Made by a program: the position numbers and the translations under genes. From Polyangiaceae bacterium (GTDB lineage Bacteria; Myxococcota_A; Polyangia; Polyangiales; Polyangiaceae), in contig CANJMI010000011.1 in the NCBI GenBank assembly GCA_947475525.1, positions 62,001-126,000 of the forward strand: a stretch of 64,000 bases of DNA, written 5' to 3'. The notes under the pieces are model-generated. The model was not told where the DNA came from and searched no databases. It worked only from the letters and a program-made list of their open reading frames with translations. This document shows, piece after piece, positions 1-64,000 of this stretch. Numbering within the stretch: position 1 is the stretch's first letter; every line of letters begins with the position of its first letter.

Positions 1-270
1 GAGCATTACAAGCGCGCGCTCGACGGCACCCCGGCGAAGTGCATTGCGATGCATTTGATGATAACGCCCGAGTACGTGCGCAACATGCAGAAGGCGCACC
101 CCGACGTCGTCATCTACGCATTGCGTCTCGACCGAGGTCTCTCGACCCCGCGAGCGCTCGCGACGATCCCCGGCACGCACTGGGATGAGGAGCGCGGGCT
201 GACCGATACGCAGTACATCGTGCCCGGGGCCGGGGGCATCGGTGAACTCTTGAACAACGCCTGGGTGTAG
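1..270 (+). CDS. upp: Uracil phosphoribosyltransferase, C-terminal part (5' end outside window)
   Basis: The frame is open from base 1, so the gene begins upstream and only about 89 C-terminal residues are visible. The fragment ends GLTDTQYIVPGAGGIGELLNN, which matches the uracil-binding C-terminal segment of uracil phosphoribosyltransferases (YI(I/V)PGxGxxG near the C-terminus). The family converts uracil and PRPP to UMP in cytosolic pyrimidine salvage. The preceding VVIYALRLDRGLS and GTHWDEERG are as expected in the longer delta-proteobacterial-type versions. The PRPP-binding loop lies off the window, so activity cannot be judged. A thymidine phosphorylase and a nucleoside-type ABC transporter elsewhere in the window fit a salvage role, but they are far away and not an operon. 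Confidence 0.75.
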   Translation, partial: EHYKRALDGTPAKCIAMHLMITPEYVRNMQKAHPDVVIYALRLDRGLSTPRALATIPGTHWDEERGLTDTQYIVPGAGGIGELLNNAWV

Positions 271-307
271 CCGCGCGGTGTGTCGGTTGCCGGGGAGCCC
301 GCGGCGC

Positions 308-1324
308 TCAGCGGCGCACCTTTTTTCGGCGCGGGTTGTGGTCGGCGATCAAGGCTTCGTAGTCGATCACTCGAGGTGACGGTCGCGCGGCTGCGGCTAC
401 GTCGTGGGCATGCGCGCCGAGCTCGCCAATCATCACGGAGAGTTCGCTCGCGGCGACGACACGGCGGCCTTCTTGGAAGTTTCCGTACTCAGCCACGATC
501 TCCGCGATGCCGCGACCATCGACATGACCGCGGCGCGCGAGTTCGAGGTAGCTCCGCGCGAGGGCGCCGCCATCGAAGTGGTGGCGCGAGGCCAACTCCA
601 AGGCGATGCGCAGCACCGCGCGGGCCGTCAAGCGGCCGTCTTCGTAGAGGACGAAGGCCGCTTGGAGGTAGTTGAAGAAGGGGACGACGCGCGCGCCGAA
701 GTGGTCGAAGGTGGAGGGCGCGGACTGGAGGTCGAGGTGAATGAGAATTCGCTCGACGGTGGGTCCAGTGGGTAGGTAGGAGGCGATGCGGACCGTGTCG
801 GCGATGTCGTCTTCGTAGCAATGGCCCGCTCGCAAGAGGGCGGCCAGGCGGTCGCCGCGGACCTCGCCTGCGCACACGTCCGCGTAGAGCGAATAGACGA
901 ACGCGTCGGCTTCGGCGTCGTCACCGAGCAGCGCCTCCTGGATCAGCGCGCCCGTGTCGTCGTGGTAGGCCGCAAGCTCGCACCTACGCCGCAGCAACGC
1001 GGGCAATTTATAGCCGAGCTGGCCTCGTACCGCGCGCAGCCGCAAGCGCAGGATGTTCTGCAAATTCGGCTTCAGCGTGAGGCTCGCGAATCGGACGCCA
1101 TCGAGCTCGAGTTTCTCGACGACGCGGCGGCGGAGCTGCTCGGGGCTGCCCGAGAGAATGTGAATCTCGGTGTCGGCGTCGGCCAGCTCGCGCATCAACG
1201 CGGCCGCGCCGGGAACGGTCCGTTTTTGATCGGGGCGCTCGAGTGCCGTGCGCAGGAGATCGCGAACCGTGTCGAAGTCCGTACGCAAATACGTCTTGTC
1301 GAGGTCCCAACGAGCGACGAACAC
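308..1324 (-). CDS. APP1-like HAD-fold protein (phosphatidate phosphatase APP1-type catalytic domain)
   Basis: The 338-residue protein opens with WDLDKTYL, the DxDxT nucleophile motif of the HAD superfamily. It continues with ILSGSP (motif II) and a conserved LTLKPN Lys segment (motif III) near residue 85. GDDAEAD at about residue 135 supplies the motif IV acidic residues. This order and the spacing resemble the APP1 phosphatidate phosphatase catalytic domain (DUF2183). The C-terminal 180 residues are helical and unassigned. The tail is basic (PRRKKVRR). There is no signal peptide, so it is probably cytosolic. It follows the kinase gene on the same strand after 17 bp and may be co-transcribed with it. 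The substrate is an inference from family only. Confidence 0.6.
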   Translation of the reverse strand: MFVARWDLDKTYLRTDFDTVRDLLRTALERPDQKRTVPGAAALMRELADADTEIHILSGSPEQLRRRVVEKLELDGVRFASLTLKPNLQNILRLRLRAVRGQLGYKLPALLRRRCELAAYHDDTGALIQEALLGDDAEADAFVYSLYADVCAGEVRGDRLAALLRAGHCYEDDIADTVRIASYLPTGPTVERILIHLDLQSAPSTFDHFGARVVPFFNYLQAAFVLYEDGRLTARAVLRIALELASRHHFDGGALARSYLELARRGHVDGRGIAEIVAEYGNFQEGRRVVAASELSVMIGELGAHAHDVAAAARPSPRVIDYEALIADHNPRRKKVRR

Positions 1325-1341
1325 GCGCGGCGACGATACGG

Positions 1342-4113
1342 CTAAAAGGACCAGCTTGCCAACATCCGCTCGATGGAGTCGGCGAGTTCTTCTCGGTGAT
1401 CGACACGCGCCGCCCGCAAGGCTTCGTCAAGTCGCTCCCGCGCGACGGAACTACCCCCGCATTCGTGGCTCGCTCGCGCGCGTGATGCGAGCAGACGCGG
1501 ACGCTCGGGCGCATTCGGAGGAGCGAGCGCCAGCGCGTCTTCGAGCACCGCGATCGCGCCGGTTGGGTTGTCGAAGTCGAGCAGAGCGTCAGCGAGCTTG
1601 CCGGCGAGCTCGAGGCCGTTCGGCGACGCCGCGGCCTCGCCTGGGGATGAGCCCGAGGGCGACGAGCCTGAGACCATTCTCCGGCGCGCGAGCTCAAGGG
1701 CGCAGGAGAGGGCGATCACGCGACCGTCGTGGTCGCCGAGTTCGGCCGCGGTGGCTGCGACGCGCTCGAGTAGGCGGGGCGCATCGTCGACGTCGTCGGC
1801 GTGGTAGGCGTGCCATGCAAGCGCCTCGATGGGCACGTGGGTCGATTCTTCCCCGAAGTCACGTCGGGCGCGGGAGTGCAGCAACCGTTTTTCAGTTTCG
1901 GGAATCGAACGGAGGAGTTGCGTGCGCCATAGCGGATGCGCGAGCATATGCTCACCGCCGCGCGTGACGATGAACCTTCCTTCCCGGAGCCGCGCGAGTT
2001 CGTCGCCGAGGCTCGCGACGTCGGCGACGAGGGCGACGAGCTGCGTTGAGGTTGCCGCATCGCCGAGAACGGCGATGGCTTCGAGCACGCGCCGAGAGTC
2101 GCCCGGGAGTCGTTCGAGGCGCGCGGACACAAGGTCGGCGAGGGTGCCCGGCGGCTCCGAAGCCGGTAGCGTTCGAGCCGCTGCCGTAGCGTTCGCGTCG
2201 GCGTGATGTCGTAGAAGTTGCTCGAGGTGGAGCGGAACGACGCGGCCCGTGTCGCCTCCGATGACGTCGAGGTCGACTGGGTGCGCGCTGGTTGATTCGT
2301 CGAGCACGTCGACGATTGCAGCGGCGTCCTCGACCGCAATGCCGCCGACGGTGAGTCGTTCCACGTCCCCCCAGCGGGCTTCGTAGCCGGTCGTCACGAC
2401 CCCAAGCACCAGGACTGAGGCCGTGGGCGGATCGGCGATCAGGTCCGCAACTGCGTTCCGGCTCGCTCCGTCCACCGCGGGGAGATCGTCGATCAGTAAA
2501 ATGATGCGTGCTTGCGCGCGGGCGGCGGCGTTGGCCACGGCCCACCTCAATGCTTCTGCGACGAGGATGCGTTTGTCGCTGTCGAGTGGGCGCACGGGTG
2601 AGCTGTCGAGCCAGCTTTTCTGCAGAGAAAGCACCGGATGCGGCTCGTGGCGCCCAAGCAAGAGCTGGAGCCCGGCGCGCGCTTCGGGGGATGCCCCAAA
2701 CCAACTGCTCGAGTCCACGGGGACGTCGCGAAGGTCGGCGAGTTCGACGACCGCTTCACGCACGGCATGCCAATGCACGCCGGCTCCCCACGGGTCCGGG
2801 CCGACGGTGACGACCCGATCACCGAGTCGCTCGCGTTCCCGAAGGAACTCGGTCGCGAGGCGGGTACGGCCCATGCCGGGCTGCCCTTCGACCAGCGCCG
2901 CGACGAGCGAGTCGGTGGCGCGACTGCACATGCGGTAGAGGCAACGAAGCTCATCCTCGCGGCCACGTAGCGGGAGCAGCGGCGCTTCGCTCAGCTGTCG
3001 CGGTGGGGGCACCATCGTCCGAGGCCGCGCCATCGTGGCGCCGCAGTGGCCGCAAAATCGCTGGCGCCGCGGGACGGGAGCCTCGCAAGCCGCGCAGGCG
3101 GTGTCGGCAGGGCGTTCGTACGGGGTGACGGCACCTCGAAGGGCGACGACGAACTCCTCGGCCGTTTGCGGTCGGTCGTCGGGTCTCTTCGCGAGCGCCG
3201 TCAGGAGCACGTCCACGAGCGGCGCGGGGATCCGGTGCTCGGGCTCCGAGCGGCCGTCGCGATCAACGATGTTTCGGGGATCGACTGGCGGTTCGGTGGC
3301 GTGTTTGCGGGCCACCTCTTGGATAGAAGATCCTCGGAAAGGTAGGCGACCCGCGAGGAGCTCGTAGAGGACGACACCGAGCGAGTAGATGTCGCTCCGA
3401 TGGTCGACCGCGGCGCCCGTTGCCTGCTCGGGTGACATGAAATCCGGTGTGCCACAGACGATTCCGGGACTCGTGATGCGCGTCGCTTCGGCGGCGTCCG
3501 CGCCCACCGCGGGCCTGAATTGAGCGATGCCGAAGTCGAGTATCTTTACGAGATCACCGCCGTTGCGGAGCGGCGCGATGAACAGGTTGTCGGACTTGAT
3601 GTCACGGTGGACGATGCCGTGCGCGTGAGCCTCGGCGAGCGCCGTCGCCGCTTGGCAGATGATGTCCGCGGCTCGTGCGGGTAGGAGCGACCCTTCCTCG
3701 CGGACGAGCGACCCGAGGTCGCGGCCGTGGAGCAATTCCATCACGATGAACGAGTGGCCCTCGTAGGTGCCAAAGTCGAAAATCGTGATGGCGTTTGGAT
3801 GATTGAGCGTGCTTGCCGCACGGGCCTCGGTAACGAAGCGCTCTTCGACCATCCGATCGCCCCGGAAGTGTGGATGGATGATTTTGACAGCGACAGCACG
3901 ACCAAGGCTTCGCTGCTCGGCGCGGTAAATGCGGCCCATGCCTCCGACGTCGAGCAGCTCGACTATCGTATGTCCGCCAGGCAACGTGCAGCCGATCAGC
4001 GGGTCGGTGGGGTCGAGATTCACCGCGCCCAAGGGATAGCCGCACGACGCACAGAAGCGATGGTGCGCTGCGCGGTCGCTGCCGCAATGCGGGCACGATG
4101 GCTCCCCCGACAT
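1342..4113 (-). CDS. Serine/threonine protein kinase with zinc ribbons and an AAA-type ATPase region
   Basis: I place the start at the ATG before MSGEPSCPHCGS (923 aa); an upstream in-frame ATG at 4296 would add a basic, low-complexity stretch with no domain. Residues 7-24 form a CxxC...CxxC zinc ribbon. A kinase domain follows: Lys77 in the VAVK strand, HRDIKSDN at 169-176, DFG at 193-195 and an APE-like SPEQ segment, so it should be active. A second zinc ribbon lies at 340-357. A STAND/AAA-like ATPase region starts near 383; its P-loop is GQPGMGRT, with Arg where Lys is usual, and a Walker B-like IILLIDD follows. The C-terminal third is helical, probably TPR-like. Kinase-ATPase-TPR fusions of this type are common in myxobacteria as signalling proteins. 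No membrane segment is seen. Confidence 0.85.
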   Translation of the reverse strand: MSGEPSCPHCGSDRAAHHRFCASCGYPLGAVNLDPTDPLIGCTLPGGHTIVELLDVGGMGRIYRAEQRSLGRAVAVKIIHPHFRGDRMVEERFVTEARAASTLNHPNAITIFDFGTYEGHSFIVMELLHGRDLGSLVREEGSLLPARAADIICQAATALAEAHAHGIVHRDIKSDNLFIAPLRNGGDLVKILDFGIAQFRPAVGADAAEATRITSPGIVCGTPDFMSPEQATGAAVDHRSDIYSLGVVLYELLAGRLPFRGSSIQEVARKHATEPPVDPRNIVDRDGRSEPEHRIPAPLVDVLLTALAKRPDDRPQTAEEFVVALRGAVTPYERPADTACAACEAPVPRRQRFCGHCGATMARPRTMVPPPRQLSEAPLLPLRGREDELRCLYRMCSRATDSLVAALVEGQPGMGRTRLATEFLRERERLGDRVVTVGPDPWGAGVHWHAVREAVVELADLRDVPVDSSSWFGASPEARAGLQLLLGRHEPHPVLSLQKSWLDSSPVRPLDSDKRILVAEALRWAVANAAARAQARIILLIDDLPAVDGASRNAVADLIADPPTASVLVLGVVTTGYEARWGDVERLTVGGIAVEDAAAIVDVLDESTSAHPVDLDVIGGDTGRVVPLHLEQLLRHHADANATAAARTLPASEPPGTLADLVSARLERLPGDSRRVLEAIAVLGDAATSTQLVALVADVASLGDELARLREGRFIVTRGGEHMLAHPLWRTQLLRSIPETEKRLLHSRARRDFGEESTHVPIEALAWHAYHADDVDDAPRLLERVAATAAELGDHDGRVIALSCALELARRRMVSGSSPSGSSPGEAAASPNGLELAGKLADALLDFDNPTGAIAVLEDALALAPPNAPERPRLLASRARASHECGGSSVARERLDEALRAARVDHREELADSIERMLASWSF

Positions 4114-4315
4114 GTCGCAAAGTCTATCATGCGCTGCGTGCCTCCACCGGGCAAATGCGCGCCCCTCCGCACGCGTCCGTTGTCGTAAATTGCGCGCTAA
4201 ACGCGCCAAAAGCGCGCGTGGAGTGAGCCGCATCTTCGTGCCTGCGCTTCGCCACGGCGGGTGGGTATCGTGTCCAGAGTTTTGCGGCGCGTTCACACTC
4301 GGGCGAGGGCTCCGC

Positions 4316-4345
4316 TTGACGCCTTCTGGTAACGGCGCGTAGAGA
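4316..4345 (+). promoter_or_regulatory. Possible sigma70-type promoter for the SCP2 gene
   Basis: TTGACG and TAGAGA are separated by 18 bp and lie about 40 bp before the SCP2 start codon, in the 270-bp divergent gap between it and the kinase gene. The -35 matches 5 of 6 consensus bases; the -10 is weaker. The rest of the gap (4114-4382) holds nothing else I can identify. Confidence 0.35.
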
Positions 4346-4382
4346 TGCGGCGCTCCGCGATCAGGAAAGGTAACGAAAGACC

Positions 4383-4724
4383 ATGGGAATCGACATCAAG
4401 AAGCTGTTCAACGAAGAACTCCCCGCCGCGATCCAAAAGAACCCCGAGAAAGCGGTGGCGATCGGCGCGAAGTACCAGCTCAACATCGCCGGCGACGGCG
4501 GCGGTCAGTGGTACATCGACTGCAGCGCGACTGGGCCTAAGTGCGAAGCGGGCACGCCGGGTGGCGCGGACTGCACCATCGAGGTTGCGGAGGCCGATTT
4601 CCAGAAGCTCGTGGAGAATCCGCAGGCGAACGGCATGGCGCTCTTTTTTGCCGGTAAGCTCAAGGTCAGCGGCAACCAGATGCTCGCGATGAAGTTGCAG
4701 AAGCTCTTCGACCTTCGCAACTGA
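4383..4724 (+). CDS. SCP2 sterol-carrier domain protein
   Basis: This 113-residue protein is a single stand-alone SCP2 domain. It begins with an amphipathic helix that includes LPAAIQKNPEKA. The middle holds a sheet region (YQLNIAGDGGGQWYIDC) and a DFQKLV segment. It ends GKLKVSGNQMLAMKLQKLF, the typical closing motif of this family. SCP2 domains bind acyl-CoAs, sterols or other lipids in a hydrophobic cavity; the ligand cannot be read from the sequence. A purine-rich stretch (AGGAAAGG, then GAAAG) precedes the ATG. The next gene on the strand is an alpha-methylacyl-CoA racemase, so a linked role in branched-chain acyl-CoA or sterol metabolism is a reasonable inference. Cytosolic; no signal peptide. 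Confidence 0.85.
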   Translation: MGIDIKKLFNEELPAAIQKNPEKAVAIGAKYQLNIAGDGGGQWYIDCSATGPKCEAGTPGGADCTIEVAEADFQKLVENPQANGMALFFAGKLKVSGNQMLAMKLQKLFDLRN

Positions 4725-4739
4725 CCGTGTTTGCGCTCC

Positions 4740-4771
4740 GCCGAGGGCGATTCGCTGCGGTGGTCCTCGGC
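4740..4771 (+). terminator. Hairpin between SCP2 and racemase genes, possible terminator or attenuator
   Basis: GCCGAGG and CCTCGGC form a perfect 7-bp stem around an 18-nt loop, starting 15 bp after the SCP2 stop. It is followed by TGACGCTTTCTTG, which is only moderately T-rich. It could reduce read-through from the SCP2 gene into the racemase gene. Confidence 0.35.
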
Positions 4772-4807
4772 TGACGCTTTCTTGCGCCCGGCGGGGAAGG
4801 GTTCATC

Positions 4808-5965
4808 GTGCGTCCACTCGAAGGCATCCGCGTTCTCGATCTGTCTCGGCTGATACCGGGGCCGTTTGCTACCCTCGCGCTTGCCGACCTCGGTGCGCGC
4901 GTGGATAAGTTCGAAGACGCGGGTGTAGGTGACTATCTGCGGCATTTTCCTCCGCATCGCGCCGGTTCGTCGGCGGGCTACCAGCTGCTGAACCGCGACA
5001 AGCGCAGCGCGGTGGTGGACTTGAAGCATCCCGAAATGCGCGACGTGTTCCTCGAGCTCGTCGGTCGCTACGACGTGTTGGTCGAGCAATTTCGCCCTGG
5101 CGTCATGGATCGCCTCGGACTGTCGCACGCGAGCCTGCTCGAACGGCATCCGCGCCTCGTCGTCTGTGCGATTACCGGTTACGGCCAGACAGGTCCGCAT
5201 GCGCACCGCGCGGGACACGACCTCAATTTCCTTGCGCGCGCGGGCTTACTTGGCGGCCAAGGGCCGAGCGGAGCCCCCCCGCAAGTGCCAGGATTTCAGC
5301 TCGCAGACGTCAGCGGCGCGATGTGGGCCGTCATCGCGATCCTCGCGGCACTGCGCCGCCGCGACGCGCTCGGTGAGGGGGGCGTGTGCGACATCGCGAT
5401 GAGCGAAGGTGCGATGGGTTTCGCTGCGCTTTCATTGGCCGCAGGCATGGTCGGCGTCGAGGGCCAACGCGGTGAGGAGCTGCTCACCGGCGGGCTTGCC
5501 TTTTACAATACCTACGTCACGAAGGACGGGGGCGCGGTCGCGCTCGCGGCCCTCGAACCGAAATTTTGCTCGGTATTCTGCGCGGGTGTGGGCCTCGAGC
5601 CCGACTCGATGGCGCTCGTCCCCGGACCCCATCAGGCCGAGCTGAAACAGCGGCTGGCGGCAATTTTCGTGACGCGAACGCGCTCCGAGTGGTCCACTTT
5701 CGGCGAAGAGAATGACTGTTGTCTCGAGCCGGTAATCGCGCCGCACGAGCTCGTGGCTGATGCCCATGTGCAGGCCCGCGGTGCATTGTTCGAGATCGTC
5801 GTCGATGGCGAGACGGTGCCGCAGTTGCGAACGCCCGTGACTCCGCGCGACATCACGCACGAAGTGGCCGCTCCTGCCGGGCGCGACACGCGCGAAATTT
5901 TTCGCGACGCGGGTTTCACCGATGCTGCGATCGACGCGCTCTACGCTTCGCGAGCGATCGCGTGA
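4808..5965 (+). CDS. Alpha-methylacyl-CoA racemase / CaiB-BaiF family (type III) CoA transferase
   Basis: The 385-residue protein has the family N-terminus LEGIRVLDLSR and the GPFATLALADLGARV nucleotide-fold segment. Residues line up with the alpha-methylacyl-CoA racemase subgroup: His137 in AGHDLNF, Asp167 in LADVSGA and Glu250 in ALEPKF match the His/Asp/Glu set known from the mycobacterial racemase. This suggests epimerisation of 2-methyl-branched acyl-CoAs and not CoA transfer between acids. The start is GTG, with a GGCGGGGAAGGG ribosome-binding stretch just upstream. It follows an SCP2 gene by 83 bp with a hairpin between. The two may act on the same lipid class, for example branched or sterol side-chain acyl-CoAs, but that link is inferred. 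Confidence 0.88.
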   Translation: MRPLEGIRVLDLSRLIPGPFATLALADLGARVDKFEDAGVGDYLRHFPPHRAGSSAGYQLLNRDKRSAVVDLKHPEMRDVFLELVGRYDVLVEQFRPGVMDRLGLSHASLLERHPRLVVCAITGYGQTGPHAHRAGHDLNFLARAGLLGGQGPSGAPPQVPGFQLADVSGAMWAVIAILAALRRRDALGEGGVCDIAMSEGAMGFAALSLAAGMVGVEGQRGEELLTGGLAFYNTYVTKDGGAVALAALEPKFCSVFCAGVGLEPDSMALVPGPHQAELKQRLAAIFVTRTRSEWSTFGEENDCCLEPVIAPHELVADAHVQARGALFEIVVDGETVPQLRTPVTPRDITHEVAAPAGRDTREIFRDAGFTDAAIDALYASRAIA

Positions 5966-5987
5966 CGGCTTGGCGGCGTTGGGGCCG

Positions 5988-8363
5988 TCACTGAGCTTCG
6001 ACGAGCGTGAGCACCGGTAACGCATGGTAGGCGCCGATGTAGCCGCTCGCTTCTGCGACGTAGACCCCGCAACGTTCGTCGACGAACAGCGCGTCGGGTA
6101 CGAGCTCGGCGGCCGTGCGTCCGAGCAACGCGCCGTCCTTCGGTCGGACGACGAAAACCTCGGTCTGCGGGAGAAAGAGCGCACCCGATCGAAGCATCGG
6201 CTGCAGGCTCGTCGGTCGGTCGGCCGTGTCGCGATTGGAGGCAAATACGTGTCGGTAGCGGACGCGCCCGGCTTCGACGTCGAAGGCGACGAGCTCGCCC
6301 GTCTCGCTGTTCGCGATCAGCAGGTCGTCGACTAGCAGCCGCGCGGCGTGTCCGTCGCAGAGGCCGCCTGGTAGGTCGTACTGAAGCTTACCGGTGTGGC
6401 GGTCGAACGCGCAGACGCCGAGGCGGTTGCGTCCGTCGCCGTCGTCCGTCACGACGAGGACGAGGTCACGAGCGACGATAGGCGTTCCGAGGATGGCGGC
6501 CGGGCGAGGTAGCGCCGACTGCCAACGTTCAGCGCCAGTCCACGGGTCCACGCAGACCAGCATGGCCTCGCCGCGGCGGGGCCGACCCGCAAGGCTTCGG
6601 CCCGTCGCCGTCGCAACCGCGAAGAGCTGGTTGCCGTCGATCGCGACGCCGTGCGAGAAGCGCCCGTGCGCGCAGTAGCGCCACACGATCTCGCCGCAGA
6701 GAAGGTCTATCGCCTGGAGCTCCGAGGCGCCGCTCGTCGCGATCATCAGCTTGCCTGCACGGCGCAGCCGCAGGGTCCCTTCACGGCGCAGCGGTCGGCG
6801 CCATCGCAGTTCGCTCGAGTCGAGGTCGACCGCGCAGAGGTGCCGTTCGCCTTCGCCGAGGAGCAGGAGGTGCGGCAGGCCGGGGGCATTGACAACGGCG
6901 CCGCTCGTGCGAGCGCCTGAGCACGCCCCGAGACGGAGGTCGAAGAGGCGCTCGCCGTCGTTGAGATCATGCATCACGAGGTGTCCGTCGGGCGACAGCC
7001 GCGCAAGGCCCACGGGCGTCGGAATCGAGACGCCGCGCTGAGCGCGCGTAGTCCAAAGGATGTGACCGCTCGTCCTATCGATGCATGCAAGCTCGCGCGC
7101 CGACGCGCACACAAGACGGTCGCCCGCGAGGTGGATCGAGCGCAGATCGAGGCCTGCGATGTCGGCACGCCAGCTCTCGGTGAAGCGCAGCTTTCCAGCC
7201 GGCGTTGGGGCGAGGGCTACCTGAGGAGGCGGGAGTGTGTCGCTCTCGGCGAATGCGCGGTAGCTCTCGGGCGTACCGTTCAAGAGGTTCGAGCGTTCGT
7301 CACCGACGCGAAGTCGAAGCCTGAGTTCCTCGGCGACGTCGGCGAGGCGAAGGAGGCGTAAGTTCGCGCTCTGGCTTCGGTCCGCGGCCGTCACTTGACG
7401 CGTGAGCGTTTTTGCAAAGCTCGCCGCGGCGAGCGCGATTTCGGCGGGCGGCAAGGGGGGCATTCGCCAGCCGCGGGTGTGGTCGTTGTCGCCGATCGAG
7501 AGCAGCAGCGTGGCGGAGCTGCCCGCATCGAGTTGCACGCCGCAGCGCACGCGCCCGACGTTGAGTTGACGCAGGATCCCGCGGCCTTGCTCTACCGCAT
7601 CGAGCAATTCGTGGGCGAGGGCGACGAGCGCTTCGGCGACGAGGAAGACGTGCACGTCGCTGAGCTTGCGCGTGCTGTCGCCGACCGAGGCTATGACCTC
7701 TCCGGAGAACAAGAGCGCGTGGAGGTCCGCTCGACTCACGTCGCGTGAGAGGAGCTTGCGCGTCGACTTGCGGATGTGAATCGTCGCGTCGATGCAGAGC
7801 CGACTTTTTCGGCTGCTCTTGACGTCCGTGGTGATGCGTTGCGTCGCGGGGCCAACGTCGCCGCTGACTGCGCTCGACTGGAAGGCGAGAAGCTGCTCCC
7901 GCGCGAGAGCGAGGCCGCGGTCTGTGGGTTGCGCGCCGTCGCTGTCAACCACGTCGCTCTGCGATTGCGCGGCGATAGCGTCGAGCACAGCTTGACGCGC
8001 AGACACGAGGGAGAGCGCGCGATCGGATTGTGCGACCCGAGCACGGACCCCCTGGCGGAAGACCGTCACGAGCACACGCTCGCCGTCGCGTTCGAGGCCG
8101 ACTTCCCACACGGCGCCTTTCGGTGAACGTGGGCCGTCCGGCTGCGAAGACGCTTCCGTTGGAACGACCGTGCGCGGTCGTACTCCGCTCGACAGCTCGG
8201 AGAGCGCGAACGCGAGGTCGCGCGTGAGCGCAGAGAGGCCACCCTCGGTCAGACTCGCGAACATGGCGAGCTCCTGAAAGAGGGGCGCAAGGTGCGTGAG
8301 GGCCCTCGATGAGCGCGGAGCACTCCCGGAGTGGTTTGATGCGACGAGGCGTAGGGTCGTCAT
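5988..8363 (-). CDS. PQQ-like beta-propeller repeat protein of unknown function
   Basis: The 791-residue protein has two parts. The first ~350 residues are helical with no family I recognise. From about residue 370 there are repeated blades of the PQQ-like/quinoprotein type, for example LACIDRTSGHILWTTRA, AIDLLCGEIVWRY and CVDPWTGAERWQSALP, ending in a GAYHALPVL strand. Such propellers either bind PQQ or serve as protein-interaction scaffolds (BamB-like). There is no signal peptide, no haem motif and no obvious PQQ ligand set, so a cytosolic scaffold or sensor is more likely than a dehydrogenase. It is convergent with the racemase gene (22-bp gap) and divergent from the membrane protein at 8489. 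Confidence 0.65.
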   Translation of the reverse strand: MTTLRLVASNHSGSAPRSSRALTHLAPLFQELAMFASLTEGGLSALTRDLAFALSELSSGVRPRTVVPTEASSQPDGPRSPKGAVWEVGLERDGERVLVTVFRQGVRARVAQSDRALSLVSARQAVLDAIAAQSQSDVVDSDGAQPTDRGLALAREQLLAFQSSAVSGDVGPATQRITTDVKSSRKSRLCIDATIHIRKSTRKLLSRDVSRADLHALLFSGEVIASVGDSTRKLSDVHVFLVAEALVALAHELLDAVEQGRGILRQLNVGRVRCGVQLDAGSSATLLLSIGDNDHTRGWRMPPLPPAEIALAAASFAKTLTRQVTAADRSQSANLRLLRLADVAEELRLRLRVGDERSNLLNGTPESYRAFAESDTLPPPQVALAPTPAGKLRFTESWRADIAGLDLRSIHLAGDRLVCASARELACIDRTSGHILWTTRAQRGVSIPTPVGLARLSPDGHLVMHDLNDGERLFDLRLGACSGARTSGAVVNAPGLPHLLLLGEGERHLCAVDLDSSELRWRRPLRREGTLRLRRAGKLMIATSGASELQAIDLLCGEIVWRYCAHGRFSHGVAIDGNQLFAVATATGRSLAGRPRRGEAMLVCVDPWTGAERWQSALPRPAAILGTPIVARDLVLVVTDDGDGRNRLGVCAFDRHTGKLQYDLPGGLCDGHAARLLVDDLLIANSETGELVAFDVEAGRVRYRHVFASNRDTADRPTSLQPMLRSGALFLPQTEVFVVRPKDGALLGRTAAELVPDALFVDERCGVYVAEASGYIGAYHALPVLTLVEAQ

Positions 8364-8427
8364 TCGCTCGTGTGATGCTAGGCACTGCGAAAAGCTGAGC
8401 TAAGTTTTGTGTGCCGTTTGCAGTGGA

Positions 8428-8456
8428 TTGGACAATTGCTTCAGGACTTGAATAGG
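8428..8456 (+). promoter_or_regulatory. Weak candidate promoter for the membrane glycosyltransferase-like gene
   Basis: TTGGAC is followed after exactly 17 bp by AATAGG, about 32 bp before the GTG start at 8489, within the 125-bp divergent gap. The -35 matches 4 of 6 consensus bases, the -10 only 3 of 6. Confidence 0.25.
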
Positions 8457-8488
8457 GGCTCGTCCGTGTTCCGCGGTATGACGAAAGC

Positions 8489-9895
8489 GTGAAGCGCGAA
8501 GCGAGGGAAGTGGCCGTGGGAGCGGTGCTTGGCGTCCTCGCAGCACTGCCGATGCTCGTCGCACTCTCCGGTTTCATGGTCGACGATGCGTTCGTGACGG
8601 CGCGCTACGCCGCGAACGTCGCGGCCGGCGCGGGCTACGTCTTCAACGTCGGCGATGCGCCGACGGACGGTGTCACGCCCCTCGGATTTTGTGTGCTGCT
8701 CGCGCCGTTCGCGCGGGGGGCGAGCCCGGTCCTCGGGGCGTTTATCGCCGCAAAATGGCTCGGTGCGTGCGCTTGGCTTGTCGGAGCTGCGGCCCTCGGC
8801 GCGGCGATCGCTCGGGTCGGCGGCGGGCGCTTCCGATACGCGGCGCTCCTCTTGGTGGCGGCGTCTGCGCCGCTTGGCGCATGGGCCGCAGCGGGCATGG
8901 AAACGGGCCTGGTCCTTGGGCTCGGCGCGGTGGCCGTGGCGATGCGAGCGCTCGGGCGTGAGCGATGGGGCCTCGCTTGCGCTGGCGTTGCGGCTGGGTT
9001 GCGACCGGAGCTCATCCCGTGGGCGGTTGCGCTTGCGCTCGGTCCAACGAGCGATGGCCAAGGGCTGGGCGTCGAAGCGCGGTTCTTACGTGTGGTCGCC
9101 GTGCTCGCGTTGCCCGGCCTTGCGGCCCTCGTGCGTGGGTTGGCGTTTGGAAGCGCGCTTCCGTTGTCGCTTCTCGCGAAAGCTCCGAGTGCGACCCTCG
9201 GTGCCGCCTATGCCGGCGCATGTGTGTTGCTCACGGGTGTGCTCGCGATGGTCGCGTGGCGACGCCTGCCGAGTTGGGCCAAGGGGCTCGAGCTTGCCGT
9301 GGTCGTTCATGTCGCGAGCCTGGTCCTCGCGGGCGGAGATTGGATGCCGCTGTCGCGCCTGGCGGTACCGGTGTTGCCGGGGGCATTCCTCGTGGCAGCG
9401 TGCGCGCTTTCCTCTGAACGGCCTGTGTTCGGCGCGCTGCGCGTGCTCGTTGCCCTCGCCGGCGAGCTCTTTGCGGCGTCGCGCGTAGGCCCTGCGGCAG
9501 CGGCCGTCGGCTCGAAGCGACTGCGCACCCTTGCCGAGCTCGCGCCCTACCTCGAAGGTCGCGTCGTCGCGACGGTCGATGCCGGTTGGGTCGGCGTCTC
9601 CGCCGCGCGGGTGGTCGATCTCGCGGGCATCACCGACCCCGCGGTGGCGGCGCTTCCCGGCGGCCACACCTCGAAGCGCATTCCCCGTGGATTGTTCGCT
9701 GCGCGCCGCGTCGATGCCCTCGTCATGCTCGTTTCGCCAGGTAAATCAATGGAACCTGAGCTCATCGACACTCACTTCGCGCGGTGGACGGAACTCCACG
9801 TGGCCCGCTTGCCTGGGGTGGCGGCCGACTTTCGCGTTGTCGCCGAAAGCACCGAGCCGCACTACGTCGTTCTGCACCGCGTGGCGCGTGAATGA
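8489..9895 (+). CDS. Polytopic membrane protein, GT-C glycosyltransferase-like
   Basis: The 468-residue protein has about ten to twelve hydrophobic segments rich in Ala, Leu and Gly. After the first membrane segment comes MVDDAFVTARYAANVAAGAG followed by YVFN. This acidic DDAF...RYA.N...G.G.VFN motif is shared by GT-C-type enzymes that use polyprenyl-phosphate sugars, with the paired Asp residues in the first periplasmic loop as the expected catalytic or metal site. The C-terminal ~130 residues form a soluble domain. The start is GTG; an ATG eleven bases upstream is in a different frame and stops at once. Sugar donor and acceptor are unknown. Likely inner-membrane, transferring a sugar to a lipid or protein on the periplasmic side. 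Confidence 0.65.
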   Translation: MKREAREVAVGAVLGVLAALPMLVALSGFMVDDAFVTARYAANVAAGAGYVFNVGDAPTDGVTPLGFCVLLAPFARGASPVLGAFIAAKWLGACAWLVGAAALGAAIARVGGGRFRYAALLLVAASAPLGAWAAAGMETGLVLGLGAVAVAMRALGRERWGLACAGVAAGLRPELIPWAVALALGPTSDGQGLGVEARFLRVVAVLALPGLAALVRGLAFGSALPLSLLAKAPSATLGAAYAGACVLLTGVLAMVAWRRLPSWAKGLELAVVVHVASLVLAGGDWMPLSRLAVPVLPGAFLVAACALSSERPVFGALRVLVALAGELFAASRVGPAAAAVGSKRLRTLAELAPYLEGRVVATVDAGWVGVSAARVVDLAGITDPAVAALPGGHTSKRIPRGLFAARRVDALVMLVSPGKSMEPELIDTHFARWTELHVARLPGVAADFRVVAESTEPHYVVLHRVARE

Positions 9896-9906
9896 CGCGC
9901 GGTTGC

Positions 9907-11679
9907 TCAAAACGGCGCGAGGCTTAGCGGGGCGAGCGCGGCGCCCATTTGGCCGGACATTCCCCCGATGGTGGTACCAGGGGCGCCAGTTCCGGTTTCT
10001 CCGGCCTGCCCGAAGCCCCAACATTTGACGCGCGCGTCGTCGAGGAGGGCGCAGGTGTGCTCGCTGGCGGTGGCGACTTCGATCACCTTCGCGGGGTCCT
10101 GACCGGTCTGCCCAAGATCGACGGCAGAGAGCGCGTTGCCCATGGTCGCGAGGGTGTTGCCGCGCGTCATGGTGTCGCCGAAGCCGAGTTGCCCCCTCAC
10201 ATTGGCGCCCCAGCACTTGAGCGCGCCCCCAAGGAGAATGGCGCAGGAATGACGCTCGCCGACGCTGACGTCGATTGCCAACGCGCCGGCCCCAAGGTCG
10301 ACGACGGGCAGCATCAGCATGTCGCTCGCGGCGGCGCCCTGGTTCGTCACGGTGCCGATCCCCAGCTCCCCGTCGGCGTTCTTGCCCCAACATTTGAGGT
10401 TGCCGTCGGAGAGTACCGCGCACGTGTGCGACGTTCCCGCTGAGACCCGAACCGCGAGTGCGCCCACCCCGAGGTCGATGGCCTTCAGGTCGTCACCGAG
10501 GTGGGCGGGCGCATCGCCGACGCTCGGCAGGCTAAGACCAAGGCCAAGCCGTCCGTCGATATTGGACCCCCAACACTTCAGGCTTCCGCCCTTGAGGATA
10601 GCGCACGAGTGCTCGTCGCCGACGGCGAGTTGGGTGACAACCGCGCCGGTCCCGAGCTTGACTGTGAGGAGCATGTCCCCCATCGAATCGAGCGTGGTCC
10701 CCGCGCCCGCGGTGGTGCCGAGCCCGAGTTGCCCGTAATTATTCTTGCCCCAACATTTGACGTCGCCGCCCTCGAGGAGAGCGCACGTGTGGAAACCGCC
10801 CGCGGCCACAGAGAGCGCCTTCTTGCCGCTACCGAGGTTGACGGTCGGCAGCTTGGCCATGTCACCCGGCATCGTTCCGCGGTTCTGCGTGTCGCCGAGC
10901 CCGAGTTGCCCATATTCATTGCGTCCCCAGCATTTGATCGTGCCGTCGAGCAGGAGCGCGCACGTGTGAAACTTGCCGGCCGTGATCGATGCGGCGGGTT
11001 GCCCGAGCTCGAGCGTCTTCAGGTTCGGCCCCAGTTCGCCGGGGGCATCCCCGCGTGCGACCAGGTCGTCGAGTCCGAGCTGCCCGGCGTCGTTGAGGCC
11101 AAAGCATTTTACGGCGCCCCAGTACGAGCGCACGCACGTGTGGAAGTCACCGGCGGCGAGTTGGGCGGGACCGTCCTCTGCGCACGCCCCGTTGAAGCCG
11201 CATACGCACTTTCCGCCGCCGCGGCAGCTGCCGTTGGTGGCGTCGCATGCGTTCGGATCGGCGGCGTGCTTCACGACGTTCTGCGTGCACGCTCCGTCCT
11301 GGGAGGCGCCTTTGGCCGCGGAGCACGCCGCGCAGGCCCCGCCGCACGCGGTGTCACAGCAGACGCCGTCGACGCACAGGGTGGTTTCGCAATCCGAACC
11401 GAGCTTGCATTCGGTCCCGAGGGCACTTGGCCCCGCACCGCCCGCACCGCCCGCGGCGGAGCTGCTGGTGACGCTGCTCGATGCGCTACCGCCAGTGCCG
11501 GTGGCGCCGCCGCTCGACGTCGTCGTGGAGTCGCTGGTGCTGGCTCCGCTGCCGCCTTCTCCGAGTTTATCCGGGATTTTTAACCGATCGGGAGCCGCCA
11601 GCACTTGGCAGCCCGCGACGACGACGAGTGCCAGGGAGAGGTTTCGGACGAATCGAGGGAAGGGCTCGCGTTGCTGCAT
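9907..11679 (-). CDS. Lipoprotein with cysteine-rich module and seven RCC1-type repeats
   Basis: The start at 11679 gives a signal peptide ending in the lipobox VAGC (Cys24); the longer frame from 11751 would bury it. A Ser/Thr/Gly linker follows, then a cysteine-rich module of about 80 residues (CKLGSDC ... CVDGVCC ... CAACSAAKG). The remainder is seven RCC1-like blades, each carrying H(T/S)C(A/V)...(V/I/L)KC(W/F)G and, in most, a GQLG-like turn, consistent with a seven-bladed propeller. The conserved Cys pair per blade suggests disulphides in an exported protein. Lipoprotein RCC1 propellers are abundant in Myxococcota; their ligands are not known. The N-terminus resembles the repeat-only lipoprotein just upstream on the strand (11806-12243). 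Confidence 0.85.
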   Translation of the reverse strand: MQQREPFPRFVRNLSLALVVVAGCQVLAAPDRLKIPDKLGEGGSGASTSDSTTTSSGGATGTGGSASSSVTSSSAAGGAGGAGPSALGTECKLGSDCETTLCVDGVCCDTACGGACAACSAAKGASQDGACTQNVVKHAADPNACDATNGSCRGGGKCVCGFNGACAEDGPAQLAAGDFHTCVRSYWGAVKCFGLNDAGQLGLDDLVARGDAPGELGPNLKTLELGQPAASITAGKFHTCALLLDGTIKCWGRNEYGQLGLGDTQNRGTMPGDMAKLPTVNLGSGKKALSVAAGGFHTCALLEGGDVKCWGKNNYGQLGLGTTAGAGTTLDSMGDMLLTVKLGTGAVVTQLAVGDEHSCAILKGGSLKCWGSNIDGRLGLGLSLPSVGDAPAHLGDDLKAIDLGVGALAVRVSAGTSHTCAVLSDGNLKCWGKNADGELGIGTVTNQGAAASDMLMLPVVDLGAGALAIDVSVGERHSCAILLGGALKCWGANVRGQLGFGDTMTRGNTLATMGNALSAVDLGQTGQDPAKVIEVATASEHTCALLDDARVKCWGFGQAGETGTGAPGTTIGGMSGQMGAALAPLSLAPF

Positions 11680-11805
11680 GGCGGTGGCTACAACGGTTAA
11701 CACCGACGCGACGTAAATGGGCGCGCGAATGCCGCCTATTCTTGACGGCATATCGTTCGGGCGAGCCCCGCTTCGATTCCGCGATTCAGCCCCAAACCGA
11801 GGGCT

Positions 11806-12243
11806 TCACATCATGCCACCCGCGCCACCCGCGCCACCCGCGCCACCCGCGCCACCCGCGCCACCCGCGCCACCCGCGCCACCCGCGCCACCCGCGCCAC
11901 CCGCGCCACCCGCGCCACCCGCGCCACCTGCGCCACCTGCGCCACCCGCGCCGCCAGCACCACCGGCCGAGGACGTGGTCGAGGACGTCGCGCCGCCGGC
12001 ACCGCCGCCCGAGGAGGTCGAGGACGTCGCGCCGCCGGCACCGCCGCCCGAGGAGGTCGAGGACGTCGCGCCGCCGGCACCGCCGCCCGAGGAGGTCGAG
12101 GTTGTGCCGCTGCTCGTCGCTGGCGTCGGGATTTTCTCCCGGTCTAGGTTGATCGCGAGTTCGCAGCCGGACAAGGCTGCGACGGCCACGAAGGACAAAG
12201 AAATGAGGGCGAACGGTGCGTACGGGCGAAGCGTCATGGTCAA
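11806..12243 (-). CDS. Small lipoprotein consisting almost only of Gly/Ala/Ser/Thr tandem repeats
   Basis: The 145-residue product has a signal peptide with lipobox LSGC (Cys27), then ELAINLDREKIP, and from there to the stop only repeats: three TSSTSSGGGAGGA units followed by about fifteen GGA triplets and a final Met-Met. No folded domain follows the linker. The first post-lipobox residues (GCELAINLDREKIP) parallel those of the neighbouring RCC1 lipoprotein (GCQVLAAPDRLKIP), so it looks like a paralogue whose C-terminal domain was lost or that ended when the repeats expanded. The opposite strand is also open (Pro-Pro-Ala repeats), but it lacks any start signal or known domain. It may be expressed as a surface tether or be decaying. 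Confidence 0.6.
   Translation of the reverse strand: MTMTLRPYAPFALISLSFVAVAALSGCELAINLDREKIPTPATSSGTTSTSSGGGAGGATSSTSSGGGAGGATSSTSSGGGAGGATSSTTSSAGGAGGAGGAGGAGGAGGAGGAGGAGGAGGAGGAGGAGGAGGAGGAGGAGGMM
11815..11949. repeat. Fifteen tandem copies of a 9-bp unit
   Basis: The unit gccacccgc repeats 15 times without interruption; two adjacent copies near the end (11923, 11932) carry a single C-to-T change. On the minus strand it encodes Gly-Gly-Ala triplets of the lipoprotein at 11806-12243. The unit length is a multiple of three, so copy-number change would lengthen or shorten the protein without shifting the frame. Confidence 0.95.
11981..12097. repeat. Three tandem copies of a 39-bp unit
   Basis: Copies at 11981-12019, 12020-12058 and 12059-12097 are identical by eye and encode the 13-residue TSSTSSGGGAGGA unit on the minus strand. 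Sequence identity at the DNA level indicates recent duplication. Confidence 0.93.
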
Positions 12244-12326
12244 TAATCTCCGAGGTTAGTGCCTTACGCTTACCACACCGCGCGCTCGACATCGAGTTGT
12301 CGGGCACGTCGACTCGCGGCGCGGCG

Positions 12327-13058
12327 ATGGATCGTTTTTGCACGAATTGGGCGCCGCTCGAGTGGCGTGGCGCGGCCGCGAAGGATAAAGCTTTTCGGAT
12401 GGCCTGGACGCGGAGCGAGGAAGTCGACGTGCTGCTCGAGCGCGTGGAGAGCTCCGGCGACGACGAGGCGCGGCCGTTGCTCGAGCGCCTGGCCGAGCTG
12501 ACGACACCCGGGACCGAAGCGTGGGGTCTCGCGAACCGAGAACTCGCCCGGCTGACGCTCGACAAGGAGCCCTGGCGCGCGTCGGTGCTCGCGAAGCGCG
12601 TGGTCGCCTACGATTCGGATGACCACCTCGCGTGGGGGGTCCTCGCGCTCGCCCAGTCGCTGCTCGGGAATTACGAGTTCGCCGCGGCTGCGTATCAGCG
12701 CGCGCGGAGCCTCGCCCCCGAGAACCCGTGGTACCTGCACAACCTCGGTCACCTGCTCGATGCGCTGCTCGACCGGCCGATGCAAGCGATTCCGCTGCTG
12801 CGCAGGGCGCTGATTCGCTTGCCGGGTGACCCGCACGTTCTCGCAAGTCTCGCGCATGCCCTGGCGCGCGCGGGCTTCACGGAGGAGGCCCGCGAGGTGA
12901 TGTTGCCGGTGATGCGCAAGTCGGCGCTCGACGAACATCACGTGCTCTACCGTTGGCTTCTCGAACAAAGCGACCGGGCCGTGGCGTTGCATCTCGAACG
13001 CAACGGGGCCGCGCCCGGCGAACGACGGCCTCGCAAGTCGCGCCGCACGAGGGCGTGA
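12327..13058 (+). CDS. TPR-type tetratricopeptide repeat protein
   Basis: The product is helical and shows at least four TPR-like units, for example AWGVLALAQSLLGNYEFAAA, WYLHNLGHLLDALLDRPMQA and HVLASLAHALARAGFTEEA, with the usual Ala/Gly/Leu pattern and Pro before turns (LAPENP, LPGDP). It ends in a basic tail (RRPRKSRRTRA). I use the ATG at 12327 (MDRFCTNW), giving 243 residues; the ATG at 12399 (MAWTRSEEV) is an alternative, and the longer frame from 12216 would overlap the divergent lipoprotein gene. There is no signal peptide. TPR proteins mediate protein-protein contacts; the partner is unknown. The aldehyde dehydrogenase gene follows after 56 bp on the same strand. Confidence 0.7.
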   Translation: MDRFCTNWAPLEWRGAAAKDKAFRMAWTRSEEVDVLLERVESSGDDEARPLLERLAELTTPGTEAWGLANRELARLTLDKEPWRASVLAKRVVAYDSDDHLAWGVLALAQSLLGNYEFAAAAYQRARSLAPENPWYLHNLGHLLDALLDRPMQAIPLLRRALIRLPGDPHVLASLAHALARAGFTEEAREVMLPVMRKSALDEHHVLYRWLLEQSDRAVALHLERNGAAPGERRPRKSRRTRA

Positions 13059-13114
13059 CGCGCGCTCCTAGCGGCTGCCGCATCACGCCCTAGTGGCGCG
13101 TCGGCCTCCGGTCT

Positions 13115-14668
13115 ATGCCGTCCGCCATGCAACGGATGCGAAGCCTCCTGTCAGGCGACTGGGTCGATGGCCACGGCCGCGGCGCAACCTTGTTCAATCC
13201 AGCGACCGAAGAGCCCGTTGCCGAGACGTCGAGCGCCGGGCTCGACTTCGCGGCAGGGATCGCATTTGCGCGTCGGGTTGGCGGGCCGGCGCTGCGAGCG
13301 CTCACGTTCGCCGAACGAGGTAAATTGCTCGCTGAAATGGCGAAACGCATCCACCAACACCGCGATGAGCTGATCGAACTCGCGATGACGAACGGGGGCA
13401 ACACGCGCAGCGATGCCAAGTTCGACATCGACGGCGCGATGGCAACGCTCGCCCACTACGCGGAGCTCGGGGCGGGCCTCGGCGATGCGCGCATCCTCGC
13501 CGACGGTGAGCCCATTCAGCTCGGCCGTGCCCCTCGACTCGCGGGCCGGCACGTGTTCGTGCCGCGTCGGGGCGTGGCGTTGCTGATCAACGCGTTCAAC
13601 TTTCCCGCCTGGGGGATAGGTGAAAAGGCCGCGTGCGCGCTGCTCGCGGGGATGCCGGTGCTGTGCAAGCCCGCGACGAGCACGGCCGCGGTCGCGCACC
13701 GTTTGGTCGAGCTCGTAGCTGACGCACTGCCTTTGGGGGCCATCGGTATCACGGGTGATCTCGACCACGAGCTTCCCGGGATGCTGACGATGGGCGACGT
13801 CATCGCGTTTACCGGGTCGAGCAACACGGGGGCGCGCCTTCGCGTGCTTCCGAATGTCGTCCGCGCCGCGGTACGTCTCGGCGTCGAAGCCGACAGCTTG
13901 AACAGCGCGATCCTCGGTGCGGACGTCGAACCTGGCAGCGACACCTACGAGCTCTTTATCGCTGACGTGTCGCGCGAAATACGCCAAAAAACTGGGCAAA
14001 AGTGTACCGCCGTGCGCCGCATCTTCGTTCCCGAGGCGCTTGTAGAACGCGTACACGGTGACTTGGCCGAGCGTCTCTCGGGCGTCGTCGTAGGCAATCC
14101 ATTCACCGAGGGCGTGAAGATGGGGCCGGTTGCCACCGCGCAACAACAGCGCGCCGTCCGCGAAGGGATCGCGCGGCTCTCCGAGCATGCGAAGGTCGTC
14201 GTCGGTGGCGTGTGCAATCCCATTGGGGTGCCCGAAGGGAAAGGCTACTTCGTGCCGATGACGCTGCTCGCCGCGACGGACACTGGCGCGGCGGTGTTGC
14301 ATGACCTCGAGGTGTTCGGCCCCGTTGCGACCACGTTCGTGTCGCCCGCCGATACCGAGGAGCTTTGCGCCCTTGTCGCGCGTGGTGGGGGCGGTCTTTT
14401 GTGCTCGGCCTACACCGACGATCGCAAGCTCGCCTCCGAGCTCGTGATGGGCCTCGCGCCGCATCACGGTCGTCTCGTTCTCGGCTCGCAAAAGATAGCC
14501 GGGCAGGCGATTGGTCCTGGCACCGTGATGCCGCAGTTGCTTCACGGCGGTCCTGGACGGGCCGGCGGCGGGGAAGAACTCGGCGGGCTGCGCGGGCTCG
14601 CTTTTTACTCGCAACGCACGGCTGTTCAAGGCGATCGCGCGTTGCTCGATGCGCTCGTGTTGGGTTGA
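13115..14668 (+). CDS. Aldehyde dehydrogenase of the PaaZ-N / BoxD type
   Basis: The 517-residue protein is a full NAD(P)-dependent aldehyde dehydrogenase. Catalytic Cys297 lies in GQKCTAVRR, Glu258 in GVEADSLN, Asn162 in NAFNFPAWG and Lys185 in CKPATST. The C-terminal [19 protein letters not shown] and YSQRTAVQG are signature segments of the dehydrogenase half of PaaZ and of stand-alone 3,4-dehydroadipyl-CoA semialdehyde dehydrogenase (BoxD). It lacks the R-specific hydratase domain of full PaaZ. These enzymes oxidise ring-cleavage CoA-semialdehydes in aerobic phenylacetate or benzoate degradation. No paa or box genes are in the window, so the substrate remains open. Start could also be the ATG at 13127. 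Confidence 0.85.
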
Positions 14669-14721
14669 CCGTGCGGCGCCTATTCTCTGACGACCTCATC
14701 GCGCGCGGCTAGGTTCGCCCC

Positions 14722-15786
14722 TCAAGGCTTGAGTGAGGCCTTCACTTTTTTCTTCGGAGCCGCGGGCTTTTTCTTGTCGATGGGAGCGAGAACGGCCGTC
14801 TTGCAGCAGCGAAACCCCGTTGAGTAATCGTGGTACCGCGGCTCGTGAGCGATGGTGATGTTGAGGCAGCCCGGCCCGTGTTCGCTCGACGTCGAATAAA
14901 AGCCACCTACGAAGATTCCGTTGCCGACATGCCAGGGCTGTTTGCGTCGTTCGACGCGGTCCGTCGCGAGGCTTGCGACGAGGTCTTCCGTCACGATCCC
15001 CGACACCCATTCGTGAAGGTTGCCGACCATGTCGAAGGTGCCTTCTTCGCTCCTGCAGCTCTCGAATTTCCCGGATTTTGCTAGGAATCCTTCCTGTTGG
15101 TTGAGTCGCGGGCTGTTGAAGTTCTCGTCGTACTTCCAGAGGCGGGCGTCGCCGCCGAAGAGCTGCGGGAGGAGATGCGGTTTTTGCGAATTGCACGCTC
15201 CTTTTCGGTCGCGCCTGCCAAATGGGTAGGGTTGACCCGAAGGGCCGCGGCACGCGCGTCGCCACTCATTGAAGGTGCAGAGTCTCCGCCCCGCGGCGAA
15301 GCACGCACCCTGAGCTTCGACGCGGCTGATGTACGCTTGAGGGTAGGCGTCCGCCGAGTTGCGGGCCTCGAATGGTTCTCCTTGCGGCGGGCGTTCGTAA
15401 TGCGGGTGAGTCTCGAAGGTGCCGTCGCCCCGCGGGACCACGAGGTGCGCTTCGTAGCGGTCGACGCATGCCCGGCCGACGAGGACCATGTCGCTCGGGC
15501 ATGGCGGCGGCGGTTCGGTGGGCGTCGCGCTTGCGCTTGCGGTGGGCACTGCGCTTGCGATGGGCGCTGCGCTTGCGATGGGCGCTGCGCTTGCGATGGG
15601 CACTGCGCTTGCGATGGGCACTGCGCTTGCGATGGGCGCTGCGCTTGCGATGGGCGCTGCGGCATTCGGGTCACCGCAGCCCGCCAACGCGACGAGCACC
15701 GCGGCCACGCGCGTGAAGGATGGGTTGTGCTGCGGCGTTCGCCGAACAGCCGAACCGCGAAGTCCGCGTGTTCCGCCGCCGGTCAT
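14722..15786 (-). CDS. SUMF1/formylglycine-generating-enzyme-fold lipoprotein
   Basis: The signal peptide ends in lipobox LAGC (Cys37), followed by a linker of seven PIASA(A/V)-type repeats and then a SUMF1-like domain (residues ~90-330). Family hallmarks are CPSDMVLVG, CVDRYE, a LCTFNEWRRACRG segment and DMVGNLHEWVSG (the GN.xEW motif), ending GFRCCK. Many bacterial proteins of this fold are non-catalytic carbohydrate or signalling modules, so formylglycine-generating activity should not be assumed. The tail is Lys-rich (KKKPAAPKKKVKASLKP). The start overlaps the stop of the helicase gene as ATGA, so translation is probably coupled. It is the last gene of the operon from 18093. Confidence 0.8.
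   Translation of the reverse strand: MTGGGTRGLRGSAVRRTPQHNPSFTRVAAVLVALAGCGDPNAAAPIASAAPIASAVPIASAVPIASAAPIASAAPIASAVPTASASATPTEPPPPCPSDMVLVGRACVDRYEAHLVVPRGDGTFETHPHYERPPQGEPFEARNSADAYPQAYISRVEAQGACFAAGRRLCTFNEWRRACRGPSGQPYPFGRRDRKGACNSQKPHLLPQLFGGDARLWKYDENFNSPRLNQQEGFLAKSGKFESCRSEEGTFDMVGNLHEWVSGIVTEDLVASLATDRVERRKQPWHVGNGIFVGGFYSTSSEHGPGCLNITIAHEPRYHDYSTGFRCCKTAVLAPIDKKKPAAPKKKVKASLKP
15533..15658. repeat. Seven tandem copies of an 18-bp unit
   Basis: The unit gcgcttgcgatgggc(a/g)ct repeats seven times; the first copy (15533-15550) has one extra substitution. It encodes the PIASA(A/V) linker of the SUMF1-type lipoprotein on the minus strand and keeps the frame whatever the copy number. 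Confidence 0.93.
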
Positions 15787-17609
15787 CCCGGCTGAGAGCG
15801 TTTCGAGAGGGTTGCCTGCACCGGCTTGCCCTCGATCGAAGCGGCGTTCAACAGAACGAGGCAGGCGTCGACCACGGATGGATCGACCTCGACGAACGAG
15901 CAGCGGTCGCGCACGCTGATGCTCCCGAGTTGTTCGGCTGGGATGCCCCCCACCGAGAGGACATTCTTCACATCATGCGGACGCACGCCGTCGTTGCGAC
16001 CGAGGTTGACGTAGAGCTCAGGGCCGCGCGGGCGGTTGTCCACGGGGGCCGCGGAAGGGGCTGGATCCACGGCTCCCACGGCCACTTCGGTCGACGAGTC
16101 AACCGGCTGTGCCGCAACCTCCGTCGAGGCGCGTGCGCGCGGAGTTCGCGGAGCCGCGGGACGGCGGTCGGGCTCCGTTGCCGGGCGGCTTGCGACTTGG
16201 GTTGCCGGTCGCGCCGGGCGTCGTTCTTCGACCGTCGGGGCGACCGGAGTGGGCAGCTTCTCCCGGCGGCGTGACTCGGCGGTTTCGGGCAGCTCCGGGT
16301 TGGCCGAGAGATGTTCGCGGAGGATCCCGGCGAGCACCGCTTCGGCGTCGTCTCGGGTCAAGAGTCGGCGAGCGAGGGCCAGGTGCTCGGGGCTCTGGCC
16401 TCGGGGTGCGAACGTGGCCGCGAGGGCATCGACGACGTCCGTTTCAATTCGTGTTTGCTTCTCACGAGTGCTCGGGATTTGCCGCTCGATGGGGCGAATC
16501 TTGTACGTGAGCCGGAGGATGTAGAGCGCGCCGATGTCTTGCGGCGTGATGAGGGAGACCGCGCGGCCCGTACGGCCTGCGCGCCCGGTGCGCCCGGTGC
16601 GATGAACATACGATTCCGCCTCGAACGGAAAATCGTAGTTGATCACGTGGGTCAGGTGCGAAACGTCGATGCCGCGTGCGGCCACGTCGGTCGCGACGAG
16701 GAAGCGGAGATTCCCTTCGCGGGTGTTCTTGAGGACCCTCTCGCGCTCGTTCTGTGCGAGATCACCGTTCAGCCAATCGGCACTGAAACCATCACGTTTC
16801 AACCAAGCGGCGACGCGCTCGGTCTGCTCTTTGGTGTTGCAAAAGACGATGGCGCTCTCTGGATTTTCCACGTCGACGACGTGCCGAAACGCGCCGTATT
16901 TGTCCTCAGTGACGACGTAGACTTCGTGCGCAATCGAGAGCGCACCGACATGGTCACTCGACAGAACAACGAATTCCGGCTCACGCAATTTTGTTCGCGC
17001 CATCCGCTCGATGTCCGGCGGGAGCGTGGCTGAGAAGAGCCAGGTGTTGCGCTCTTGCGGAAGGCGCTCGATGATCGCGTTGAGCTCGCGCTCGAACCCC
17101 ATCGACAGCATCTCGTCTGCTTCGTCGAGCACGAGCGTGCGGATGTCCTGCCCTTTGATGGTCCCGCGCTTCAGGTGGTCGAGCACCCGGCCCGGCGTTC
17201 CCACGATGATCTGAGCCCCCGCGTCGAGCTCGTCGATTTGGCGCTGCATCGGAGCCCCACCGTAAATCGATACGGTTTTTATCTGGCGATGCACGCCAAG
17301 CTGGCCGATCTCACGCCCGACCTGGAGCGCGAGTTCGCGCGTCGGACAGAGCACGAGGGCCTGCGGTTTCGCGAGCGATTTCTTTACGGCTTTGTCGACG
17401 AGGGGCATGCCGAAAGCGCACGTCTTCCCCGTGCCGGTTCGGGCCTGGACGACGATGTCCTTGCCCGCGGCGGCCGGCTCCCAAACGGCGGTTTGTACCG
17501 GGGTCGGCTTGGAGAACCCCATGTCGGCGAGGGCTCGGCGCAGATCGTCGGATAGCGGAAGCGCGTCGAAGCTAGGCTCGGCGGGGGCGGAAATCGTCGG
17601 TTCGGTCAT
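15783..17609 (-). CDS. deaD: DEAD-box RNA helicase with C-terminal DbpA-type RNA-binding domain
   Basis: The 608-residue protein has the Q motif (GFSKPTPVQ), motif I ARTGTGKT, motif II LDEADEML (DEAD), motif III SAT and motif VI HRTGRTGRAGR, so both RecA lobes are complete. After residue ~390 there is a Pro/Ala/Arg-rich linker, then a DbpA-like RNA-binding domain (LSVGGIPAEQLGSISVRDR ... VEVDPS). This is the layout of CsdA/DeaD enzymes, which unwind RNA in ribosome assembly and cold adaptation. It starts 13 bp after the stop of the upstream membrane protein gene and its stop overlaps the next start by 4 bp. The exact DeaD versus DbpA assignment is by domain layout only. Confidence 0.88.
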   Translation of the reverse strand: MTEPTISAPAEPSFDALPLSDDLRRALADMGFSKPTPVQTAVWEPAAAGKDIVVQARTGTGKTCAFGMPLVDKAVKKSLAKPQALVLCPTRELALQVGREIGQLGVHRQIKTVSIYGGAPMQRQIDELDAGAQIIVGTPGRVLDHLKRGTIKGQDIRTLVLDEADEMLSMGFERELNAIIERLPQERNTWLFSATLPPDIERMARTKLREPEFVVLSSDHVGALSIAHEVYVVTEDKYGAFRHVVDVENPESAIVFCNTKEQTERVAAWLKRDGFSADWLNGDLAQNERERVLKNTREGNLRFLVATDVAARGIDVSHLTHVINYDFPFEAESYVHRTGRTGRAGRTGRAVSLITPQDIGALYILRLTYKIRPIERQIPSTREKQTRIETDVVDALAATFAPRGQSPEHLALARRLLTRDDAEAVLAGILREHLSANPELPETAESRRREKLPTPVAPTVEERRPARPATQVASRPATEPDRRPAAPRTPRARASTEVAAQPVDSSTEVAVGAVDPAPSAAPVDNRPRGPELYVNLGRNDGVRPHDVKNVLSVGGIPAEQLGSISVRDRCSFVEVDPSVVDACLVLLNAASIEGKPVQATLSKRSQPG

Positions 17610-17622
17610 GTCGTTCTCAGCG

Positions 17623-18093
17623 TCAGCGCGCGCGGTCTCGGGTCACGAGCTCTTTCACTTTCTGCCTGAGAGCGGAGAGCTCGACGGCCTGGTGACGCAC
17701 GCTGTGCTCCTCCGAATAGCGGAGCCGCTCGATGGCGTCGAGCGCGCTGATTTCCATGGGGTCTCCGCTGCACTGCTGAGCGACCGAATCTCGGTGACTC
17801 CAGTCGGGAGCGACAGCCGCGCGGTACCGGAGGAGGGCCGCCTCTTCGTCCTCATCCTGGCCTCGTTCTGCGGCGATGCGCCCACGTTCAATCGCTTGGT
17901 AGAGCGCCCGGAGGCCATCGCGGCACGAGCCGAACGGCGGGGTTTCGGCGGCGGCCGGAAAGAAAACGTGGCGGGTGAGCTGCACGACGGATGCAACGGA
18001 CATAAAACCCGCGATCGCAAAGTAGAGGATTTGCGCGACGCGACGCCCGAGCTTTGCGCGCGGGCCAATCGGTTTTTCGGTCTCGTTCGCCAC
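17623..18093 (-). CDS. Small single-pass membrane protein, unknown function
   Basis: I place the start at a GTG (residues VANETEKPIG) because the longer frame from 18144 runs into the divergent barrel gene. The 156-residue product has one hydrophobic segment (YFAIAGFMSVASVVQL, near residues 25-41) and then a soluble, charged, helical domain with a Cys pair (CRDGLRALY ... QQCSGD). The C-terminal 50 residues look like a coiled coil (ALDAIERLRYSEEHSVRHQA onward). I do not recognise a family. It is the first gene of a likely three-gene operon with the DEAD-box helicase and the SUMF1-like lipoprotein. Confidence 0.6.
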   Translation of the reverse strand: MANETEKPIGPRAKLGRRVAQILYFAIAGFMSVASVVQLTRHVFFPAAAETPPFGSCRDGLRALYQAIERGRIAAERGQDEDEEAALLRYRAAVAPDWSHRDSVAQQCSGDPMEISALDAIERLRYSEEHSVRHQAVELSALRQKVKELVTRDRAR

Positions 18094-18115
18094 GGCGGAG
18101 TTATACCACCCGACT

Positions 18116-19603
18116 GTGTCGGCGCGAGTGTCCACCTCTGCCATCCTGGCTTCCGTTGTGGGGGGTCTCGCGTTCGTGGTGACGCCCGCCGAGGTCGGTG
18201 CGCAACCCGCCGGACCGACCTCGAACGATTACACGCTCGACCTCTATCAAGGGCCGATCCTCGCGTCGATCCGGACGACTTCGATGGCCGGGGCCTACGC
18301 GGGCTACGCTCAAGGGCTGGACGGGTTCACGGTGAATGCGGCGGCCCCGGCTGTCCGCCATAGCCATTCCACGAGCTGGGTCGATGTCGACGTGGACGCA
18401 TCGATTTCGATTCCGATCGTGTTTTTTGAGCAAAATGACGTCGATAACTCGGGCGATCGGGACGATGCCTACCAAGGCTATGTTTACGTTGCGGCCGGCA
18501 CGAACGTGCAGATCGGCAACTTCGGCATCGGAGTTTTCGCCGATGTGCAGCACTACAGCGTCGCGTTTCCGCCAGCCGAGGCGACTACCGCGGTGGCGAT
18601 CGGTCGCTACCATTTGCTGGCGGCGTACCAGTTTTTTGGTGGGCAGCTCGTCGTCGGCGGCGGCGCGCGTGCGCACAGCCTTGGCGTCGGCGCGGCGGGG
18701 CGCGAGCTCGGGATGTTCGGCGCGGCGCCGGAGGCGGGCTTCTTGATCAAGCCGGACTGGGCGCCGTTTCGGGTTGGTTGGACCTACCGCCACGCGGTCG
18801 GTGGGCTTTTTCGCAGCGGCGCGAAGGCCACCGTCGATGCGGGCGTCGGGCGCGCCGGAGGGATTGTGGTCCCCGGCGATATCACAATGCCGTGGGAGGT
18901 TACGACCGGCGTAGCGTTCCAGGTTGGGCCTCGCCCCCTCAACCCTCGGTGGCTCGATCCGCACGAGCACGAGCGGGAGTTCGACGACGCGCTGGCTGAG
19001 CGTGTGGCGATCGCAAGGCGCCGCCGAGCGACGCGCCTGGACGCGATTGCGCCCGGTCCCGAGCGCGACGCGCTGGCGGTGAGGCTCCAAGCGGATGCGG
19101 ACGAGCAGCAAAAGCGCACGGATGCCGAATCCGAGCGGGACCGTCGCCGGCTCGAGAGCGAGCGGCGTGCGATCCTGACCGATTGGCCGCGAGAGTATCT
19201 GCTCGTTACCGCCGACTTGCTCGTCACGGGCGCCGTCGACAAGGGCGTGAGCCTCGAACAGTTCATCGGACAAGGAAAGTCTGCGCCCGTTGGGCCGTGC
19301 CAGGTCGTCGCCTCGGGACCGTCGATGAACTTCTCGCCGCGGGTCGGGCTGGAGTTCGAGCCGGTTCCGAATAGGCTACGTGCGCGCTTGGGCAGCTACT
19401 ACGAGCCGACGCGGTTTCAGTACGCGCCGGAGCCGTGCAACGACCGCGTCGGGCGCCAACATTTTACCTTCGGGGCGGATGTGAAGGCGTTCTCGACCAC
19501 CTGGTTCGGACTCGCGAGTGAGCGCACCTACAAGGTGCAATTTTACGGCGACTTTGCGCCCCGTTACCAGAGCCTCGGCGCGGGCCTCGGTGCCTGGTAT
19601 TGA
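18116..19603 (+). CDS. Outer-membrane beta-barrel protein with an inserted charged helical region
   Basis: The N-terminus is a Sec signal peptide with likely cleavage after VGAQ. The mature part alternates amphipathic strands with many aromatic residues (VDVDASISIPIVFFEQND, YVYVAAGTNVQIGNFGIGVF) and ends in YQSLGAGLGAWY, as expected for a barrel with a C-terminal aromatic. It resembles the broad PorV/FadL-like barrel class, without a clear subfamily. Residues ~280-350 are different: a strongly charged stretch (ALAERVAIARRRRATRL, then EQQKRTDAESERDRRRLES) predicted as a coiled coil, placed between strands. The start is GTG at 18116, or GTG at 18128, only 22 bp from the divergent gene. Function unknown; transport or envelope scaffold possible. 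Confidence 0.65.
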   Translation: MSARVSTSAILASVVGGLAFVVTPAEVGAQPAGPTSNDYTLDLYQGPILASIRTTSMAGAYAGYAQGLDGFTVNAAAPAVRHSHSTSWVDVDVDASISIPIVFFEQNDVDNSGDRDDAYQGYVYVAAGTNVQIGNFGIGVFADVQHYSVAFPPAEATTAVAIGRYHLLAAYQFFGGQLVVGGGARAHSLGVGAAGRELGMFGAAPEAGFLIKPDWAPFRVGWTYRHAVGGLFRSGAKATVDAGVGRAGGIVVPGDITMPWEVTTGVAFQVGPRPLNPRWLDPHEHEREFDDALAERVAIARRRRATRLDAIAPGPERDALAVRLQADADEQQKRTDAESERDRRRLESERRAILTDWPREYLLVTADLLVTGAVDKGVSLEQFIGQGKSAPVGPCQVVASGPSMNFSPRVGLEFEPVPNRLRARLGSYYEPTRFQYAPEPCNDRVGRQHFTFGADVKAFSTTWFGLASERTYKVQFYGDFAPRYQSLGAGLGAWY

Positions 19604-19625
19604 GGCCGGTGTTTTTGCGGCCCTC
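19602..19625. terminator. Hairpin between convergent barrel and tamB genes
   Basis: GAGGCCG pairs with CGGCCCTC (one bulged C) around a loop containing five Ts. It lies in the 46-bp convergent gap. There is no T-tract after it on either strand, so a terminator role is only suggested. Confidence 0.3.
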
Positions 19626-19649
19626 GGTGCAGCTCGTGTGTTCGCGGCG

Positions 19650-22600
19650 TTAGTACCGGAGCTGGTAGAGGAACTCGAGACCGCTTGCGGCGCCGCTGCT
19701 CACGCCGACGGTCCCGCGCATGAGCCATCGGTCGGCGAAGCGCCAATCGATACCCAGCCTTGCCCGGGTGTCGCCGCCCGCGACGCCGGCGTTCGTCGTC
19801 GATCCAGTGGACCCGCTCGTGCCGCCGAGGGCGCCAAGTGGACCGGTCCCGGGCGCTTGCTCGACGACGGCCTGAGCGGAAAAACGGTCGGTGATTTGAT
19901 AGCTTACCGTTGTCGAGGTGTAGCCCTCCGAGGCCGCCCCGATCCCCGCCGAGAGGCCAGGGAGGGCGTCGCCGAACAGTTGATTCATTTCAGCAGCAAG
20001 CACGCCGCTGATTGCCTGGCTCGCTTGCCGTTGCGCATCGGTGGCGACAGAGCCGGTCAAGTCGAAGGTGTCGCCGAATAAGACCAGCCCGAGGATCGCG
20101 TCTTCACTGCGGGGCGGGTTGGAGCGAAAGTGCAGCTTTTCGCGGGTCAGCGGCTGCACGTTGCCGCCATAGTCGACAAAAACCACGGTCCCGTCCGGCG
20201 CGTTCCAGTGAGCGGTCATGTTGACGTAAGGGTTGCTCGGCTCTTCGCTGCGGAGACGGACGACTCCCCGGTCGAGCTCGAACGTCTTGCCCATCAGCTT
20301 CACAAAACCAGAGGAGAACACGAGCTCCCCGGACAAATCATTCGGACCGGCGACGCGAATCGGGTGGTCCGGGGCCGTCGAGAGCGTGAGCCGCAGCGCG
20401 CTTCCCTCGACTGTCGTGTTGCGTAGAACGACGTTCACGGCCACGAACCCGGGCTTCGTTTCGAGGGCTTGGGGCGGGCTTTGCGGCTGCCGCACGACGA
20501 CATCCGGATGGGGCGCGAGGGGCTGCGGCGAGAGGCGCGTGCGGCGCAAGGTATTGGAAGCAGGCAAGCGCAGGCGCAAGTCGGCGGCGGTCAAATCGAT
20601 GTCGAGGTGCTCCGCGTCGCGACGCTCGCCGCGCAACGCGATGGTGCCGCCGACGGTGCCGACAGCTTGCCCTTGCAGCGCCACCGGTAGCTCCTCGCCG
20701 TTTGGCACCGAAAATTGGCCGGTGAAGTCGATCAGTCGAAAGCCCGCGAGCCGCGCGTCGAGCTCACCGCTCAGGCGTCCGGTCGGGGTGGCCGCGCGGA
20801 TGTCATTGACGGAGATGAGCCCCGGTCGCGCGGTGATCAGCGCGCCGATGTCGGACAGCTCTTGACCATAGTCGGGGACGTGCAGCGAGCCGCCGGCAAC
20901 CGTGAGGCCAGCCTGCAAGATGACGTCGCTTCCTGAAAGGTCACGGAACGCTGCCGAAGCGCGGCCATCCAGCTTGCCACCGACGCTTGTTATCTCCTTC
21001 GGTAAGAGGGGTTGCAAGCTGCGGAGGGGGAAGGCGGTGGCCTCGAGGCTGACGGTGCCAGGGCGATTCACGTCGAGCTCGGGAACGCCATCGCGCCAGT
21101 GCAACGAGCTTTCGCCGCGGAGGACGAGTCGGCCTCCGCCGACAGCCCCGAGGCGGGCTTTGGCTTCGAATTCGGAAGTCGTGCCGTTCTCGCGCGAGCC
21201 GAGATCGATGCGAAATTCGTTGAACGCGACGGCGCCGAGGCGCATGCCTTGCCCTTCGATGCGCGCTGCGAGTTGGTGGTGCACGCCATCGTCGTGCAGG
21301 ACCACCTTCCCCGAGAGGTTGCCGTTGATGTCGCGCCGTGTGAGCGCGTCGATGGCGCCGAGCGGAAAGGCGTTGAGCCTTGCGGTGCCGGCGAGTCGTG
21401 CCCGCTCGGGTGGCCCGAACAAGCGCAAGGGTGGCCGTTCGAGTTGAGCGTCGAGTTCGGCGATGGTGCGCCGCGTTCCGCCTACGACCGGTAGTTCGAG
21501 CCACGCGCTGACGCGACCGGTGTTCTTTCGGTACGTGCCGATAACCTCAATGTCGACGGGGGGCACCCCGGCCTCGGCTGCGGCTCCGCCTGCGGTGAGG
21601 TTACGCATTCGCGCACGAATGGCGGCGTTTGGGTCGAGCGCCGTGCCGGCTGCGCGAGCGGCCACCGAGAGGGTTCCCCCGACGGGTACGAGCGCCTCGC
21701 GCCACGGTGACGGAAGGGCCGCGCGACCGCGCTCGTCGAGCTCGGGTGCATCCACGCGCGCCGAAAAGGGCGTCATCGCGAGGCCGAGGACGAGCCCTGC
21801 CGAAGTGGGAGGTGTTGAGAGCCATCGTGGATCGAGTGTCGCATCGACGTGGACCGTTGCGAGGCTCGCGGCGGCGTTGCGTCTCGTCGCGTCGAGCAGC
21901 GTCGCGTCGAGGGTGACAGCGCCGGTCGAGGTGTCGGCACGCGCGTCAACACGGGCATCCAGTCGGTCGCTCTGCCACGCGAGTTTGCCCGCGCCGTCGC
22001 TCGGCGCTGAGATCGAGAGACCACTTGTGACGAGCGAGACGTGGGCGAGCGCGAACTCTCCGCCCGCCCGTTTGCGCTCCGCGACCAAGCGAAGTTCGAC
22101 GTTTCCGCCGAGCGAGCCGAATGGAACGCGCTCGCGCGGTACGAGCGCCCCGACAAGCGGAGCTGCGCAGTCGAGGTCGATTGTCGACTCTTCGAGTTCG
22201 AGTTTTCCGGTGGCCGTGGTCCAGGTGTCCGCCGATACAAGGGGTCCGTCGAGATCGAGGTAGCCTCCGAGCGCGGCTGAAAAAATACCCTTGGTGCAAT
22301 TGCCTGCCGGGGTCGCGCCGCGCCAACGCAGCTCGGCGTGGGGGGCTACGTGAGTACCCTCGAAATCCACCGTGACGGTGCCGTCCACGCCCTCGACGAA
22401 GAGCGCGCTGGCATCGTGAACGCTCACTTTTGCATAACCGACTCGCGCCGCGTTCCCGGTGCGCCGCACGTCGACGTCGACGTCGACGGTCCCGCGAAGG
22501 GGTACTGGGAGCGCAAGCAACTTCGAGATGGCATGGAGGTCGATGCCATCTCCTTCGAGCTGACCGTCGAGCTCGCCGCCGACGACGCGCATATCCCCGC

Positions 22601-24518
22601 GAACCGTTCCGCCGACATCGCCGCCGCCAAGCACGACCGAGCCGAGCTGAACGTCGTTCTGTGGGCCGAGCGCCAACGATTGGATGCGACCGTGCACGAC
22701 GCTTCCCGCTCGCGATAGCTCCAGTGAGACGTCATGCAGCGTTTTTTTTGTGGCCTCGAGGACCCCTTCGGCGGTCCACGTACGAGCGTCATCATCCACC
22801 GCCTCGGCGTGCAGACGCGGGTGGGCGGCAAAGCCGGTTGCGCGCAACGCTATCGATGGCACCGTGCGTCCGGAAATCGCCAGCGTTTCGCCGCGCGCGC
22901 GCGCGTCGATGCGCAGCGCATCGAGGGCGCCGAATACGCGGGAATCGACCTCGGCGCGAGCCAGGCTGACGCCTTCGCGTGGAGCGGCGAGACCACGCAC
23001 GCGCGCGGTCGCGAACGCATCGAGAACCCCATCGGCGTAGCGACCCGAAGCGGTGAGCTCGCCGCTGCCGCGCAGCGTCGCCACCTGAGGCAAGGCCGAC
23101 TCGAGTCGAGGGATCGCTCCGAGTACCGGGACCACGGTGTGAAGCGCAAACTCGAGCGCCCTGTTCGCGCCGATTCGGACGAGCGCTTCGGTCGGTCCCC
23201 CCGGTTCGTCGATGCGCAGCCGCGCGTCCGCGCCACCTTCGGACGCGTCGAACGTTCCTGATGCCGGCGGCAACGCCAGGACGTTCCCGTGCGTCTGGGC
23301 AAGCTCCGACGCCCCGACGCGGATCGTCCCATGGGCCGCCCGTCGGTGTGCATCGACTCGCAGTGAGGCTTGGGCGCCGATGCGGCTCTCTCCGATGTTC
23401 GGTGCGAGCGTCGCGAGGTCGAGCTCGGAGGCGGTCACGTCGAGCGCAAGAGTGGCCGAGGCATTGTCGTAACGCCCGCGGACCTCGAGCGTGCCTGGTT
23501 TTGCCGGGCCTGACGGAAACACGCGCTCGCTCCGAGGGGGCACCGAGACCCGCGCCGCCGCCTCGAGGCCGTCTCCGTCACCTTCGAGCCGCAGCTCCAT
23601 GCCCACGGGGCTCGGTGGCTGGATCGGAGACTCTGGAAACCACGCGACAAGCGCCTCGCGTTCGACGCGTGGGGCAACGAGTGTGAGTGCATGCCGTCCC
23701 GCGCGCGTTCTTCCGCGAAGCCGAATTTGCAGGGTTCCGAGAGTTGCATCGACTTCGGCCGCGCCTTCGGTTGGCGGGCCGACGGCCCCTCCTGCGTCAC
23801 GCGGGAGACGCAAACTGAGCGCAATGCTCGCGTGGACCGGCATCGGAGCGAGCTTGCTCTCGGTGACCGTCGCGCGTGTGAGGTCGAGGTCGAGGGACGC
23901 GGGTTCGAACCGCAACGACGCGAGCAACTCCGTCACGACCGTATCGAGGGTGTGGGTCGGCGCGAGCGCGCCACGAACGCGCACCCTGTCGATTTCGATC
24001 CGCTCGAGAATCACGCGGATGGGCGCAGGTGGAGGGGCGAGCGGAGGTCCCGGCGGACCGGGCCGCTCTGCGAAGGCGCGGGCAAGTCCCAATGTGCCGG
24101 CGTCGTCGAGTTCGAGGTCGACTTCCGCGTCCTCCAACGCGAGTCGCCGAACGACGAGCCGCGGCGTTTCTCCAAGGACCGCGAGCAGGCCGAGCCAGCC
24201 CGGCCCCTCGACGGCGACGCGCCTCGCGGAGAGAACCGGATGCCCTTCCGGATCCGAGATTCGCACGTCCGCTATCGCGAGCGATGACGGCCCGAGCCGC
24301 TCGAGTCGCCCCACTCTCACGCGACCAGCGAGCGCGCCATCGAGGCTCGATGCCACGAGTCCTAGGACGACGCGACGGGTGAGTGGCAGCTCGAGATGCA
24401 GCACCGCGCCGAGCAGGAGGGCCGCAGCGAACGCCGGTGGCAGCACAAGGCCCGCGAGCACGACGCGAAACGCGCGCGTTTTCGATGGGGCTCGGTCGCC
24501 GGGCACGCGGGGGAGCAT
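19650..24518 (-). CDS. tamB: TamB / AsmA-like envelope protein (translocation and assembly module subunit)
   Basis: At 1622 residues this is in the size range of TamB. It has an N-terminal membrane anchor (VVLAGLVLPPAFAAALLLGAV) followed by more than 1,000 residues of repetitive beta strands of the kind that form a long hydrophobic groove. A C-terminal TamB (DUF490) domain includes DILGLVLFGDTF-like and SAQAVVEQAPG-like segments, and the protein ends LEFLYQLRY, with the terminal aromatic typical of the family. Known members span the periplasm and help outer-membrane protein assembly or phospholipid transport. The usual TamA partner (an Omp85 barrel) is not adjacent; the convergent neighbour is a different barrel. 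Start ATG at 24518 fits the anchor position. Confidence 0.85.
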   Translation of the reverse strand: MLPRVPGDRAPSKTRAFRVVLAGLVLPPAFAAALLLGAVLHLELPLTRRVVLGLVASSLDGALAGRVRVGRLERLGPSSLAIADVRISDPEGHPVLSARRVAVEGPGWLGLLAVLGETPRLVVRRLALEDAEVDLELDDAGTLGLARAFAERPGPPGPPLAPPPAPIRVILERIEIDRVRVRGALAPTHTLDTVVTELLASLRFEPASLDLDLTRATVTESKLAPMPVHASIALSLRLPRDAGGAVGPPTEGAAEVDATLGTLQIRLRGRTRAGRHALTLVAPRVEREALVAWFPESPIQPPSPVGMELRLEGDGDGLEAAARVSVPPRSERVFPSGPAKPGTLEVRGRYDNASATLALDVTASELDLATLAPNIGESRIGAQASLRVDAHRRAAHGTIRVGASELAQTHGNVLALPPASGTFDASEGGADARLRIDEPGGPTEALVRIGANRALEFALHTVVPVLGAIPRLESALPQVATLRGSGELTASGRYADGVLDAFATARVRGLAAPREGVSLARAEVDSRVFGALDALRIDARARGETLAISGRTVPSIALRATGFAAHPRLHAEAVDDDARTWTAEGVLEATKKTLHDVSLELSRAGSVVHGRIQSLALGPQNDVQLGSVVLGGGDVGGTVRGDMRVVGGELDGQLEGDGIDLHAISKLLALPVPLRGTVDVDVDVRRTGNAARVGYAKVSVHDASALFVEGVDGTVTVDFEGTHVAPHAELRWRGATPAGNCTKGIFSAALGGYLDLDGPLVSADTWTTATGKLELEESTIDLDCAAPLVGALVPRERVPFGSLGGNVELRLVAERKRAGGEFALAHVSLVTSGLSISAPSDGAGKLAWQSDRLDARVDARADTSTGAVTLDATLLDATRRNAAASLATVHVDATLDPRWLSTPPTSAGLVLGLAMTPFSARVDAPELDERGRAALPSPWREALVPVGGTLSVAARAAGTALDPNAAIRARMRNLTAGGAAAEAGVPPVDIEVIGTYRKNTGRVSAWLELPVVGGTRRTIAELDAQLERPPLRLFGPPERARLAGTARLNAFPLGAIDALTRRDINGNLSGKVVLHDDGVHHQLAARIEGQGMRLGAVAFNEFRIDLGSRENGTTSEFEAKARLGAVGGGRLVLRGESSLHWRDGVPELDVNRPGTVSLEATAFPLRSLQPLLPKEITSVGGKLDGRASAAFRDLSGSDVILQAGLTVAGGSLHVPDYGQELSDIGALITARPGLISVNDIRAATPTGRLSGELDARLAGFRLIDFTGQFSVPNGEELPVALQGQAVGTVGGTIALRGERRDAEHLDIDLTAADLRLRLPASNTLRRTRLSPQPLAPHPDVVVRQPQSPPQALETKPGFVAVNVVLRNTTVEGSALRLTLSTAPDHPIRVAGPNDLSGELVFSSGFVKLMGKTFELDRGVVRLRSEEPSNPYVNMTAHWNAPDGTVVFVDYGGNVQPLTREKLHFRSNPPRSEDAILGLVLFGDTFDLTGSVATDAQRQASQAISGVLAAEMNQLFGDALPGLSAGIGAASEGYTSTTVSYQITDRFSAQAVVEQAPGTGPLGALGGTSGSTGSTTNAGVAGGDTRARLGIDWRFADRWLMRGTVGVSSGAASGLEFLYQLRY

Positions 24519-24612
24519 AGTCGCGTCGACGCGTGCGGGCAGCCCCCGAATCGAGGCCTCCGCGCGGATCCTGTAGCTCTTTTCGCGGATCGTCTATGCT
24601 CGCCTCCGCGCT

Positions 24613-26295
24613 ATGAAAAGCTGTCCCGCCTGCGCTCTGTCTTATCCCGATGAGACCACGTTTTGCTTCCTCGACGGCAAGACGCTGAGCGCGAACGAAG
24701 ACCCGTTGGTCGGCACAACGGTCGATGGCCTCGTGCGGCTTGAAGCGCGGCTCGCGAACTCGGGCTGGAGCCGCTCCTACCACGGCCGCATCCGACTCGT
24801 GGGCCAGCCGTGCGTCGTCAAGCTCCTCACGCTTCCCGACGGAGCTGAGGGGACCGCCGAGGCCGCGGTGATGGCGCGTCGCTCGAGCCACCACAACGTG
24901 TTGCCGCTCTTCTCGGTGCGGGTCGTCGGGAGAACCGTCGTGGTCGTGCGGCCCCAGGTCGAAGCCCAACCACTCGCGCTGCTCCTCGAACGCGCGCGGC
25001 TCGACGTGTCCCAGGCGGCTGGATTGACCCTTCAGATTCTTGCCGGCCTCGCGCGGCTCCACGACTTCGGAGGCGTCCACGGCAACCTGCGCCCCAGCAA
25101 CGCACTCTACTGGTCGAACGGCCACCTCGACCTCATCGACGTGGCCTTGGGGCGCGCGCTCGTACGCGAGCCGTGGGAGGACCAGCCCGAGTCCTTCGCC
25201 GCGCAGCATTATTTCGCTCCGGAACTCAACAATCATCACCGCACGTCGGTGCAGGCGGACCTGTTCGCTGCGGGAATTATCGCCTTCGAGCTTCTCACGG
25301 GGAGTCGGCCCTTCGGCGGGGATAACGTGCGCGTGCTCCGCGAGAGGCTCGCCGATGAGTCCACCGACGCGCTCTACGCCGCCCTTCGTCACGTCCCGCC
25401 GCCCATCGTCGCCTGGACGCTCGGTATGCTTGCGCGCGCCCCTGAGTTGCGCCCCGAGAGCGGGCAGCACGCCCTTGAGTTGCTTCGCGCGGCCTGCACC
25501 GAAGCCGCCATCGCTCCGATGCTCGATCCCGGGCGTCCCGAGGTCCCACGTGCGCACGAACTCGATCGTGGGCTCACGCGCTGGGAGCGTTATCGCGGCA
25601 TCTTCGCGACGATGCTCGAGGTGGGCTTCCCAGGCGGTCCGACCGAGCAGGCTCGCAGCGGACTCTCGGCGATCGTCGAGCGTGTCGACCGACTTGCGTC
25701 TCTCGGCAAACGCGCCTCCTTCGAGCTGGAAAATCACACCAGCACGACCGTCCGAGCCTTGTCCGGTCGCGAACGCCTGGCGGCTCAAATTTCGAAGGCG
25801 ACCGAGGGAGGCGAGGTCATTCGCAAGCGGATAGCAGCGCACAAGAGCGAAGCTTTCGTGTGTGGCGAGCGCGCGAGCGAGTTCAAACCGCGCGTGCTCG
25901 AATCGCATCGCGAGGTGATCCAATGGGAGGGGCGAAGTGGCTTCACGGAGCCGTACCAGGAGCTCGCGACGGCCTATCGGAATGTTGCCGACTTGATCAC
26001 CGCGTGGTGGGAGGCGCGTCAGGCGCAGCTCGAACACAACCGCGGCATCGAGGTGGAGCGCGAGAAGCTTCGTAGCATCGACGGCGAAGTGGATGAGATC
26101 CGCCAATCGCTGCGAATTCACGAGTCCAACATAGGCGGCGAGCTCGACGCGGCCGAAGCGGCGCTTGGTGCCCTTGGCAATGAGGCCGACCGGATTGAGC
26201 TCGAGTTGCTCGATCTCGCGTCGCGCTTCACGGCCCCGCTGCGGAGCAAGCCCGAGCTTGGGCCCCAGTTCAGCGCCCTCACGGCTCGGGAATAA
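24613..26295 (+). CDS. Zinc-ribbon pseudokinase with C-terminal coiled coil
   Basis: The 560-residue protein starts with CPACALSYPDETTFC, a ribbon-like Cys cluster with only three Cys visible. A protein-kinase fold follows (residues ~40-300). Lys70 (CVVKLL) and the APE segment (FAPEL, 201-205) are present. The glycine loop is absent, the catalytic HRDxKxxN reads HGNLRPSN (156-163; Asp replaced by Asn, Lys by Arg), and DFG reads DVA (176-178). Phosphotransfer is therefore unlikely, although ATP binding may remain. Residues ~330-560 are a long helical, coiled-coil-like region (RLAAQISKATEGGEVIRKR; EVEREKLRSIDGEVDEIRQ). There is no membrane segment. The final 17 bp overlap the convergent VanW gene. 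Probably a scaffold or allosteric partner in Ser/Thr kinase signalling. Confidence 0.8.
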   Translation: MKSCPACALSYPDETTFCFLDGKTLSANEDPLVGTTVDGLVRLEARLANSGWSRSYHGRIRLVGQPCVVKLLTLPDGAEGTAEAAVMARRSSHHNVLPLFSVRVVGRTVVVVRPQVEAQPLALLLERARLDVSQAAGLTLQILAGLARLHDFGGVHGNLRPSNALYWSNGHLDLIDVALGRALVREPWEDQPESFAAQHYFAPELNNHHRTSVQADLFAAGIIAFELLTGSRPFGGDNVRVLRERLADESTDALYAALRHVPPPIVAWTLGMLARAPELRPESGQHALELLRAACTEAAIAPMLDPGRPEVPRAHELDRGLTRWERYRGIFATMLEVGFPGGPTEQARSGLSAIVERVDRLASLGKRASFELENHTSTTVRALSGRERLAAQISKATEGGEVIRKRIAAHKSEAFVCGERASEFKPRVLESHREVIQWEGRSGFTEPYQELATAYRNVADLITAWWEARQAQLEHNRGIEVEREKLRSIDGEVDEIRQSLRIHESNIGGELDAAEAALGALGNEADRIELELLDLASRFTAPLRSKPELGPQFSALTARE

Positions 26296-27748
26296 CCTCG
26301 CCCGCGCGAGCGCCGCCGTCCTCCGTGGCGAGCGTGGTCGCGTCGCCTTCGAGCGGCGGCAGGTCGGCTTCCGTCGCGCCCGGACCGAGCAGGTAGATCT
26401 CGGTCGTCGGCGGGTAGGTGTCGCGCAGTTTTTCGATGACGGTTCGCCCATCGAGAAAACGCACGGTCCGGAGCTTTTCCACTACCACCCCTTTGCGCCC
26501 GGCTTGCTTGCGGACCACGCGTCCGAAAGCGAGGTAACGCAGAGCGTTGAGCTTCCGCTTGAACGGCGTCTCTCCGACGGTCGCCGTTTGAAGCTCGACG
26601 TTCGCCATCTTTTGTCGACCGAGCAGCTGGATGGTCAGCGTGCCTTCGTGAGCGACTGCGCGCACGATTACTGGAAATTCAAAGGGATTGCGGAGTCGAA
26701 GGTCCACGTCGGGGTAGACCACGGTCGCGTCGAGGCCGATCGGAATGTATGCGCTCGGCCGCGAGTGTGGGCTCCGCATGATGACCTCGAATCCTCCGAA
26801 CAGCGCCGCCGCGTGAAGGGTGCTCGCGACCTGGCAGGTCCCGCCTCCGATGCCGAGACGCATCTCGCCTTTATAGATTTCGCCCGCCTGCGAGAACCCG
26901 TTCTCGGCGCTGCGCGGACCGACGTGTTCGTTGAACGAGAAGGGCTCTCTCGGCATCACGACGACCCCGTCGATTCCTTCGGCCGCACGGGCGACGTTCT
27001 GTGCCCGGCTGCGCTGACCGCCCGTCGTGGCGAAGCGGGTCTCGTAGCGACCGACTTCGACCGACCGATCGATGCGGCCGACCGCGTCGGCGGTGATGGT
27101 TGGCGGGGTGCGGCGCAGCGCGAGCGACACGGTGGCTGGCGTGGTCGTCGCGCTTTCGGCGGCGCCGAGGATGGCCTCGGCCGTCCCGTACAGGTCGACG
27201 AGAACTCCATCTTCTTCGGGCACCGCGCGGTCACTCGTAAAGTTCCAGCGCGCGGCGTTGGGGCGCGTGTCCAGGCGCTCCTTGAGTGGAGCGAGTCGAG
27301 CGGCGAGCTCTTCGACAGGAAGTGTCGTCACAAGCGAGGTGTGGAGTTCTCCGTCCCGCGCGCGCAGGGCAAGGGCTATGCGGCGCCAGACGGTGGCTTG
27401 GTGATCCAGGCCCGCGACGACGGCTGACGCGTGTGCCGGGGCGACGCTCGCTCCGAGTTCCGCAAGCGTTCCGGTGAGAACGGTACGTCCCGCGTGAACA
27501 ACGTTCACCTGGCGCGCGAGGCGCTTGATGGACGCGGCCTCGAGCAGCGCCTGCGCCGAGATGCGGCCGTCGGCACGTTCGCCATCGACGGTGAACCCCG
27601 CGGGGGCCCCTCCGTTCTCAGGCAAAATTCGGGCGAAGTATCGCACCACGAGTGCGCCTCCGCCGACGAGGAGGAGGCTCGAGAAAAGTCGCGCGAGTGT
27701 GCCGTGTCCGCTCATCGTCTTGAGAACGCTCGCCGCGTGAGCGCGCAT
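26279..27748 (-). CDS. VanW family membrane-anchored protein
   Basis: The 489-residue protein has an N-terminal membrane segment (SSLLLVGGGALVVRYF) and then a peptidoglycan-binding-like region (~50-240). The VanW domain lies at about 245-400: EPFSFNEHVGPRSAENGFSQ, IGGGTCQVASTLHAAALFG and SRPSAYIPIGLDATVVYPD are diagnostic. The C-terminal ~80 residues are unassigned. VanW proteins occur in glycopeptide-resistance clusters and widely outside them; their biochemical role is unknown, with location and domain partners pointing to the cell wall. No van genes are nearby. The gene lies 64 bp after the SH3-domain gene of the Gld-like operon, on the same strand, and may be its last member. Confidence 0.85.
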   Translation of the reverse strand: MRAHAASVLKTMSGHGTLARLFSSLLLVGGGALVVRYFARILPENGGAPAGFTVDGERADGRISAQALLEAASIKRLARQVNVVHAGRTVLTGTLAELGASVAPAHASAVVAGLDHQATVWRRIALALRARDGELHTSLVTTLPVEELAARLAPLKERLDTRPNAARWNFTSDRAVPEEDGVLVDLYGTAEAILGAAESATTTPATVSLALRRTPPTITADAVGRIDRSVEVGRYETRFATTGGQRSRAQNVARAAEGIDGVVVMPREPFSFNEHVGPRSAENGFSQAGEIYKGEMRLGIGGGTCQVASTLHAAALFGGFEVIMRSPHSRPSAYIPIGLDATVVYPDVDLRLRNPFEFPVIVRAVAHEGTLTIQLLGRQKMANVELQTATVGETPFKRKLNALRYLAFGRVVRKQAGRKGVVVEKLRTVRFLDGRTVIEKLRDTYPPTTEIYLLGPGATEADLPPLEGDATTLATEDGGARAGEVIPEP

Positions 27749-27811
27749 TCCAATCTACGCCTGCCTTGATCGGCTCGCCCCGCTATCGCCAATGGCGCGC
27801 GCTTGGAATGC
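27745..27811. repeat. Nine-bp perfect inverted repeat spanning the SH3/VanW junction
   Basis: GCATTCCAA (27745-27753) and TTGGAATGC (27803-27811) are exact reverse complements, each preceded by GCGCGC, with 49 bp between. The left arm overlaps the VanW start codon and the right arm abuts the SH3 gene's stop. In mRNA the arms could pair and cover the VanW start region; alternatively they are a protein-binding site. Confidence 0.5.
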
Positions 27812-28852
27812 TCAGCGGCCGAGCGCGGAACGGTACAGCCAACCTTGACGGTTGCCCATCTTGACTTCGAACCAGTCTTTGCGGCTCCCGAGGATCTTGA
27901 CGCGGGTTCCGCGAACGAGGCGCGCCACCGTCTTGCCCGTGCGCGGCTCGTCGCGCATCAGCGCGCTGTCCCATGCGATCGTTGCGACATCGTCACCGGC
28001 GGGTTCGGCCACCGGCGCCTCCTCGTCAACCTTCGCGGTAGGGGCTTCGGTGTGGGCCCGAAAATGGAGCGCGAAGTCGACGAGGTAGCGGCCATGGTCG
28101 TGGGGGATCTTCTCGGCTTGGAGATCACGCACATAGTCGGCGACGCAGGCGAGAATGCCGCTGACGGTCGTGGTCGGAAGCTCGGCCCGCGACGGCACGT
28201 CGGCCGAAGCGCCAGCGGCCCCGGTTGGGGGAGCGCTCTTTGGATTGCCGCCGTCTGCCGCAGGCCCCGCGCTCTTCTTCCCCTTCTTGACGTGAATGGC
28301 CTTTTTGTCGAAGTCGATGTCGAAGGTGAGGCTGAGAGCACCGGTCAAGCCGAGGGCCGACGGGCAACTGCTCAACTGGCGCAGGTTTGGCACGAACGTT
28401 CGGTCGAGCTTCAGCGTGCCGCAGCGCGCGCCATCGAGTTTCTCTTTGCCGTGCCAGCACGTTACGATGGTGCCTCCATCGACGGTGACGGTCTGTTTCG
28501 TCGCAGGCGGCGCGGGCGTTTCGCTCTCGTCAGCGGATGCGACCTTCGAGAGGGCGATGCCCGTCGCGAGGGCCGAGGGTGTCGTCCCGGCGTTCGCGGT
28601 GCCGCTGCCAGCCGCATGGACGTCGTCGTCAGCGTCTTTTTTCATGCCGGGCACGTTCGGCCCGAGATGCTTGCCGGCGAGGACGGGCCACGACACGCCG
28701 ATGACCAGGCCTATCGCCGCGAGGACGGCTACCTTGCGATGGGAACCCGGCCCCTCATCCTGTGGGACATCGACGCGCGTTTTTTGCGGCTTTGCCAAGT
28801 CGGGGGGAGTTAGCACGAGTCTCTCGAACGGGCCGAAAAAACGCGGTTTCAC
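27812..28852 (-). CDS. Membrane-anchored bacterial SH3 domain protein
   Basis: The 346-residue protein has a short cytoplasmic N-terminus and one membrane segment (VAVLAAIGLVIGVSWPVLA, near residue 40). A Ser/Ala linker leads to a central domain with a Cys pair (VTCWHGKEKLDGARCGTLK) and a region rich in Pro/Ala. The C-terminal ~65 residues form an SH3b domain (ALMRDEPRTGKTVARLVRGT ... WFEVKMGNRQGWLYRS). Bacterial SH3 domains bind peptidoglycan or peptides in the periplasm. The GTG start overlaps the stop of the DUF4340 gene as GTGA. It is the fifth gene of the Gld-like operon, which suggests it works with the transporter at the cell wall. Confidence 0.75.
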   Translation of the reverse strand: MKPRFFGPFERLVLTPPDLAKPQKTRVDVPQDEGPGSHRKVAVLAAIGLVIGVSWPVLAGKHLGPNVPGMKKDADDDVHAAGSGTANAGTTPSALATGIALSKVASADESETPAPPATKQTVTVDGGTIVTCWHGKEKLDGARCGTLKLDRTFVPNLRQLSSCPSALGLTGALSLTFDIDFDKKAIHVKKGKKSAGPAADGGNPKSAPPTGAAGASADVPSRAELPTTTVSGILACVADYVRDLQAEKIPHDHGRYLVDFALHFRAHTEAPTAKVDEEAPVAEPAGDDVATIAWDSALMRDEPRTGKTVARLVRGTRVKILGSRKDWFEVKMGNRQGWLYRSALGR

Positions 28853-31077
28853 GGCGCGTCAAGTATGGGGCCCAAGCGCGCGAGTGCGACGACGAAGGTC
28901 GCGTCGAGGCCTTTTTTTCGCACGTAGGAAACTTTGATGTCGTGCCACACCGACGTTGCACCGACGATGAGCTCGAGCGGAGTTCTCCCGTCGCGCCGCG
29001 TGATCGTGATGCGGCCACGAGGCACGTCAAAGCCCTCGGAGGCCGCCGCGCTCCCCAGCGTAGCGACGCCCTCGGCGAGCAGGGCCTCGAGCGATTTTCC
29101 GACCGTTACGGCACGCGTGTCATTGGGATGCGTCGCCCCGGGTAGCGCCCACGCATCGCCGCGCCGGATGATCTCGAGCTTGCGCTCACCGACCACGACG
29201 GCCACTGCATCGACCTCGCTTGGTTCGATCAGAAGCGCGCCCCGATCGAGCAACCATTCGCGGCTCATGACCGCCAGCGGACGCGGCGCGACGAACACGG
29301 CGGTCTCCTTGTCGCGTCGTGCGAAGTAGCCGCCATCGGTCTCGGCGCCGAGGTAAAAGTCGATCGTTTTGCGCTTCTCGTTGGGATCGTCCGGGGCCGT
29401 GCTGCCGCTCGAATCCGGCTCCGCAACCACGAGTCGAATCGAGCACCACGGTTTTTCGAGTCCGTGACGGGCCTCGGCCTTTTCCGAATCCCATCGTACC
29501 GCCGTGAGCTCGCGAAGCACCTCGACGAGCTCAGTTGGGGCCGCGAGATCGGCTCGAAGTTCGGTCTTCGGTTCGCGTCGCGTCCAGACGCTCTTTGAGT
29601 CGCGCACGAGCGCCTGGCGCTTTGCAGCACAATCGAGCTCAAGGGCGCGAACGTGTTTGAGCGGGACGCTGAGCAACTGCGTCGGACGGAGGGCGCTCGG
29701 CGCGGGCACGAGGGAGGATGCGGCCTCCGCGGGGACCCGCAGGATGGTGCCGTCGCCTTTGCGTCGCACGTGCACGACACCGTCGGCGAGGGAGCCTACG
29801 TCGAACTCTTCGATGTGATCGGGCGCGTCCGGTCCGGCGGCGCGGTCCGGCAGACCAACGACACGCAACTTTGCGCGTGGCGGGTCGAATCCCAGCTTTT
29901 TTGCGTCGTTTACGTCGTCCTGGGTGACGCGGATGCCTTCGGCGTGGGCGAGGCGTTCGAGCAGCGCATTCCCGATCTCTGCCGTTATCTGAGTGTCTTC
30001 TGGCTTGCGAAGGTGCCACCCGTCGGCTCGCCGTGCGAGCTCGACCGTCGTCGAATCGTCGGACCACTTGAGCTCGGTTACGTCGGTTTCGGGCAGGCCT
30101 AGAACGTACGAGTCGATGAAGCGCTTTGGGTCCACGCGCACATTCTCGGCAACGTGAGCATCGACGCAGGCCGTGAGCGCATCGGGTTCACGTCGCCGCA
30201 CGAGGGTGCCCCCTTCGCAGGCCCCCCCGAACTCGAGCACGGCCTTCGGCTTGGTGGGATCGAGCGGCACGATCGTGAGCGTGGCCGTGACGCTCCCCGC
30301 GCCCGGGTCCTCGATGAAACGCAAGGCTTCGAGGCGAGCGAGCGACGTCGTCCATGCGTCCACCGTTCGAAAGCTCGCGCGTTGTTTTCCGGTCGCGCTC
30401 GACTCGATCGCGAGATCCACGGTGGCGCGCCCGCCCGAACCCGCACGTCGCAGCGTCCACTCGAACGGACCTCCGAGCTCGTAGCTCGCAACGGCGCTCG
30501 ACACGTAGGGGGACAGCTGTTTGCTACGAAGGCTCCTTGGTTCTTCGAGGAGCGCCTTCACGAGCGCGGCCTTCACGACGTAGAGCGTCTTGGGGCGCGC
30601 GCCACCTTCGACTTCGGCGTAGTGGGCGCCTTCTGGGCTTGGGGCTTCGCCGCCGATTCGCAGCACGTAGTGAAATTTCGCCATCGCCACGGTCACGACG
30701 ATGATCGGGGAATCGAGTCCGAGCGTCTTTCGGTCGAGCCCTTCGACGCGCCGCTCGAAGCTCGCGTATTCCAGGGTGAGCATGAAGTCTTCGACCTCTT
30801 GCTCGTCGGCGGTAAGCTTGCGGTCTCCATCCTTGAGTGAAAAACCGTGGTCGCCGTTCGCCTCGATATGGCGTCGCACTTCGACGCGGCCGTTGGCTCC
30901 TTCGACGAGCAGCGTGTCGACCTCGTCGGGGCGCCACGCTTCGAAGAGCTGCAGTTTTCGAGAGCTCGCTTCTTCGGTCGAGATTCGATCGCGATCCCAG
31001 TAGGCGACGCCGGCGAGCAGGGCTGCCGCGACGACGAGCGCACCGGTGACGCGATACCGCTTCCAGCGACCGATCAC
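28849..31077 (-). CDS. DUF4340 domain protein, membrane-anchored
   Basis: The 742-residue protein has one N-terminal membrane segment (GALVVAAALLAGVAYW), then a large soluble region with repeated alpha/beta modules such as VTELKWSDDSTTVELARRA plus GWHL and LDRKTLGLDSPIIVVTV. This is the DUF4340 pattern (FxRxxDGWxL-like strands and YGLxxP-like turns). DUF4340 genes commonly sit next to GldG-like and ABC-2 genes, as here. The start ATG overlaps the GldG-like gene stop as ATGA, and its own stop overlaps the SH3 gene start. Biochemical function is unknown; it is predicted to sit in the periplasm as an accessory of the ABC transporter. Confidence 0.82.
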   Translation of the reverse strand: MIGRWKRYRVTGALVVAAALLAGVAYWDRDRISTEEASSRKLQLFEAWRPDEVDTLLVEGANGRVEVRRHIEANGDHGFSLKDGDRKLTADEQEVEDFMLTLEYASFERRVEGLDRKTLGLDSPIIVVTVAMAKFHYVLRIGGEAPSPEGAHYAEVEGGARPKTLYVVKAALVKALLEEPRSLRSKQLSPYVSSAVASYELGGPFEWTLRRAGSGGRATVDLAIESSATGKQRASFRTVDAWTTSLARLEALRFIEDPGAGSVTATLTIVPLDPTKPKAVLEFGGACEGGTLVRRREPDALTACVDAHVAENVRVDPKRFIDSYVLGLPETDVTELKWSDDSTTVELARRADGWHLRKPEDTQITAEIGNALLERLAHAEGIRVTQDDVNDAKKLGFDPPRAKLRVVGLPDRAAGPDAPDHIEEFDVGSLADGVVHVRRKGDGTILRVPAEAASSLVPAPSALRPTQLLSVPLKHVRALELDCAAKRQALVRDSKSVWTRREPKTELRADLAAPTELVEVLRELTAVRWDSEKAEARHGLEKPWCSIRLVVAEPDSSGSTAPDDPNEKRKTIDFYLGAETDGGYFARRDKETAVFVAPRPLAVMSREWLLDRGALLIEPSEVDAVAVVVGERKLEIIRRGDAWALPGATHPNDTRAVTVGKSLEALLAEGVATLGSAAASEGFDVPRGRITITRRDGRTPLELIVGATSVWHDIKVSYVRKKGLDATFVVALARLGPILDAP

Positions 31078-32687
31078 GACGGCTCCTCGTCTTTCTTAGA
31101 GGCTGCCCCGGCGCCCTTCGGCTTGCGGCTTGCGGCCTCCGATGCATTGCGCCGCCAGCGAATCAGCACGCCGACCGCGAGGATGGCGAGGGGTAGGGCG
31201 ACGACGACTTCGAGCAGCACGGTTTGCAGCACGTCTTCCGTGATCTGCAGCCCGACGGGAGGTCGCCCGCGCTTATCGGGGATGTCGAGAACGACGGTCT
31301 TCGATGCGAGCCACGACACGACGCCTTCGACCAAGAACGCGCCTCCTTGCAGTTGCGGGTTCGACCAGTTGCGCCCCGCGAGAAAGCTTGCTGACGAGAG
31401 CGCGACGAGTCGAGCGCCGTGCGCAGCATCAGGACGTGTCTTTGGCAGCTCGACGGCATAGCCAAGTTGCAGCGGCCCGTGGCGATCGTCCGGTCCCGGC
31501 TCCGGCGCCTTTCCGGTGTCCGCCCAGGCGAAGACGTTCGCCATGCCAAAGGCCTTCTCCGATGTTTCAAGGAGTGGCACCGGTTTGATGGCCGCACTGG
31601 CGAGGGGTTCGAGGGCGCTCGCTTCGACGACCACGATGGGCACCGCGTCTCCGGCGATACGGAGTGCGGTCGTCGATGGATGATCGAGCAAAGTTGCTAG
31701 GAACATCTCGCCTTGGCCTGCGCTCGCCCGTCGCTCCGGGTCACGCTCGAACACGAGCTCCTGCCGCAGGACGAGGCCCCCCGCGGCGAGCAGCGGCTCG
31801 AGCCCCAACGAGACGAATCCCTTTTGTGCATCGTCGGGCATCGGACCGGTTACGACGAGCACGTTGCCACCCGCCAGGAGCTGCAGACGCAGCCGCTCGA
31901 CATCGGCTTTCGAGAGCCGCAGCTTCGGTGCGGCCACGATCACGAGCGCGCACTCGGCGATCGGATCTTTGCCTTCGAGTTCCGGTAACGGAAGAAGCGT
32001 CGTTACGCGGAAATTGCTCTTGGTGAGTCGCTGAACGAGCGGCGCCATGCCGTCGTCGCCGCCGGAGTCGATGCTCGGTTCGCCGTGTCCAGACGTGACG
32101 CAGATCGACACGGGCGCTCCCGCGAGAACTTCGCGTAGCCCTGCGGTCAGCACCTTTTCGACTTGCGGGCGAATGCGCATCTCGGCCCCCTGGTCGATGT
32201 GCACGAGCTCGTCCGCTCCGATGTAGTGTTTTCGATCGCCGCGCACGATGATCACGGTCGCATCGGTAACGACGTGCCCGTTCTCGGATTTTCCGGTGAC
32301 GATGCCGAGTTTTTGTTGAGCGGCGAAGAGCTCGGCGGGGTTCGAGTCGGGGTCGATGAAGTGGAGCGCGAGTCGGTCGGACTTCGCGCGGTAGTTCGTG
32401 AGGAGGTGGCGTAGCGTCAGGGTGATCGGCTCGGCCTCGCTCGACAGGACCCAAACGTCGACGGGGGCGGACAGCGATGTAAGCGTCTCTTCGGTGACAT
32501 GGCTGAGCGTGTAGAGCCCTTCGGCGGTCCAATCCCAGCGTCGGTAATGCCGGGCCGCGAGGACGTTGGCAAAGACGGCGATCACGATCGCCGCAGCCAC
32601 GCCGATGGCATGCGATAAGGCGACGGCGCGATCCTGCCGCGGAAGTGGCGTTTGGGCGGGTCCAGCGCCTCGCGCGCGGGGCTTCAT
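31074..32687 (-). CDS. GldG-like auxiliary ABC transporter protein
   Basis: I use the ATG at 32687, which overlaps the permease stop as ATGA and gives 537 residues; the longer frame from 32810 runs into the permease gene. There is an N-terminal membrane segment (IGVAAAIVIAVFANVLA), the segment RRWDWTAEGLYTLS that opens GldG/ABC_transp_aux domains, a GldG-type alpha/beta region (VSICVTSGHGEPS; VTGPMP), and a C-terminal membrane segment (VVVALPLAILAVGVLI). In Bacteroidetes GldG works with GldA and GldF in gliding and secretion; outside that phylum homologues are of unknown role. The neighbouring ATPase and ABC-2 permease make up the rest of the transporter. Confidence 0.85.
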   Translation of the reverse strand: MKPRARGAGPAQTPLPRQDRAVALSHAIGVAAAIVIAVFANVLAARHYRRWDWTAEGLYTLSHVTEETLTSLSAPVDVWVLSSEAEPITLTLRHLLTNYRAKSDRLALHFIDPDSNPAELFAAQQKLGIVTGKSENGHVVTDATVIIVRGDRKHYIGADELVHIDQGAEMRIRPQVEKVLTAGLREVLAGAPVSICVTSGHGEPSIDSGGDDGMAPLVQRLTKSNFRVTTLLPLPELEGKDPIAECALVIVAAPKLRLSKADVERLRLQLLAGGNVLVVTGPMPDDAQKGFVSLGLEPLLAAGGLVLRQELVFERDPERRASAGQGEMFLATLLDHPSTTALRIAGDAVPIVVVEASALEPLASAAIKPVPLLETSEKAFGMANVFAWADTGKAPEPGPDDRHGPLQLGYAVELPKTRPDAAHGARLVALSSASFLAGRNWSNPQLQGGAFLVEGVVSWLASKTVVLDIPDKRGRPPVGLQITEDVLQTVLLEVVVALPLAILAVGVLIRWRRNASEAASRKPKGAGAASKKDEEPS

Positions 32688-33430
32688 TCGAGTCTCCAGG
32701 CATCGACCGCGCGTACGGTGATGAAGAGCGGTAGCACCACCACGGTCGCGTCGAACACGAGGCGGCGCGAGTCGATGATGCCGCGAGAGAAGTCGTTCAT
32801 TTGCGCCCAAGCGGAGACGTGCCCAGCGATGTCACGCCCGATCCCCTCGGGAAAAATGAACTCGCCGACACCGATCATGAACAGGCCGATGATCGCCATG
32901 GCGCTCGTCAACGCCGCGGCAAGTTGGCTCTTCGCGAGCGCACTCGTCATCGTGCCGATCGCCAAGTAGCCAGCGCCGATCGCGAGGACCGCCAGGTACC
33001 CCGACGCGACCACGTGCCAATCGACCTCGCCGTAGCGGCTGAGCAGCAGCATGTAGAGCAGGGTAGGCAGCCACATCGCTGCGTAAATCAACACCACAGC
33101 TAGGTATTTTCCGAGGACGACGCCCGCAGTTTCGATAGGCGCCGTGAGGAGCGGTTCGATGGTTCCGCTGCGGCGCTCTTCGGCGAACAGCCGCATGGTC
33201 AGGACGGGACAGACGAACAGAAGCGGCAAGTAGAGCATCATCGTCTGCCCGAAATAGGTCTGCACCGGGCCGGCGTCGGCGCTGAGATCGAGCTGTCCGG
33301 CGAAGTGCTGGACGATGAGAAAGAAGTGAAGTCCCTGGATGAGGAGGAACGCCGTCATCGCCACCCACGCGAGCGGCGTGACAAAGTGCGCGAAAACCTC
33401 ACGTTTGAAGATTGGCCAGAGCCCTCTCAT
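32684..33430 (-). CDS. ABC-2 type permease (GldF-like)
   Basis: The 248-residue protein has six hydrophobic segments and the typical ABC-2 opening with a cytoplasmic amphipathic start (LWPIFKREVFAHFVTPLAW), then a large loop before MMLYLPLLFVCPVLTMRLFAEERRSGTIEPLLTAP, whose EExxxGTxE-like EERRSGTIE motif is the coupling element of this family. Members export lipids, polysaccharides or other substrates; the substrate here is unknown. The start ATG overlaps the ATPase gene stop, and the stop overlaps the GldG-like start, both by 4 bp, so translation of the transporter subunits is likely coupled. Confidence 0.88.
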   Translation of the reverse strand: MRGLWPIFKREVFAHFVTPLAWVAMTAFLLIQGLHFFLIVQHFAGQLDLSADAGPVQTYFGQTMMLYLPLLFVCPVLTMRLFAEERRSGTIEPLLTAPIETAGVVLGKYLAVVLIYAAMWLPTLLYMLLLSRYGEVDWHVVASGYLAVLAIGAGYLAIGTMTSALAKSQLAAALTSAMAIIGLFMIGVGEFIFPEGIGRDIAGHVSAWAQMNDFSRGIIDSRRLVFDATVVVLPLFITVRAVDAWRLE

Positions 33431-34398
33431 GGTGCAGCCTCGTCGGTCGTTGCGCTGTTCATGTCGTCCCGTGTCAGCGTCGCGAAGACCTCTTCGAGTG
33501 TGGCCGTCGTCGTGCGCACCTCGCGAACGCCTACGTCCGCCTGCGCCAGTGCCCGTACGATCCGCTCTGTGGCCTCGCCCAGCGCGGCGTCGTCTTCGGC
33601 CGTCAGTATGGCCTTGGCTCGGAGGGTGTCTCCATGCACCTCGACCGTCGCGCTAGCGATGCCGTCGAGGCCGCTCAGGGTCGCGCGCACAAGCGCCTCG
33701 GTGCCGCGCAGCACGAGGGTGAGTTCCGGTCGCCCGCGGCCGCGGATCTCGTCGATGGAACCCACGGCGACGAGCCTGCCTTTCGCGATCACGACTGCCC
33801 GCGAACATGAGGCTTCGACCTCCGACAGAATGTGGGTAGAGACGAGGACGGTGTGCTCTTCGGCGAGCGTGGCGATCAGCGCTCGAACCTCGCGGATTTG
33901 ATTTGGATCGAGGCCGGCGGTGGGCTCGTCGAGGATCAGGAGGGGGGGCGAGTTGAGGAGGGCATCGGCGAGACCGACGCGCTGGCGGTAGCCTTTCGAG
34001 AGATGGCCGATGGGCACGCCGGCCATCTCGCTCACCCGTGCGAGCTCGAGGCAGCGGGCAATCTCGACGCGCCTCTTGGTGCGGGCGACGCCTTTCAGTT
34101 CCGCGCGAAATGCCAGGTATTCACGCACCTTCATCTCGGGGTAGAGGGGCGAGGTCTCGGGCATGTAGCCGATTTGGCGAAGGGCTTGGAGGCGCTCGTC
34201 GACGATGTCAAAGCCGGCGATGCGCACGCGGCCGCTCGAGGCGCCGAGGAACCCGGCGAGGATGCGCAGCGTTGTCGACTTGCCTGCGCCGTTGGGGCCA
34301 AGAAAGCCCACGACCTGCCCCCGCTCGACGCGAAAGGAGAGGTTACTGACGGCCTCGATGCCGCGGTAGCTCTTCGAAAGGTGTTCGACCTCGATCAT
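33427..34398 (-). CDS. ABC transporter ATPase (GldA-like)
   Basis: The 323-residue protein has Walker A GPNGAGKST, Q-loop region GYMPETSPLYP, signature LSKGYRQRVGLA, Walker B LLILDEPTAGLDP and the switch His in VSTHIL. The C-terminal ~100 residues, including GRPELTLVLRGTEALV, form the extra domain seen in drug- or lipid-type ABC-2 ATPases. It should power the GldF-like permease encoded next, with which it overlaps by 4 bp. It is the first gene of the five-gene operon; the promoter would be in the 104-bp gap to the divergent gene at 34503, where I see no convincing -35/-10 pair. Confidence 0.92.
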   Translation of the reverse strand: MIEVEHLSKSYRGIEAVSNLSFRVERGQVVGFLGPNGAGKSTTLRILAGFLGASSGRVRIAGFDIVDERLQALRQIGYMPETSPLYPEMKVREYLAFRAELKGVARTKRRVEIARCLELARVSEMAGVPIGHLSKGYRQRVGLADALLNSPPLLILDEPTAGLDPNQIREVRALIATLAEEHTVLVSTHILSEVEASCSRAVVIAKGRLVAVGSIDEIRGRGRPELTLVLRGTEALVRATLSGLDGIASATVEVHGDTLRAKAILTAEDDAALGEATERIVRALAQADVGVREVRTTTATLEEVFATLTRDDMNSATTDEAAP

Positions 34399-34502
34399 CG
34401 ATGGATGCGCTTACCAGAGCGCGCGGCGAACGCAAATGGCGGCCGATGCGTGTCGCGGCGCTCGCAATCGCCTCCCGGGCGCATTAGTGTCCGAGGCCGC
34501 CA

Positions 34503-34973
34503 ATGGACCAGGCGCTCCTCCGCTCCTATTACGCGACCATCTACGAGCTCCCGTCTCCGAAGGGTGTGGTTCGTGCGTCGCTCGACGGCGAGACGCTGAG
34601 CGCCGTCGATGGTTTCCCCGACCTCCTGCGGACGACGTTTGCTCTCCTCACGGCCTACAATCCCCGCTCGATGCTGCTGCCGCGGCGTGTCAACGAAGGC
34701 CGACACCAGGTCATGCGCGACATGCTGATTCTCGGTTGCTACCGGGTTGAGCCCTGCGTCGGTTACGAGGCGGATTCGAAAGAGAGCGTGTGGCGCGAGC
34801 CCGCGTGGCTCGTTCACGGAATGGATCGCGAAGAAGCGGTCGCTTTTGGGCGTGTTTTCCGTCAAAACGTCGTCATCGTCGTCCGCGAAGGGCGTCCCGA
34901 GATCATCGTCACCGACCCCACCGCGGATGATATCGGCAAGACGTTCGAAACGACCTGGCGGGTGCGCACATGA
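34503..34973 (+). CDS. DUF3293 family protein
   Basis: The 156-residue cytosolic protein fits DUF3293: it opens with ALLRSYYATIYEL, has a central LLTAYNPRSMLLP strand-turn (the conserved (T/S)A(Y/W)NP motif), and carries WREPAWLVHGMDREEAVAFG and FRQNVVIVV. Members are small proteins of unknown role found mainly in proteobacteria. The length is as expected. Its stop overlaps the start of the next gene, a lipoprotein, by 4 bp (ATGA), so the two are probably translated together although one is cytosolic and the other exported. Confidence 0.65.
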   Translation: MDQALLRSYYATIYELPSPKGVVRASLDGETLSAVDGFPDLLRTTFALLTAYNPRSMLLPRRVNEGRHQVMRDMLILGCYRVEPCVGYEADSKESVWREPAWLVHGMDREEAVAFGRVFRQNVVIVVREGRPEIIVTDPTADDIGKTFETTWRVRT

Positions 34974-35464
34974 CCGCGGTCCGCGTTCCCCCGTTCGAGC
35001 GGCGCTATGGTTTTCAAAGCGTTCGGCGTTTTGGGGGCGTTCGATGCGTCGTCGTGGCCGTCGCTCTTCTCGGCCTCAGCGCCTGCGGCCCGAAGAAGCG
35101 CATCGAAGAGTGCCGGGCCTTCGTCGGTGCGATCAACGAAGGCGTCGACAAGATCCACAAGTCGATGGGCGCGACCCCGGAGTCGGGGCAGTCGGTGGCT
35201 GAGCTCCGTGCCCTCGCACTGGAAATGGATGGCGCCGCCAAGCTGACCGAGAAGGTGTCGCTGACGACGCCCGAGCTCGAGAAATTCTCGCAGCGTTATC
35301 TCGAGCTGACCAAAGACCTCGCCACGGCATCACGCGAGCTTGCCGATGCGGTCGATGCGGTCGATGTGGAGAAGTCCACCAAGCTTCAGAGCCGGATGGA
35401 GGAGATCGTGAAAAAAGAGGATCCCCTCGTCGAAGAGCTCAACCGGTTCTGCCAGACTCCCTGA
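34970..35464 (+). CDS. Helical lipoprotein of unknown function
   Basis: The 164-residue product has a long basic N-region followed by a hydrophobic core and lipobox LSAC (Cys39 with GPKKR after it). The start used is the ATG that overlaps the DUF3293 stop; no better in-frame ATG precedes the hydrophobic core. The mature part is almost entirely helical and charged (EECRAFVGAINEGVDKIHKS; DLATASRELADAVDAVD; SRMEEIVKKEDPLVEELNRF), with two Cys that could form a disulphide (in EECRAF and RFCQTP). I do not recognise a family. Small helical lipoproteins like this often act as periplasmic scaffolds. Confidence 0.6.
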   Translation: MTAVRVPPFERRYGFQSVRRFGGVRCVVVAVALLGLSACGPKKRIEECRAFVGAINEGVDKIHKSMGATPESGQSVAELRALALEMDGAAKLTEKVSLTTPELEKFSQRYLELTKDLATASRELADAVDAVDVEKSTKLQSRMEEIVKKEDPLVEELNRFCQTP

Positions 35465-35483
35465 AGTCGACTCTTACGTCGCT

Positions 35484-35511
35484 CGGCGGGCAAGACTCGG
35501 CGGGCAAGACT
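35484..35511. repeat. Two tandem copies of a 14-bp unit in a convergent gap
   Basis: CGGCGGGCAAGACT occurs twice in direct succession and is followed by CGCCG, which can pair with the CGGCG of either copy. It fills part of the 65-bp gap between two convergent lipoprotein genes. A slipped duplication of half a hairpin is the simplest reading. Confidence 0.7.
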
Positions 35512-35529
35512 CGCCGAAAGATCGCGCGG

Positions 35530-36024
35530 CTACCAAGCCTGATCGCGCATCTCTTCGCGGTACTTCTTTTGATAGAGCGAATGGCATTTCTTGCAGGATG
35601 CCTTTGCCGTGTCGAGGTCTCCCGCGCGTGCTTTGTCGGCGCCTTCTTTCGCGATCGCGACCCACTGGTCAAAGCCCGCGACAGGCTTCGAGGCGACGAC
35701 ATCGAGGGCGTTCGCGAGCTCTTTCGCCTCGCCGCTGCCCGCGGCCTTGGCGAGCACGCTCTTCATCCACCCTTGCATCGGACAGGGCTTTTGCCCCTTG
35801 GCACCACACTCATAGGTCTTGCCGAGCATCGTCCCGGCCTCCGACTCACTGCCCGTCAAGGCACTGCCCGTCAAGGCACTGCCCGTCAGGGCACTGCCCA
35901 CTAGAACGGCCGCGGCCTGCGTGTCCACGGCGAGCTCCTCGTGCGTCCCCGCATCGGCCGACTTGCTTTTGCATGCGACGAGCGCCGCGAACGCGACGCC
36001 AACGAACAAGATTGAGCGCTTCAT
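35530..36024 (-). CDS. Lipoprotein with single CxxCH haem motif, cytochrome c-like
   Basis: The 164-residue product has a short signal peptide with lipobox LVAC (Cys18), a linker with three GSALT repeats, and a helical domain ending with CKKCHSLYQKKYR. The CxxCH motif (Cys144, Cys147, His148) sits near the C-terminus, as in class II cytochrome c (c-prime or c556) four-helix bundles, which would place a covalently bound haem in the periplasm. The Cys pair in YECGAKGQKPC is extra. An electron-transfer or sensor role is an inference from the motif alone; no oxidase or reductase genes are adjacent. It is divergent from the thymidine phosphorylase gene. Confidence 0.65.
   Translation of the reverse strand: MKRSILFVGVAFAALVACKSKSADAGTHEELAVDTQAAAVLVGSALTGSALTGSALTGSESEAGTMLGKTYECGAKGQKPCPMQGWMKSVLAKAAGSGEAKELANALDVVASKPVAGFDQWVAIAKEGADKARAGDLDTAKASCKKCHSLYQKKYREEMRDQAW
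35847..35899. repeat. Three-and-a-half tandem copies of a 15-bp unit
   Basis: The unit cactgcccgtcaagg repeats three times (third copy with one change) followed by a partial copy. It encodes GSALT pentapeptides in the linker of the haem-motif lipoprotein on the minus strand and is frame-neutral. Confidence 0.9.
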
Positions 36025-36127
36025 AAGCCGGAACCATAGGATGACCGACCGAGGTGCGCAATGTCGAGTCAGGATTCCGACGCGGCGACGTCACGTTCTC
36101 TTGGAGGGCGGGGCGGGGATCGGCAGA

Positions 36128-37438
<1,311 letters not shown>

Positions 37439-37455
37439 ACCTTTGGTCGGCGTAA

Positions 37456-38157
37456 CTATTTCAGGTTGGCGAGCTTCCACAGTCCGCGCTCCCGCACGAA
37501 CGAGACCGTGCCGCCGGCCCCATAGGTCATGGCTGCTCGGTCTTGGGTCTCCTCGATCGAGGCTGTCGGGGCAGCGGCCTTGATCGCCTGAACAATCGCG
37601 TCGATTTGCTCTTTCTGCGGGCCTGTCCACGCGGCTTTGAGCTGCTCGGCGGTGAGCGGCTCGCTGCTGCCAGACCACCCTTCGGCGCGACCTTCGCGCT
37701 CCTCGTCTGGCACGTACCGTAAAATGACCTCGAAGCGCTGTCGGTCGAAGGCACGCAAAAAACCGAGGAGCGCCTGTCTTGGCGAGTTCTGTCCGTAACG
37801 GTCGATGGCCGCGCCGTCGATGGTCCAGACGCCGTTCTCGAACACGAGCTCGAGCTCCTCGCCGGTGGGGGAATGGACGAGTGCGGTGACGACCGGCGGG
37901 CTTGTGGGGCGCGCGAGGGACCGCGCGATCTCGCGCACATCGTCTGGATTTTCGCGCAAAGTACGGGAAAACGCTTCGAGCGAGAGCGTCCGCTTCGCCT
38001 CGGCGCTGAGGAGGCGGTAGGCGTCGGTGGCGCGGCCGTCTTCCAGCGCGCGGGCGTAGGCGTGGAGGGTGTCCGCGGGCCCAGTGGGGTCTGCGGCCAT
38101 GGGGCGGCAGGCAGCGAACCCGGCGAGGCCGAGAGCGAACGCGAGGCGCGATTTCAC
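37456..38157 (-). CDS. Lipoprotein with NTF2/DUF4878-like region, unknown function
   Basis: The start is a GTG giving VKSRLAFALGLAGFAAC, a signal peptide with lipobox FAAC; the frame extends to 38397 but that part overlaps lon and has no start signal. The 233-residue product contains DTLHAYARALEDGRATDAYRLL and VWTIDG-like elements that resemble NTF2-like/DUF4878 domains, followed by an ALLGFLRAFDRQRFEVILRYV helix pair and a second similar module ending VSFVRERGLWKLANLK. No catalytic residues can be named. It is divergent from lon with 85 bp between. Confidence 0.6.
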   Translation of the reverse strand: MKSRLAFALGLAGFAACRPMAADPTGPADTLHAYARALEDGRATDAYRLLSAEAKRTLSLEAFSRTLRENPDDVREIARSLARPTSPPVVTALVHSPTGEELELVFENGVWTIDGAAIDRYGQNSPRQALLGFLRAFDRQRFEVILRYVPDEEREGRAEGWSGSSEPLTAEQLKAAWTGPQKEQIDAIVQAIKAAAPTASIEETQDRAAMTYGAGGTVSFVRERGLWKLANLK

Positions 38158-38242
38158 ACACGTGGGCGTAGCACATTGCGCGGCGGGCGCGCGCTGCGAC
38201 GTCCAATGGCCCCGGGGCGGAGCTTGTACTACGCTCCGCGAC

Positions 38243-40690
38243 ATGGGTTTTGGGCCAGACAGCCAGCGAATCGACGCGATGCTGAACGCACTGCCGATCT
38301 TGCCGTTGCGCAACTCGGTCCTTTTTCCGACGTCCGTCGTTCCCATCAATGTGGGGCGTCCGCGAAGCGTGCGGCTCGTCCAGGAGTTGCTCGGCAACGA
38401 GCGTGCGTTCGTGGGCGTGGTCAGCCAGCGCGACTCTGATGTGAACGAGCCGACCTTCGACCAGCTCTATACGGTGGGAACCATCGCGCGGGTCGTGAAG
38501 GTGATCCGCCTCGGTCCGTCGAACTACTCCGTCGTCTTGAACGGGCTCGGCCGCATGGAGGTGCTCGAAGCCATCGCCATGGAGCCGTACATGCGCGCGC
38601 GCGTCCAGCGCGTCGAGGAGCGCCGCGGCAGCGACGTCGAGCTCGAAGCGCTCGGCGCCACTCTGCGTGAGTCGACCCGCGAAGTGTTGAACCTGATGCC
38701 AAACTTGCCGCGCGAGACGGCCGGGATCCTTGACCACGTGCGCGACCCCGCCGCGCTCGCGGATCTGATCGCGGCGAATTTTCCGCCGGCGCAAGCTTCG
38801 GTCACCGACAAACAGAAGGTCCTCGAAGCCTTTGATATCAAGCGCCGCGTGAAGGTGGTGCTCGCGATGGTCGCGCCGCAACTCGAGGTGCTCCGCGTCA
38901 AGAAGGAGATCTCCTCGATGGTCGCGGAGGAGATGTCGCAGGCGCAGCGCGAACAGATGCTGCGTCAGCAGATGTCGTCGATCCGAAAAGCTCTCGGAGA
39001 AGAAGATGAGGACGATGAACTCGAGAAAATCCGACTCAAGCTGCTCGAGGCGCACCCACCGGATGAGGTGCTCGACGTCGCGCGCCGCCAACTCAAGCGA
39101 CTTCGCTCGATGTCGCCTCAGTCGGCCGAAGCGAACGTCGGTCGCAGCTACGTCGAGTGGTTGTCGGAGCTGCCGTGGTCGAAGGCCACAGAAGATGACT
39201 TCGATGTCGCGAAGGTGCGGCGTTGCTTGGACGAGGACCACCACGGACTCGCGAAGGTAAAGACGCGCATCGTCGAGTTCGCGGCGGTGCGTAAGTTGCG
39301 CAAGGATTTGAAGGGGCCGATTTTGCTCTTCGTCGGCCCTCCCGGGGTCGGTAAGACGTCGCTTGGCCGCTCGATTGCGCGGGCAATGGGCCGCGCTTAC
39401 GAGCGTATTTCGCTCGGTGGTGTGCGCGACGAGGCCGAGGTCCGTGGACACCGCCGCACGTACGTCGGCGCGCTGCCGGGGCGCATCATTCGCGCGGTCA
39501 AGAACGCGGGCACGAAGAACCCCGTCATCGTGCTCGACGAGCTCGAAAAGATGGGTTCGGACATGCGAGGGGATCCGTCTTCCGCGCTCCTCGAGGTGCT
39601 CGATCCGGAGCAAAATTCGACGTTCCGCGATCACTACATCGAGGTGCCCTTCGACTTGTCGCAGGTCCTGTTTGTCGCGACGGCCAACTCGCTGCGCGGT
39701 GTGCCGGACCCGCTCCTCGACCGCATGGAGGTCATCGAGGTGCCGGGCTACACCCGCAATGACAAACTCGCGATCGCCCGCGATTACCTGATTCCAAAAC
39801 AGCTTCAGAACCACGGAATTACGAGCGAGCAGCTCGACTTCACGGCCGAAGGCATCCAGACGCTCGTGGACCACTACACGCGTGAAGCCGGCGTCCGCAC
39901 GCTCGAGCGCCAGATCGCGGCGGTCTGCCGCGGTGCTGCGGTGGCGATTGTGGACGGCCGCAAGGACGACCAAGACGCGGCGTTCTACGAGGCGGTCTCG
40001 CCGGAGTACGTCGAGGCGCTCCTTGGAGCGCATCGCTACCACACCGAAGACGCCGAGCGTCAGCTGCGGCCTGGCGTCGCCACGGCGCTTGCGTCGACGG
40101 TGGATGGCGGACAGCTGATGTACGTCGAGGCCAGCAAAATGCCTGGCAAAGGCAACCTGCGGCTGACGGGAAACATGCGCAACGTGATGCAGGAGTCCGC
40201 CGCGACGGCCGTGTCGTACGTTCGCAGCAAGTCCGAGAGCCTCCATCTTCCCCCGGACTGGATGAGCCGCATCGACGTTCACTTGCACATCCCGCAGCAC
40301 GGGGTTCCGAAGGATGGCCCGAGCGCGGGCGTGGCGATGTTCGCCGCCGTGGCCTCCCTCGCGCTCGATTGTCCGCTGCGTGCCGACGTTGCAATGACTG
40401 GCGAAATTTCGCTCCGTGGACGGGTGCTCGAGGTCGAGGATCTGACGCAAAAGCTCCTCGGTGCGCACCGGGCCGGTGTCCGAGAGGTCGTCATCCCCGA
40501 GCGGAATCGCCGCGAGCTCGATGACGTCCCGGCGCTCGTGCGCGAGAGCCTCGTCATCCATCTCGTCAGGTCGGTGGAAGACGTGCTGCCCCTCGTCTTG
40601 CAGCCGCCGAGCGACCACTCCGCTTCGCTACCGCCCGAGCCCGACGGCGACGACGATGGCGATGGCGACGAGCTGCATTCGGCATCGTGA
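38243..40690 (+). CDS. lon: Lon protease (LonA type)
   Basis: The 815-residue protein has the LonA order: N-terminal substrate domain (LPILPLRNSVLFP onward), AAA+ module with Walker A GPPGVGKT at 365-372 and VIVLDELEKM Walker B, and a C-terminal serine protease domain. The catalytic dyad is Ser694 in PKDGPSAG and Lys737 in TQKLLGAHRAG, spaced 43 residues apart as in E. coli Lon. It degrades misfolded and regulatory proteins in the cytosol. The start is ATG 38243; the frame upstream to 38069 overlaps the divergent lipoprotein. The tail is an acidic, unstructured extension (PDGDDDGDGDELHSAS). The next gene starts inside its stop codon (GTGA), a tight coupling unusual for lon. Confidence 0.96.
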   Translation: MGFGPDSQRIDAMLNALPILPLRNSVLFPTSVVPINVGRPRSVRLVQELLGNERAFVGVVSQRDSDVNEPTFDQLYTVGTIARVVKVIRLGPSNYSVVLNGLGRMEVLEAIAMEPYMRARVQRVEERRGSDVELEALGATLRESTREVLNLMPNLPRETAGILDHVRDPAALADLIAANFPPAQASVTDKQKVLEAFDIKRRVKVVLAMVAPQLEVLRVKKEISSMVAEEMSQAQREQMLRQQMSSIRKALGEEDEDDELEKIRLKLLEAHPPDEVLDVARRQLKRLRSMSPQSAEANVGRSYVEWLSELPWSKATEDDFDVAKVRRCLDEDHHGLAKVKTRIVEFAAVRKLRKDLKGPILLFVGPPGVGKTSLGRSIARAMGRAYERISLGGVRDEAEVRGHRRTYVGALPGRIIRAVKNAGTKNPVIVLDELEKMGSDMRGDPSSALLEVLDPEQNSTFRDHYIEVPFDLSQVLFVATANSLRGVPDPLLDRMEVIEVPGYTRNDKLAIARDYLIPKQLQNHGITSEQLDFTAEGIQTLVDHYTREAGVRTLERQIAAVCRGAAVAIVDGRKDDQDAAFYEAVSPEYVEALLGAHRYHTEDAERQLRPGVATALASTVDGGQLMYVEASKMPGKGNLRLTGNMRNVMQESAATAVSYVRSKSESLHLPPDWMSRIDVHLHIPQHGVPKDGPSAGVAMFAAVASLALDCPLRADVAMTGEISLRGRVLEVEDLTQKLLGAHRAGVREVVIPERNRRELDDVPALVRESLVIHLVRSVEDVLPLVLQPPSDHSASLPPEPDGDDDGDGDELHSAS

Positions 40691-42942
40691 GGGTGTGTCG
40701 AGGCGCGATGCCCGTAGGCTTGGGCCTCGTCGCCGCGGTGGTGTTCGCTCTCGGGTGGCTCCCGCCTCTCGCGCGACCGGGGTATGAACTCGCGCTCGCG
40801 ACCGGGCTTATGGCTCCGTCGCTCGTGGCTGTTGCGAGCGGGCTCGAACAACGTACGGCGCCGCGCGCACTGCCCGAGGCGCTGCGTCGAGCGCTCGCGT
40901 TTGGTTGCGTGGCGGCGTTGGCCGCGTGCGCGATGGCCGCGTTTCATGGGGTGCGCACCGGCTTCTGCGAGCCGCGTGAGGGCTTCACGCTGTTCGCGCT
41001 TGGGCCGATGGCCGGCTTGGTCATGGCAAGTGTGTGGGGACTCTTGGCCGTCGAGGTTGTGCGCGCAACTCACGGTGACGCGAGCCGCTCCGCTTGGACG
41101 GTGCTTGCGGCGTTGGCGGGGCCTTTGGGGAGTCTTGTGTGCGGCGTGCTCGCTTTTTACGCGACGCCGATGGTCTTCGCGTACGACCCGTTCGTTGGGT
41201 TTTTCTCGGGGTCGTTCTACGACACCGTGGTCCTGGCCGATGGCCTCTGGACCTACCGCCTCGCTTCCGCCGCCACCTTGGTGTCCGCCGCCGTCCTTGC
41301 GCATCACGTGGAGCGGAAGGCATCCGGCGTTCGCTTCGTGTGGCGCGGACGACCTTTTGAATTCACGCTTGGCGTCGCGGCATTCGCGGTGACGGTTGGA
41401 AGTGTGTGGCAGGGCCCCGCCCTCGGTCATTGGCAGACGGCATCGACCATCGCGCGGGCCCTCGGCGTCACGACGGCCGGTGCCGTGTGTCGCGTGACTC
41501 ACGAACCCGCGCTTGGGGACGAGGCGAAGGTCGTGCTCCGCGAATGCGAGGTCCACGTCCGTGAGCTCTCGCTCTGGCTCGGCATCGAGCACGCGCCACC
41601 GATCGAGGTATTTCTCTTCCGTGATGCCGAGCAGAAACGCGGATTCATGGGGGCCGCGCACACGTCGATCGCGAAGCCCTGGCGTCACGAGATCTACATC
41701 CAAAACGAAGAATTTCCCCACCCGGTCTTGCGGCACGAACTCGCTCACGTGCTCGCCGCCGAGCTCGCGCGCGGGCCGTTTCGAGTAGCGGGGACGCTTG
41801 GCGGCTGGTTGCCCGACCCCGGGCTGATCGAAGGCCTTGCCGAGGCCGCAGCGCTTCGCGACGACGAACTCTCCAGCGACGAATGGGCCGCCGCGATGCG
41901 CACTCTCGGCGTGCTGCCCGCAGCAGGAAAGCTCTTTGGCCTCGGCTTTTTCGGCGGCGCATCCTCCGCGAATTACACCGCCGCGGGCTCGTTCGTCGCG
42001 TACGTGCGTGCCCATCATGGCGCTCCGGCCGTGGCGCGATGGTATCGCGGCGAGCGACTCGAGGAGGTCGTCGGTGCGAGCATCCTCGAACTTGAACGAC
42101 GATGGTGGGAGGAACTCGATGCCGTGCGCCTCACGGACAACGCGTTGGCGGAGGCGCGGCTTCGTTTTGACCACCCCGGCGTTTTCGAGCGCTCGTGTCC
42201 GCATGCCGTGGACCGCATGCTCGGGGAGGCGGGGCCCCGCGAGAGCGGTGATCCCGAGCGGGCGCTCGCCGTGTACCGGGCGGTGCTGGACCTCGACCCC
42301 GGTCACGTTCGCGCCATGTTCGGTATCGCATCGTGTCACGACCGTGCGGGCCGCGAGCGTGAGGCGGCGCAAGAGCTCCGCGGGCTTGCGACGAGTGCAC
42401 TGCTGCCGGAAGCGGCGCGCGCAATGGCCGCCGAAAAGGTCGGCGACCTCGCGCTTCGGGCGGGTGATGTCGACCAGGCGCGGCACTGGTACGACAACGC
42501 AAGCGGGCGGGTCTTTCACGAAGATCGGCTGAGGACCCTCGAGCTGAAGCGTCATTACGCGGCCGATCCGGTGGGGCGAGCTGCGCTCGTCAGCTTGCTC
42601 GTTGGCGCCGACGAAAAAGGACCGAATGGGGTCGAGGCGATGGACCGCATTGGCGAGTGGCGGGCGGGCGCGAAAGGGGATGGCGTCCCCGCGTACTTGG
42701 CCGGACGTCAGCTCGCGAATGCCCACCGCTGGAAGCGCGCTGCGGAGACTCTCGACGACGCGCTCGCGGCTCCGCTTTTGCCTCGCGTCTTGGCCGAGGC
42801 GCTGCGGCTCCGCATCCGCGTCGCCTGCATGGCCGGCGACGGCCCGAAGGCACGGGAACTCGGGCCGCGTTTCGCCGCGAGCGAGGTCGTCTCCCCCGCG
42901 CGGAAACGTTGGGTCGAAACTCTCGTCGCGCGCTGCCAATGA
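40687..42942 (+). CDS. Membrane gluzincin (peptidase MA-like) with TPR-like C-terminus
   Basis: The 751-residue protein starts with six to seven predicted membrane segments (residues ~8-245). A soluble domain follows, carrying HELAH at 350-354 and a downstream LIEGLAE (Glu382/Glu386). This HExxH...E arrangement, with VFLFRDAEQK and a substrate-strand-like HEIYIQN before it, matches the peptidase MA family of zinc gluzincins. Residues ~440-751 are helical TPR-like repeats (ALAVYRAVLDLDPGHVRAMF; ALRAGDVDQARHWYDNA). Start GTG overlaps lon's stop codon (GTGA); ATG 40708 is an alternative. It may be a membrane protease acting in envelope quality control with Lon. That link is inferred from coupling only. 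Confidence 0.7.
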   Translation: MRVCRGAMPVGLGLVAAVVFALGWLPPLARPGYELALATGLMAPSLVAVASGLEQRTAPRALPEALRRALAFGCVAALAACAMAAFHGVRTGFCEPREGFTLFALGPMAGLVMASVWGLLAVEVVRATHGDASRSAWTVLAALAGPLGSLVCGVLAFYATPMVFAYDPFVGFFSGSFYDTVVLADGLWTYRLASAATLVSAAVLAHHVERKASGVRFVWRGRPFEFTLGVAAFAVTVGSVWQGPALGHWQTASTIARALGVTTAGAVCRVTHEPALGDEAKVVLRECEVHVRELSLWLGIEHAPPIEVFLFRDAEQKRGFMGAAHTSIAKPWRHEIYIQNEEFPHPVLRHELAHVLAAELARGPFRVAGTLGGWLPDPGLIEGLAEAAALRDDELSSDEWAAAMRTLGVLPAAGKLFGLGFFGGASSANYTAAGSFVAYVRAHHGAPAVARWYRGERLEEVVGASILELERRWWEELDAVRLTDNALAEARLRFDHPGVFERSCPHAVDRMLGEAGPRESGDPERALAVYRAVLDLDPGHVRAMFGIASCHDRAGREREAAQELRGLATSALLPEAARAMAAEKVGDLALRAGDVDQARHWYDNASGRVFHEDRLRTLELKRHYAADPVGRAALVSLLVGADEKGPNGVEAMDRIGEWRAGAKGDGVPAYLAGRQLANAHRWKRAAETLDDALAAPLLPRVLAEALRLRIRVACMAGDGPKARELGPRFAASEVVSPARKRWVETLVARCQ

Positions 42943-42996
42943 CGCATCTCCGAATGCCCCTTGCGGCGCTCTCGGTTGGGCCCTACGCCTTCGCGA

Positions 42997-43632
42997 ATGG
43001 CAGAGGGAGAGAGCACTTCGGGCAAGCGCTTCGATGCGCCACGGATCGCAATTACGCGCGTTTATACACGGCTCGGTGACGACGGGACCACCGGCCTCGT
43101 CGGCGGACAGCGGGTCAGTAAGCGAGACGCGCGCATCGAGTCGTACGGTACGTTGGACGAGTTGAACGCGTTCGTAGGCGTGGCGCGCGAGTCGCTGCGC
43201 GAGGCGGGCGTCGCTTGCCCGCGTCTGCTCGAGCTCGAGCGGGTGCTCGTCAAGGTTCAACATGAGCTCTTCAACGCAGGCAGCATCCTCGCGACCTTGC
43301 CCGAGGACGTGCACCCGATGCAGGCGCGCATCACCTCGGAGGACGTCGACTCGCTCGAGGTCGAGATGGATCGCTGCAACTCCGAGCTCGCGCCACTCCG
43401 GTCGTTCGTCTTGCCGGGAGGCTCGCGCCTCAACACGGATCTCCACGTCGCGCGAACGGTCTGCCGACGTGCCGAGCGTGCGGCCGTCGCGCTCGCGGAC
43501 GAGGCCGTCGTCTGTCCGCTCGTGGTCGCGTACCTGAACCGCCTGAGCGATGCTTTTTTCGTGTGGAGCCGGTGGGCCTGCCACGTTGCGGGCATACCCG
43601 AGACGCTTTGGGATCCCAACAAGGGTGCGTGA
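42997..43632 (+). CDS. pduO: PduO-type ATP:cob(I)alamin adenosyltransferase
   Basis: The 211-residue protein shows the PduO/CobA-II signature: TRLGDDGTTGLVGGQRVSK (ATP-binding), IESYGTLDELNAFVGVA, a trimer-forming helix set, LPGGSRLNTDLHVARTVCRRAER and VAYLNRLSDAFFVWSR. It adenosylates cob(I)alamin to coenzyme B12 in the cytosol (EC 2.5.1.17). The ATG at 42997 (MAEGES) puts the ATP motif at the normal distance from the N-terminus. No B12-dependent mutase or other cobalamin gene is adjacent. It follows the membrane peptidase gene by 54 bp on the same strand and converges with comM. Confidence 0.93.
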   Translation: MAEGESTSGKRFDAPRIAITRVYTRLGDDGTTGLVGGQRVSKRDARIESYGTLDELNAFVGVARESLREAGVACPRLLELERVLVKVQHELFNAGSILATLPEDVHPMQARITSEDVDSLEVEMDRCNSELAPLRSFVLPGGSRLNTDLHVARTVCRRAERAAVALADEAVVCPLVVAYLNRLSDAFFVWSRWACHVAGIPETLWDPNKGA

Positions 43633-43659
43633 CGCCGCCGCGCCCGGCGACAGAACGCG

Positions 43660-45246
43660 TCATGACGCAAGCTGCACCGCATCGGCGTCGCGATCGAGGG
43701 CGCGGGCTGCGATAGCTTCGGCCACGTCCTCCGTGCGCACCTGGTCATCACCGCGAAGATCCGCGAGCGTCCGAGAGACACGCCGAATGCGCACGTAAGC
43801 GCGGGCACTCAATCCCATTCGGCTCATCGCCCGCTCGATCAGCCGCTTCGAGGCCGCACACAGCGAAGCTACGCGGTCGAGGTCGATTCCCGAAAGCTCG
43901 CCGTTGTAGGGTGTGGATGTCGCGCGTTCCACGAAGCGCGCCCGCTGTCTCTCGCGGGCAGCACTCACTCGCTGTCGGATCGCTGCGGAGGACTCTCCGA
44001 GTGTCTCGCCGGCGAGGTCATCGAGCGAGACAGGTGCGAGTCCAACGTGAAGATCGATGCGGTCGAGGATGGGACCGCTCAGGCGGGAGCGGTAGCGCGC
44101 TACCTTCTCGGCGGTGCACCGGCAGGCGCGCACGCCGGTCGTCCCGTGGTAGCCGCACGGGCAGGGGTTTACGGCGGCGACGAACAGCGGGCGCGAGGGA
44201 AAAGTTGCCGAGTAGCGGGCCCGCGCGATTGTCACCCGACCCTCTTCTAGCGGTTGGCGCATTCCGTCGATGACGTGCCGTTGAAATTCGAGCAATTCAT
44301 CGAGAAATAAACAACCATGGTGGGCGAGTGTCATCTCGCCGGGGCGCACGGTGCTCCCGCCGCCCAAGAGCGCGGCCGCACTCACAGTGTGGTGTGGCGC
44401 ACGGAACGGTCTCTGCTCGACGAGCCCGTGCGAGGCCGAGAGAAGCCCCGCTACCGAGTGGATGGCCGTCACTTCGAGCGCCTCGTCTTCGGTCATTGGC
44501 GGAAGAATCGACGGCAGCCGGCGCGCCAGCATCGTCTTGCCTGTGCCTGGTGGCCCGATCATCAACACATTGTGGTGACCCGCCGCGGCAACTTCGAGAG
44601 CACGTCGCGCCGCGAACTGTCCGCGAACTTCGGCGAAGTCCGCGGCGTCGGGGAGCGTCACACTCGCTTCGCGGGGGACGTCTTTTGCGTCGGGGAGCGT
44701 CTTGCCGCGAAAGTGCCCCGCGACCTCGAGGATGTGCTCCGCGACGTGGACCCGAAGTCCCGCAATCGACCGGGCTTCGGCCGCATTGGCGCGCGGCACG
44801 ATGGCGCTCTTCCGTCGCTCACTCCCACGCCCGAGCAACGCGGGCAACACTCCGCGAACGCCGCTCACCTCGCCGCTTATCGAGAGCTCCCCGAGCATAA
44901 TGACGCCTTCGAGCGCCTCTTTCGGAATAACGCCGAGTGCGCCGAGCACGGCACACGCGATGGCGACGTCAAAAGCGCTGCCGCTCTTTTTTAGATCGGC
45001 TGGCGCGAGGTTTACCGTGACGGCGTGTTCGTTCAGCTCGATGCCGAGATGCCGAAGCGCCGCCCGAACGCGCGTGCGACTCTCCCGCACGCAGGCCTCA
45101 GGCAGTCCGACGATGTTGAAGCAAGGTAAGCCGCGCGCGCAGTCGACTTCGACGCGCACCACGCTCGCGTCGAGGCCATTGAGCGCAACGGTCAGCGCGG
45201 CGGCTTGCCGCAACATGGAGTTATCGGTCATTGTGCCCGCAGCCAT
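43660..45246 (-). CDS. comM: ComM/YifB-type Mg-chelatase-like AAA+ helicase
   Basis: The 528-residue protein has the ChlI N-terminal domain (VRVEVDCARGLPCFNIVGLP), an AAA+ module with Walker A IGPPGTGKTML and CLFLDELLEF Walker B, a zinc-ribbon-like NPCPCGYHG...CRCT segment and the C-terminal Mg-chelatase domain. In naturally competent bacteria ComM is a hexameric branch-migration helicase that helps integrate transforming DNA, but the family is present in many non-competent species. The start at 45246 has GGAG about 7 nt upstream; ATGs at 45231 and 45216 are alternatives. The longer frame from 45372 adds no recognisable segment. Convergent with pduO. Confidence 0.9.
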   Translation of the reverse strand: MAAGTMTDNSMLRQAAALTVALNGLDASVVRVEVDCARGLPCFNIVGLPEACVRESRTRVRAALRHLGIELNEHAVTVNLAPADLKKSGSAFDVAIACAVLGALGVIPKEALEGVIMLGELSISGEVSGVRGVLPALLGRGSERRKSAIVPRANAAEARSIAGLRVHVAEHILEVAGHFRGKTLPDAKDVPREASVTLPDAADFAEVRGQFAARRALEVAAAGHHNVLMIGPPGTGKTMLARRLPSILPPMTEDEALEVTAIHSVAGLLSASHGLVEQRPFRAPHHTVSAAALLGGGSTVRPGEMTLAHHGCLFLDELLEFQRHVIDGMRQPLEEGRVTIARARYSATFPSRPLFVAAVNPCPCGYHGTTGVRACRCTAEKVARYRSRLSGPILDRIDLHVGLAPVSLDDLAGETLGESSAAIRQRVSAARERQRARFVERATSTPYNGELSGIDLDRVASLCAASKRLIERAMSRMGLSARAYVRIRRVSRTLADLRGDDQVRTEDVAEAIAARALDRDADAVQLAS

Positions 45247-45529
45247 TGCGAGCTCCGTGCCAGCTCCAAAGCCGCGAAACCACGCGAGAGCGCAACGTCC
45301 GCACGTGGCGGCCGTTAACGGTGCCCTGGCGGTCCGCCACCCTCCGCCACCCTCCGCGCCGTCACGCGTCACCCGTCAGACGACCGGCATCACTCGATTC
45401 GCTTCGCGGGCTCCGGTCCCACAACTCATGGTGTTTTAGGCCTGCCCAAGCGAGCGTAAGTTCCTTCACCAGTGTATTCGGGACCTGCCGAGGTTGCGGT
45501 GATTGCGCTGGGCCAGTAGCCTTTTTCAA

Positions 45530-46636
45530 ATGACCACCAGGCCGCGTCACGAGGGCGATGGCAGAAAAACCTCCGTCAAGACTCGCTCGGTGTTTTTCTT
45601 CGTGGTTGCCATTCCCGTGATAGCGGGCCTGGTCATGGGGTGGAGGCACCTCACGGGACTCAAGCCGACTGCTTTCGCCGACTATCCGAACGGCCCCGGG
45701 TCAAGCGAATCGTCCTCCCGAGAGACTTCACCGAACATCCGCTCGACTCCGATTCCACTTACGAACACGGAAGTCAGCGATCGGGTCGCCCGCGGCATCG
45801 TCGAGAGCATGCGAATGCAGGTCGAATATCTTGATGTCCTCGGCGAAGGTGAGCAGGGGTGGGATAGCGATCCGACTTATCACAAGACGAGAACCAACTG
45901 CATCCTCTGGCTGGAGTCGGTCATCGCCGACGTCTACGGCAAAACCGACGCGGACAAGATTCAGGTCATGAATCGCCTCCGCTACTACGGTGGTCACATC
46001 GGCTTCGGAATGCGGAAGCATTTCATCGACCATTGGATGACCCTCGAATCGGCGCCGTTCAAACAACACGTGCCCGCTGCTTGTCGGAGCCGGGTGCAAA
46101 AACACGAGGTCACGATCAACCCCGCGCTCTTCAAGGAGAGCGTCGGCTATGACTGTCCCCTGTATCGCGAAGCCGAGCGCTCCTTCTCGCTCGACTATCT
46201 GCCCCCGGACGAGTTTGTCTCCTGCGCGAGAAACTTCGAGCCTGGCTACTACGTCATTGTTGCGGTCGCGTCGGACGCTTACCTGAAGCGATACGGCCAG
46301 ACCAGCGGTCCCATGGGTTACGTGCATTCGTTGTTTCTCGAAGTGGCACCCCAAGGTGAGCTCATCATGCATCACGCCTCCATCCTGTCCGGCACCGTGA
46401 AGCGCGACGATTTCCCGGATTACATCCGCCGAACGGCGACCTTCTACAACGGCTTCATGGCCTATCGTCTGGATCCTGCATGGGACTGGCGCGCGAATCC
46501 CGGGGTGCCCGAGCCGTTCCGCGCCGAGGCGGAGAAGGTCCTTGCCTGCGAACGGGACCTTGTCAACTCAGGGGTAAGGCGGGACCCGGCCAAGGACTTC
46601 AAGAAAAACGAGAGCCCCGCCGTCTCGCGTCCCTGA
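45530..46636 (+). CDS. Membrane-anchored DUF1460-like (NlpC/P60-fold) protein
   Basis: The 368-residue protein has one N-terminal membrane segment (VFFFVVAIPVIAGLVMGW). The soluble domain contains RTNCILWLESVIADVYGK, with Cys124 in the place of the nucleophile, and RLRYYGGHIGFGMRKHFIDHW, which parallels the FxxxLxxIRYxxG...R.HF..DW pattern of DUF1460 amidases. The closing GYVHSLFLEVAPQGELIMHHAS includes candidate His residues. DUF1460 proteins are related to N-acetylmuramoyl-L-alanine amidases; the assignment here is at motif level only. Sequence composition is a little less GC-rich and less Ala/Arg-biased than its neighbours. The ATG at 45530 is preceded by CTTTTTC, not a ribosome site; TTG 45503 is an alternative start. 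Confidence 0.5.
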   Translation: MTTRPRHEGDGRKTSVKTRSVFFFVVAIPVIAGLVMGWRHLTGLKPTAFADYPNGPGSSESSSRETSPNIRSTPIPLTNTEVSDRVARGIVESMRMQVEYLDVLGEGEQGWDSDPTYHKTRTNCILWLESVIADVYGKTDADKIQVMNRLRYYGGHIGFGMRKHFIDHWMTLESAPFKQHVPAACRSRVQKHEVTINPALFKESVGYDCPLYREAERSFSLDYLPPDEFVSCARNFEPGYYVIVAVASDAYLKRYGQTSGPMGYVHSLFLEVAPQGELIMHHASILSGTVKRDDFPDYIRRTATFYNGFMAYRLDPAWDWRANPGVPEPFRAEAEKVLACERDLVNSGVRRDPAKDFKKNESPAVSRP

Positions 46637-46672
46637 TCGTTGGCGAGCGGCCGCGTACACGTTCCGCCCCCG

Positions 46673-47302
46673 TCACAACTTTCGCACGAGCTCACGCGCG
46701 AGTTGCACGACCCGTTGCAGCTCGGCCTTCAGCTGCTTGCGCACCTCGGGGCTATCGATCTCGGGGAGCTCCCATTTTTCGAGCTTGCCGCGCATTCCGA
46801 GGGCCTTCTGCACCATGCCGTAGCCGCGCATGTTACCCGTCACCTCGCGTCGCGGCTTGAGGTACGGTCGGCACAGCTCGGCGAAGTCGGCGTCGGTCAT
46901 GGCCACGATCCCATTGTTGCGGAGCACCTTCTCGCGTGCTTTGGACGGTAGGCGCGCCACGCGGTAGATCTTCGCGGGCCCAAGCAGCTTGCTGCGCTCG
47001 TAGGCTCCCGGGGCGTCCCGCGCGAGCCGCGCCAGGTTGGTGAAGTTTCGCGCTGAGCTCGCCGAGATGTCCAGCGCATCGAGCCAGCGGTTGTAGCCGC
47101 GGGGGCTATCGAAGAGCGCCCGCCCTTCGTGAAGCACATCGCCGAGCTCTCGCGAGACGTCGACGAGGTAGCGATAGGTCTGGCCCTTGATCTCGCGAAT
47201 GCGGGCGGTGAGCTTCAAAATGACCAGCTCCGAGGCCTGCACCTCCGCCGGCTGGTGCTCTATGCGCGCGAGCGCAGTCACAGCTTTGCTTCGTCGTGGC
47301 AT
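46673..47302 (-). CDS. DUF3102-like / HTH-type DNA-binding protein candidate
   Basis: The start ATG at 47302 is chosen because GTAGGGGGG lies just upstream; the frame extends twelve codons further. The 209-residue product opens with a basic stretch (PRRSKAVTALAR), then a helical region ILKLTARIREIKGQTYRYL. RELGDVLHEGRALFDSPRGY and the following WLDALDISASSARNFTNLA resemble the DUF3102-type helical/HTH region (gigl-motif helices with a phage-repressor-like turn). The C-terminal half is basic (AELCRPYLKPRREV; KELQRVVQLARELVRKL-like). It is probably a cytosolic DNA-binding regulator, but the family match is loose. A 300-bp gap upstream holds an AT-rich patch. Confidence 0.5.
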   Translation of the reverse strand: MPRRSKAVTALARIEHQPAEVQASELVILKLTARIREIKGQTYRYLVDVSRELGDVLHEGRALFDSPRGYNRWLDALDISASSARNFTNLARLARDAPGAYERSKLLGPAKIYRVARLPSKAREKVLRNNGIVAMTDADFAELCRPYLKPRREVTGNMRGYGMVQKALGMRGKLEKWELPEIDSPEVRKQLKAELQRVVQLARELVRKL

Positions 47303-47601
47303 TGCCAACCCCCCTACCTTCACGGTAGCAAAGCGCATTCAGCGTTGCAACTCCCCCCGGTCCACCGCGAACGCGCAATATCGTTGTTGGGCAGCGCCGA
47401 CGTGCGCTTACTCGCGCTCGCGTCAAGGTCTTGAGTCGCTTCTCTGCGTGGTTCGCGGCGCTGCAAACGAGATTATAAAAACTGAAGCCATGAACAAGTC
47501 GGCGCCCACTCAAGACCCGTCAGGGCGCGGGCGGGCAGGGCCTTCTCAGCGCGGATTCGAATCCACGCGCCTTGGCTTGGGTGGCGTGTAAACTGCCGAC
47601 C
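47303..47601. other. 300-bp non-coding gap with AT-rich patch and 12-bp palindrome
   Basis: The gap separates divergent genes. At 47472-47477 it contains TATAAT read on the minus strand (TTTTTATAATCTCG), unusual in this GC-rich DNA; no good -35 is at 16-18 bp. At 47553-47564 lies a perfect palindrome GGATTCGAATCC flanked by GCGC and ACGCGC. A small frame at 47490-47591 could encode 33 residues with no supporting feature. No RNA gene was found. Confidence 0.5.
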
Positions 47602-48579
47602 GTGCAGCGTTTTCTAAGTACTTTGTTGCTCGTGTTGTCGCTCGGGGGCTGCGTTCATCGCGATGAGGCGCTCGTCCTCGTGGGCGGCGTCGCGGTCCCT
47701 GCCGCGCGAATTGACTCGGCACCACTCGGGTTGCTCCCGTCGGGCGCACTCGCGATAGGTCGCCTCGATGGCCGCGCGCTTTTCGCGTCCGCACTTGGGG
47801 GCACAACGGCGGACATCGTGGCTCGCGTACTGCCGCTCGGCCGGGAGTCGAATTTCAGTGCGGCCCGTGATGTCCATCGGGTCTTCGGCGCAATTTACGC
47901 CATGCAAGGCGCGGACTTTTGCGCGGTCTTGCAAGGCAACTTCGACGTGCAGACGATCGCGCAAGCCGCGGCGCGCCGAGCGGCAACACCATCGGGTACC
48001 CCGCTCGTGCGCACGCCGTACGCGGGCTATTCGATTTATACGGTGGCGAACATCGGCTTCGCGGTGCTGACGCCTCACACGATCCTCTCGGGTGACGAGA
48101 CGGGCATGCGTCGTGCGCTCGATCGGCTGCGCTCAGGTCGCCTCGAGCACGAGCTCGAACCTTGGATGGGCACCACGCTCGGCGATGCGAAGGCGGCTTT
48201 TGCGGTGGTCGCTTCCCTCGACAAAGAAGGTGTCATTCAGGCGGTCGCCGAGCGTGTCCCGTTCGTCCTGGGAGCGACGCGCGTGCGGCTGCTCGGCAAT
48301 TTCGCGTCACCCGGGATCAACGCGGTCGGCACGGTCGACTACGCGGACGTTGACGCGGCGAGTCGCGGCGCGGCCGGTTTTGCTCAACTGCGCGAGCTTG
48401 CGGCGTTCGCTTCGTTCTTCGCCGCGTTCGGCGGGGCTCAGGCGCCGAAGCTCGAGGTGGAAGCACGCGAGCGTCAGCTGTCTTTCGCGGCGAGCGTGGA
48501 TACGGCCTTCATGCAGTTTTTGCTCGGGACGCTGGGTCAAGCCTTGCGGCCGGCTACCTCGTCGTGGGTCGGCCGCTGA
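47602..48579 (+). CDS. Lipoprotein of unknown function
   Basis: The GTG at 47602 gives VQRFLSTLLLVLSLGGC, a compact signal peptide with lipobox LGGC; the longer frame adds ten residues that would spoil it. The 325-residue product is Ala/Gly-rich with two similar halves built from strand-turn-helix elements (ALAIGRLDGRALFASALGG; NIGFAVLTPHTILSGDETG; AKAAFAVVASLDKEGVIQAV). The alternation suggests a periplasmic sandwich domain, loosely like DUF3352 proteins. I do not recognise a family with confidence. The last 26 bp overlap the end of the convergent gene at 48554. Confidence 0.6.
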   Translation: MQRFLSTLLLVLSLGGCVHRDEALVLVGGVAVPAARIDSAPLGLLPSGALAIGRLDGRALFASALGGTTADIVARVLPLGRESNFSAARDVHRVFGAIYAMQGADFCAVLQGNFDVQTIAQAAARRAATPSGTPLVRTPYAGYSIYTVANIGFAVLTPHTILSGDETGMRRALDRLRSGRLEHELEPWMGTTLGDAKAAFAVVASLDKEGVIQAVAERVPFVLGATRVRLLGNFASPGINAVGTVDYADVDAASRGAAGFAQLRELAAFASFFAAFGGAQAPKLEVEARERQLSFAASVDTAFMQFLLGTLGQALRPATSSWVGR

Positions 48580-49123
48580 GCGCGCGTGCCGCGAGTCGCT
48601 CGCGCGCCGTCTTAACGCCAAAGATCGAGCCATCCGGCGCGAGGATGGGACCGAGCAGCACCGACGCGACGATGGTGGCTGCGAGCAGACTGGCTGTCGA
48701 CGACGCATCGTCCGCGCTGCCCTGAAATTGCCACACGCGCTTCGTTCGGCCGACCAGCACATCGAAGCCCGCTCCGCCCATAGCGACCACTCCCGCGCGG
48801 GCCTGTTCGAGCACGGCCGCCGCCCGGTCGCTCGGCAGCGTTTGGATGCACACGGACCGCGCGGCTTCGCCTTCACGTGCGCCCACCTCGAGTCGTCCCG
48901 AGTCGAACCTGGGCCAACCGGAATCGTAGCGTTTCGTGGGCGTTGCAGCGAGGGTGGCGCCGAAGAAGCGCCGCGCTTGATGGTCCCACCGCTCGAGCGC
49001 GAACACGCTCGATGTTTCGGGCGCGAGGACGGCGTAGCCCTCGCGCCACGGCCAGGCTTCGAGGACTCCGAGGTGCCAGCCGTGCTCGTCGTAACTCGCG
49101 TTTGGTAGGACAGCTTCGACCAT
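48554..49123 (-). CDS. Unknown 189-residue protein following the nucleoside transporter genes
   Basis: The ATG at 49123 (MVEAVLPNASYDE) lies 13 bp after the second permease's stop; the longer frame from 49279 overlaps that permease. The product has a beta-rich first half (HGWHLGVLEAWPWREGYAVL; SVFALERWDHQARRFFGATL), a Gly-rich VVAMGGAGFDVLVGRTKRVW and a hydrophobic C-terminal helix (SLLAATIVASVLLGPILAPDG). There is no signal peptide. It does not look like a substrate-binding lipoprotein, so it is not the missing binding protein. Its position suggests it is co-transcribed with the transporter, perhaps as an accessory. Confidence 0.5.
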   Translation of the reverse strand: MVEAVLPNASYDEHGWHLGVLEAWPWREGYAVLAPETSSVFALERWDHQARRFFGATLAATPTKRYDSGWPRFDSGRLEVGAREGEAARSVCIQTLPSDRAAAVLEQARAGVVAMGGAGFDVLVGRTKRVWQFQGSADDASSTASLLAATIVASVLLGPILAPDGSIFGVKTARERLAARALSGRPTTR

Positions 49124-49136
49124 GGCGTTCGTAGGC

Positions 49137-50045
49137 TCAGTTCTCTGCGTGACGGCCAAGGCCGCCTGGCGCCGACCGGCGACCGACTCCGAGCCCGAGC
49201 GCGACCAGCACCGCGGCGTATGGAAGCATCTGAGCGAGGGTAATCGCCTTTGAGGCCTGACCGATGTCTTGCAGGACAAACTGCAGGGCTTCGAGGAAAG
49301 CGAACGCCACGCACGCGAGCGCCGCGCGGCCAGGGAGCCAGCCCGACAACACGACGGCGGCGAGTGCGATGAAACCTCGCCCCGCGCTCATGCCCGCTTC
49401 GAAGCGATGCTGGTCGAAGGCCAGATGGATGCCGCCGAGCGAGCCTATCGCTCCCGAAATGCAGAGCGCGAGCAGGCGCGTTCGGCCGACATCGATCCCG
49501 GCGGCGCGGGCGGCCGTGGGGTTTTCACCGACCGCTCGTATTCGAAGACCGAGGCGCGTTCGATTCAGCACGTAAGGGCTCGCGACCACGGCCGTGAAGG
49601 CGAGCCAGCTCAACGGATCGCAGAGGACGCGCGCCAGCACTTGCCACCCTTCGTTGCCGGTCGGTCCGATGCGAAACGCCGCAATCGACGGCGAATTCGA
49701 AGCGCTATCGTAGAGCGCCCGCAGCCCAAGTCGGGTCCCCGAATACGCGAGCAAGTTCCACGCGATGCCGCACACCACCGCATCGATGCGCGTGCGGTGG
49801 ACGAGCGTGGCGTGAGCGGCGCTGAGGCACACGCCCATGATGATGCCGGCGCAAACGCCGACGACGGCGCTCCCCGAAGCGAGCGTGCCTACCACCGACG
49901 CGAAGGCGCTCGACAGCAAGATCGCCTCGAGCCCAATCTGGACGACGCCGGCGCGCTCAGCCCACACGCCCGCGACGGCGGCGCAGGCGTAAGGCGCTGC
50001 GATGCGAAGCGTCTCGCCAACGGTCGTCAGTGAAAACAGGCTCAT
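49137..50045 (-). CDS. nupQ: Nucleoside-type ABC transporter permease (NupQ/YufQ-like)
   Basis: The true start is the ATG at 50045, overlapping the preceding permease's stop as ATGA; the frame upstream (to 50987) is a shadow of that gene. The 302-residue protein has about eight hydrophobic segments and the family features AERAGVVQIGLEAILLSSAF, TRIDAVVCGIAWNLLA, LRIRAVGENPTAARAAGIDV (the cytoplasmic EAA-like loop that contacts the ATPase) and SGAIGSLGGIHLAF. Members import nucleosides across the inner membrane with a BMP-family binding lipoprotein. None is encoded here. Confidence 0.85.
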   Translation of the reverse strand: MSLFSLTTVGETLRIAAPYACAAVAGVWAERAGVVQIGLEAILLSSAFASVVGTLASGSAVVGVCAGIIMGVCLSAAHATLVHRTRIDAVVCGIAWNLLAYSGTRLGLRALYDSASNSPSIAAFRIGPTGNEGWQVLARVLCDPLSWLAFTAVVASPYVLNRTRLGLRIRAVGENPTAARAAGIDVGRTRLLALCISGAIGSLGGIHLAFDQHRFEAGMSAGRGFIALAAVVLSGWLPGRAALACVAFAFLEALQFVLQDIGQASKAITLAQMLPYAAVLVALGLGVGRRSAPGGLGRHAEN

Positions 50046-51106
50046 GCGGCACCTCCTTTGTCTCGGGCGGGCTCGCTTGGCGCAGGCTCGACACGCGCGC
50101 TTGCGAACGCCGTTGCGCCCATCAAGAGAATGACCACCGCTTCGAGCACGCCCATCGCGTCGCGCGGTACACGCGCGTTGATGGCGAGACCCGCTTGCGC
50201 GAGCGTCCCGAAAAGGAGGGACGCTGCGACGAGCTGCACGGCGCCCCCGCGGCCGAGCATCGCCACAGCAATACCCGAGAAGCCGGCTCCGGCGCCGAGG
50301 CCGAGCTCGAAGTAGCCTTTGTAGCCGAGTACCGTGCCCATCACCGTGAGTCCGGCGAGCGCACCCGAGAGGAGCATCGCCTGCATGCGGCGCTTCGCGA
50401 CGTCGATCCCTTGAGCCTCGCAGACGCTCGGGCTTTGAGCGATCCATTCGAACTCCCGCCCGATTCGCGAGCGGCGCAGCCACGCCTCGACGGCAAACGC
50501 GAGCACGACCACGAAGGGAAAGGCGAGACTCGCGGCGCTCCCATGAAACGAAGGCAGCCACGTATCGAGCCCGGCTGTCCGCGCGCCTGGCGCTATCGCG
50601 GCTGTGCGCACGCCGTCGACGCTGAGCGCCACCGTGAGGATCCACGGCAGAACTACGTCGGCGCAGCGATTGAGCATGATGGTCGTGATGATCTCGTGCA
50701 CCCCGGCCTTCGCGCGCATCGCACCGGCGATCGAGGCGTATGCGGCTCCGACCGCAGCGGAGACCGCGAGCACCACCGGAACCGCTAAAAACCAAGGCAC
50801 GTTGGCGCCAAGTTTCGTCGCGACCCAAGCACCGGCGAGACTCGCGATGGCGAGCTGCCCCTCGGTGCCGATGTTGAACAGGCCCGCGCGCAGGGCGACG
50901 CTGAACGCCATTCCCGTGAATAGGAGGGGCGTGGCTTTGAAGAGAACCTGCCCGACGCCGTATGGGGTTCCCCAGGTTCCCGCCCACACGCGTGCGAGGG
51001 TTTGCGGGGGCGCCTCCCCGAACGCAAAGCTCGCGAGGTTGAGGACCAGGAGCGCGCCGGCAAGCGCGAACACGACGCGTTGTTGGGAGGAGGAGAGGCC
51101 GCGCAT
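50042..51106 (-). CDS. nupP: Nucleoside-type ABC transporter permease (NupP-like)
   Basis: The 354-residue protein has about nine hydrophobic segments and NupP hallmarks: ATPLLFTGMAFSVALRAGLFNIGTEGQ, GVHEIITTIMLNRCAD and the coupling loop ...AQSPSVCEAQGIDVAKRR. It pairs with the NupQ-like permease in the membrane channel. The start ATG shares one base with the stop of the ATPase gene (TGATG arrangement at 51106), and its stop overlaps the next start, so the three transporter genes form one translation-coupled operon. Confidence 0.88.
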   Translation of the reverse strand: MRGLSSSQQRVVFALAGALLVLNLASFAFGEAPPQTLARVWAGTWGTPYGVGQVLFKATPLLFTGMAFSVALRAGLFNIGTEGQLAIASLAGAWVATKLGANVPWFLAVPVVLAVSAAVGAAYASIAGAMRAKAGVHEIITTIMLNRCADVVLPWILTVALSVDGVRTAAIAPGARTAGLDTWLPSFHGSAASLAFPFVVVLAFAVEAWLRRSRIGREFEWIAQSPSVCEAQGIDVAKRRMQAMLLSGALAGLTVMGTVLGYKGYFELGLGAGAGFSGIAVAMLGRGGAVQLVAASLLFGTLAQAGLAINARVPRDAMGVLEAVVILLMGATAFASARVEPAPSEPARDKGGAA

Positions 51107-52770
51107 CAGGCTACCGCCTCCTCGCGTCCGCTGCGGTCTGCGACCCCCAGCATTGCCCGACCAATGTCTTCATCCGAGGCGGTTGGTGGGAGTTCGGCGA
51201 CGAGGCCTCCTTCACGTAAAACCACGATGCGATGGCACAGAGTCCGCAATTCGTTGAGATCCGCGCTGATCACCAGCACCCCGGCGCCCGCGGCCGCGAT
51301 GCCGATTATGGCGTCGTGAAGGATTCGAGCCGTTCCGACGTCAACGCCGCGGGTTGGCTGGTCGAGCACGAGCGCCCGGGGTTGATGCGCCGCGTTCGTA
51401 GAAGGGTCGAGCGAATGCCGCGTTCGGTCGAAGGCGCGCGCCATCACGACCTTTTGCTGGTTGCCGCCGCTGAGCTCGCTCGCGAGCCGAGACGGAGAGC
51501 GAGGCTCGATGGCGAAGATGGCGAAACGCCGCTTTTGGATGAGCGCTTCATCCGCGAGTCCGAGGTCCCCCACCACGAGGTTGTCGCCTACGGTGGCGTC
51601 TAGCAAGAGCTCGTCGTGATGGCGATCGTCGAGCACGGTGATCAGTCCACGCGCCCGCGCCGCTCTAACGCGTGCCGCCGCGTCGTTGTGCCCCGCGAAC
51701 GGCGACGTCGCATCGAGCAGGATGGTCCCGCGCTCGATGTCCAGGAGCCCCGCGAGCGCCGTGGCGAGCTCGCGTTGGCCGTTGCCTTCGATCCCCGCTA
51801 TGCCCACGATCTCGCCTGTGTGCACGCGGAGCGACACGTTGTCGAGGCGCCTTGTCCCCACGCCTCGCACGGAAACATCGCGGAGCTCAAGTACCGCCGC
51901 CGCCCCTGGCGCGACGGGGGGCTTGGGCGCGCTCGCGGGCACGTCGCCACCCATCACCGCTCGGGTGAGGCGCAGGATGAGGGCCGACGGCTCCGGCTCG
52001 GGTTGCGATGACGCCTCCGCCGAAGCGTCCAACCTTCCGTGTCGTGGTGGGAGCTGCTCTCGCAAGACGCACTCGCCGCGCCGCATGGCCGTCACCTCGT
52101 CGGCGAAGCGTGAGACCTCGTCGAGTCGGTGGGTCACGACGGCGATCGTGTGGCCGCGTAAAGCGAGGCGCCGCAGGGTCCTGTAGAGCTCGGCAGCCTC
52201 GAGCGGCGAGAGGACGGCGGTGGGTTCGTCGAGCAGAATGGCGCGCGCCCCTCGGTAGAGGATCCGGAGGATCTCGAGGCGCTGTTTCTCGCCGACGCTC
52301 AGGTTCGCGACGCGGGCATCCAGGTCGAGATCGAGCCCGGAATCGGCGGCGAGGGCCTGGGCTTTCGCGCGGGCGGCATCAAAATCGAGCGCGCCTATCC
52401 AGTCGAGAAACCGCATTCCACCGAGGATGTTGCGCCGGATTGGCTCCGCCCCGAGCATCACGTTCTCAAGCGCGGTGAAGGGCTCGAGCAACATGAAGTG
52501 CTGATGGACCAAGCCGATCCCGCGCTCCATCGCCGCCCGCGGTGAACCCGCCGCAAGCACGTCGCCATCGATCGAGACGGCCCCCGCGCTTGGTCGGAGG
52601 AGGCCCGCGATGAGCTTCAGCACCGTCGACTTGCCAGCGCCGTTTTCGCCGATAACCGCGTGGATTCGTCCGGGCTCGAGCACCAGGTCGAGGGCGCGCA
52701 CCGCGGTAAACTCACCGAAGCGGTGGCTGACGCCGTGGAGCTCGATGCGGGGCGCGGACGCAACGACCAT
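51106..52770 (-). CDS. nupO: Nucleoside-type ABC transporter ATPase with two nucleotide-binding domains (NupO-like)
   Basis: The 554-residue protein is a tandem duplicated ATPase. The first domain has Walker A GENGAGKST, signature LSVGEKQRLEI and Walker B AILLDEPTAVLSP. The second has a degenerate P-loop (GIEGNGQREL), signature LSGGNQQKVVMA and Walker B ALVLDQPTRGVD, exactly as in the sugar/nucleoside class (RbsA/NupO). It energises the NupP/NupQ permeases. It is the first gene of the operon and is divergent from mazG, with only 15 bp between start codons, so the promoters of the two operons must overlap the coding regions. Confidence 0.92.
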   Translation of the reverse strand: MVVASAPRIELHGVSHRFGEFTAVRALDLVLEPGRIHAVIGENGAGKSTVLKLIAGLLRPSAGAVSIDGDVLAAGSPRAAMERGIGLVHQHFMLLEPFTALENVMLGAEPIRRNILGGMRFLDWIGALDFDAARAKAQALAADSGLDLDLDARVANLSVGEKQRLEILRILYRGARAILLDEPTAVLSPLEAAELYRTLRRLALRGHTIAVVTHRLDEVSRFADEVTAMRRGECVLREQLPPRHGRLDASAEASSQPEPEPSALILRLTRAVMGGDVPASAPKPPVAPGAAAVLELRDVSVRGVGTRRLDNVSLRVHTGEIVGIAGIEGNGQRELATALAGLLDIERGTILLDATSPFAGHNDAAARVRAARARGLITVLDDRHHDELLLDATVGDNLVVGDLGLADEALIQKRRFAIFAIEPRSPSRLASELSGGNQQKVVMARAFDRTRHSLDPSTNAAHQPRALVLDQPTRGVDVGTARILHDAIIGIAAAGAGVLVISADLNELRTLCHRIVVLREGGLVAELPPTASDEDIGRAMLGVADRSGREEAVA

Positions 52771-52785
52771 GTGGTAAGAACCCGT

Positions 52786-53634
52786 GTGCCTCGGCCGTTT
52801 CCACCTGTCAAACCGCCCGCGCTATCCGAACAAGACGGCGCATCGTACCCGCGGCTCGTCCAGCTGATGCAGCGATTGCTCGCGCCTGACGGCTGCCCGT
52901 GGGATCGCGAGCAGACACTCGAGAGCATTCGCAAGTACGTGGTCGAAGAGGCGTGCGAGGTGGTCGACGCGATCGACAACGGAGACATGGCGGAGCTCCG
53001 CGAGGAACTGGGTGACCTGCTCTTGCAGGTGGTGTTCGTAGGTGAGCTCGCGCGCGCAAAAGGAGCCTTCGGTCCCGATGACGTCGTGGCCGCCATCACC
53101 GACAAACTCGTGCGACGCCACCCGCATGTCTTCGGTGACTTGACGATTGAAGGGGAGGGTGCCGCCGAGCGCGTGCTCGACAATTGGGAACGCATCAAGG
53201 CGGGCGAGCGCAAGGACAAGCCTGAGCGCCGCGGGGTACTCGATACGGTTCCTCGGGGCCTGCCCGCGCTCGTGCGCGCCCAGCGAATCGGCGAAAAAGC
53301 ACGACGCGTCGGGTTCGATTGGCCTGACGCCGAAGGTCCACGCGCCAAGGTCGACGAGGAACTCGGCGAGTTCGATCGTGCCGTGAAAGACGGCAATTCC
53401 GATGAAATCGAAGCAGAGCTTGGCGACGCGCTCTACGCGATCGTCAACGTGGCACGCCACCACGGCGTTGACGCCGAGGCGGCCTTGCGGCGCACGATGC
53501 GCAAATTCGAGACGCGGTTCGCTCACGTCGAGAAGCGAGTCGATGAGGAGCACGGCGGCTTTGCCGAGAAGGGCAAGCTGCCGCTCGAGGTGCTGGACGC
53601 TTACTGGGACGAGGCCAAGCGCGCAGAGCGTTAG
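52786..53634 (+). CDS. mazG: Nucleoside triphosphate pyrophosphohydrolase MazG
   Basis: The 282-residue protein has two MazG domains. The first carries CPWDREQTLESI, EEACEVVDAI and ELREELGDLLLQVVF, giving the metal-binding ExxE...ExxD helices. The second begins near residue 155 (IGEKARRVGFDWP), with KVDEELGEFDRAV and EIEAELGDALYAIVNVARH, and closes with ALRRTMRKFETRFAHVEKR. It hydrolyses NTPs to NMP and PPi, cleaning damaged nucleotides or lowering (p)ppGpp in some species. The start GTG at 52786 is inferred from family length; GTG 52771 is an alternative. Divergent from the nucleoside transporter operon. Confidence 0.92.
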   Translation: MPRPFPPVKPPALSEQDGASYPRLVQLMQRLLAPDGCPWDREQTLESIRKYVVEEACEVVDAIDNGDMAELREELGDLLLQVVFVGELARAKGAFGPDDVVAAITDKLVRRHPHVFGDLTIEGEGAAERVLDNWERIKAGERKDKPERRGVLDTVPRGLPALVRAQRIGEKARRVGFDWPDAEGPRAKVDEELGEFDRAVKDGNSDEIEAELGDALYAIVNVARHHGVDAEAALRRTMRKFETRFAHVEKRVDEEHGGFAEKGKLPLEVLDAYWDEAKRAER

Positions 53635-53645
53635 AGCCGGCTCGT

Positions 53646-54752
53646 TTACACTTTTCCGAGGCGCTCGAGCACGCCGCGGATCAACAGCGGCCACACGGCC
53701 GTAGCGTCGCAGTGGACCTCGGCGTACTTGCCGCCTTGGCTCTCCGGGACAAACTTCCCCCAGCTTACGCCCTCCGAATAGGTGCAGCCCGAGAGCCCTC
53801 CCCAATGCACGGGCTCCGGACACAGCCGGATCCCGTAGTGGAAGCGCGGCGGGGTGAGATCGAGGCCGAGCCGAACGTTAAGCAAATCGTAAAGGGGCCC
53901 TACTTGCTGCGCCCAGTTGCGCGGCACTCCTCCGCCGATCGTGAAGATGCCGAGTCGCTCCGCGCCACCGATGAAGCGCGCGTAACTCAGCAAATCACCG
54001 AATGGATTGTACGCCGGGACACGCTCGGGTGAGAACAACTCCTCGGGAGTGGCGCCCTTACCACCTTCGGCGAGCGCACGGCGGAGAGCCCACGTGGCGA
54101 CGTCGAGGCCGACCTCGCAGTCGGTGAATGCCGGGATGTAGACCGGGATGTTGCGAGCGGCGGCGGCGCCGAGGATCGAGTCGTGATGGCCTGCGGCAAG
54201 CAAGGCTTCGCCGATTACCCGGCAGAATTTTTCGCTCGTCAGCGTCTCTTTCGGATCGAGCGTCTCGAGGACGCCGCGCACGAAGGTCTCGACCGAGTTG
54301 AGGTTCGACTCGAGCTCGAGCGTGTCGTAGACGCGGTTGTACCCTTTCTTGTACATCGTCTCGTCGTCGAGGGCGTTTGGCACCTTGAAGTGCTGAAGCC
54401 CGATGCCTTCGGAGAGCCCGTGCGACATCAGCGCGCCGGTCGAAACGATCGCGTCGACCATGCCATTTTGAATCATACGCACGATGACGAGGGACATCTT
54501 GCCTACGGTCATCGCGCCGGACAGCGTCATCACCGTCTTGCACTTCGCGTCGGTCGTCATCGCGTGAAGGACATCCGCGGCTTCGCCGAGTCGGCGCCCC
54601 GCGAACGAGGTTTGCGCCATCGCCTTCAACAGCAAATCCGCTGTGGTTGCGGTCAATGGGTCGAGTGAAGAGAGCGCCTCGAGGTCGCTGTCGCTGCCAT
54701 CGTCGAGAGCCTCGAGCGAACGCTTGCCAAGATTGTCGTGCGGGTGATTCAT
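53646..54752 (-). CDS. Deoxyhypusine synthase-like enzyme (possible homospermidine synthase)
   Basis: The 368-residue protein is a deoxyhypusine synthase homologue. It has the NAD-binding segment TVMTLSGAMTVGKMSLVIV, DAIVSTGALMSHGL, PVYIPAFTDCEVGLDVA and IFTIGGGVPRNWAQQVGP. The active-site Lys is kept in SEGVSWGKF (Lys333), followed by CDATAVWPLL. In archaea and eukaryotes this enzyme modifies eIF5A with spermidine; bacteria lack eIF5A, and bacterial homologues characterised so far make homospermidine or act in polyamine metabolism. No polyamine gene is adjacent. The convergent gene is mazG with 11 bp between. Cytosolic. Confidence 0.8.
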   Translation of the reverse strand: MNHPHDNLGKRSLEALDDGSDSDLEALSSLDPLTATTADLLLKAMAQTSFAGRRLGEAADVLHAMTTDAKCKTVMTLSGAMTVGKMSLVIVRMIQNGMVDAIVSTGALMSHGLSEGIGLQHFKVPNALDDETMYKKGYNRVYDTLELESNLNSVETFVRGVLETLDPKETLTSEKFCRVIGEALLAAGHHDSILGAAAARNIPVYIPAFTDCEVGLDVATWALRRALAEGGKGATPEELFSPERVPAYNPFGDLLSYARFIGGAERLGIFTIGGGVPRNWAQQVGPLYDLLNVRLGLDLTPPRFHYGIRLCPEPVHWGGLSGCTYSEGVSWGKFVPESQGGKYAEVHCDATAVWPLLIRGVLERLGKV

Positions 54753-54839
54753 CGCGGCGAAAACATCGCACCGAAGGCGCGTGATTCCAAGTTTCGAGTC
54801 GCATGCGACCCGTGGATGTTCATCCGGAAACTCGCTCCC

Positions 54840-55649
54840 TTAGCGCAGCCGTAAAGAGAGCGAGAGGACCACCGCGGCGAGCGCGAGTCGGTAGAGGGCG
54901 AACGGGACGAGCCCAACCCGCGCGACGTAGCGGAGAAAGACCGAAATCACGAGCCAGGTGACGCCAAACGACACGAGCGTGCCGACCGCTAGCGCGACGG
55001 CGCCGCCTTGCATCTCAAGGACGCCGCGACCGCCCTTCATCAAAGCGTAGAGCGTGGCGGCGCCGAGGGTCGGGAGTGCAAGTAGGAACGAGAACTCCGC
55101 GGCGGTACGCGTATCGAGACGGCACAGTTGCCCGCCGACGATGGTCGTCATGGAGCGTGAGGCCCCCGGCCACAACGAGAAGCTCTGGCAGATCCCGATG
55201 ACGAATGCGTGGCGCAAGGTCACGTGCTCGATGCCCGCTTTGCCCGGGTGGGTTCGCTGCCATCGCTCGACGAGCAGCATCGCGAGGGCACCGACTCCGA
55301 GGGCCCACGCCACGGGTGTCGGGCCAAACAGGCGCGCCTTGATCCAGTCGTGGAGCAGGAGGCCTAGGATGGCCGAGGGGAGGAAAGCTACGCCGAGTGC
55401 GGCCGCGAGACGGAGGCTCTCTTGACGGCGAGCGAGCAGGCCGCGTGCGTGCTCGCTAAGTTGCCCGCGAAAGTAGAGGGCGATGGCGAGGACCGCCCCG
55501 AGCTGAATCACGATGTTAAGTGTTTTCGCAGCTTCGGCGTGATCTCCGAGCAGCGCGTCCAGCAGGATGAGATGCCCCGTCGACGAGACGGGCAAGAGCT
55601 CCGTCAGTCCTTCGACGAGGCCCAAGAGCAGCGCGTGGTAAAGAGGCAT
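54840..55649 (-). CDS. uppP: Undecaprenyl-diphosphatase UppP (BacA type)
   Basis: The 269-residue protein has about eight hydrophobic segments. The start ATG at 55649 (MPLYHALLLG) gives the usual length; the longer frame is the 5' overlap with the reductase gene. The two catalytic motifs are present: EGLTELLPVSSTGH (Glu13, Glu17, Ser22, His26) and PGASRSMTTI. It dephosphorylates undecaprenyl diphosphate to recycle the lipid carrier for peptidoglycan and other envelope polymers, on the periplasmic side of the inner membrane. It lies 16 bp after the aldo/keto reductase stop and may be co-transcribed with it. Confidence 0.93.
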   Translation of the reverse strand: MPLYHALLLGLVEGLTELLPVSSTGHLILLDALLGDHAEAAKTLNIVIQLGAVLAIALYFRGQLSEHARGLLARRQESLRLAAALGVAFLPSAILGLLLHDWIKARLFGPTPVAWALGVGALAMLLVERWQRTHPGKAGIEHVTLRHAFVIGICQSFSLWPGASRSMTTIVGGQLCRLDTRTAAEFSFLLALPTLGAATLYALMKGGRGVLEMQGGAVALAVGTLVSFGVTWLVISVFLRYVARVGLVPFALYRLALAAVVLSLSLRLR

Positions 55650-55665
55650 TCGGGCTCGCGGTCCT

Positions 55666-56694
55666 TCACCACGTTCCGTCGACGCGGCGCATGAACTCGT
55701 AAGGGTAGCCAAGCTCGAACGCGCTCGCGCCATCCAGGCGTTTCATCTGCTCGGCCGTAAGTTCGAGGTCCGCGGCTCCAAGGTTTTCGTCGAGTTGCTC
55801 GACGCTCCGCGCTCCAAATATGACCGACGTGACTGCGGGTTTTGCGAGCAACCACGCGAGCGCGACTTGACTCGCCGGACGGCCGAGCTCGGCTGCGATG
55901 GCAACCAGGGCATCGACGATGGCCCAGTTCTGCTCGCGTTTGTCGAAGCCATCGTAGCGGTCTTTCCACTTCGCCATGCGGCTGCCGGTCGGCGCGGCCT
56001 GCCCCTTGCGGTACTTGCCCGTGAGCAGGCCTCCCGCGAGCGGCGACCAGGGCAGGATCCCGAGGCCGTGCGCAAGGCAGGCGGGGACGTGCTCGCGCTC
56101 GATGTCGCGGCAGGCGAGGTGGTATTGCGCCTGCAATGTCGCGAACGCCGACAGGTGCGCTTGCCGCGCGGTGAAGAGGGAGCCGACGAGCCGGTAGGCG
56201 GCGTAGTTCGAGCAGCCGATGTAGACGAGTTTACCGGCGCGAATCGCGTCATCGAGCGCGCGGAGGATCTCGTCGTCCTGCGTGACCGCATCTTGCATGT
56301 GGATTTGGTAGAGGTCGATGCGGTCGGTGCCGAGGCGGGTGAGGCTTGCGTCGATGGAACGCATGATGCGCATTCGAGAGGCTCCGGTACCGTTCGGCCC
56401 ATCCTCCATGCGGAAGCGCATCTTGGTCGCGACGACGACGTTATCTCGCTTGCCGCTTGCTCCGAGCCAGCGTCCCAGAACGCGCTCGCTGAGGCCGTCC
56501 TGTCCGTAGACATCGGCGGTGTCGACGAAGTTGATGCCGGCCTCGATCGCGCGGTCGAGTACCCGACATGCGTCGCTCTCGGCAGAGCCGACTTGATGCA
56601 TGAAGCTCTTGTCGTCCGCTTCGCCGAAGGTCATCGCTCCGAGGCACAGCGTCGAGACGCGCACCCCTGTGTTGCCGAGCTGCCGGTACTGCAT
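55666..56694 (-). CDS. Aldo/keto reductase
   Basis: The 342-residue protein is a (beta/alpha)8 aldo/keto reductase. It opens MQYRQLGNTGVRVSTLCLGAMT and keeps the catalytic tetrad: Asp in FVDTADVYG, Tyr in the same motif, Lys in VVATKMRF and His in LYQIHMQD. The NADPH-binding C-terminus contains VTSVIFGARSVEQLDENLGA. The subgroup is that of general AKR11/12-type bacterial reductases; the substrate is not predictable. It starts 9 bp after the matrixin gene and leads into uppP, so the three genes probably form one transcript. No functional link among them is evident. Confidence 0.9.
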   Translation of the reverse strand: MQYRQLGNTGVRVSTLCLGAMTFGEADDKSFMHQVGSAESDACRVLDRAIEAGINFVDTADVYGQDGLSERVLGRWLGASGKRDNVVVATKMRFRMEDGPNGTGASRMRIMRSIDASLTRLGTDRIDLYQIHMQDAVTQDDEILRALDDAIRAGKLVYIGCSNYAAYRLVGSLFTARQAHLSAFATLQAQYHLACRDIEREHVPACLAHGLGILPWSPLAGGLLTGKYRKGQAAPTGSRMAKWKDRYDGFDKREQNWAIVDALVAIAAELGRPASQVALAWLLAKPAVTSVIFGARSVEQLDENLGAADLELTAEQMKRLDGASAFELGYPYEFMRRVDGTW

Positions 56695-56703
56695 CCTGCG
56701 GAG

Positions 56704-57618
56704 CTAGCGTGAACTGGGTCCGCGCCGCAAGCCGGAACGCCGAGCGATGAGCAGCGTGGCGAGAAGCCCGAGCGCGATGCCGCCGACGGGGCGATGGCGA
56801 CCTGGGTTTCGGCCCAGCGGGTCCGCTGCCGCTGCGTCCCAGCGAGCTCCGTGGGCAATCGAACAACCGGGTTCTTCGGCCACGAGCTGGCACGCGTCCG
56901 AGAAGCCTCCGTGGGGCGTCGGCTCGCACGTCGCGACGCGATTCGGCGGATAAATGGTGCACACGCCCGCGACGTCGTCTTCTTCAACCGTACGCAAATC
57001 GCTCGTTCCAGGGTCGTACGTTGCGTTCATCGTCGCATCGAAGTCGAGCGAGTGGTCGAGGCCGATGAAGTGACCGAACTCGTGCGTTAGAATCGATTCG
57101 AGGTCGTAGACCACCGTCGCGTCTCCGGTGGTGATCTCGTTGTAGGCGTGGTTCACCTCGATGTCGGCATCGAGGATCTCGCCCGTCACCGCATCGAACG
57201 TAACGGTGGTTTTCGCGAGGGTATTGTCGGCCCCCTTGTAGTTCCACTTTGCGTCCTGAAAGAGGACGATGTTCGCGTTGCCGCCCGTCAGGTTGTACTC
57301 CGCCGTGTGGCAGGTGCTCGCCGGTTGCGCGACGAACGCGATGCTCGCTTCGCCTTGGGGGCAGGCGAGCGAACTCCAGCTCGCGATCGAGCGTATCGCG
57401 AGCGCCTCGAACTCGCTGAAGGGGATGTGTTCGCTCGATTGGTGACTGAGCGCGAAGCCGACGCACAGCGATGGCCAAAAGAGGGGTGCACCGAGCGTCT
57501 TGCAGTTGTCATCGTCCCGCCCGCACTCCCCGGCGCAGCTCGTGCTGCGGCAAAAAGCCGACGCGGTCGTGGTCGCCCCGAGGATCGCTACGGCGAGAAG
57601 GGGCGCCCATCGTTTCAT
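56704..57618 (-). CDS. Matrixin-family zinc metalloprotease with MYXO-CTERM-like tail
   Basis: The 304-residue protein has a Sec signal peptide ending TTTASA and a matrixin catalytic domain: HEFGHFIGLDH at 179-189 gives the three zinc His and catalytic Glu, and Met197 in DATMNATY is the Met-turn. There are six to eight Cys that could form disulphides. The C-terminus, after a GC(SIAHGA) segment, is PVGGIALGLLATLLIARRSG followed by LRRG, a hydrophobic helix and Arg-rich end like the MYXO-CTERM sorting tail of myxobacteria, cut by myxosortase to leave surface anchoring. It is thus predicted as a secreted or surface-anchored protease. A promoter candidate lies 9 bp upstream of the ATG. Confidence 0.85.
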   Translation of the reverse strand: MKRWAPLLAVAILGATTTASAFCRSTSCAGECGRDDDNCKTLGAPLFWPSLCVGFALSHQSSEHIPFSEFEALAIRSIASWSSLACPQGEASIAFVAQPASTCHTAEYNLTGGNANIVLFQDAKWNYKGADNTLAKTTVTFDAVTGEILDADIEVNHAYNEITTGDATVVYDLESILTHEFGHFIGLDHSLDFDATMNATYDPGTSDLRTVEEDDVAGVCTIYPPNRVATCEPTPHGGFSDACQLVAEEPGCSIAHGARWDAAAADPLGRNPGRHRPVGGIALGLLATLLIARRSGLRRGPSSR

Positions 57619-57626
57619 CGTGCAAG

Positions 57627-57655
57627 AGGATAGCAGGCGGCAGACGGCGCGTCAG
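57627..57655 (-). promoter_or_regulatory. Candidate promoter of the matrixin gene
   Basis: On the minus strand CTGACG is followed after exactly 17 bp by TATCCT, each matching 4 of 6 consensus bases. The -10 ends 8 bp before the ATG at 57618, which would make the transcript almost leaderless. Confidence 0.35.
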
Positions 57656-57683
57656 GCGAAGAGGCCCAGGGGAGGCTCGTACG

Positions 57684-57719
57684 CACAAAACGAACCGGGC
57701 CCCGATTTCTCGAGGCCCG
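57684..57719 (-). terminator. Rho-independent terminator after the Cys-rich lipoprotein gene
   Basis: On the minus strand CGGGCC...GGCCCG (57696-57719) forms a 6-bp stem extended by CGA/TCG around a 4-nt loop (one mismatch). It is followed by GGTTCGTTTTGTG, which is T-rich for this genome. It lies 79 bp after the lipoprotein stop and before the matrixin gene. Confidence 0.5.
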
Positions 57720-57798
57720 CTTGAAGCCGACGGGATGGGACTCGCCGTGGCTCGTGCACCCGACCGCTCCGGTCAGGTGGTTCTCATCGCCGACTCGC

Positions 57799-59445
57799 TC
57801 AGTTGCAATTGCAGGCCGGGTCGGCCTTCGCTTCGTCGACGCAGGTCACGTCCCATTTGTTGTCGCAGCAGAACGGATCAGCTTTGCAGACCGCCGCCGC
57901 GCATGGCCCGCAGCTCGTCTCGAGTGCGACGCCCTCTTCGCAGGTCGTGTGCGCTGCGCAAGCTCCGCCGCTGCAGATGTTCTTGCAATACTTGTCGGCT
58001 TCGACAACGCACTGCGCATCCCAAGTCATGTCGCAGCAATAGCTGTCGTTCTTGCAAACTTCTGCCGAGCAGGTGTCGCAGCTCGTGTTCAGCGGGCCGC
58101 CTTCATCGCAGACATCGTGGTCGCACATGCCGCTGCCGCCGCCGCCGCCGCTCTGGCCGCACGACTGGGTCGGATTGGCGCAGGGCAAGCAGGCACCGAA
58201 GCCGCCGACGACTTGCTGGCAGTAGAAATTGAGCTGCGGCTCGTTGTCCTTACCCCACAGCGTCTGAACGAGGATGACACCGGCGAGGGTGGCGATCGCG
58301 TCACCCTTGAAGAGGTCGAGGATCAGCGGGTTTAACGCGATGGGCTTGCAGTCCGTGTCTTCCTTGCAGGGAACGCAGATGCCGCAGGAGATGTTCTCGT
58401 TGATTTTGACCTTGGCGCAGATCGGCTCTTCGTACGTTACGTACGCGTCTTTGATCGTGATCTCTTTGATGCCGACGTCGATGGTGTCGCTGCCGACGAG
58501 GTCACGGATGAGCTTGCCGACGTTGAGCTGAATGCCGGCCTTCGCCTGCTCGCAGTCGTTGTCCGTCGAGCAGGTCTGGGTGTACTCGTCGAACGGCGGG
58601 GGCAGAATGACGACGTTGCTGCCGAGGTCCGAGCAGCCGTTGGCCGGCGGTGCGCAGAAACCGTGGGTTTTGTCGTTGACGGGGAACTTGCAGTCCCACT
58701 TCGTCATCGCCTTGGGGTCGCCGCAGAATTGGCAGTCTTCCTTGACGGTGCAGCTGCCGGCGTTGTCACCGGGGAGGCCGCAGGGCGGGGTACACACGCC
58801 TTCGACGCATTGCTCGCCTTTGGCTTCGTCGCACTTGAAAGTGTCCGAGCACTGCGCGCACTTGTGGTTGTTGCACGCGTGGGCTTCGTTGCCGGGGCCG
58901 CCGCACTTGCCGCACTCATTGTCGCTGTTGCAGCTCTTCGGGCACTTCGGCGAGCAGTCACCGTTTATGCAGATGTCGCTCGCGAGGCAATGTTGCGTGT
59001 TGGTGTCGGTGCAGGCTTCGCACTTCTTGGTCTTCGTGTCGCAGACCTGGTGCTGCGGGTCGCACGCCTTGCAGTCGGCGTTCTTCGCGCACGTGATGGT
59101 CGGATTGCCCTTCGCGTCCGTCGCGCAGCTTGCCGAATCCGGCGCGCAGAGTCCGAACGAGGAGCACTTCTCGCCGGGCTTGCAGCCTTCATTGGTCGCC
59201 GGGTCGCAGGCCACGCATCGGTTTTCCGATTCGAGGCACTGCGTGCGTCCATCCGCGCAGCCGTCGCATTGGTTATCGGCGGTACAGCTGTTGAGAAGAC
59301 ACACCCCCGTGTTCGCTCCGGAGCCGGACGATGTCGCCGACGGAACGGTGGTGGTGTCGTCCGAACCGCATGCCGCGAGGGTCATGGGTACAGCAAGTCC
59401 GAGAAGCGCGGTTGCGAATAGAAGGGTTCTTAAATTTGAGGCCAC
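57799..59445 (-). CDS. Large cysteine-rich lipoprotein with myxobacterial C-terminal repeats
   Basis: I place the start at GTG 59445 because GGAGG is 9 nt upstream of it, while the ATG at 59454 directly abuts that site. The 548-residue product has a signal peptide with lipobox LAAC, a Ser/Thr/Gly linker and then some 60 Cys in short EGF-like or follistatin-like modules (CDGCADGRTQC; CVACDPATNEGC; CEACTDTNTQHC). A middle domain (~280-400) is less Cys-rich with VGIKEITIKDAYVTYEE. The C-terminus has two repeats of about 45 residues with CSAEVCKNDSYCCDMTWDAQ and CAAAVCKADPFCCDNKWDVT. These CC...WD..CV repeats are widespread on Myxococcota exported proteins; they are presumed disulphide modules. 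Function unknown. Confidence 0.82.
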   Translation of the reverse strand: MASNLRTLLFATALLGLAVPMTLAACGSDDTTTVPSATSSGSGANTGVCLLNSCTADNQCDGCADGRTQCLESENRCVACDPATNEGCKPGEKCSSFGLCAPDSASCATDAKGNPTITCAKNADCKACDPQHQVCDTKTKKCEACTDTNTQHCLASDICINGDCSPKCPKSCNSDNECGKCGGPGNEAHACNNHKCAQCSDTFKCDEAKGEQCVEGVCTPPCGLPGDNAGSCTVKEDCQFCGDPKAMTKWDCKFPVNDKTHGFCAPPANGCSDLGSNVVILPPPFDEYTQTCSTDNDCEQAKAGIQLNVGKLIRDLVGSDTIDVGIKEITIKDAYVTYEEPICAKVKINENISCGICVPCKEDTDCKPIALNPLILDLFKGDAIATLAGVILVQTLWGKDNEPQLNFYCQQVVGGFGACLPCANPTQSCGQSGGGGGSGMCDHDVCDEGGPLNTSCDTCSAEVCKNDSYCCDMTWDAQCVVEADKYCKNICSGGACAAHTTCEEGVALETSCGPCAAAVCKADPFCCDNKWDVTCVDEAKADPACNCN

Positions 59446-59454
59446 GGCAAACAT

Positions 59455-59459
59455 CCTCC
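59455..59459 (-). promoter_or_regulatory. Ribosome-binding site that decides the lipoprotein start
   Basis: GGAGG on the minus strand lies 9 nt before the GTG at 59445 but has no spacing to the ATG at 59454. This supports the GTG as the real start codon, giving VASNLRTLLF as the N-terminus. Confidence 0.6.
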
Positions 59460-59502
59460 AGGCAAAAGGCGAAACGCTCGAGTCGAGCGAAAGTAAGCTG
59501 AA

Positions 59503-59531
59503 ATCATACCGAGAACGCTGACTCGTGCCAA
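59503..59531 (-). promoter_or_regulatory. Strong sigma70-type promoter of the Cys-rich lipoprotein gene
   Basis: On the minus strand TTGGCA and TATGAT are separated by exactly 17 bp and match 5 of 6 consensus bases each, among the best housekeeping promoters in the window. Transcription would start about 50 nt before the GTG. The rest of the 236-bp gap up to the kinase gene holds only the 14-bp direct repeats at 59605. Confidence 0.65.
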
Positions 59532-59604
59532 GCGTTCAACGATTCCCGTACCACAGTCCCGGTCGGCCCGTGAGTCGTTTCACTTCAAAGATGACCGTAC
59601 TCTA

Positions 59605-59637
59605 CCGCGGCTTTTACGCGCTGCCGCGGCTTTTACG
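59605..59637. repeat. Two direct 14-bp repeats with 19-bp period
   Basis: CCGCGGCTTTTACG occurs at 59605-59618 and 59624-59637, separated by CGCTG. It lies about 75 bp upstream of the lipoprotein promoter's -35 and 45 bp after the kinase stop. The spacing of nearly two helical turns is typical of binding sites for a dimeric activator; a chance duplication is equally possible. Confidence 0.5.
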
Positions 59638-59681
59638 GGCTTCATGCATCCGTGTGAAAAGCTCGCGCCCGACAACCCAGC

Positions 59682-61046
59682 CTACTTGCGGCCGCCGAAT
59701 GGATCGTCGTCCGGGGGCGGGCGGGGCGGCTGCACGGGGCTCGACGTGGTTCTCGCGGCGCCGGCGAAGGGCGTGGTCCTCGGCGGCGCCAGAACCGGCG
59801 CAATGGCACTCGCGCTCGCCGCTACGCTCGCGGAGGGTGGGGGGGTTGCGGTCGCGGGGAGGGGGCTTGCCGTGGGCGTTGTGGCGCCGTCGGACTCGAG
59901 GGCGGCGCTCGGAGGCGCGTCTTGCTGCAGGGGCGGCGGTTGCTTCAAGAAAAAATAGGCTGCGAGCGCGCCTGCAAACCCGACCCCAATTCCGACCGCG
60001 ATCCCCGTACGACCCGAACCTGCGGGGGGCGCCGAGGGCGATTCACTGCCCCGGGTGTTCGAGAGCCCCCCTTGCGTCGCCGTCATCGCTCGGTCGTCGC
60101 CGATCGAGGGTGCTGACGGAGCGACGAGCGCGCGGGTCGTTTCGTCGAGGGGCTTCAAGTGCTCGGCGCGAAGCCGAAAACCCGCAGGCAAAAGCGCTTC
60201 GACCGCGACGAGCATCTCCGTCGCCGATTGGAAGCGGTCGTCGCGATGCGTTCGGAGGGCTCGATGCGCGAGCTCGGCGACCTCGGGAGCGACCCAGGGG
60301 GCGAAGCGTTGAAGTGGCGGCACGGGGCCCGTGCAAATCGACATGATGAGGTCACCGAATGCGTCGATGTCCTGGTAAGGCGCGCGGCCACAGAGCATGC
60401 GGTAGAGAACGACACCGACCGAATAGATGTCGCTCCGAGCGTCGATGTCGTGTTTGCCACGGGCCTGCTCGGGCGACATGTAGAGCGGTGAGCCCATGAC
60501 GGCGCCGGTGCGCGTCAGCGTCGCATCGCTACCCTGCGCCGGGATCAGATCTCCGCGGATTTTTGCGATGCCGAAGTCGAGGACCTTGACGGTGACGTCA
60601 CCGTCTTCCTCGTCGCACAAGAAGAGATTTGCCGGTTTGATGTCGCGGTGGATGATGCCCGCTTCGTGAGCCTTCTGGAGTCCGCGACAGGCCTGCACGA
60701 TCACCGCAAGTGCAACGCTCGGTGGGACCGGACCCGTGACCGCTAGGAGCTCCGAGACATCTTTGCCTCGCATGAGCTCCATCACCATGTAGGGATGGCC
60801 TTCGTCATCGGTCCCGGTGTCGAAGACCTGGCAGATATGACGCGTTTCGATGCCCCCGGCGAGCCGCGCCTCACGCTGAAACCGCGCGACCTGACCTTCC
60901 TTTTTGGCGAGGTTGTCGGAGTTGATCACCTTGACAGCCACGCGCCGCCCAACCCCGATGTTGACCGCTTCGTACACCGCGCCCATCCCGCCCTCGCCGA
61001 TGGCGCGCAGGATTTCATACTTGCCGTTGAGGGTCTTACCGATCAC
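59682..61046 (-). CDS. Membrane-anchored serine/threonine protein kinase
   Basis: The 454-residue protein has a complete PknB-type kinase domain: glycine loop GEGGMG, Lys39 in VAVKV, HRDIKPAN at 133-140, DFG at 157-159 and SPEQ at the end of the activation segment. After a 70-residue linker there is one membrane segment (VGIGVGFAGALAAYFFL, about 350-368), then a Pro/Ser/Ala-rich extracytoplasmic tail of 80 residues without a sensor domain. It is predicted to be active, autophosphorylating and inner-membrane. It begins 54 bp after the degenerate kinase at 61101-62093 on the same strand, so the two are likely co-expressed. Confidence 0.93.
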   Translation of the reverse strand: MIGKTLNGKYEILRAIGEGGMGAVYEAVNIGVGRRVAVKVINSDNLAKKEGQVARFQREARLAGGIETRHICQVFDTGTDDEGHPYMVMELMRGKDVSELLAVTGPVPPSVALAVIVQACRGLQKAHEAGIIHRDIKPANLFLCDEEDGDVTVKVLDFGIAKIRGDLIPAQGSDATLTRTGAVMGSPLYMSPEQARGKHDIDARSDIYSVGVVLYRMLCGRAPYQDIDAFGDLIMSICTGPVPPLQRFAPWVAPEVAELAHRALRTHRDDRFQSATEMLVAVEALLPAGFRLRAEHLKPLDETTRALVAPSAPSIGDDRAMTATQGGLSNTRGSESPSAPPAGSGRTGIAVGIGVGFAGALAAYFFLKQPPPLQQDAPPSAALESDGATTPTASPLPATATPPPSASVAASASAIAPVLAPPRTTPFAGAARTTSSPVQPPRPPPDDDPFGGRK

Positions 61047-61100
61047 GTGCGCGGATATTAGTTGGAATCGGGCCGCGAAGCCAATGCCGCGAGCCGTGAG

Positions 61101-62093
61101 CTAGAATTGAGTCTTGGCGAGCACGGCCAGCAGCACGAGCAGCGCCAACACGAGGAGCACCGGGCCGACGCGCGAGTTTTTGGAGCTCGCGTGTTTCGGT
61201 GGGTCAGCACCTTGAGACGTGCGGGCGGCAGCGATGGCGTCGCGGCTACTCCTCGGCGCCGGTGGAATGGCGCTGCCTACATCGTATCCCGCCTTGCGTG
61301 CCGCCGCGACCATTTGCCCGTACGCGTCGGCGGCGCTGGCCGGCTGTTCCGAGACGACCAACAGGGAATGAACCGTTTCGTCGAAGTGAGGGCCGAGCTC
61401 CGGGCGCACGTCCGAGACGCGCGGAGGCTCGTCCGAACCGTCGTCGGGGAAGGCCTCTCCGCTCAGCGCCTCGAAACAAAGTGAGCCGATCGCCCGAAGG
61501 TCGCGCGAGGCGTCGAATGCTGGGTACGCGCTACCATCGCGAGCGACCGGACCGCTTCGCGAGCGTCCGCCATCGAGGAGGGCTGCGCTGCCAAGTCCGA
61601 GCAGCCTCGCACGCATCCGACCGTCGGAGTCGTTGCTGATGCACACGCTCGCCGGCGTCAAATCACCGTGAAAAATGCCGTGTTTATGGGCGGCTTCCAG
61701 GCTACGGCAAACCCCGCGCAGCATCGACAAGAGCTCAGCCGGCTCCAGCGGATGCTCCTCGAGGAGCTGAGCGAGCGTGCGATTTTCGGCGAGAGCGTAT
61801 GCGATCCACGCGCCCCCGTCCTCAAAGCGTCCAGACCCGACGACTGGCGCGATGTGACGCCGGTCGTGCTTCCAAACGGCGGTCGACGTGGCGACGAACG
61901 CGTTCCACAGCTCGGTGGTTCCGGCCACTTCGGCCCGTACGATCCGCAGCGCGCAAGGGAGGGCATCGCGCGTTCGAAACGCGGCGTATTGTGTGCCGAG
62001 CCGGCTCTCTGCGATAAGCCCGCGCAACACGAAATCACCAACGCTGTCGCCAGGTTTCGGCTCGGGGGGAGGCGCTTTGAGGGGACGAGCCAT
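61101..62093 (-). CDS. Tail-anchored pseudokinase
   Basis: The 330-residue protein has a kinase-like fold (residues 18-270) but several key residues are lost. The beta-3 Lys is Arg50 (CALRIV), HRDLKPxN reads HGDLTPAS (142-149; the Asp is kept, Lys and Asn are not), and DFG reads GLG (166-168), so the metal-binding Asp is gone. ATP hydrolysis is improbable. After a Ser/Ala linker, the last 22 residues are hydrophobic (VGPVLLVLALLVLLAVLAKT), a tail anchor that leaves the whole domain in the cytosol. It precedes the active membrane kinase in one transcription unit and may regulate or localise it. Confidence 0.82.
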   Translation of the reverse strand: MARPLKAPPPEPKPGDSVGDFVLRGLIAESRLGTQYAAFRTRDALPCALRIVRAEVAGTTELWNAFVATSTAVWKHDRRHIAPVVGSGRFEDGGAWIAYALAENRTLAQLLEEHPLEPAELLSMLRGVCRSLEAAHKHGIFHGDLTPASVCISNDSDGRMRARLLGLGSAALLDGGRSRSGPVARDGSAYPAFDASRDLRAIGSLCFEALSGEAFPDDGSDEPPRVSDVRPELGPHFDETVHSLLVVSEQPASAADAYGQMVAAARKAGYDVGSAIPPAPRSSRDAIAAARTSQGADPPKHASSKNSRVGPVLLVLALLVLLAVLAKTQF

Positions 62094-62211
62094 AAGTGCA
62101 TTCCGAAAAGAATCGACGCAGCTAGCGTACTTCTACCGATCGGTTGGAACAAGACCCGACGTCCGTCCGGTCTCGCTTGACATCGCGGCCGTGACCACCG
62201 ACATCGATGCA

Positions 62212-62931
62212 ATGTCGAAGCAGTTGATTTGGGCGGTGGCGGGCGTCGCGTTTTCGTGTGCGGGTCAGGCTCCCGTCGAGGAAGCGCCGCACGTGCCCGC
62301 AGCACCCCAAGTGACGGCCGCAGCCACGGCCGCGGCGACCGCCGAACCCGTGCCTGAACCTGTACCCGAGCCCGTCGCCACCGCCGAAGCCGCCCCCGGA
62401 AAAAATGTCGCTCCGCCGCCATCCGGGCGCCCGGCGATCCTCGTAGGTCCGCAGAAAAAGATCCTCAGCACGTTTGGCTCGACCCCCGCGTCCGTCCTGA
62501 AGTTGAAAACTTCGGCCGGCGACTTCACCCTCAAGCTGAATGAATACGCTCTGCGCACAGGTACGAACATCCTGTTCGAGGTCGGTGCGAAGGTACAAAA
62601 GGGCAAAGCGACCCTCCTCGGTGAGATGGTGCACATCACGACGCAGGTCGGCGACAGCAGCCGCCTCAGCGAGGTCGAGGCGTACGCGGCTCCGTTCATC
62701 GTTATCGTGCCCAGCAAGAAAACCGTCAACCTCGCCGTAGGGACGATGCAGCTCGATGATGGCGGACAGGAGACGATGAAAGTCAACGACTGGCGCGTGG
62801 TTGGGCCGACGCGTTTCGACGAAGGTCTTGGCCAAGTGGTCTTCGAGCTCGACCGCATCGGTCCATCGGTGATGCACGCGACCCTTTCCCCGCCGAGCGA
62901 GAAACCGGCCACCGGAACGACGGGTTTGTGA
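62212..62931 (+). CDS. Lipoprotein with Pro/Ala/Glu-rich linker, unknown function
   Basis: The ATG at 62212 gives MSKQLIWAVAGVAFSCAGQ, a very short signal peptide with a non-classical lipobox AFSC. The longer frame from 61888 lies over the pseudokinase gene. A linker of PVPEPVPEPVATAEAAPG type follows, then a 150-residue domain of beta strands (AILVGPQKKILSTFGSTPAS; GTNILFEVGAKVQKGKATL; APFIVIVPSKKTVNLAVGTM). I do not recognise a family. It is divergent from the pseudokinase gene (118-bp gap, with a TTGACA at 62177 but no matching -10) and 57 bp upstream of the FtsZ-like gene, so co-transcription with it is likely. Confidence 0.6.
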   Translation: MSKQLIWAVAGVAFSCAGQAPVEEAPHVPAAPQVTAAATAAATAEPVPEPVPEPVATAEAAPGKNVAPPPSGRPAILVGPQKKILSTFGSTPASVLKLKTSAGDFTLKLNEYALRTGTNILFEVGAKVQKGKATLLGEMVHITTQVGDSSRLSEVEAYAAPFIVIVPSKKTVNLAVGTMQLDDGGQETMKVNDWRVVGPTRFDEGLGQVVFELDRIGPSVMHATLSPPSEKPATGTTGL

Positions 62932-62988
62932 GCATCGCCATTGCACCCCGCCGTTAGTCGTGGGAAACCGCGGCCGGAGAATTGAGCG

Positions 62989-64000
62989 ATGACCGAAGAG
63001 AGCAAGCTGACTGGTGATTCGAGCCGTCCGAACACGTTCGGTCGCTCACTTCAGTTTGGGGTAGTCGGACTCGGCCAGTGCGGCGGAAATTTCGCTGAGG
63101 CGTTCGCGGCGATGGGCTATCCCGCACTCGCGATCAACATCTCGCAGGCCGACCTTCGAGGCCTCCGGACTCTCACTGATTCGCAAAAGCTCGTCATCGG
63201 TGATGACGGATTTTACGGCGCGGGCGGCTCACTGTCGATTGGCGGGGAGGCTCTGCGGGCGTCCCAGGGGCGCATCGAGGAAGCGGCAGTCGCTCACCTC
63301 GATGACGTCGAAATCGTCATTGCCGTCGGCGCGCTCGGCGGCGGGACCGGCGGCAATCTGGCCGAGCTCGTCAATTTGCTTTCTGCCCAGGAATTCCCGG
63401 TGATCGCCATCGGCGTCTTGCCATCGGCGAGCGAAGGCCATCGCACCAAGACGAACGCGCTTTGGGCATTGAATGAGCTCGTCGACAGTGCCGCCGAAGC
63501 GATCCTCCTCGTCGACAACGACAAGCTCTTTTCCGCCCACGGTAGTTCGAGCGCGGTCCGCTTCATGCAGGATTGCAACGTCACGTTCGTCAAGGCGTTC
63601 GACGCTCTCAATCGCCTCGCCGGAAACGATTCGATGCGCCCCATTCGCACGTTCGATCCGAACGATCTCCGTCAGGTGCTGCGGTTTGGCGGCGTTACCG
63701 TTTTCGGCTCGCAGCCCATCGATGGCGATCTGACGCGCGAGGCGCTCCTGTCCGCCTATGTCGACGTGCTCAACAAGAATGGCCTGCTCGCAGGCGGCTT
63801 CGAGAGTCACGACGCGGTGATGATAGCGTCGGTCGTTGTCGCGAACGAAGCGACTTTGTCGGACGTTCCCGCGGCCGTGTTCGACGACTACCTCCGTGAC
63901 GTCAAGCAGCTCACGTTCGGAGCGGCGCACCGTACGGGCCTTTACATCGGTGAAGGCCAGACGATGCTTCACGTGATGGTCGCCGGGCTTCCGTTGCCTT
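62989..64000 (+). CDS. FtsZ/tubulin superfamily GTPase, divergent (3' end outside window)
   Basis: The start ATG has CCGGAG about 9 nt upstream and the frame is open to the window end, so 337 residues are visible and the gene is cut. The N-terminal FGVVGLGQCGGNFAEAF matches the tubulin/FtsZ G1-type motif, and GALGGGTGGN (residues 115-123) is the tubulin signature GGGTG(S/T)G with a changed final residue. ILLVDNDKLFS and NDLRQVLRFGGVTVFGSQPI follow FtsZ-like order. The gene is not in a dcw cluster, and T3/T4 sequences differ from standard FtsZ, so this is a second tubulin-like GTPase and not the cell-division FtsZ. GTP-dependent filament formation is the expected activity. Confidence 0.75.
   Translation, partial: MTEESKLTGDSSRPNTFGRSLQFGVVGLGQCGGNFAEAFAAMGYPALAINISQADLRGLRTLTDSQKLVIGDDGFYGAGGSLSIGGEALRASQGRIEEAAVAHLDDVEIVIAVGALGGGTGGNLAELVNLLSAQEFPVIAIGVLPSASEGHRTKTNALWALNELVDSAAEAILLVDNDKLFSAHGSSSAVRFMQDCNVTFVKAFDALNRLAGNDSMRPIRTFDPNDLRQVLRFGGVTVFGSQPIDGDLTREALLSAYVDVLNKNGLLAGGFESHDAVMIASVVVANEATLSDVPAAVFDDYLRDVKQLTFGAAHRTGLYIGEGQTMLHVMVAGLPLP

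Follow-up and report, generated by a model that had tools for sequence, protein, structure and literature searches.

In the 64,000-nt stretch of DNA analysed here (the window), a GldA/GldF/GldG-like ABC system was found whose core, as judged from its sequence, is a unit of four genes with a DUF4340 protein as regular fourth member. The overall best explanation, to which a probability of roughly 60% is given, is that these four genes encode a cell-envelope ABC complex that is not a gliding system and that the SH3-domain gene following them is a separate neighbour.

Gene layout and protein families

Five open reading frames follow one another in the same direction on the minus strand, each overlapping the next by 4 bp if the longest frames are taken (ATPase 34398-33427, permease 33430-32684, GldG 32687-31074, DUF4340 31077-28849, SH3 28852-27812). 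The features of the region are:

34412..34416, minus strand: promoter-like TGGTA, 13 nt before the ATPase start (from sequence)
33427..34398, minus strand: GldA-like ABC ATPase, 323 aa (PF00005, 108.7 bits)
32684..33430, minus strand: GldF-like ABC-2 permease, 248 aa (PF12679, 50 bits)
31074..32687, minus strand: GldG-like protein, 537 aa (PF09822, 65.7 bits; PF23357, 45.6 bits)
28849..31077, minus strand: DUF4340 protein, 742 aa (PF14238, 126.2 bits, in four stretches)
28811..28841, minus strand: promoter-like element before the SH3 gene, TTTTTTC (28841-28835), 19 nt, TGCTA (28815-28811)
27812..28798, minus strand: SH3b protein, longest open reading frame from GTG at 28852, probable TTG start at 28798 (PF08239, alignment)
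26279..27748, minus strand: VanW-family protein, a neighbour (PF04294, 143.1 bits, cut-off 27)

The Pfam cut-offs are passed by the ATPase (ABC_tran, 108.7 against 25 bits), the ABC-2 permease (50 against 27.2), the GldG-like protein (ABC_transp_aux, 65.7 against 34.7) and the DUF4340 protein (126.2 against 25). The ATPase contains the Walker A motif GPNGAGKS, the ABC signature LSKGYRQR, the Walker B motif LILDEP and an STH H-loop. For the permease, hydropathy analysis predicts six hydrophobic segments and no large external domain, and for the GldG-like protein two clear segments (27-45 and 491-509) and a borderline one (349-367), with DUF7088 and ABC_transp_aux between the terminal hydrophobic segments. 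GldA, GldF and GldG are the closest named NCBIfam families of the three proteins, with scores below the respective equivalog cut-offs (TIGR03522 GldA: 275.5 bits, cut-off 402.6; TIGR03518 GldF: 117.7 bits, cut-off 288.5; TIGR03521 GldG: 42.9 bits, cut-off 389.85). Both the Pfam matches and these closest names confirm the ATPase, ABC-2 permease and GldG-like families on which an earlier note on this DNA had based its description of a Gld-like ABC operon, and the presence of the four families in one operon and in that order places the locus among the broad GldAFG-DUF4340 ABC operons.

The AlphaFold model of the DUF4340 protein (pLDDT 89.1, pTM 0.67) predicts an N-terminal helix (2-28) followed by repeated alpha/beta units, five of 125-147 aa with boundaries set by the analyst. 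Comparison of the whole model with solved structures using Foldseek returned top rows of low TM-score, several of them DNA sliding clamps, and the best VIA-align row (Z 5.8, rmsd 4.1, 104 residues) is no convincing match; the absence of a whole-model match does not establish a new fold. Sequence searches against solved structures gave nothing useful for the GldG, DUF4340 or SH3 proteins.

The VanW gene has the same orientation as the operon and follows the SH3 gene after a gap of 63 nt; its product scores 40 bits against the glycopeptide-resistance accessory family VanW (NF033128), for which the cut-off is 365. On the side of VanW, positions 19650-24518 (minus strand) encode a 1622-aa TamB-like protein (PF04357), which has a strong match in the G001 region as well (L044). 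A protein with a protein-kinase domain is encoded at 24613-26295 (plus strand; PF00069), and in several loci its match adjoins the SH3 gene in opposite orientation. The genes of a DUF3293 protein (34503-34973, plus strand) and of a predicted 164-aa protein that has no Pfam match (34970-35464, plus strand) diverge from the ATPase gene. A small open reading frame at 35530-36024 (minus strand) has a lipoprotein-like start, a short in-frame repeat (ALTGS units) and no Pfam match, and an AmiA-like amidase domain (PF07313) is encoded at 45503-46636 (plus strand).

Distribution and paralogues

In an even sample of the phylum Myxococcota, GldG (PF09822) was found in 110 of 112 genomes, in 109 of them over the cut-off, and DUF4340 (PF14238) in 102 of the same 112 genomes, which makes it a conserved partner of GldG. 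Among the matches listed with both places, 72 of 81 genomes have GldG and DUF4340 side by side in this order (DUF4340 on the strand of GldG and downstream of it, with a start-to-start distance below 4 kb), and nine of these 81 genomes have no such pair listed. A protein search identified GldG in 37 of 39 relatives, and the order ATPase-permease-GldG-DUF4340 recurs through the taxonomic order. Behind the main-type GldG, no DUF4340 match was found in G014, G031, G038 and G032 in a single-sequence search, nor in the loci L154 (2.2 kb downstream), L170 (9.6 kb) and L180 in a profile search. L180 belongs to a deltaproteobacterial MAG, has neither a DUF4340 nor an SH3 match and lies outside the 44 Polyangia loci considered below.

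A scan of named genomes yielded 54 loci, including Sorangium, Polyangium and many Polyangiaceae or Myxococcales MAGs, and, beyond the Myxococcota, two Thermoanaerobaculales, six Verrucomicrobiota and one Lutibacter. All eight of the Acidobacteriota and Verrucomicrobiota loci found (L174-L179, L181, L182) have all four genes in order. They share the four families and their arrangement with the window operon, but their GldG proteins are only 22-26% identical to that of the window, their DUF4340 reading frames are shorter and a profile search found no SH3 neighbour. The Lutibacter locus has the permease and GldG without DUF4340. PA4037-PA4040 of Pseudomonas aeruginosa may be a related system, in which PA4037-PA4039 presumably encode an ATPase, a permease and a GldG-like protein. 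PA4040 is named as a DUF4340 protein (PMC8088628).

The source genome contains three GldG loci with a DUF4340 match close to each. The two further GldAFG-like loci (G000:C3:124800-129900 and G000:C15:131200-136300; L075, L076) have DUF4340 frames of 384 and 389 aa, shorter than that of the window, while the window-type DUF4340 proteins of relatives mostly have 715-806 aa. A GldG tree of 37 rows places the protein of the window in a group of 24 rows (98/96) that holds every main-type GldG row except G032, with the paralogues apart. The C15 copy groups with other paralogues and the C3 copy with the GldG proteins of G032 and Lutibacter (97/98 for the three), a position that is unsure because of long branches and of only 22% of columns being filled.

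All families of the operon are already present in public databases and the operon type is known but uncharacterised; in a literature search conducted mostly at the level of titles and abstracts, no functional study of the DUF4340-linked GldAFG form was recognised.

Extent of the operon

It had been stated in the earlier note that all junctions of a five-gene operon overlap by 4 bp. This applies to the longest reading frames of the window, and the first three overlaps recur in the regions of the source genome and its relatives: ATPase/permease at 33 of 37 junctions, permease/GldG at 25 of 33, with a 1-bp overlap at five more, and GldG/DUF4340 at 22 of 28. The fourth does not, as a 4-bp DUF4340/SH3 overlap was found at none of four junctions in the relatives' regions. 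These counts were derived from 40 regions of the source and related genomes, including paralogues and contig fragments. Such overlaps are moreover ordinary in the window because 7 of 22 same-strand neighbour pairs have them, including the four of the operon, in a gene list from which six doubtful reading frames were dropped and to which 40687-42942 was added by hand.

The overlap is also lacking in the close relative G003, the GldG of which is 73% identical to the window's; there, the nearest start codon in the SH3 frame within the searched stretch is at least 47 nt past the DUF4340 stop, and in several relatives the SH3 gene begins some 45-50 nt later. In the window, codon 19 of the SH3 reading frame is a TTG (28798), 50 nt past the DUF4340 stop. 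This TTG and the following Ala-Lys codons align with GTG-GCG-AAG, the SH3 start of the G001 orthologue, and with ATG-GCA-AAG in G002, which is internal to the longest G002 reading frame starting further upstream, 4 nt past the DUF4340 stop. Because relatives start later, the window TTG aligns with their starts and a promoter-like element lies in the gap, the DUF4340/SH3 overlap is probably a start-codon artefact of an over-long reading frame, leaving an operon of presumably four genes plus a neighbour. A translationally coupled unit of five genes was rejected on account of the unconserved DUF4340/SH3 overlap and the promoter-like element in the gap. The case of the SH3 gene illustrates that an over-long reading frame can mimic operon membership of a neighbour.

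The promoter-like element itself recurs. Within 110 nt upstream of the gene, the motif TG[CG]TA is found at 33 of 37 SH3 genes (expected 2.6, maximum 7 in 200 Markov shuffles) and at 17 of 35 ATPase genes (expected 2.1, maximum 6), and it is rare upstream of the other genes (permease 1/38, GldG 3/41, DUF4340 1/41, VanW 0/12). A run of T residues followed by TG[CG]TA at a spacing of 10-26 nt occurs at 20 of 37 SH3 genes and at none in the other five gene sets. Where the SH3 gene is collinear behind DUF4340, TG[CG]TA is present in 10 of 11 cases, L132 being the exception. The motif had been selected by eye from the SH3 upstream regions, and the other five gene sets played no part in the choice. 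Genes with a profile match beginning after position 25, with too little upstream sequence or with low scores (ATPase below 250 bits, VanW below 300 bits) were left out, so that 35-41 genes per set and 12 VanW genes were kept. Scans for consensus promoters and terminators gave results near chance level. Since TG[CG]TA marks the SH3 and ATPase genes and is rare at the operon-internal junctions, there are probably two transcription units, one comprising ATPase, permease, GldG and DUF4340 and the other SH3 alone, and the SH3 protein is probably a neighbour transcribed from its own promoter.

The SH3 protein and its neighbourhood

The SH3_3 domain (PF08239) scores 23.7 bits in the window protein, below the cut-off of 27, and is matched in all 19 of 19 SH3 orthologues at E<=1 (best 2.2e-11). 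Structure comparison of the domain with SH3b structures resulted in Z values of about 9-11 over about 60 residues and in a resemblance to the domains found in wall hydrolases as well as in other SH3b proteins of bacteria; it is thus an SH3b domain both by sequence and by fold. The model of the whole protein (pLDDT 72.5, pTM 0.46) predicts one transmembrane helix (38-58), an alpha/beta domain (121-265) and the SH3 domain from about position 288. The alpha/beta domain carries four conserved cysteines (132, 144, 163 and 236), which are invariant in 19 sequences. The pattern of its alpha/beta elements might point to a TonB-like middle domain (about 121-265), for which Pfam and NCBIfam gave no match; the rows of the structure comparison were all taken up by the SH3 domain.

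Outside the Polyangiaceae, the SH3 protein is rare. Of 25 genomes of the family, 24 have it, compared to 3 of 14 genomes of other families of the order; in the phylum sample it was found in 11 of 12 genomes of the family and in 2 of 100 others, one of which (G058) has the SH3 domain only. Of the families whose co-occurrence in Myxococcota was raised in the earlier note, GldG (110/112) and DUF4340 (102/112) are widespread in the phylum sample and the SH3 protein is not. Of the two partners named there, DUF4340 is conserved; conservation of the SH3 protein is limited to the Polyangiaceae, and its gene seemingly forms its own transcription unit.

The SH3 protein might nevertheless be a genuine fifth subunit linking the ABC complex to peptidoglycan, with assistance from VanW. 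Its gene is no more than 5 kb away from the DUF4340 end of the operon in 22 of 34 judgeable Polyangia loci (10 of the 44 Polyangia loci being set aside as too short downstream or lacking a DUF4340 match), more often than the other flanking genes of the window, and its domain matches those of wall hydrolases. However, it is on the opposite strand in 13 of these 22 loci and on the same strand in nine, and 12 Polyangia loci with at least 5 kb downstream have no SH3 gene. In G017, G019 and G018 the gene is located beside VanW away from the operon, and in G007 SH3 and VanW lie together about 10 kb from it; in G009 the operon is split over two contigs, with SH3 about 3 kb behind the DUF4340 piece. 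Few Myxococcota outside the Polyangiaceae have the SH3 protein, though nearly all have GldG, and its promoter-like element and the unconserved overlap argue in the same direction. Furthermore, other flanking genes are kept near the operon in the 44 Polyangia loci as well (DUF3293 in 15, the 164-aa predicted protein in 13, a thymidine-phosphorylase-like gene in 11, a kinase-like gene in 10, one of them weak, and VanW in 7), so that shared ancestral gene order suffices to explain the linkage. A functional connection of SH3 and operon beyond gene order is possible and not required, and a fifth subunit is judged unlikely. The pointer to peptidoglycan in the earlier note is weakened by the same considerations: the SH3 domain and the VanW family are indeed present, but the link rests on two genes that are neighbours through the shared gene order of the family.

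Relation to gliding motility

The combination of a four-gene anatomy and a role outside gliding, with SprA as the gliding marker examined, is considered highly likely. SprA_N (PF14349), a marker of type IX secretion, was found in none of the 112 Myxococcota genomes, the source genome included, and was detected in the Lutibacter genome used as positive control. The statement of the earlier note that a gliding role is not implied is upheld by this distribution, as GldG was found in 110 and SprA in none of the same 112 genomes. A distribution tied only to known gliding genes, which the note had named as grounds against its reading, is thus not observed with SprA as marker.

In the family of the Lutibacter control (60 genomes, Flavobacteriaceae by tree annotation), GldG was found in 53 genomes, in 52 over the cut-off, and DUF4340 in only three, each time beside a lower-scoring GldG at a distance of 1.0-1.3 kb from start to start. 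The DUF4340-linked GldG proteins have E-values of about 1e-53 to 1e-55, and those of the usual GldG in this sample range from 1e-73 to 1e-101; two of the three genomes also encode the usual GldG elsewhere. Because the rare DUF4340 adjoins lower-scoring GldG proteins, the DUF4340-linked form is distinct from the usual flavobacterial form.

A gliding-motility system like the GldAFG system of Bacteroidota would agree with GldA, GldF and GldG as best NCBIfam matches and with the signature LSKGYRQR, which the window ATPase has in common with GldA of Flavobacterium johnsoniae (PMC9127263). The three protein families are also the same in both systems, and gldG is downstream of gldF in Flavobacterium, too (PMC5682007). 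In contrast to F. johnsoniae, all three window proteins are below the equivalog cut-offs, the ATPase gene is within the same operon, a DUF4340 partner is present and SprA was not found in the 112 Myxococcota. A gliding role was rejected in view of the sub-cut-off Gld scores, the near-universal GldG of the phylum sample, the occurrence of the operon also in Verrucomicrobiota and Acidobacteriota, the negative search for SprA in the 112 genomes and the rarity of DUF4340 in Flavobacteriaceae (3/60), and it is regarded as very improbable.

Proposed function

The operon probably serves general cell-envelope upkeep rather than gliding. The four proteins would form one inner-membrane ABC complex with a predicted topology in which the GldG-like protein has a large portion flanked by membrane segments on both sides, and the DUF4340 protein combines one N-terminal helix with a long repeat region. 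ATP hydrolysis at the ATPase-permease pair would provide energy that is passed to a periplasmic module of GldG and DUF4340, and this module may act on a substrate in the cell envelope; most likely, lipid-anchored components of the envelope would be moved, released or stabilised by it. The complex would be a general system of Myxococcota and not a part of gliding.

Action on lipoproteins or lipids is proposed because of the reported effects of GldA and GldF on the lipoproteins GldJ and GldK in Flavobacterium and because of a DUF4340 domain reported as essential in Verrucomicrobium. An active-site mutation of GldA lowers GldJ and GldK and GldF is needed for the stability of GldK (PMC9127263), and in V. 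spinosum the DUF4340 domain of VSP_RS39600 is essential (PMC12283558). The effect on lipoproteins was observed in Flavobacterium, where it may be indirect, and all of these findings concern systems other than the present operon; by this analogy a lipoprotein/lipid mechanism is put forward tentatively for the envelope substrate.

Alternatively, the operon might encode an ABC-2 exporter of the ordinary type that transports a lipid or small molecule, in which GldG and DUF4340 would be accessory components in the periplasm. The six-segment permease without a large external domain would fit an exporter, and the ATPase also matches DrrA-type exporters (TIGR01188, 215.8 bits, under the cut-off of 312.45), but its GldA score is higher. 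The near-universal presence of GldG in the phylum sample suggests a housekeeping function, and two large periplasmic subunits are kept across phyla. ABC-2 exporters usually need fewer than two such subunits. An exporter is therefore rather doubtful compared to the envelope-upkeep complex.

The papers on GldAFG cited here discuss it as a gliding/T9SS component of unclear function. To this, the present analysis adds that the DUF4340-linked form is set apart from the usual flavobacterial form and that the assignment of the fifth gene is corrected. By the occurrence of DUF4340 in 102 of 112 Myxococcota and 3 of 60 Flavobacteriaceae, a widespread form can be told apart from that used in gliding, and this offers a simple test of the role of the machine outside gliding. 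It is conceivable, though held with low confidence, that GldAFG-DUF4340 is an ancient, phylum-spanning envelope machine with a multi-unit periplasmic DUF4340 arm that varies in length between lineages, from which the DUF4340-free GldAFG of gliding Bacteroidota is derived. If this is true, DUF4340 would mark the general form of the system and gliding would be a secondary use.
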